Below the pieces are notes generated by a model. It did not search any database. It worked only from the letters and a program-made list of their open reading frames with translations, and was not told the DNA's origin. A stretch of DNA of 23,362 nt from a virus, in the IMG/VR virus record IMGVR_UViG_3300010354_000680, positions 1 to 23,362 of that record; one strand, 5' to 3'. Position 1 is the stretch's first letter. Each line of letters opens with the position of its first letter. A program made the position numbers and the translations under genes. Positions 1 to 23,362 of the stretch are shown piece by piece.

Positions 1-1205
1 GATTCGAAAAGTAATGTTGAACCATTCCAGCGTTTGACGCTCCAATCTGCACCTGAATTTGGTCTAGTTGTTTTAATCCAAACCGAACCAGTTGGACGTG
101 GAGTTGCGTTAGAAGGATCAGGAACACCTAGCGTTCCCTTCCAAACTGGTACTTCAGTATGCTTACTAATTTGTAATTTAGGAACAAAATATGTACCGGC
201 CGTTAATCCTAAATCTGTTAAAATGGTTCCGGTTCCTGCGGTAATTGTAACAACAGAAGCTGGACTTAATAATGTACTATCTCCTGCATCTGTATCGTCG
301 TGTTCATATCCATAAATTTCTAATTTGCCGTTAACAACAGATGCTTTGACACCACTTATGCCAATATTAATCTTAGTTGCTACATCTTGCACTGTTGAGC
401 CACTTGGACTAACAAGATTATTATTAATGAAGAATGTATGTCCTGGAGTAATAGTAGGATTAGTTTTTGTACTTGACACAGTCGGCCAACTTACGGACCA
501 TTCCTCACTACCAACTTCGACCCATTCACCACCAGTTTGTCCTGGTGCGACTCCTCTACTTTTATACCATAATGTACCAGGATGTAATGTGGTTAAGGCT
601 GCTGTTGCAGAATCGTCAATGGCTACGTATGCATAATCCCCTATACTACCTATAGTATTTTTAGGAGTATTACCGGATAACTGAGTAGGATCTGTAATTA
701 CTGTAGGAATTTTATTAGTAAATCTTTGTCCGCCAGATGTTGTAACAGCGTTACCATTCCATTCAAATATACCAAAAGATGTATTAGCAGTATCCAACCA
801 ATGAGTGCCTGCTACTGGATTCGCGGTAGGTTCTTCTGCACTTGCTGTTAATTCATCTAAGTCTACATCAGCACGAACAACATATGCACGATTACTTACG
901 CCTAACAGACTATAGGCAGCTTGTAATCCATATTCATTTTGTTCTCCTGCATGAATAGGATTATTGTTAGCATCAGTTTTGAAAACTGGATCGCCGAATG
1001 TATCCGCCAAATCTTTCTGACTGGTTAGTAAATAAAGTTGACCTGCATTGGCCTGTGTAGTACCTGGTGCTATGCCTGTGCCGCTAGCATTGCTTTTATC
1101 TTGTGCCGAAGCTACAATAATTAAAGGTACTGTACCTGGTTCTGCTGGTGTATAAAACGATTCGTCAACAACGGTGACTTGTACGCCTGGTGAACTTAAT
1201 GCCAT
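1..1205 (-). CDS. 18: Contractile tail sheath protein gp18, N-terminal part (3' truncated by window edge)
   Basis: The minus-strand frame from ATG at 1205 is open to base 1 and encodes 401 complete codons. It begins MALSSPGVQVTVVDESFYTP, followed by VPLIIVASAQDK and then a DTFGDP...NEYGLQAAYSLLGVSNRAYVVRADV stretch. This is the N-terminal signature of T4-like tail sheath proteins: a leading 'SPGVQV' strand, a glycine/alanine-rich core and an 'AYVVRAD' strand. gp18 subunits polymerise around the tail tube and contract at infection. T4 gp18 is 659 aa, so roughly the last 40% lies outside the window. Residues ~150-400 are Trp/Thr-rich insertion-domain sequence (for example GTLWYKSRG and GSVWIKTTRPN) that is probably exposed on the sheath surface. 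A strong Shine-Dalgarno AAGGAGA (1211-1217) fixes the start. A perfect TATAAATA late promoter lies 57 bp upstream. Identification is by recalled family pattern, not by alignment. Confidence 0.88.
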   Translation of the reverse strand, partial: MALSSPGVQVTVVDESFYTPAEPGTVPLIIVASAQDKSNASGTGIAPGTTQANAGQLYLLTSQKDLADTFGDPVFKTDANNNPIHAGEQNEYGLQAAYSLLGVSNRAYVVRADVDLDELTASAEEPTANPVAGTHWLDTANTSFGIFEWNGNAVTTSGGQRFTNKIPTVITDPTQLSGNTPKNTIGSIGDYAYVAIDDSATAALTTLHPGTLWYKSRGVAPGQTGGEWVEVGSEEWSVSWPTVSSTKTNPTITPGHTFFINNNLVSPSGSTVQDVATKINIGISGVKASVVNGKLEIYGYEHDDTDAGDSTLLSPASVVTITAGTGTILTDLGLTAGTYFVPKLQISKHTEVPVWKGTLGVPDPSNATPRPTGSVWIKTTRPNSGADWSVKRWNGSTLLFE

Positions 1206-1210
1206 CTGAT

Positions 1211-1217
1211 TCTCCTT
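1211..1217 (-). promoter_or_regulatory. Shine-Dalgarno of gp18
   Basis: Minus-strand AAGGAGA lies five bases before the ATG at 1205. It is an almost perfect anti-16S match and decides the sheath-protein start. Confidence 0.75.
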
Positions 1218-1261
1218 GGAGTTTGTTCTATATGTATTTATGGAGAATTATCAAAAATCAC

Positions 1262-1269
1262 TATTTATA
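1262..1269 (-). promoter_or_regulatory. T4-type late promoter box (TATAAATA) for gp18
   Basis: The minus strand reads TATAAATA, an exact match to the T4 late-promoter -10 element recognised by the gp55 sigma factor with the gp45/gp33 system. It faces gp18 and would give a leader of about 45-50 nt before the ATG at 1205. A second, weaker NATAAATA box (CATAAATA, 1235-1242) lies between it and the gene. There is no -35 requirement at such promoters, so the octamer and its position are the only evidence. Confidence 0.6.
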
Positions 1270-1312
1270 ACACCAAGAAAAGGGGAATAAAAGGGCAGTA
1301 ATAAATAAGTGT

Positions 1313-1654
1313 ATGACGAGACCATTGTGCTTATGCGGTCATAGACCGGCCGCCGTGAACTATATTAAAAACGGAAAAACATATTTTAGAAAAAAATGTG
1401 AAATTTGTTTAAGGCATAAAGGTATAGCTGTAGGTATACCTAAATGGTTTAGAGAAGGCTACAGACAAAAATTAAGTTGTGATAAATGTGGATTTAAAAG
1501 TAAAAACAAAGAACAGTTCAATGTATTTCACATAGATGGAAATTTAAACAACTGTAAATTAGTTAATCTTAAGACGGTGTGTGCCAATTGTCAGCGAGTC
1601 CTACATAAAGAGCACGGTCAATGGCGTCAAGGGGATCTTCAACCTGATTTCTGA
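1313..1654 (+). CDS. Small zinc-ribbon / degenerate HNH-endonuclease-like protein
   Basis: This 113-aa protein has four cysteine pairs: C6-x-C8, C29-x2-C32, C56-x2-C59 and C90-x2-C93. The last two pairs frame an HNH-like core reading FNVFHIDGNLNN, then NLKTVCANCQ. In canonical phage HNH enzymes this region reads (D/H)H-x-D-G-N...N-L...C-x2-C-H. The central His73, Asn80 and the structural cysteines are kept, but the residue before the His is Phe72 and the closing His is Gln94. Cleavage activity is therefore doubtful and it may only bind DNA or zinc. Similar small CxxC/HNH-like proteins are common in marine T4-like phages as free-standing genes. It is the only plus-strand gene in the left block. 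It lies between gp18 and gp1, overlaps the 3' end of gp1 by 86 bp, and has no good Shine-Dalgarno (AAGGGG is ~28 nt away). Confidence 0.7.
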   Translation: MTRPLCLCGHRPAAVNYIKNGKTYFRKKCEICLRHKGIAVGIPKWFREGYRQKLSCDKCGFKSKNKEQFNVFHIDGNLNNCKLVNLKTVCANCQRVLHKEHGQWRQGDLQPDF

Positions 1655-2264
1655 GTTGATTAAATAAATCTTCTATAGTGCCATTATTGTCAATTTCTTT
1701 ATCTATTCCTTTATGCCCTATCCAACTACTTTCACTAGCATGTACATTGGCTTGATCTAAACGCATTTTACTTAAAGCCCAAGTCATGTTAGTAGGTCCT
1801 TCATTATAAGCAACAGCACTTTCGTACCAAACAGGTTCAGGTCCTCGTTTAATTCTAAATACCTTGCCTCCTGCATTTTTTATTGCATCTATTTCGTTAG
1901 GAAATCTTACATCTGTAATAACAACATTATCATGAGTTTTGCGTATTTTATTTTCTAAACTTGCTATCCAAATATCATTATGAAATCCGTTTCTACAGAC
2001 TTCTGTTCCCCAGTATTGTAAAATGTAACGAGGGGTTATTGGTTTTCCTAGACGATTACTCCACCATTCGTCTATTTGTTCGCGCCATTCCCTGCTTTCT
2101 TTAGTACGACCTTCTAAAAGTGTTCTATCCCAACCAAAAATGTAACTTACAGCATCTTTTAAAGTTGCTGCAAAGCTATCTCTTCTAAATCCATGGAAAT
2201 TAACTAGATAATCTGCGGCAGTATCTTTGCCTGAACCTATAAATCCAATAAAACCTATAATCAT
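1569..2264 (-). CDS. 1: Deoxynucleoside monophosphate kinase (T4 gp1-like)
   Basis: This 231-aa P-loop kinase phosphorylates dNMPs to dNDPs to feed phage DNA synthesis. It opens MIIGFIGFIGSGKDTAADYL, with a Walker A at residues 7-13 (G-F-I-G-S-G-K) followed by D14-T15. A central NVVITDVRFPNEIDAIKN segment matches the Walker-B/DVR region of the gp1 family, and IKRGPEPVW follows it. Length is close to T4 gp1 (241 aa). I chose the ATG at 2264 because TAGGAGA (2269-2275) sits just upstream. An in-frame GTG at 2279 would place that Shine-Dalgarno inside the coding region. The last 28 codons overlap antisense coding of the Zn/HNH-like gene. It follows the 118-aa gene with a 51-bp gap that carries a hairpin and a possible sigma-70-like promoter. 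Confidence 0.85.
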   Translation of the reverse strand: MIIGFIGFIGSGKDTAADYLVNFHGFRRDSFAATLKDAVSYIFGWDRTLLEGRTKESREWREQIDEWWSNRLGKPITPRYILQYWGTEVCRNGFHNDIWIASLENKIRKTHDNVVITDVRFPNEIDAIKNAGGKVFRIKRGPEPVWYESAVAYNEGPTNMTWALSKMRLDQANVHASESSWIGHKGIDKEIDNNGTIEDLFNQLRNQVEDPLDAIDRALYVGLADNWHTPS

Positions 2265-2268
2265 AGTG

Positions 2269-2275
2269 TCTCCTA
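2269..2275 (-). promoter_or_regulatory. Shine-Dalgarno deciding the gp1 start
   Basis: Minus-strand TAGGAGA lies four bases before the ATG at 2264. It supports this start over the in-frame GTG at 2279. Confidence 0.6.
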
Positions 2276-2282
2276 ACACTAT

Positions 2283-2311
2283 AATTTATTATAACTTATT
2301 CACGGTGTCAA
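2283..2311 (-). promoter_or_regulatory. Possible sigma-70-like promoter upstream of gp1
   Basis: The minus strand carries TTGACA (2306-2311), a perfect -35 hexamer, with TAAATT (2283-2288) 17 bases further on. A perfect TATAAT (2288-2293) also occurs, but only 12 bases after TTGACA. Either could drive gp1 separately from late transcription, which would suit a nucleotide-metabolism gene. The -35 lies partly inside the hairpin arm described separately. The AT-rich background makes chance matches likely. Confidence 0.25.
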
Positions 2312-2339
2312 CAAATTAGACACCGTACTTGTTTTTTTT
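2302..2339 (+). terminator. Hairpin with perfect 8-bp stem plus T-tract on the plus strand
   Basis: ACGGTGTC (2302-2309) pairs perfectly with GACACCGT (2319-2326) across a 9-nt loop. On the plus strand ACTTG and eight T residues (2332-2339) follow. That fits an intrinsic terminator for plus-strand transcription, although the T-run begins five bases after the stem. Read on the minus strand, the hairpin overlaps the last codons and stop of the 118-aa gene and is not followed by a U-tract. There it could be a 3'-end stabilising or attenuating structure before gp1. The nearest upstream plus-strand gene ends 650 bp earlier, so what it would terminate is unclear. Confidence 0.45.
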
Positions 2340-2672
2340 CATTTGAGCTACTGGACTTACTGTGTTTGTTGTTTTTAGTTCTGAACTAGGGCCTTTTTTA
2401 ACTATAGTCTTACCTTTAATTCCCTGATTTTTAGCTGCCCTATTCACTATTTCTTCTTCTGCATCGGTATACATCCATACTGCGGGTACATCTTTAGCAG
2501 GTCCTTCTTTAGGTGTATTCTTATCTGGCTGACCGGCCATAGCAACACCAAATCTATACATTCCATAATATTGATCAATATCACTAAATTGTTTAGCATG
2601 AGGATGTGCTTCTCTAGTGCTTTTAGGTAATTTTTTTTCTTTAGATTCTAAAATTATTTCGTATATTTTCAT
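2316..2672 (-). CDS. Conserved small T4-like marine phage protein, unknown function
   Basis: This 118-aa protein begins MKIYEIILESKEKKLP and contains a central SDIDQYYGMYRFGVAMAGQP segment. A VWMYTDAEEEIVNRAAK helix follows, and it ends in a lysine-rich VAQMKKNKYGV tail. I recognise the pattern ('...YYGMYRFGVAMAG...DAE..I...A...', ending KN+YGV) as a small protein family recurring near structural genes of marine T4-like phages, but no function is known to me. There is no signal peptide or membrane segment. It begins one base after the gp13-like stop (stop complement at 2674, this ATG at 2672), so the two are almost certainly co-translated. A hairpin overlaps its stop codon. Confidence 0.65.
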   Translation of the reverse strand: MKIYEIILESKEKKLPKSTREAHPHAKQFSDIDQYYGMYRFGVAMAGQPDKNTPKEGPAKDVPAVWMYTDAEEEIVNRAAKNQGIKGKTIVKKGPSSELKTTNTVSPVAQMKKNKYGV

Positions 2673-2673
2673 G

Positions 2674-3456
2674 TTAACCTATCACAAATGTATAACCTGT
2701 GCCTCCTGGCACTAATAAGTCAAGCTCTTTTTCTAATTTTTCTGTTTCTTCTTTTCCTGCTGATTTTAAATCAGCACCATTCAATTGTCCGCTTCCCCCA
2801 GGACCAGCAATCGCTCCAAATTTACTTCGAGCTTCGCCTAACATCAATTTGCAAGTGGCTAATGTGTAATCCTTAATCCACTGACTAGCATATAGATCTT
2901 GAATTAATGTATAATCAGGACGTTTATTTTGACAACGTAACATGATAGTTTCGCCTTCTGTAAACGGACGCTGTAAAATTCTTAAAGTTCTACTGTAATT
3001 AATCCATTGAAACTCTATATAACTTCCAAATATTTTACCCACCATTTCTTGATAACTGGCAAACATATAATATGTTGCTATACCGCCTAACATAGTGCTG
3101 TTTAACAAATATGTATTTGTATAAGCCAAATTAAATGGTTCAAAATTCGTACCAGTACCACCGCCAGTTCTTGATCCTAAAGTACGTCTAAATACACTTT
3201 GTACATTAACAATTTCTTCTGGTAGAATATAATCATTTTTATCTTTTTCCAATGTAAGAAATACATAACTTTCTTCGACACTATTTGGGCTTCGTTGTTT
3301 AAATTTCGTTAAAGCTTTAGTTAAAGCAGTTTCATAGTGGGCAGGATCTAATTCTACATCTATCATGCCATCGCCTAGCATTAATCTTACATAATCATAG
3401 ACTGTTTGCTTGACTTGTTGAGGATTATTGGGTAAATGAGTTTCGTTAGTGGCCAT
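2674..3456 (-). CDS. Neck / head-completion protein, gp13-like
   Basis: This 260-aa protein begins MATNETHLPNNPQQVKQTVY. Early on it has a 'VRLMLGD...DVELDPAHYETALTKAL' helical segment and 'EESYVFLTLEKDKNDYILP', and it ends in 'WIKDYTLATCKLMLGEARSK', a Gly-rich linker, a Glu/Lys helix and TGYTFVIG. The N-terminal 'LG-x-VEL...AL' motif, the C-terminal 'WI+-YT-A..K..LGE' helix and the length fit the gp13 neck family of T4-like phages (T4 gp13, 309 aa). That family joins the filled head to the tail. The start at 3456 is chosen because GGAGAA (3461-3466) is correctly spaced from it, while the in-frame ATG at 3468 overlaps that Shine-Dalgarno. Marine phages also carry a second gp13-like family, so exact orthology is not certain. 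It diverges from the gp14-like gene. Confidence 0.62.
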   Translation of the reverse strand: MATNETHLPNNPQQVKQTVYDYVRLMLGDGMIDVELDPAHYETALTKALTKFKQRSPNSVEESYVFLTLEKDKNDYILPEEIVNVQSVFRRTLGSRTGGGTGTNFEPFNLAYTNTYLLNSTMLGGIATYYMFASYQEMVGKIFGSYIEFQWINYSRTLRILQRPFTEGETIMLRCQNKRPDYTLIQDLYASQWIKDYTLATCKLMLGEARSKFGAIAGPGGSGQLNGADLKSAGKEETEKLEKELDLLVPGGTGYTFVIG

Positions 3457-3460
3457 TGAA

Positions 3461-3466
3461 TTCTCC
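3461..3466 (-). promoter_or_regulatory. Shine-Dalgarno deciding the gp13-like start
   Basis: Minus-strand GGAGAA lies four bases before the ATG at 3456. The upstream in-frame ATG at 3468 overlaps this motif and has no Shine-Dalgarno of its own. Confidence 0.55.
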
Positions 3467-3471
3467 ATAGT

Positions 3472-3479
3472 TATTTATC
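3472..3479 (-). promoter_or_regulatory. Candidate late promoter box (GATAAATA) for the gp13-like gene
   Basis: The minus strand reads GATAAATA, fitting the NATAAATA late-promoter pattern of T4-like marine phages. It lies in the 38-bp divergent gap. Initiation ~6 nt downstream would give a very short leader that still contains the GGAGAA Shine-Dalgarno. Confidence 0.35.
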
Positions 3480-3494
3480 GCTAAATATTGTACT

Positions 3495-4805
3495 ATGCCA
3501 CGTATATCATTATATCGCCCAGAAAAAGGACAAGATTACAAGTTTATAGATAGACAAGTAAGCGAAATGTTTACTGTTGGGGGTACAGACGTTTATCTAC
3601 ACAAATATCTTGGGCCTAAGAATCCCAGTGACGAGGATGCCACTGCTGATCAGCCCCAATATGACATCTTAAAAGAAACAAATATACAAGATTTGCTTTT
3701 CTTAGAAAATCGCGACAGAAAATACAGCGAGGACATTTACAGAATTCGTGGTCATTATCAAGTACAAGATATAGACTTTAACTTAAGTCAATTTGGTTTA
3801 TTTCTTGATAATGACATGGTGTATATGACTGTACATATCAATAATTTTGTTACTGTTGTTGGAAGAAAACCCTTGGCAGGTGATGTATTAGAATTGCCAC
3901 ATTTAAAAGATGAATACGCTTTGAATGAATTTGATGTGGCTTTACCAAGATATTTCGTTATAGAAGATGTAGGAAGAGCTGCTGAAGGATTCAGTATGAC
4001 TTGGTGGCCGCATCTTTATAGGCTAAAACTTAAAAAAATTGCCGATTCACAACAATATGCAGATATTCTTAATAGACCTACTGACGAAGATGCAAATTAT
4101 GTTGGAGAATATGATCCTGTTCGAACTTACAATGCAGGCGAAATTTTAAAATATCAAGGAACTTTGTATACAGTATTAACAACCACTGTAGGTAATACTC
4201 CTCCTGAAAGTACATATTATGCAGTATATAATGGTAACACACTACAAGATATATTAAGCACTTACAACAAGAATTTAGAAATCAATGACGCTGTTTTAGC
4301 TCAAGCAGAAGCAGAAACTCCTAAAAGTGGATATGCTACAGAACACTATTATACACTAGCTGTTGATAGAGAAACAGGACGTCCTTTATTAAAAACTGCT
4401 GATGATACTAAAATAGATGTCAGTCAAGAAACTTCAAATTCTCCAGATGCTAGTAGTATACGTGCTAGACCAGAAAGAGCAGGATATACAGGATACTTAC
4501 TTGGCGATGGTATTCCTGATAACGGTTATGCAGAATTTGGTCATGGTATAAACTTTCCTGCAGGAGCCAGAGAAGGAGATTATTTTTTAAGAACTGATTT
4601 TATGCCTAACAGATTGTTTAGATTTAATGGAACTACATGGTTAAAAAAAGAAGATGCAGTAAGACACACTTTAACAAATACAGATACAAGAAAAACACAA
4701 AAAACAGGTTTCATTAATAATACTAATACTTCAGTTATCGCAGGTGATACTGTAGTAGAACGCCAAAGTCTAAGTAAAGCTCTCAAACCAAAAGCAGACT
4801 TGTAA
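3495..4805 (+). CDS. Neck protein gp14-like, with C-terminal extension and CBM-like module
   Basis: This is a 436-aa protein. The N-terminal ~190 residues follow the T4 gp14 plan: GGTDVYLHKYLGP (29-41), IQDLLFLENRDRKY (64-77), FNLSQFGLFLDND (95-107), GRKPLAGDVLELPHLKDEY (123-141) and a final PHLYRLKLKKIADSQQ (172-187). gp14 completes the neck to which the tail attaches. T4 gp14 is 256 aa, so ~180 residues are extra. The extension starts with a module at ~202-247 (YDPVRTYNAGEILKYQGTLY, then TPPESTYY) resembling the CBM5/12-like repeats of the giant fibre. It ends with a EGDYFLRTDFMPNRLFRFNG segment typical of marine phage virion proteins. No Shine-Dalgarno is visible before the ATG. It is the first gene of the plus-strand block and is followed 8 bp later by gp15. 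The gp14 assignment rests on motif order and context. Confidence 0.6.
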   Translation: MPRISLYRPEKGQDYKFIDRQVSEMFTVGGTDVYLHKYLGPKNPSDEDATADQPQYDILKETNIQDLLFLENRDRKYSEDIYRIRGHYQVQDIDFNLSQFGLFLDNDMVYMTVHINNFVTVVGRKPLAGDVLELPHLKDEYALNEFDVALPRYFVIEDVGRAAEGFSMTWWPHLYRLKLKKIADSQQYADILNRPTDEDANYVGEYDPVRTYNAGEILKYQGTLYTVLTTTVGNTPPESTYYAVYNGNTLQDILSTYNKNLEINDAVLAQAEAETPKSGYATEHYYTLAVDRETGRPLLKTADDTKIDVSQETSNSPDASSIRARPERAGYTGYLLGDGIPDNGYAEFGHGINFPAGAREGDYFLRTDFMPNRLFRFNGTTWLKKEDAVRHTLTNTDTRKTQKTGFINNTNTSVIAGDTVVERQSLSKALKPKADL

Positions 4806-4813
4806 GGAATATC

Positions 4814-6400
4814 ATGCAACATTTTTATGACGGACAAATAAGAAGATATCTTATACAAATAATAAGACTGCTTAGTAATTTTACAGTAAAGTATAGCGAC
4901 GGTACTTTAGCTAGAGTACCTGTAACTTACGGCGATTCAGATAGACAAGCTGCTAATATTGTAAATCAGAATAGTGAAAATACTTTATCTAGCACTCCTA
5001 AAATTGCTATCTATATTAACGATTTAGATTTAGATAGATCTAGATTAGGTGATTCGTCATTTGTAGGTAAAGTTCATGTAAGAGAACGTGACATAGAATC
5101 AGGAAATTACACTAGCAGTCAAGGAGCTAATTACACTATTGAAAGATTAATGCCTACACCATATAATCTTAGTATAAAAGTTGATATATGGAGTAGTAGT
5201 ACAGAACAAAAACTTCAAATATTAGAACAAATTTTAGTTTTATTTAATCCTAGTTTAGAAATACAAAGCACTGATAATTACTTAGATTGGACTAGTTTAA
5301 CTGTAGTAGAATTAGAAGATGTAACTTTTACAAGTAGATCTATACCTCAAGGTAATAACATAACAATTGATATCGCAACCTTAAATTTAAAAACTCCTAT
5401 ATACTTGACACCCCCGGCGAAAGTTAAAAAATTAGGTGTAGTAACAAATATAATAATGAATATTTTTGGTAACATAGGAACAGTAGATGAAGGTTATATA
5501 GAAGGATTAGGTGTTGATGTAAATGCCAATCAAACTTTCATATCTGAACAAATTGCAGTAGAAAAAGTAAACGTTGGAGATTATGAATTAGAAGTTTTAG
5601 GATCATCTGTAAGGTTAAAAGTTCCTGATGGGTTAGGCGGATTTAAGAATTGGCAAGTATTGTTAGATCAGTACCCTGGCAAATATAGAGCAGGTATAAG
5701 CAAAGTATATTTGTATCAAAGTGATGGTGCAGAAGTAGTGGGATATTTAAGTTTAAATCCTTTAGACAATACTGTAATGGCAGCGAATTGGGACGAAGAT
5801 ACTTTTCCTACTAATAATCTTATTGAAGGACCATCGAGAGCTCAGGAAAGTTGGGGGTCGTTTGATGCAATAATTGATCCTACTACTACAGGACCTAACA
5901 GCGGATTAACTCCGACAGCAGGAACAAGATACTTAATTCTCGAAAATATTGGAGGAGGTGTAATCGATACTTTTGTAGCTACCTCTAGAGTAGCAAGAAT
6001 TAACACTGGAATAGAATACAGCAAAGTGAATGATTTTGAGTTGTTCGTAAATGGTCTAAATGTAGCTAGTACAAGTTTAAATAAAGACGATAATTTTTAC
6101 ATTGTTCCTACTACTGTCATTTCTATAGGTGCTACAGTAACTTATACGCTAAATTTAAATGAAGACGGACCCGACGCTTGGAAAAATTCAGATAATTCTG
6201 AATTTCTTGCCTTTGCTAATGATATTATAGAATGGGATGGATCTAACTGGCATATTGTATTTTCAGCAGCAGCCAGTGCGGATCAGCTAATTTGGCAAAC
6301 TAACATATATACTTTAACTCAGTATAAATGGAATGGAATAAATTGGGTTAAATCTTTCGAAGGTGAATATAAAAAAGGCGAATGGAGACTGGAACTGTAG
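4814..6400 (+). CDS. 15: Tail sheath stabiliser and completion protein gp15, with long C-terminal extension
   Basis: Of 528 aa, residues 1-~210 closely follow T4 gp15 (272 aa). They open with HFYDGQIRRYLIQIIRLLSN, then RVPVTYGDSDRQ. A PKIAIYINDLDLDRSR strand follows, then MPTPYNLSIKVDIWSSS and KLQILEQILVLFNPSLEIQS, then an ITIDIATLNLKTPIYLTPPA segment. In T4 the gp15 hexamer caps the sheath and tube and contacts the gp13/14 neck. Residues ~225-528 have no T4 counterpart. They end QYKWNGINWVKSFEGEYKKG and WRLEL, a tail I associate with marine phage homologues. The Shine-Dalgarno AAGGAA is at 4804-4809, five bases before the ATG. The end overlaps the Nudix start by 19 bp. Confidence 0.82.
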   Translation: MQHFYDGQIRRYLIQIIRLLSNFTVKYSDGTLARVPVTYGDSDRQAANIVNQNSENTLSSTPKIAIYINDLDLDRSRLGDSSFVGKVHVRERDIESGNYTSSQGANYTIERLMPTPYNLSIKVDIWSSSTEQKLQILEQILVLFNPSLEIQSTDNYLDWTSLTVVELEDVTFTSRSIPQGNNITIDIATLNLKTPIYLTPPAKVKKLGVVTNIIMNIFGNIGTVDEGYIEGLGVDVNANQTFISEQIAVEKVNVGDYELEVLGSSVRLKVPDGLGGFKNWQVLLDQYPGKYRAGISKVYLYQSDGAEVVGYLSLNPLDNTVMAANWDEDTFPTNNLIEGPSRAQESWGSFDAIIDPTTTGPNSGLTPTAGTRYLILENIGGGVIDTFVATSRVARINTGIEYSKVNDFELFVNGLNVASTSLNKDDNFYIVPTTVISIGATVTYTLNLNEDGPDAWKNSDNSEFLAFANDIIEWDGSNWHIVFSAAASADQLIWQTNIYTLTQYKWNGINWVKSFEGEYKKGEWRLEL

Positions 6401-6825
6401 AAATAGACTGTTCGGGCGCATTATTGTGTGCTAAGAATACCTGCAGATTTTTACTATTGCAAAAGGCAAAAGGAAAACACAGAGGACATTGGGGGTTGGT
6501 AGGAGGAACTAACAACAATGGAGAAACAGCTTATCAAGGATTAAAAAGAGAAATAATAGAAGAACTAGGGTTACACCCTGATATTAGAAAAATTATACCA
6601 TTAGAAAGATTCGTAAGTAATGATAGTTTATTTCAATTTCATACCTTTTTTTGCGTTGTAGACAACGAATTTATTCCTATTCTTAGCGAAGAACATTCGG
6701 CATATGGATGGTTTGTAATAGATAATCCGCCAAAACCTTTACATAAAGCACTGGATTTAAGTTTACGCAATAAAATAATTCAAACAAAAATTCAAACGAT
6801 GTTAGATATAATTGATAGTCTATAA
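6382..6825 (+). CDS. Nudix hydrolase
   Basis: This 147-aa protein has a complete Nudix box at residues 42-64: G42-x5-E48-x7-R56-E57-I-I-E60-E61-L-G63-L, matching GX5EX7REUXEEXGU. Upstream, CRFLLLQKAKG and HRGHWGLVGG form the usual strands before the box. Nudix enzymes hydrolyse nucleoside diphosphates linked to another moiety (such as modified NTPs, NADH, ADP-ribose or RNA 5' caps). T4-like phages carry several, including NudE and others. The substrate is not readable from this sequence. The start lies inside the 3' end of gp15 (19-bp overlap, different frame) and follows an AAGGCG-like site, so translation is probably coupled. Confidence 0.9.
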   Translation: METGTVEIDCSGALLCAKNTCRFLLLQKAKGKHRGHWGLVGGTNNNGETAYQGLKREIIEELGLHPDIRKIIPLERFVSNDSLFQFHTFFCVVDNEFIPILSEEHSAYGWFVIDNPPKPLHKALDLSLRNKIIQTKIQTMLDIIDSL

Positions 6826-6833
6826 GGATACAT

Positions 6834-7118
6834 ATGTTTAAACTACATCAAAGCACAACATTTAAACAAGAATATGAACATTTTAAAAATAGAATTAATA
6901 AAATTGAAAATCCTCAAGCACAAGACGAATTAAATGTTTTACTATCAAAGTTAGTTTACGAAGTTAAAAATTTAGATAATTTACACAATGAACTAAGTGT
7001 AACAAACAGATTGCCCATAGGCACTAACGATGTAAGAAGTAATATAAATGCTGTAAGAAATCAGTTGATCCATAAACTTAAAGATTGGGAACACTTTATA
7101 AATCAAACAAATATCTAA
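6834..7118 (+). CDS. Hypothetical small helical protein
   Basis: This 94-aa protein is rich in Asn, Lys and Leu and appears largely helical: QEYEHFKNRINKIEN, DELNVLLSKLVYEVKNLDNL and a VRNQLIHKLKDWEHFI C-terminal helix. It has no cysteines, signal peptide or membrane segment. I do not recognise a family. AAGGA lies eight bases before the ATG, within the 8-bp gap after Nudix, and the oxygenase-like gene follows 4 bp after its stop. The three genes form a tight accessory cassette. Confidence 0.6.
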   Translation: MFKLHQSTTFKQEYEHFKNRINKIENPQAQDELNVLLSKLVYEVKNLDNLHNELSVTNRLPIGTNDVRSNINAVRNQLIHKLKDWEHFINQTNI

Positions 7119-7122
7119 CTTT

Positions 7123-7719
7123 ATGATATATTACGAAAAAGATAACTTCTTATCTCCAGAAGAATTTAAAAAATGGCAAACTTTACATGGTCCCAAAGAT
7201 ATACCTTGGAGATACATGGATAGAACAGCCATCCATGATGAAAATTTTAATGACGAATCTAATTGGCAATTTTCATTTGGCTGTCAGCTTATGTGGAATG
7301 GCAAGGAAAATCATCCTGCAGGATTGTCGGCTAAAAATTTACTACAAAAAATATGCGACGATGCTGGTATCAGACTGGGCGGCATTTTTAGAATACGAAT
7401 AGGATTATTAACTAAAACTCCGACACCTGTATTGCATGAACCGCATATTGACTTAGATTTACCTCATCTAACCTGTTTGTTTTATTGTTCGACTACTAAC
7501 GGATCAACAGTTCTTTATGACAAACTTTATCAGCAAGAAAAAAATGAGGAAATGTGGTTAGATTCTAGTCTGCCTAAAGAAAATCGTAGGATAGACTGCG
7601 TAGAAAACAAATATGTAATTTTTGATGGATATCAATACCATTCTGTTATTTCACAGACCGACAAACGTCAGCGAATTGTAATCAATTTTAATTTTGAAAA
7701 TACTCTTAGAAATTTTTAA
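7123..7719 (+). CDS. 2-oxoglutarate/Fe(II)-dependent oxygenase-like protein
   Basis: This 198-aa protein has the signature of phage 2OG-Fe(II) dioxygenases. The metal triad is H108-x-D110 (in HEPHIDLDLPH) with distal H173 (QYHSVISQ). A basic pair, R182/R184 in KRQRIVINF, lies where the 2-oxoglutarate carboxylate would bind. The segment LTCLFYCSTTNGSTVLYDK is the typical jelly-roll strand pair between the metal ligands. Such proteins are frequent in T4-like marine phages and may modify proteins or nucleic acids, but their substrates are mostly unknown. The ATG at 7123 follows the preceding stop by 4 bp without a clear Shine-Dalgarno, suggesting coupling. The 3' end overlaps the convergent 151-aa gene by 14 bp. 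Confidence 0.78.
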   Translation: MIYYEKDNFLSPEEFKKWQTLHGPKDIPWRYMDRTAIHDENFNDESNWQFSFGCQLMWNGKENHPAGLSAKNLLQKICDDAGIRLGGIFRIRIGLLTKTPTPVLHEPHIDLDLPHLTCLFYCSTTNGSTVLYDKLYQQEKNEEMWLDSSLPKENRRIDCVENKYVIFDGYQYHSVISQTDKRQRIVINFNFENTLRNF

Positions 7720-8161
7720 GATCAAAGTTTTCCATTTCTTCTCTAGTTTTAATTGCCATTAATTTTGCTTCGTGTTCATTGCTTGCTTGTCTAATTTGTT
7801 GTCTTAATAAAAGAATTTCTTGCGTCTTAGTAGAAGTTCCTTCTAATAGATCTTGTTCTTTAGCTCTTTCTAATTTCCAAGATAATTCTTCTATTTTTGC
7901 TTTAGCTCTGTTTTTAATTACTATAAGGTTATCTAATTTTATTTTTTCAAGATCTTCTTTTTCTTTGTCAGAATTAAATTTAGTTTCTTGTTCTTGGTAA
8001 GTTAGTCCAGGCATGGTGTGAACTACTACTCCATCTCGTAATTCTAGAGTTGGTAAAAAATACAAATTTGGATCATAATCAAATTCGTAACGATTGTTGT
8101 CGGCAGTATCGAATACTCCACAGCATTTATTGTCGATGTTAAATTCTAAATATTTTTTCAT
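7706..8161 (-). CDS. Small coiled-coil protein, possible tail-fibre assembly chaperone
   Basis: This 151-aa protein has two parts. Residues ~1-55 are a beta-rich acidic domain (KKYLEFNIDNKCCGVFDTAD; then NRYEFDYDPNLYFLPTLELR). From ~56 on it is strongly helical and heptad-like, rich in Glu, Lys, Leu and Gln (EDLEKIKLDNLIVIKN, AKAKIEELSWKLERAKEQ, ILLLRQQIRQASNEHEAKLM). Size, composition and position as the last gene of the fibre cluster suggest a fibre-assembly or attachment factor. No specific chaperone family is recognised, so this is inference. The Shine-Dalgarno GAGGT lies just upstream of the ATG. Only 8 bp separate it from the preceding fibre gene. Confidence 0.5.
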   Translation of the reverse strand: MKKYLEFNIDNKCCGVFDTADNNRYEFDYDPNLYFLPTLELRDGVVVHTMPGLTYQEQETKFNSDKEKEDLEKIKLDNLIVIKNRAKAKIEELSWKLERAKEQDLLEGTSTKTQEILLLRQQIRQASNEHEAKLMAIKTREEMENFDLKNF

Positions 8162-8169
8162 TTTTTACC

Positions 8170-9561
8170 TCAGTATGCATTAAAAAGTTTTGTATCGTAA
8201 ATGAGAGGTATTCGTGCAGGATAATCTGTACTGTACCAATTTCCTCCTCGCAGTTGAGTTATATTAGATCTACCAAAATTTACTTGTGCATTATCAGCAT
8301 TTTGTAACATCATATAGTCTGCATCTATATATTGCTCATAATTCCCGGTACCGCCGTCATTATTCACATCTCTATAACAAGCAAATCCACTTTTGCCTAT
8401 CGGGTGAAAACAGAATCCATATTGACTATCCAGGCTTTGATCCCATAACACCTTGCCATCACTAACACGAATTAACGCAGCATGATATCCGCAATTATAA
8501 TAATAAGAAGCACAATATGCTAGTACATATCTACCGTCTGATGAAACACACCATCTAGCTCCAAATTGTGGGCCTTGGTCGATACCATAACTAGTTGTCC
8601 AACTCATATTACGAACACTTCCTGCTGCTGTTCCATTTGCGTTCCATCTATGTACCCATGCTCCGTAGCTTGGTATCATTTGAAATGATACAATTTTTCC
8701 GTCATCGCACATGACTGGTATAACACGTTGATTGTCTTCGGCGTTTGCATTACTTGGTTTTCCTGTCCACTGCGCATAAGTTAAACTATAATTAGCAGGA
8801 GTGTTAAAGAATGTGTATAAGTCACTTCCGGTATACTGATCTCTTGCGGCTGCTTGATCGGCCATTCCTACATACGTATTTTCAACATATCGAATAAGCC
8901 TAGGCACATTATTATAAACGGTAGGCCGCCATACATAGGCTCCATTCGCCTCTAATACGCAAAGCTGATTTGTCTTAGCGTTATAACTGCTACTGCCATA
9001 TTTAGTGCTTGTAAATCCGCTTTGTTTACTAGAAACTGTTACTCTTTGAGCATTTAGTGCATTCTGATTCCATCCGTACCAATTAGCACTTCTAGGACCT
9101 ATAATCATTCTGTCGCTCAGCCACCATATTGCATAACGTTGATCAGTTTCGTTAACTATAGTGCCTACATCTCTAAATGCTTGAGCTCTATATGTATTGT
9201 AAGAAGTTGTACCAACTACATCGCCGGCATAACCCCCTCCCATAGAAAAAGCTAGGTTGCCTAAATAACCATTACAAGCAGTTCCCTTAGAAGTATTGGA
9301 ATTAGTGCTTATAACAAACTGTGTATTAATATGTTGAGAATTAGAATAGGTATCAAAATTTTCTGGTGCCGCTGTACTATTCATAGTAGATGCTTTCGAC
9401 CCACTATTACTCATGGTATATCTACCAATACAATTATAATTATGATCAAATATACTAAATCCGCCTTGACTGCTATAGCTTGTCCAAATAGCAAAACATG
9501 GCTGTCTATATGGATTGCTACTAGTATATGTTGTTAATGAGTTTCCTAAAAATTGACTCAT
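8170..9561 (-). CDS. Putative tail fibre / adhesin protein, paralogue B
   Basis: This 463-aa protein is rich in Tyr, Asn, Ser, Gly and Trp, with a repeated-strand pattern that looks like a beta-propeller or beta-rich tip. It shares its full architecture with the adjacent 469-aa protein: NPYRQPCFAIW near the N-terminus, FDHNYNCIGRY, NGYLGNLAFSMGGGYAGD, IVNETDQRYAIW, GPRSANWYGW, VSSDGRYVLAYC and IRVSDGKVLWDQ (~365-376). It ends STDYPARIPLIYDTKLFNAY. Position beside fibre-shaft and giant-fibre genes suggests host recognition. No catalytic motif is seen, and the exact family is not recognised. AAAGGAAC precedes the ATG, and the spacer to the paralogue is 16 bp. Confidence 0.55.
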   Translation of the reverse strand: MSQFLGNSLTTYTSSNPYRQPCFAIWTSYSSQGGFSIFDHNYNCIGRYTMSNSGSKASTMNSTAAPENFDTYSNSQHINTQFVISTNSNTSKGTACNGYLGNLAFSMGGGYAGDVVGTTSYNTYRAQAFRDVGTIVNETDQRYAIWWLSDRMIIGPRSANWYGWNQNALNAQRVTVSSKQSGFTSTKYGSSSYNAKTNQLCVLEANGAYVWRPTVYNNVPRLIRYVENTYVGMADQAAARDQYTGSDLYTFFNTPANYSLTYAQWTGKPSNANAEDNQRVIPVMCDDGKIVSFQMIPSYGAWVHRWNANGTAAGSVRNMSWTTSYGIDQGPQFGARWCVSSDGRYVLAYCASYYYNCGYHAALIRVSDGKVLWDQSLDSQYGFCFHPIGKSGFACYRDVNNDGGTGNYEQYIDADYMMLQNADNAQVNFGRSNITQLRGGNWYSTDYPARIPLIYDTKLFNAY

Positions 9562-9577
9562 GATGTTCCTTTAATGT

Positions 9578-10987
9578 TTAAGTAGCTGTTAAAAATGCTC
9601 TATTATCGTATTGTAACGGTATTAGTAATGGGTAGTCTGTAGAATTATAGTTGCCTGATAAATTTTGTGAGATATATGCTCTTGTAATATTTGCCTGTGC
9701 AGCATCTGCTGTACTAGCAAATAAATGATCACAATTTATAGATTGCATATATAAACCTGCACCGCCGTCTGCATTAATATTAATCATCATAGCAAAATCT
9801 GATACTCCTACAGGACTAAAATAGTAAGAATAAGTAGTGTCGTTATTTTGATCCCAAATAAATTTACCATCTGACACTCTGATTATTGCACAGTGCGATC
9901 CACAACCATAATAATAATATGGGCTATAAGCGATAATATACCTACCGTCTGTTGTAACATGCCATCTAGCTCCAAATCTGTCACCTTGATCGTAACCGTA
10001 ACTGGTTGTGCCGCCATAAGTTTTTAAACTGCCTTCTGATGTACCGTTGGCAGCCCATCTAGTTACCCATGCATTTGGATTACCATTTGGAATCATTTGA
10101 TACATAACAACTTTATCGTTATCACACATTACTGTAATACAACGATAGTTGTCTTCAATACCATTATTTCTAGGTTTACCTGATGCAGCAGCATAACTTG
10201 TTGTATAATTACTTACTGTATTAAAGTGAGTGTAAAGAGCACCGGTTGTATTTGCTGTTTGTGCTGTTAATGATTCTGTCACTCCTCTATACATATTTTG
10301 ACTGTAGTAGCGTAAATTTGGCACATTACTATAAATTACCGGTTTCATAGCATAACCAGCATTTGATTCCATCATACAAAATTTATTAGTTTTTGCATTA
10401 TAAGAACCTGTTCCATATCTTGTATTGCTATAACCTGCATTTTTTGTTGTGACAGAAATATTTTGTCCGGTAACCGAGTAGTTATGAAATGCATAATAAT
10501 CGAGACTTCTTGGACCAATTTTAAAAATTGTAGAGTTAACCCATATAGCATAATCTTGATCGATATCATTGACTATGGTACAACAATCTCTCATACCAGT
10601 TGCTCTGTATGATGAATATGCTGTACCACCTATCATTTCAATACCGCATTCTCCAAAATTATATGCACCGCTGTTAAAACTTATATGACCTAAATATCCT
10701 GCAAATTGAGAATTAGTGTAATTAGCATTAGATTGAGCCGGAGAGCTGGTTCTAGTATAATCAGAACCTGACCAGGTGTCAAACATTTCAGGTGCCGAGG
10801 TACTGCTCATTGAAGTTTCTGCATTAGTACCATTAGAATACATGTGTCTTTGTATAGTATTTAAGTTATGGTCTATAAAACTGACACCACCATAACTAGC
10901 TCCTTGATTAGACCAAATTGCAAATGCAGGCTGCGTATAAGGATTTCCCGGTGCGCCGCTTGCTACAAATTCTGAAAGTATTGCCAT
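9578..10987 (-). CDS. Putative tail fibre / adhesin protein, paralogue A
   Basis: This 469-aa protein is a paralogue of the next gene in the operon. Matching blocks include NPYTQPAFAIW (vs NPYRQPCFAIW), SAPEMFDTWS (vs AAPENFDTYS), AGYLGHISF, TIVNDIDQDYAIW, GPRSLDYYAF, NKFCMMESNAGYAMKPVIY, DQGDRFGARWHVTTDGRYII and IRVSDGKFIWDQ. It ends STDYPLLIPLQYDNRAFLTA. The protein is Asn/Ser/Tyr-rich, low in charge and appears all-beta. It probably forms a trimeric or propeller-like adhesin, but that is inferred from composition and neighbours. AGGA precedes the ATG. It lies 13 bp from the fibre-shaft gene upstream. Confidence 0.55.
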   Translation of the reverse strand: MAILSEFVASGAPGNPYTQPAFAIWSNQGASYGGVSFIDHNLNTIQRHMYSNGTNAETSMSSTSAPEMFDTWSGSDYTRTSSPAQSNANYTNSQFAGYLGHISFNSGAYNFGECGIEMIGGTAYSSYRATGMRDCCTIVNDIDQDYAIWVNSTIFKIGPRSLDYYAFHNYSVTGQNISVTTKNAGYSNTRYGTGSYNAKTNKFCMMESNAGYAMKPVIYSNVPNLRYYSQNMYRGVTESLTAQTANTTGALYTHFNTVSNYTTSYAAASGKPRNNGIEDNYRCITVMCDNDKVVMYQMIPNGNPNAWVTRWAANGTSEGSLKTYGGTTSYGYDQGDRFGARWHVTTDGRYIIAYSPYYYYGCGSHCAIIRVSDGKFIWDQNNDTTYSYYFSPVGVSDFAMMININADGGAGLYMQSINCDHLFASTADAAQANITRAYISQNLSGNYNSTDYPLLIPLQYDNRAFLTAT

Positions 10988-11000
10988 TTTTTATCCTAAT

Positions 11001-11981
11001 TTAAACTATTCTCCACCCGTAGGTAGCACCTGAGTACACTAGAGTAATACTTGAATTACGTACATTTAATATTAAATCTTCTGCTCTTCCCATGATCAGT
11101 GTACTATTTCTTCCTATGGTTAAATTATTTCTATCCCATGATCCTGCAATATCGGCTATTCTAACCAAATTGTTTGCTGACGGAGATGCTGGCAATGTTA
11201 AAGTAAATGAAGAAGTATTTGTATTAGCGAAATAGTTGGTGCCACTGGTCGCTGTTTGACTTGAATTAATTTCGGTCCAAGTTGGGGTCAAACTTCCTGT
11301 TATTCCTCCACCAACATATAAAGCTCCGCTAATTCCAACCCCGCCTGTTACAACTAATGTACCTGTAGTTGTGCTCGATGATACCACACCATCTGTCATC
11401 AATATACTTGCTGTTGCTTTAGTTGCGTTAGAAGTTCCTCGTAGCGTTAAAGTTCCACTTGCAGTCGATGCACCACTGTGTATAGGATTTAATAATTCTC
11501 CTGTGCTGGGCACGAAAGCAAGATTAGCTCTTGCATTAGGGGAATTAAGTGTAGTAGGAATGGCACCGGCAGCTGTTGAAAAAATTGGATAATGGACAAT
11601 TGCAGATGCACCTGGATCAGAGACTGTAATACCTAAACTTCCAGGACTTGTCCAACTTAAATTACCGCTAGTATCGGATGTTAATACAAATCCATTTGTT
11701 CCGGTAACCGCATTTGGCCATGTAATAGTATAGTTAGCTGCCATGCTAGAACTTGCTTGCATAGCAATATAATTAGTTCCATTTACCGTTGCTTCTAAAA
11801 GTCTTAAATCGCCTTGATTTCTAATTACTAATTCAGTGTCAATTTGTACAGTACCGGTTCCATTAGCATCAAGTATTAGATCTTCATTCGTTCCTGCTGT
11901 GCTAATAGTATTACCTTGAACATCTAATGTTCCAACCGATGATCCGCTGCCTAAAGGACTTACTGAAATTCGTCTAGCCAT
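11001..11981 (-). CDS. Tail-fibre shaft protein with beta-repeat segments
   Basis: This 326-aa, Gly/Ser/Thr-rich protein resembles marine phage fibre shafts. The N-terminal part has LDVQGNTISTAGTNEDLILD and then GTGTVQIDTELVIRNQGDLR, a beta-solenoid-like repeat pattern. It continues with YTITWPNAVTGTNGFVLTSD and a GNLSW step. A second shaft segment has TGTLVVTGGVGISGALYVGG. The C-terminal domain (NNLVRIADIAGSWDRNNLTI... ending YSGATYGWRIV) is a terminal beta-structure repeatedly seen in phage fibres. It probably carries or connects the adhesins encoded next. TAGGGG lies about 9 bp before the ATG. It is 12 bp downstream of the 106-aa gene. Confidence 0.65.
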   Translation of the reverse strand: MARRISVSPLGSGSSVGTLDVQGNTISTAGTNEDLILDANGTGTVQIDTELVIRNQGDLRLLEATVNGTNYIAMQASSSMAANYTITWPNAVTGTNGFVLTSDTSGNLSWTSPGSLGITVSDPGASAIVHYPIFSTAAGAIPTTLNSPNARANLAFVPSTGELLNPIHSGASTASGTLTLRGTSNATKATASILMTDGVVSSSTTTGTLVVTGGVGISGALYVGGGITGSLTPTWTEINSSQTATSGTNYFANTNTSSFTLTLPASPSANNLVRIADIAGSWDRNNLTIGRNSTLIMGRAEDLILNVRNSSITLVYSGATYGWRIV

Positions 11982-11993
11982 ATTTTGCCCCTA

Positions 11994-12314
11994 TTATGCA
12001 GTAGATGTTTCGATGCCAAATGCTACTGCACTTACGCCTATTGCACTCGCACGTACAACTAAAAATTTTCCTGCATCCATTACTATACCTGTACGTTCTA
12101 ACACTCCTTTAGCAGTAATAGAAACATCATATTCTAAATATTCGCTATCGGTTGGTGTACCACTAGCACTTAATGCAATTCTTACTGTAATTGCACTAGC
12201 ACTTCTATTACACAAACTAACAGTAACTACTGAAAAGGTGCTTGCTGGTACTGTGTATAAGGTAGTGTTAGTTGCTGCCGCTAAGTCTGCGGCTCCTAAT
12301 CTTCCTGTTGCCAT
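11994..12314 (-). CDS. Small beta-sandwich virion-associated protein
   Basis: This 106-aa protein is Ala/Thr/Ser/Val-rich. It begins MATGRLGAADLAAATNTTLY, with TVPASTFSVVTVSLCNRSAS, an ITVRIALS strand, EYDVSITAKGVLERTGIVMD and a final ISxxAVAFGIE-like strand. The pattern 'NTTLYTVPA..FSVVTVSLCNRS..ITVRIALS' is a recurring small structural protein in marine phages. It may decorate fibre or baseplate, but the exact role is unknown. Shine-Dalgarno CGGAGAAAC is just before the ATG. The gap to the giant fibre upstream is 19 bp. Confidence 0.6.
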   Translation of the reverse strand: MATGRLGAADLAAATNTTLYTVPASTFSVVTVSLCNRSASAITVRIALSASGTPTDSEYLEYDVSITAKGVLERTGIVMDAGKFLVVRASAIGVSAVAFGIETSTA

Positions 12315-12333
12315 TTGTTTCTCCGTTTAATAT

Positions 12334-15300
12334 TTACCTAAAATAACTCCAAGCTAATGGTAATCCTCTAACACCAGCTGTAAAATTAAATGTAGCATTC
12401 ATCTGAATTGCTGATCCAGTAGTTGTAGTAATTTCATTAGATGCAATATATATAAATCCACTAGTAACACTATTTACATTTAAACTAGCTCCGCCGCCGC
12501 CAATTTGTGAAGCTATGTATGCTTTAATAGCTCTTTGCGTTGGTACAATACTATCACTGTTAGCAGTAAAGAACACATCCGTGCTAAATTCTGTAATAGT
12601 TGCACTACCTCCTCCTAATGCCACTGATCCAAGAGTAAGTTCTTGTAGTCCAGCAATATTAAATGCATCTGCATTTAGAGTAGCTACACCAGTGCTTTGT
12701 TCAATTGTAAATAAATCTCCAACTCTAAAATTACCGTCTTGGTCTGTAGATGTAAAGAATACTCTACCACCATTATTTTCCACTGTCTCATTAGCTTGTG
12801 TAGCAGGTTGATCAGGTACACCTCCGGGATAATTTGTTTCGTCAAAATTACCTGTACCAATATCCAAGAAGTCGTGACCTGTTAAACGTACTTGACTATA
12901 ACGTATTCTTGTCGTAACACTTACTTCATGATTAGGTGCATTAAACAATGTCATCTCTGGACTTATTTGGAAAAATGCTGTATACGATCCGTCATTGTCT
13001 CCTAAGAATGTAAGCACATTGACTAATTTGAAAGTTTGATTTGGTAAATGTCCGAACACTACATTAGAACCAGCTACAGGTTGATCTGTTAAACGCTTAA
13101 CTGCTATATATTGTCCAGATTGGAAAAAATCGCCAAAGCCGTCACCGCTATCAACTTCTGCACTAGCACTAACATATCCTGTGCCTCTATTAGTAAAACT
13201 AGGATTAGCTAAACACCCTTTTCCTTTTCTTACCAGTGTAGGTGCTTCGAATGTATTATTTGGGTCTGTTATAGTAATAGTCGGTGCTACACTATATCCT
13301 GATCCAGGTTCTGTAATTCTAATAGCAAATATTTTTTCTTGTGCAACAAATGCTCTAGCTTTAGTGGTAGCGCCTAAAAGAACACTACTAGCTACAGTAC
13401 TGGCTGTACTTCTTTGTACTGCTGCCCAAATACCGCTTTGATTTGGATTTCCGAATGCGATACTGCTAAATCCGTTGGCTGCTGTACTCATAGTTCTTGA
13501 AGTCCACACAATACCGTCTTCTGAACTTGCGGCTTGTGTGCTTTGACTGACTGCTAAAAATACTCCTTGTCCATAAGCTACATGAGTATATGTAGCACTG
13601 GTTATTGTACTTGCTGTCCAAGTCACACCATCTAAACTGTAAGCTGCTGCTGTACCTGCTGTATTTGCTACTGCTACAAATCTTCCATTTCCATATGTTA
13701 CACTTATCCAGTTTTGACTTGAAGGAAGAGTTCTTGATGTCCATGTTAGTCCGCCGTCGGATGAACTAGCGGCTGCTGTACCTCCACCAGCTATAGCTAC
13801 CCAAATACCACCTCCATAAGCAGCTGATATCCAAGAAGAACTAGATGGTAATGCACCGCCCGAAGTCCAACTTATACCGCCATTAGTACTATATGCACTA
13901 CTTGTTGCACCTGAACGTATAGCCACCCATCTGCCGTTACCGTAAGCAACACCTGACCAGTTTCCCGAAGCGGGTAAGGCACCGCCTGATGACCATGTTA
14001 TACCTCCATCTGTACTATATGCGTTTATTGTAGTTGTAGTTGATACTGCTACTAAATGATAAGCATTAGGAGAAGCTGTTCCTGTTCCTGTTCCTACACC
14101 TGTTGCAACAAACACAGTACCTACAATATTTGCTAATGCACCGATACCAATAAAGTTGGTGCTACCAATGGATACAATAGTGTAACTTCTGCCGACAACA
14201 AAACTACCTGCTGTTTCTGTTACTGTTAGCTTTCCGCCTGCTAATGATGTCCAGCCGCTTGTACTTGGAAGTGCTGTTAATCTTTGTGTCCAAGATGTTC
14301 CATTGGCACTAGTATTAGTAGTTTGTGAACCTGAACTTATAGCTACGAAGTTTCCTCCGGCACCATAGCCAGTATATTCAAAATTTAAAATTGCTCCTGA
14401 AACGCTATTAATACTAGTTACTGTTATAGTAATATCATTAGTTGTGCTTGTTCCATCTAATGAAGTTCCTGCTATTGTTAAAGTATCTAATCTAGTATAA
14501 TTAGTTCCTCCTTGATATACGTAAACAAAATACTTAGTGCCTTTTCTCATTACATTGAATCTTGCACCTGATCCTGTTCCTCCAGTGGCTGCAACATTTA
14601 TGTATGTTTTAAATAGCGGACTAAAAATAACATCATTATATGTTTGACTTGTTGCAAGAGTTCTTGCAGTACTACTGTAAGAAGGACTAGTGAAAGAAAC
14701 TCTTGGTTCAATTACATATGTTGTAGAAGCATCAGGAGAACTTATAGTTGTACCTGGCACAACATGATCCCATCCTGCTGCACCTGTAGTTTCTTTTATA
14801 ACTGTAGCGACTTTTGTTCCGCTGTTGTATGTGTTAATAATTCCAAATTGTCCGACTCCTGATCCGCCTGTTAAATAAATTTTCATTCCTACATAAGCAG
14901 TGCTGATTTCACTATCTGTTGCAGCGATAGTAATTTGTGTACTTGTACCGCCTTGTGCAGTATTTGCGTTAGAAACATATCCAAATCCTCCAAAGTTACC
15001 GTCTGCTTCTGGAGCATTTGAGCTATCATCTATATTATCTAATAGATGTACTTGGAATACACCGTCATCTCTAAATTCATTTTCTTGGGAAGCCGCTGCA
15101 TTAATACCTGATCCATTAATCAACCATACAACTTCAGTATAATCTGTTCCGCAGTTTTCAAATTCAAAACGATATATTTCATTACTGTTATCTGTATAAA
15201 CTCCACCTACAGTTGCAGTATAAGCTCTGTTATCTACAACAGCAGTATTAGGAGTTTCTGTAGAATCGAATCCTTCTGCTACTGATCCAAAATCTCCGTA

Positions 15301-18300
15301 TGAATTGTTACCGTTAGTACCTCTAATACGGCCGCCGTTTTCAGCAAGATAGCCTATGTGTGCATAATATGTAAATACACTTACCAGCTCAGCTCTGCCG
15401 TTGTTAGTAATCCATGCACCAATACCGTCTGAAATTACTTGTGTAAAATCGTTTGAGACAATGGAATCATTACCGCCGTTATGCAGTGCTCCGTCAATTT
15501 TTTGTCCTATAGCAGCATATCCAAATGTGGTTACATTTTGTACGTAAGGGCTTCTGCCAATAATCCATGTTCTATAATCTTCTGGTCCCCATCCTGGATC
15601 TAAACTGCAATATGCACCTGCACTTACTCTTGATGTACCGTAAGAATTTATAGGTAACAAGTCTCCAGTTAATCCCTCTAATGTTTGATTTCTTACTCCG
15701 GTGGCATTTCTTAGATAATACATATCTTCTTCAAGACTGCCTTTAACAGCATTTGAGTAATATCTTGCAGACATTAAAGATTTATAGTTTCCTGGATACT
15801 GTAGATCTTCTTTAACTGCATCTAAGTATCTGTTAACATCTCTCAAACAAGATTCAGAGTCGTAAGATAAAGATACCGAACATGATCCAGCAGAAGTACT
15901 TAAAGGAAATCCTGATGATGCATTTCTTGACAATGCGATAGTAAATTGTGTTGAATTTACTACATTTTGTACATAATATACTTGATTAGCAACTATTCCA
16001 CCAAATGTTGTTCCTGTAAATTTAATTGCTGCGTTTCTTTGTAACCATGAAGTACTAGATACTGTAATTAAATTTGTACCAGTTGTTGTGTTTGTAACAG
16101 TAGTTGTATAGGTACTTGTAATGTATGCACTAATTTCACTTTCTATATAACTTCGATTTCTTTCAATTTGTAATCTTGCATAGTGTATGTTTGGTTCGCC
16201 ATCAATACATCTACTTCCTTCAAAAGTTGCACCAAAGATAATGTCATCTAATGTAGTCATTAGAGTTTCGATTCTACTTTGAGCTGTAGCATCGCCTCCT
16301 ACATTAGATTTAGATTGACTTTTTACGTAGGTAAAAGCTGCTCTAGTAGCTTCTTTTTGTCCTAGATTAAAGACATCTGATGCACTAGATCTCAGATATG
16401 AATATGCTGCAATAATGGTTTGAAAATTACTATTAAACATGAAATCGTAACTAACTGCATCAAGAATTATTCTTGCATCTCTCTCACATTTTGTTGAATT
16501 GTATACAAGAGTTGGATAGTTCGTAGTTATAAAAGACGTCATATTAGACACTATAGTATTAACTGCTGCACTTAAAGTTGTATAGGCAGTAATTAATGCT
16601 GTTGTAGTAGTTACCGCATTAGTCGCGGCCGGACGGTCCTCATAATCTACAATATAAGTAAGTCCGCTACCGTTTGTTAAACTTCCAACAGCGGATCCTG
16701 CATAGCTAGTTGAAATTTGAAATGCAGTGGCAGTTAATCCTGATGCAATAACGTAATATCTAACATCGGCTGTTAAGCCGTATGCTGTTGTTCTTGGTAC
16801 AATTAAATCACCTACAGCTAAACCATGTGCTGCTGTAGTGTTTAAAGTGTTAGTACCTGTAATACTTGTTATAGTTAAATTTGGTCTTCCTGTAGTGCTG
16901 CCGGCATTTAAAATATTGATTATGATATCTACATTATTGTTAATAAATGTTCCTGCTGGTGCTCCTCCTGTAAGATTTACAGTATCTGTCCATTGCGAAG
17001 CTGTATTTCCGCTAGATTTTGATACTGCTGTATTAATAATTATCTGTCCTAACACAGTTTTTAATCTAGCATAGGCGGATAAACGAGGATTTAACTCTGT
17101 ACTATCAATCATTAAAGTGCTACCTGGACCATCGTAATATGATAAAGCTGCAACTAGTGATTGAGTGCTTCCGTTATAGGTTAAATCGTAAATTAGTGCA
17201 TCAATAATATAACCAACATCTCTTTTTAATTGAGTTCTACTATATCTTAATGTTGGATAGTTAAAAGACATCCATGCTGCAATTTCTTCTGAAATAAAAA
17301 CTTTATTTTCAGAAATTAAAGTTCTTGCATCTTTGTATCCTATTAGATAACTTGCATTATAACCTGTTGGATCAGTATTAAATGCAAGATGCATTGTATC
17401 AAGATTAAAGTCTATTTTGTGTTGAATAGTTCTTATTAGTCTTTTAACTGTAGTCTCTTGTGTGGTAACAGCCAGTGGCCATTGAATACTTTGAGCAGCA
17501 TTATTCCCTGAACTTTCAGTTACATTTGATCCTAGAACGATTTGTCCTAACACAGTTTCGAGTCTACTTAGAGCACCTAAACTATATTTTGCATCGTATC
17601 TACTAACTAAACTGCCTGCTGGTCCAGCATTTGTTGAGCGAACTTCGTCTCCAAGGATACAAGTTGATTCAGGAACAATAATTGGTAATACTTCTCTATA
17701 TCTTCCTGATTTGACATTAATTAAATTACTAGGACTGTATCTATCTGGAATATCGTCCGGAACTCCTGCTTCTATTGCATCAGTGATAATAGTCAATAAA
17801 CTTGTAACATCTGATAATACATTTGTTTCAGATGTATAATCAGTGTTAATAAACTGAGGAACTACAGCAGTTGAATTATCTCCGTTTAGCACCTGATAGT
17901 TAGTAGCAGGTGCTTGATTATCTAAAACATTTTCAATAAGCGTTAATAGATAATTGTAAGCTGCTAAACTTTCGTCTGATTCTGCACCTAATCCGCTGTA
18001 AGGAAGAGTTTCTGACTCACTTAACCCTCCTACAAAACTATTTGCAGCACCTCTAGATTTAACATTACCTCCGTGTGCAATATCATAAATTAACGCATCA
18101 ATTACAAATCCTACATCTCTTTCACATCTATCTTGTTTATAAATAAATCCTGATGTAAACGGTGAAATGTTGTTTGAAACTTGATAATCGATCCATTCAC
18201 TAATTTCTCTTTGCATAAACACTCTGTTCATTTCTAACAAGTATCTAGCATTTGGATTACGTGGTCCTTTTTCTATTTGCTCACACGCATAGCGAATTGT

Positions 18301-19947
18301 TTTCCATGGTTTGTCTAAAGTTAAACCGTGAACAGGTGAAGGTAAATCGACTCCTGTTGGAGCAACGTAATAAACATGATCAACTCTGCCTAAGCTTACC
18401 CATTCAGGATCAGTTCCGTCACTGCGGAGAACTTGTCCTTCAAGACCAATTGGTAATCTTGTAGGACCTGCACCTCCGTAATAAACTAAATCACCTCTAG
18501 TGGTTAATGCACTAGTTTCTGTGCCGATAGCTAAAGTATTCCAATAGTTTCCGGGTGTATCTTGATCTGGTCTACTATTAGGCATACCTCCACCTGTTCC
18601 GCCAATAGTAGATCCATCGTCGCCTTCTGATCTATGATTTTGTACACAGATATAAGTGTTTGCCGCTAATCTTACAACATCACCTACAAAGTATTCTACA
18701 TCATCTTGCCACACACCTCTCCAATATACACCACTGTTTAATCTTGTCCAATAACTGCTATTAGGTGGCATTGCACTTACTGTAACAGTCATTGAGCCTG
18801 CGCCAGCAGTTGGAGTAAAAGTAGTACCTCCAGGAGTTGTGGTAATAGTTAGAGTTGATCCTGTTAAAACTTGTTTTACATAGTAATTTGCACCTGCTAG
18901 TACATTACCAAATGTTGTACCAGTAAAAGTTATTTTCATTCCTGCCACTATTCCAGTGGTAGATGTTACTGTAAATGCATAAGGTGCAATTGCTTGTGAA
19001 ATAGTAGAAGTAGTTGAAATTGAAGGACTGTCTGTAATTGCAAGGTAACTGTTTCCATTCAATAAAACAACATCACCTATCTTATAAGAAACTGTATTAT
19101 TCCATGTAGAGTTAAAATTGAAACCTTCGCTGAATAAATCCCAATCTGATGTAGCAGTCAAAGGATTTTGATTAACATTTATAGATTTAGCAATATATTG
19201 ATTGCCACCGTATCTAACAATATCGCCGTATTGATAGGTTGTTACAGAACTCCATGTATCTTCAAACTCTATACCTTCTACAAATTGATCCCAGTTAGCG
19301 ATGTCTGTAGAAAATACAGATGAAGTGTGCTGTGTAGTACAAATCCAAAGAGTTGGGCCGTATTTTACAACATCGTTTAACTTATACCGTATAGCATTTT
19401 GCCAATCGCCTTTGAATTCTAAACCTTCATTAAATTCGTCCCAATAGCTTTGATCGTTTTCTAATCCTAATGAACTAGTAGCTGCACTAGTATGTCCTGT
19501 GTTACATACATATGTGATACCTCCATATGCTACAAGATCTCCTATTTTATACCTCGTGCTTACTGTCCAATCAGTTTTAAAATCTAACCCTTTAGCGAAT
19601 ACTTGCCACTTAGATAAGTCTGCTTCTAAACCTAGTGAAGTTGTTGCAGCACTAGTATGACTGTCTATACACAGATATATTAAACCGCCATATTTTACTA
19701 AATCATTTAATTTATAAAATGTAGAGACTGTCCAATCGCTTTTCCAGTCTTGACCATCGGACATTAAATTCCATCGAGCAGGACTGAATTCTAAATCTGT
19801 ATTAAAATCAGGGGCAGAGCTATGACCTACTACACAAATGTATGTTCTTCCGCCGTATCTTACAACATCATCTTTATAATATGTCGTAGAGGTTGTCCAG
19901 GTATTTTTCCATACAAATTTAATTCTGCCAAGTTTGAATTCAGCCAT
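12334..19947 (-). CDS. Giant modular tail-fibre / baseplate-associated protein
   Basis: This is a 2537-aa virion protein. In order: (a) ~12-472, seven CBM5/12-like modules (W..T..Y...D.V.YGG..Y.C...H.S), the sixth with an inserted ~75-aa beta domain; (b) ~520-1400, four helical repeats with cores near residues 611, 909, 1156 and 1369 (RDVGFVIDALIYD, RDVGYIIDALIYD, RDARIILDAVSYD, RDVNRYLDAVKED), separated by variable inserts; (c) ~1410-1700, a SLDPGWGPEDYRTW / TTFGYAAIGQKIDGALHNGG region; (d) ~1870-2170, an Asp-box-like propeller (AYSTNGGISW, ASSSDGGLTW, AYSLDGVTW); (e) ~2340-2537, GHDFLDIGTGNFDETNYPGG, STDQDGNFRVGDLFTIEQ and VPTQRAIKAYIAS. Parts c-e recur in the next giant gene. This is a known class in marine T4-like phages with no clear enzymatic function. 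A beta-rich spike or fibre role in receptor binding is inferred. GGAGT lies before the ATG. Confidence 0.7.
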   Translation of the reverse strand: MAEFKLGRIKFVWKNTWTTSTTYYKDDVVRYGGRTYICVVGHSSAPDFNTDLEFSPARWNLMSDGQDWKSDWTVSTFYKLNDLVKYGGLIYLCIDSHTSAATTSLGLEADLSKWQVFAKGLDFKTDWTVSTRYKIGDLVAYGGITYVCNTGHTSAATSSLGLENDQSYWDEFNEGLEFKGDWQNAIRYKLNDVVKYGPTLWICTTQHTSSVFSTDIANWDQFVEGIEFEDTWSSVTTYQYGDIVRYGGNQYIAKSINVNQNPLTATSDWDLFSEGFNFNSTWNNTVSYKIGDVVLLNGNSYLAITDSPSISTTSTISQAIAPYAFTVTSTTGIVAGMKITFTGTTFGNVLAGANYYVKQVLTGSTLTITTTPGGTTFTPTAGAGSMTVTVSAMPPNSSYWTRLNSGVYWRGVWQDDVEYFVGDVVRLAANTYICVQNHRSEGDDGSTIGGTGGGMPNSRPDQDTPGNYWNTLAIGTETSALTTRGDLVYYGGAGPTRLPIGLEGQVLRSDGTDPEWVSLGRVDHVYYVAPTGVDLPSPVHGLTLDKPWKTIRYACEQIEKGPRNPNARYLLEMNRVFMQREISEWIDYQVSNNISPFTSGFIYKQDRCERDVGFVIDALIYDIAHGGNVKSRGAANSFVGGLSESETLPYSGLGAESDESLAAYNYLLTLIENVLDNQAPATNYQVLNGDNSTAVVPQFINTDYTSETNVLSDVTSLLTIITDAIEAGVPDDIPDRYSPSNLINVKSGRYREVLPIIVPESTCILGDEVRSTNAGPAGSLVSRYDAKYSLGALSRLETVLGQIVLGSNVTESSGNNAAQSIQWPLAVTTQETTVKRLIRTIQHKIDFNLDTMHLAFNTDPTGYNASYLIGYKDARTLISENKVFISEEIAAWMSFNYPTLRYSRTQLKRDVGYIIDALIYDLTYNGSTQSLVAALSYYDGPGSTLMIDSTELNPRLSAYARLKTVLGQIIINTAVSKSSGNTASQWTDTVNLTGGAPAGTFINNNVDIIINILNAGSTTGRPNLTITSITGTNTLNTTAAHGLAVGDLIVPRTTAYGLTADVRYYVIASGLTATAFQISTSYAGSAVGSLTNGSGLTYIVDYEDRPAATNAVTTTTALITAYTTLSAAVNTIVSNMTSFITTNYPTLVYNSTKCERDARIILDAVSYDFMFNSNFQTIIAAYSYLRSSASDVFNLGQKEATRAAFTYVKSQSKSNVGGDATAQSRIETLMTTLDDIIFGATFEGSRCIDGEPNIHYARLQIERNRSYIESEISAYITSTYTTTVTNTTTGTNLITVSSTSWLQRNAAIKFTGTTFGGIVANQVYYVQNVVNSTQFTIALSRNASSGFPLSTSAGSCSVSLSYDSESCLRDVNRYLDAVKEDLQYPGNYKSLMSARYYSNAVKGSLEEDMYYLRNATGVRNQTLEGLTGDLLPINSYGTSRVSAGAYCSLDPGWGPEDYRTWIIGRSPYVQNVTTFGYAAIGQKIDGALHNGGNDSIVSNDFTQVISDGIGAWITNNGRAELVSVFTYYAHIGYLAENGGRIRGTNGNNSYGDFGSVAEGFDSTETPNTAVVDNRAYTATVGGVYTDNSNEIYRFEFENCGTDYTEVVWLINGSGINAAASQENEFRDDGVFQVHLLDNIDDSSNAPEADGNFGGFGYVSNANTAQGGTSTQITIAATDSEISTAYVGMKIYLTGGSGVGQFGIINTYNSGTKVATVIKETTGAAGWDHVVPGTTISSPDASTTYVIEPRVSFTSPSYSSTARTLATSQTYNDVIFSPLFKTYINVAATGGTGSGARFNVMRKGTKYFVYVYQGGTNYTRLDTLTIAGTSLDGTSTTNDITITVTSINSVSGAILNFEYTGYGAGGNFVAISSGSQTTNTSANGTSWTQRLTALPSTSGWTSLAGGKLTVTETAGSFVVGRSYTIVSIGSTNFIGIGALANIVGTVFVATGVGTGTGTASPNAYHLVAVSTTTTINAYSTDGGITWSSGGALPASGNWSGVAYGNGRWVAIRSGATSSAYSTNGGISWTSGGALPSSSSWISAAYGGGIWVAIAGGGTAAASSSDGGLTWTSRTLPSSQNWISVTYGNGRFVAVANTAGTAAAYSLDGVTWTASTITSATYTHVAYGQGVFLAVSQSTQAASSEDGIVWTSRTMSTAANGFSSIAFGNPNQSGIWAAVQRSTASTVASSVLLGATTKARAFVAQEKIFAIRITEPGSGYSVAPTITITDPNNTFEAPTLVRKGKGCLANPSFTNRGTGYVSASAEVDSGDGFGDFFQSGQYIAVKRLTDQPVAGSNVVFGHLPNQTFKLVNVLTFLGDNDGSYTAFFQISPEMTLFNAPNHEVSVTTRIRYSQVRLTGHDFLDIGTGNFDETNYPGGVPDQPATQANETVENNGGRVFFTSTDQDGNFRVGDLFTIEQSTGVATLNADAFNIAGLQELTLGSVALGGGSATITEFSTDVFFTANSDSIVPTQRAIKAYIASQIGGGGASLNVNSVTSGFIYIASNEITTTTGSAIQMNATFNFTAGVRGLPLAWSYFR
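14074..14211 (-). repeat. 46-residue 'VVGRSYTIVSIG' module inserted in propeller
   Basis: These codons of the giant fibre encode AGSFVVGRSYTIVSIGSTNF, then IGIGALANIVGTVFVATGVG and TGTGTA. This small Gly/Val-rich unit interrupts an Asp-box propeller blade between WTSLAGGKLTVTET and SPNAYHLVAVS. The same motif (VVGxxYTIxSxGTTxFxxIGA..N.VGxxFxATG.G.GTGTA) is one I recall as a recurring insert in marine phage virion proteins. The paralogous giant gene lacks it at the equivalent place. A GTTCCT tandem triplet (14080-14095) underlies the TGTGTA end. Confidence 0.6.
18532..19914 (-). repeat. Seven tandem CBM5/12-like modules in the giant fibre
   Basis: Each ~50-residue unit follows W-x(2)-T-x(3)-Y-x(3)-D-x-V-x-YGG-x(2)-Y-x-C, then H(T/S)S, and ends in an N/S-x-W and an x-G-x-x-(F/W) linker. 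Linkers include DGQDWKSDW, KGLDFKTDW, EGLEFKGDW, EGIEFEDTW, EGFNFNSTW and SGVYWRGVW. Module 6 (~282-402) has an extra beta domain between YLAITDSP and MPPNSSYW. The spacing of W, Y, D and W resembles chitin/cellulose-binding CBM5/12 folds. Glycan binding is plausible but not shown. Confidence 0.6.
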
Positions 19948-19976
19948 CTTTTACTCCAATTTTTTTGATGTTTATA

Positions 19977-19984
19977 TATTTATT
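19977..19984 (-). promoter_or_regulatory. Candidate late promoter box (AATAAATA) for the 2537-aa fibre gene
   Basis: The minus strand reads AATAAATA 30 bp before the ATG at 19947, in the only sizeable gap (53 bp) within the minus-strand fibre cluster. It fits the NATAAATA late pattern. GGAGT follows it before the start codon. Confidence 0.35.
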
Positions 19985-20000
19985 CTAATGTATTTCTATA

Positions 20001-23000
20001 TCAAAACGACTTGTAAAATTGGATTAGTCCTAACCAGCTACCGCTTAACCCAATATCTGGACCTACAAAGTCTGCCATTACAGTAATATTATTAGCTAAA
20101 CTTGCTGTATTATCTATTTCGTCTGGTCCTATTTTCACAGTACCTGCAATAAAACTTGCTGTGAGTAAATCTGCACCTCCAACATTTAAACGATTCGCTA
20201 GATAGGCTTTGATAGCTCTTTGAGTAGGAATAATATTATTTGAGTCTGCTACAAATAACGGGTCTGTTGAAAACTCTCTAACAACAGTACCTGATCCACC
20301 TAATCTTACTCCACCTAATGCTAATTCTGATAACCCTTGTAAATTAAAAAAGTCTGCACTAATTGTAACTATTCCGGTAGCCTGTTCTACAGCAAATAAT
20401 TCTCCTGTTCTGAAGTTACCAGTTTGATCTGTTGATGTGTAAAATACTCTACCACCTTCAAGTTCGACTACTTCGTTTTCAGGAGCACTGTTAAAAAGAC
20501 CCGTGGCATATAATTCGGGATAATTAGTTTCGTCAAAATTACCAGATCCAATATCTAAGAAATCGTGTCCTGTAATTCTTACTTGACTATATCTTGTTCG
20601 TATTTCAACTTCTGTATTATGAAGAATATTGTCATCATATGATAATGCAGGAGTAATTCTGAAATATCCAGTAAATGTGCCGTTTTGAACACTAACTATT
20701 TCTTCTGTGATAACCGTATGAAATCCAGTTGCTCCTCCAAATCTAAATTGAGCACCGGGTCCTGGCAATGCTGATAAATTTTCAACGTAAATAAACGCAC
20801 TATCAGGTATTATATCTGCGAATCCGTCACCTACTATTTCAACTGTAGTAGTGCTTGTTCGATAAGATATTCCTCTATTTGTCCAGCTCGGCTGAGCTAA
20901 AACTCTATCGGCTGTTCTACAATTCACATATGCGTCTTCTACATTATTAGGATCTATAATTGTTACAGTAGGTGCAGTTAAATATCCGCTTCCTGGTTCC
21001 CATAACTTAATTTGACTTATCGATCCGCTTTCTACTACTACTCTTCCTAAGGCTCTTGCACCTGTAAAGATTTTATTTAACTCGCTTTCCCCGCTTGCAG
21101 GTAGTGTAATCCAAATTCCAGTACTATTAGATAAAGTTGTCGAGTCTCCGTCACTTATATCTGGATTTCCGAACCCTAAATTTACCCAGCTAGATTGTTT
21201 TGCAAGTGTTCTTCCTGTCCAAGTTATACCATCATAACTAGTAGCTGCAAAATTAGTAGGACCCGATGTAGGATCATTTCCTATGATTCTGCTTCCTGTG
21301 TCGCAAATAGCAAAAAATACACCTTGAGCATATTTTATTTTTTTCCAGTACATTTGAGTTGAACCATCCTGTGATGGCATCGCCGCACTTGTCGTATTCC
21401 AATGTAATCCATCAAATGTTATACTGACATCTCCTGTGCTACTGATTGCTACGAATCTTCCATTGCCGTAAGCAATACTGGTCCAGTCTTTTGGGGTAGA
21501 ATCGTCTACTTCTATAACATTAGCAGTCCAAGTTAATGTACCTAATCCTGAATTATAAACTCCTGTAGCAGATGCATTGTTACTATTTGCTAATGCAATA
21601 AACTTTCCATTTCCATAGGCTACAGATATCCATTGATTAACTGTAGAGTCTCCTAAATCAGGAATAGTAGATGCATTCCATGTTACACCATTAGTACTCC
21701 AAGCTGTAGAATCTTGATTGCTGGATACTATAACAAAAATACCGTCACCGTATACTCCGGTTATCCATTGTCTGACACTTGGCAGTGTTCTAAGTGTCCA
21801 ATTTACAGCATCGTTAGATACATATGCAACGTTACTTGCGTTCGCTACAGCTACAAATGTGTTTTCTCCCCAAATTAAACAACTGTAATTACCTGGTTGA
21901 GGTAGTGACAAATCATCCCATGTTTCACCATCATAACTAACTAAGTAAACAGCTCCACTAGTTGCTGTAGTAACAAATAATCCGCTATGAGCTATTCCTT
22001 TATAGGTAAAATCTGTAATTGAATTCGTGCTATCATCACTAATTTCTGTAACGGTAATTACAATGTCATTTTCGCCGCTCACACCGCCGACATCTGCTCC
22101 GTCTATAGTTACTATTTGATTCAATTCGTAGCCTGCACCACCATTAGCCAAAGTTACAACATATTCTCTTGCATTTTTGTTAACATTAAATAGTGCGTCA
22201 GTAGGAGCCACATCGACTGTAGTTCCTGTTCCTGGAGAACCTACAACTAGAGTAAAAGTTTCTTGTGTTTCGCCGTATACAATATTAGCCCAACCTAAAC
22301 CAACACCTGTATCGACATTTTCTGCGGTAAAACCTGGATCTGAAAAAATAGGTCTTGGCTCAAATCTGTAGACTGTATTAGTGGTAATGATACTGGGATA
22401 AGGATATCCTGGCACTACATGGTCCCAACCTAACTCTCCGTTACTTTCTTTTCTCACAGTTACAATTTTGTTAAGTTCATCATATGAATCAACATAACCA
22501 TATTGCCCTGTGCCTGGTCCGCTAGTTAAAATAATTCTTAAACCTAAAATTTCTGCTTGTGTACTATCATCATTAGAAGCTATTGTAATAGTGGTATTAT
22601 CTCCAAACTGTGCATTATTACCGGTAAGAGTATAGCCATCGCCGCCTGGAGTATTGTTTATATCTCCTGGAAAATTTCTTACTTGCGCTTCAAAAATTCC
22701 GTCATCTCTTGTTTCTTCAAATCGAGCGATAGCACCAGATCCTGAGCCTACAATGTTAAAAGATGCTGTACTATAATTTTGTCCTGCATTTGCATATTCT
22801 ATTACAAGTATTTCGTCATTCGCTTCTCCCGCGAATGCACTAGCTACCACTGCTTGATTAAATCTATTGTTGATATTAGCAAAAGACGGAGTTTCAGTTG
22901 GGTCATTTCCAAGACTTAATGCTCCGTAATTACCATATGAACTATTTCCATTAGTTGCTCTAATAATGCCGCCGTTTTCTGCATACATACCTATATGTGC

Positions 23001-23362
23001 ATAGTATGTAAACACACTTACTAGTTCGGCTCTCCCGTTATTAGTTACCCATGCACCTACGCCATCTGATATAACTTGTGTAAAATCATTAGATACTATA
23101 GACTTATTACCGCCGTTGTGTAATGCACCATCAATTTTTTGACCTGTAGCTGCATATCCGAATGTAGTAACGTTTTGAACATAGGGAGATCTTGAACTTA
23201 TCCATACACTTTCATCGTTTGGTCCCCAACCTGGATCTAAGCTACAAAATGCACCGCCTGTTGGTCTTCTATCTCGTAAAATTGTATTTGTTGGGCTTAA
23301 TGTTCCTGTAAGCCCGCTAAGTGTCATATTTCTTACACCAGTAGTATCTCTTAGATAAAACA
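20001..23362 (-). CDS. Second giant fibre protein, C-terminal part (5' end beyond the window)
   Basis: The frame is open to the right edge. The first in-window Met at 23327 is internal, because codons upstream encode FYLRDTTGVRN, aligned with YYLRNATGVRN of the 2537-aa protein. About 1,119 residues are in the window, and the true start must lie outside. Shared blocks include SLDPGWGPNDESVW, TTFGYAATGQKIDGALHNGG, ELVSVFTYYAHIGMYAENGG, GWDHVVPG, an Asp-box-like propeller region, RITGHDFLDIGSGNFDETNY, STDQTGNFRTGELFAVEQ and IPTQRAIKAYLANRL. The C-terminal ~55 residues diverge (ending SGSWLGLIQFYKSF). It probably forms a homologous virion spike or fibre. The stop is TGA at 20001, with 53 bp to the next gene and no visible terminator. 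Confidence 0.7.
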   Translation of the reverse strand, partial: FYLRDTTGVRNMTLSGLTGTLSPTNTILRDRRPTGGAFCSLDPGWGPNDESVWISSRSPYVQNVTTFGYAATGQKIDGALHNGGNKSIVSNDFTQVISDGVGAWVTNNGRAELVSVFTYYAHIGMYAENGGIIRATNGNSSYGNYGALSLGNDPTETPSFANINNRFNQAVVASAFAGEANDEILVIEYANAGQNYSTASFNIVGSGSGAIARFEETRDDGIFEAQVRNFPGDINNTPGGDGYTLTGNNAQFGDNTTITIASNDDSTQAEILGLRIILTSGPGTGQYGYVDSYDELNKIVTVRKESNGELGWDHVVPGYPYPSIITTNTVYRFEPRPIFSDPGFTAENVDTGVGLGWANIVYGETQETFTLVVGSPGTGTTVDVAPTDALFNVNKNAREYVVTLANGGAGYELNQIVTIDGADVGGVSGENDIVITVTEISDDSTNSITDFTYKGIAHSGLFVTTATSGAVYLVSYDGETWDDLSLPQPGNYSCLIWGENTFVAVANASNVAYVSNDAVNWTLRTLPSVRQWITGVYGDGIFVIVSSNQDSTAWSTNGVTWNASTIPDLGDSTVNQWISVAYGNGKFIALANSNNASATGVYNSGLGTLTWTANVIEVDDSTPKDWTSIAYGNGRFVAISSTGDVSITFDGLHWNTTSAAMPSQDGSTQMYWKKIKYAQGVFFAICDTGSRIIGNDPTSGPTNFAATSYDGITWTGRTLAKQSSWVNLGFGNPDISDGDSTTLSNSTGIWITLPASGESELNKIFTGARALGRVVVESGSISQIKLWEPGSGYLTAPTVTIIDPNNVEDAYVNCRTADRVLAQPSWTNRGISYRTSTTTVEIVGDGFADIIPDSAFIYVENLSALPGPGAQFRFGGATGFHTVITEEIVSVQNGTFTGYFRITPALSYDDNILHNTEVEIRTRYSQVRITGHDFLDIGSGNFDETNYPELYATGLFNSAPENEVVELEGGRVFYTSTDQTGNFRTGELFAVEQATGIVTISADFFNLQGLSELALGGVRLGGSGTVVREFSTDPLFVADSNNIIPTQRAIKAYLANRLNVGGADLLTASFIAGTVKIGPDEIDNTASLANNITVMADFVGPDIGLSGSWLGLIQFYKSF

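Follow-up and report, generated by a model that had tools for sequence, protein, structure and literature searches.

Putative phycobiliprotein-type globin repeats and inserted beta modules in a giant phage tail-fibre protein

What the helical core of a giant phage fibre is made of, and whether the beta segments that interrupt it belong to that core or have been added to it, are the questions raised by P0001, a 2537-aa protein encoded by an open reading frame at 12334–19947 on the minus strand of the window, the whole 23,362-nt stretch of viral DNA analysed here. P0001 matched three PHROGs (5342, 4527 and 9851), among them a tail fiber protein family (PHROG 9851, E 2.9e-179) that is also matched by an upstream paralogue at 20001–23360, truncated at the end of the record. 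The N-terminal part of P0001 (aa 10–470, 18538–19920, minus strand; limits approximate and set by eye) is a run of CBM_5_12 modules, in which seven stretches matched PF02839 (E 3.2e-36) with 123.5 bits against a cut-off of 26.2, which was therefore passed. These N-terminal modules are members of the family and have a beta insert (M0) sitting among them, whereas the helical repeats that follow lie outside it. A PDB search with the single sequence returned the CBM region and one weak match near the C-terminus, while searches of NCBIfam, of Rfam at gathering scores and of phages by megablast with the window gave no match.

Four homologous helical repeats in P0001

Judged from their sequences, the helical units of P0001 are four in number and mutually homologous. 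The pattern RDx4[IL]DAxx[YE]D picks out four cores at aa 608, 907, 1154 and 1367, counted from two residues before each RD (18082–18126, 17185–17229, 16444–16488 and 15805–15849, minus strand), and did not occur in any of 2000 residue-shuffled versions of the protein. A seed profile that covered repeat 2 and units orthologous to it, but not repeats 1, 3 or 4, was searched in the two window proteins and recovered repeat 1 (1.8e-21), repeat 3 (2.5e-17) and repeat 4, the last as two pieces (3.1e-5 and 6.4e-8). The six pairwise HHalign comparisons among repeats 1, 2, 3 and the RD-bearing half of repeat 4 gave probabilities of 95.9–99.8%. The four related RD...DA cores described in an earlier, sequence-only reading of this DNA are thus confirmed by profile and by pairwise alignment. 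The N-x-x-S/T stretch that this reading placed after each core stands in register in three of the four, repeat 2 having S in place of N.

Repeat 1 (aa 565–727, 17767–18255, minus strand), the first of the putative phycobiliprotein-type domains discussed below, was matched by the seed profile at aa 566–728, is helical in the predicted model and carries CERD at 18115–18126. Repeat 2 (aa 864–1017, 16897–17358, minus strand), the seed itself, is a complete bare unit whose motif reads LKRD (17218–17229), the Cys having been lost. Repeat 3 (aa 1112–1247, 16207–16614, minus strand) was matched at aa 1121–1228 and has CERD at 16477–16488. Repeat 4 is split by a beta module, with profile positions 11–42 matching at aa 1257–1288 in its first part, the helix before the loop (aa 1253–1289, 16081–16191, minus strand), and positions 36–85 matching at aa 1359–1408 in its second part, which contains the CXRD helix (aa 1359–1408, 15724–15873, minus strand; CLRD at 15838–15849).

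Core-to-core spacing falls from 299 to 247 and then 213 aa, so that the shrinkage from about 298 to about 213 residues reported previously holds as a description, with no single cause behind it. The first and longest interval does not contain a beta module of the type found between the later repeats (M type, see below), contrary to the sequence-only reading of repeats separated by beta domains. Instead, it holds a beta-strand segment (aa 741–776, 17620–17727, minus strand; strands 227–262 of the model) followed by a partial repeat consisting of the C-terminal half only (aa 777–846, 17410–17619, minus strand; seed profile 4.8e-5 at aa 788–839), which aligned with repeat 2 at 94.8% HHalign probability and with repeat 1 at only 5.7%. 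An iterated profile containing the window's own copy reached 9.7e-17 at aa 777–846 in this partial repeat. E-values from the iterated profiles are not independent evidence in the case of the window, whose own stretch (L001) is among their sequences, and seed values are used here instead.

P0001 was aligned with relatives on viral contigs identified in similarity searches, comprising 35 loci and the best 80 of 595 more; the nonredundant set numbers 123 frames and includes the window's own copy. The copy number of the unit in these relatives ranges from 1 to >20 per protein, with 22 to 24 units in one relative of 5616 aa (L036). Cores are spaced by 130–179 aa in 25 of 220 intervals when the window's copy is left out (25 of 223 with it) and by at least 200 aa in the others, from which a bare unit of about 140–160 aa can be deduced.

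Kinship of the helical unit with phycobiliproteins

Homology and fold, as seen in sequence and in structure prediction, make it very probable that the unit of about 150 aa is a phycobiliprotein-type (bilin-binding globin) domain. Two profiles were used, A2 with 64 diverse units (window repeat 2 and 63 of 68 filtered units) and A4 with 69, in which five hand-omitted units were restored. Against 177,635 PDB sequences, A2 gave 41 matches at E<=10, the first 38 being phycobiliproteins (best 8.9e-5) and the first unrelated chain appearing at 0.94, and A4 gave 49, the first 40 being phycobiliproteins (best 5.7e-5) with one unrelated chain at 0.43. The A2 alignment superposes the phage KCxRD on the chromophore Cys, Arg and Asp (CARD) of CpcA. 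Among Pfam families, PF00502 was the one most often matched by the A2 units (9 of 64, best 2.5e-5; next family 3). The PF00502 cut-off was passed in 4 of 25 phage records, always within giant frames: by S-CREM1 on a single match, and by DSL-LC03, S-PM2 and S-RIM32 only with neighbouring matches summed. The window falls below this cut-off, its best match being in repeat 3 (16432–16626, E 0.0079). In named phages, 19 of the 21 PF00502 matches overlap A2 matches; weak matches to this family count for little, because they also turned up at E<=1 in three control bacteria, not counting the cyanobacterium. Automatic Pfam annotation may already flag PF00502 in the S-PM2 or S-RIM32 proteins.

Profile-to-profile comparison was made with CpcA and CpcB sets drawn from 151 cyanobacterial CxRD frames, which were divided by motif into 72 alpha and 73 beta (6 excluded) and deduplicated to 69 and 71 sequences, respectively. 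HHalign gave the phage profile a probability of 93.8% with CpcA for both A2 and A4, and of 10.7% (A2) and 23.4% (A4) with CpcB; the CpcA controls stayed at or below 0.8% in 20 column shuffles and at 0.4% when reversed. In the reverse direction, a search of 12 cyanobacterial genomes with the phage profile yielded 14 matches (E<=0.1) in 11 of them, all in frames of 163–182 aa, and the four loci inspected among these are phycobiliproteins. The E-values of this kinship are modest and derive from profiles, and the sequence signal is concentrated in the 50–60 residues around the motif.

Structure prediction was carried out with AlphaFold, the training of which included phycobiliprotein structures. 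A 1086-aa model of the region (pLDDT 77.5, pTM 0.80; most residues beyond 966 under pLDDT 50) is helical over the repeats and forms strands in the modules M1 and M2, in that order. Together with the concordant seed profile and HHalign results, this supports the equivalence of the repeats in sequence and predicted secondary structure, which the sequence-only reading had named as a point to be checked. Foldseek ranked phycobilisome proteins first for this model (E 0.02), and 49 of 50 VIA-align rows were phycobiliprotein or phycobilisome chains (Z 14.6–16.9), mostly on repeat 2. Folded alone, repeat 2 reached pLDDT 93.6 and pTM 0.88, and these chains again filled 49 of 50 VIA-align rows, the remaining one being labelled 'Bacterial fluorescent protein'. 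Z ranged from 14.9 to 16.9 and rmsd from 2.1 to 2.9 over 126–140 residues, with unit residues 1..151 mostly set against about 29..177. In Foldseek, 48 of 50 rows for repeat 2 were phycobiliprotein or phycobilisome chains and the other two were 8u0f (best E 1.7e-3, none <=0.001). For mostly helical models without a clear relative, the best VIA-align Z is typically 14 and the Z at rank 50 goes up to 13, compared with 14.9 at that rank here; as helical models can attain Z 14 by arrangement alone, sequence evidence is needed to decide.

That evidence makes it quite unlikely that the repeats are an ordinary alpha-helical fibre bundle, with a phycobiliprotein likeness arising from convergence and a chance CxRD. 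Such a bundle would fit the ease with which helical folds match one another, the modest E-values and a signal lying mostly in 50–60 residues near the motif, but the entire PDB and Pfam, when searched by sequence alone, both point to the same family, and the signal is lost in the shuffled and reversed controls. Moreover, the fold match spans the entire unit, with almost every row from one family, and the units keep the phycocyanin spacing of Arg at C+2, Asp at C+3, a hydrophobic residue at C+8, Tyr at C+13 and Gly at C+18. The sequence-only reading taken by itself, that is, domains inserted into helical repeats whose fold is unknown, is very unlikely to be the whole account: its sequence statements mostly hold, but it omits the kinship with phycobiliproteins seen in sequence and fold. 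The identity of the helical unit as a phycobiliprotein-type globin is absent from it.

The phage unit has in common with the phycobiliproteins (PF00502: phycocyanin, allophycocyanin and phycoerythrin) the predicted fold across the unit, the spacing of CXRD and sequence kinship. Unlike phycobiliproteins, the phage units are repeated in giant frames (2537 aa here, 3162–7312 aa in named phages), have Asp at +14, Gly-Gly-Asn after the helix and beta modules before CXRD, and appear to be without approximately the first 28 residues, the alignment of the repeat 2 model starting at about residue 29. In the 1086-aa model, some rows extend to residue 8–10 through a helix that precedes repeat 2. The approximately 28 N-terminal residues apparently missing correspond to helices X and Y of phycobiliproteins. 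The N-terminal X-Y helices serve alpha-beta pairing in light-harvesting phycobiliproteins.

Beta modules and their insertion sites

Three related beta modules occur in P0001. M0 (aa 324–398, 18754–18978, minus strand) is inserted in the CBM region and was matched by the M2 profile at aa 324–389 (5.5e-14); M1 (aa 1022–1105, 16633–16884, minus strand) lies between repeats; and M2 (aa 1286–1360, 15868–16092, minus strand) lies inside repeat 4 just before CLRD and was matched by the M0 profile at aa 1287–1362 (8.2e-19). M1 and M2 correspond to the two beta modules already pointed out from the sequence, and the kinship then proposed between the second of them and the insert of the CBM region is borne out by an HHalign probability of 99.6% for M0/M2, with 94.1% for M0/M1 and 89.9% for M1/M2. 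These values are from cleaned alignments; before cleaning, when the M1 profile had misaligned rows, they were 99.5%, 90.6% and 90.8%, respectively. With the whole 1086-aa model as query, Foldseek also returned ubiquitin E1 enzyme rows (probability 0.25–0.51), which bears on a possible likeness of M0, M1 and M2 to the FCCH-like domain of these enzymes.

Comparison across relatives supports, at the level of sequence, beta modules that are separable from the repeats and not integral parts of them, as had been suggested. Reading of the alignment shows L018 continuing without a break past the site of M2, and L018, L020, L024 and L035 having no M1 at the corresponding position. In repeat 1, where the window has no module, one is present in L027, L035, L077 and L066 at the position equivalent to that of M2. 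Insertion is mainly at two places, the loop just before the CXRD helix (site A, as for M2) and between units (site B, as for M1). The 64 relatives with at least three cores have 128 module matches inside the repeat region and 56 outside it; among the former, 66 end at most 20 aa before a core (site A), 48 end 35–75 aa before one (site B) and 14 are found elsewhere, 12 of these being M1 before core 3, where L045 has about 140 aa extra between M1 and the profile match. Most of the module matches are orthologous and so represent few independent events. In phycocyanin, the counterpart of site A in the alignments is the variable loop that leads up to Cys84. The two sites reveal preferred loop positions for the gain and loss of fibre modules.

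It is scarcely credible, by comparison, that the beta inserts form an integral part of each repeat. A module does stand just before the last core in 62 of the 64 relatives with at least three cores (L018 and L036 being without one), but repeats 1–3 of the window have no module, L018 is continuous, four relatives carry one in repeat 1, and the bare unit recurs at the short spacing of 130–179 aa in 25 of 220 intervals.

Occurrence in phages and the question of a ligand

A tblastn search with the repeat region (E<=1e-3) matched 48 of 50,697 phage records, of which 47 are named cyanophages and the other is a marine single-cell virus. A panel of 17 named phages was then considered, 6 taken because they matched and 11 chosen; profile matches were found in 11 of the 17 records, 3 to 11 in each, in frames of 3162–7312 aa, and the profile did not find the repeat in P-SSM2, Ma-LMM01, P-SSP7, T4, Mosig or PA5oct. 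The carriers are annotated as tail fiber (S-PM2 p091), gp7 (P-HM2), 'short tail fiber' (S-RIM32), baseplate wedge (S-CREM1), 'large exoprotein' (S-SCSM2R) and hypothetical protein (DSL-LC03). These giant structural proteins of cyanophages have the same repeats as P0001, several per genome, and the six record stretches annotate no such domain. PMC10665884, in the part available, tabulates the virion proteins of S-CREM2.

Homology, fold, module insertion and structural use, taken together, make it likely that phycobiliprotein-type globin domains were domesticated as building blocks of giant fibres. The ancestor of the unit would have been a cellular bilin-binding globin or phycobiliprotein, which we infer because the unit is found, among named phages, almost only in cyanophages. 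Each unit may serve as a compact helical spacer, adding to the length of the fibre or giving it shape, a function that we favour slightly, and the beta modules at the loop sites would add binding surfaces while leaving the helical core undisturbed, being gained and lost between phages. If this is true, viruses, chiefly those of cyanobacteria, turned an antenna-type protein into repeated giant structural parts in which the pigment-holding residues are mostly retained, and a large unannotated portion of cyanophage structural proteins acquires a likely identity.

The motifs of repeats 1–4 in the window are CERD, LKRD, CERD and CLRD, with CXRD in three of four, and their phycocyanin counterparts are CARD at 84 in CpcA and CLRD at 82 in CpcB. 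Full CXRD is present in 52 of 64 units of A2 and 54 of 69 of A4, and the columns of the 69 units hold Cys in 61, Arg in 61 and Asp in 68. A count over distinct cores (205 of 235) leans high, because 37 matches without a placeable RD-like core were left out, and the two former fractions are fairer. In A2, the Cys column at the motif is occupied in 56 of 64 units, against 7 of 64 in the next-best Cys column and an overall Cys content of 0.6%. Conservation particular to the phage units includes Asp at +14 (61 of 64) and Asn after Gly-Gly (84%). The retention of CXRD implies continuing selection on the pocket region, either for a ligand or for folding.

The second of these options, in which the units derive from a globin that no longer binds its ligand and keep CXRD for folding or packing only, has in our view a little better than an even chance. 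It agrees with the lack of matches to psbA, CpeT and ferredoxin-dependent bilin reductase in the window and seven related virus contigs (63–199 kb, possibly fragments), with the reductase-bearing P-SSM2 and Mosig, in which the repeat is absent, and with the 7 of 11 repeat-bearing named phages without a reductase match. The conserved Asp at +14 and Asn after Gly-Gly further suggest that the pocket area may serve a new job. On the other hand, a lone Cys held at one column in 56 of 64 units is hard to ascribe to packing alone. The first option, that cyanophage fibres and baseplates are biliproteins whose CXRD repeats hold linear tetrapyrroles, is a candidate function that we regard as doubtful. 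The bilin would come from the host or from a phage heme oxygenase and bilin reductase, with loading perhaps by a phage CpeT-type protein. Bilin reductase was found in 4 of 11 repeat-bearing panel phages (P-HM2, P-HM1, P-SSM4 and P-RSM4) and in 2 of 6 repeat-less ones, showing no association. CpeT was found in 9 of 11 and 0 of 6, respectively, a pattern explicable by relatedness because only P-SSM2 and Ma-LMM01 among the cyanobacterial myoviruses of the panel are without the repeat. Co-occurrence of the repeat with bilin genes therefore does not clearly support bilin binding, which is kept here as a lesser case only, beside the structural role of the domesticated globin units.

Non-antenna relatives of phycobiliproteins are already on record. 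The accessible text of Rockwell, Martin and Lagarias 2023 (PMC10151467) describes bilin biosynthesis-associated globins (BBAGs) with CXRD, which by description resemble the phage unit in being non-antenna phycobiliprotein relatives and, unlike it, are bacterial proteins encoded beside bilin-synthesis genes such as those for heme oxygenase and bilin reductase; its seven mentions of phages or viruses all concern bilin reductases or references. The benefit of bilin genes to Prochlorococcus phages is called unclear in the accessible part of PMC2984593, on P-SSM2, and that of PMC11480375, which deals with a phage believed to have alphaproteobacterial hosts, can 'only speculate' on the purpose of bilin enzymes and raises a BBAG as a possible partner. 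If the virion repeats bind bilin, phage bilin genes would gain a target in the virion, a purpose that the literature leaves open, and phage-made bilins have a candidate partner, amenable to laboratory test, in a CXRD globin encoded by phages. The CXRD repeat cannot fully explain phage bilin genes, because P-SSM2 is without such a repeat.

None of the titles and abstract openings returned by our searches of open-licence papers places a phycobiliprotein-like domain in a structural protein of a phage. The main text of PMC10966104, on the tail structure of A-1(L), is without 'phycobili' or 'phycocyanin' in the part available, and the phycobiliproteins mentioned in the available text of PMC9146016 and PMC8875764 are those of the host. 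The structural proteins of RaK2 are described in the available part of PMC3622015 as similar to those of other myoviruses, above all cyanobacterial ones. The N-terminus of the tail sheath of the window phage is closest to that of PA5oct-type jumbo phages (59% over 149 aa).

A paralogue adjoining the giant fibre and C-terminal stretches

The frame at 20001-23360 (-), which is incomplete because it is cut off, is a paralogue of the giant tail-fibre protein P0001, with PHROG 9851, a tail fiber protein family, common to both. In many relatives the adjoining frame is ~1780-2010 aa long and carries one RD repeat (a phycobiliprotein-type helical domain); no RD repeat was found in the portion of the paralogue that lies within the window. 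Several 'SxDGxxW...SWxxVxYGxGxxVAV' stretches, propeller-like by visual impression, occupy P0001 aa ~1880-2230 (window ~13258-14310, -), where no Pfam family scored above the cut-off, and similar stretches are present in the paralogue.

Phycobiliprotein-type units in related loci

The related viral locus L036 encodes 22-24 phycobiliprotein-type units in one 5616-aa frame (2473-19320, +), which was matched by none of the three profiles of the beta modules inserted in P0001. S-RIM32 carries a CpeT-like antenna gene (L117 6139-6672) ~1.8 kb upstream of its giant repeat protein.

Other frames of the window

Two adjoining frames at 8170-9561 and 9578-10987 (both -; 463 and 469 aa) visually resemble tandem copies, and neither had a Pfam match at E 0.1. 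The frame at 6382-6825 (+) contains a putative Nudix-like box, judged by eye. The tail-sheath-like frame at 3-1205 (-) is nearest, in its first 150 aa, to PA5oct-type jumbo phages (59% identity), whereas the fibre repeats are cyanophage-like.
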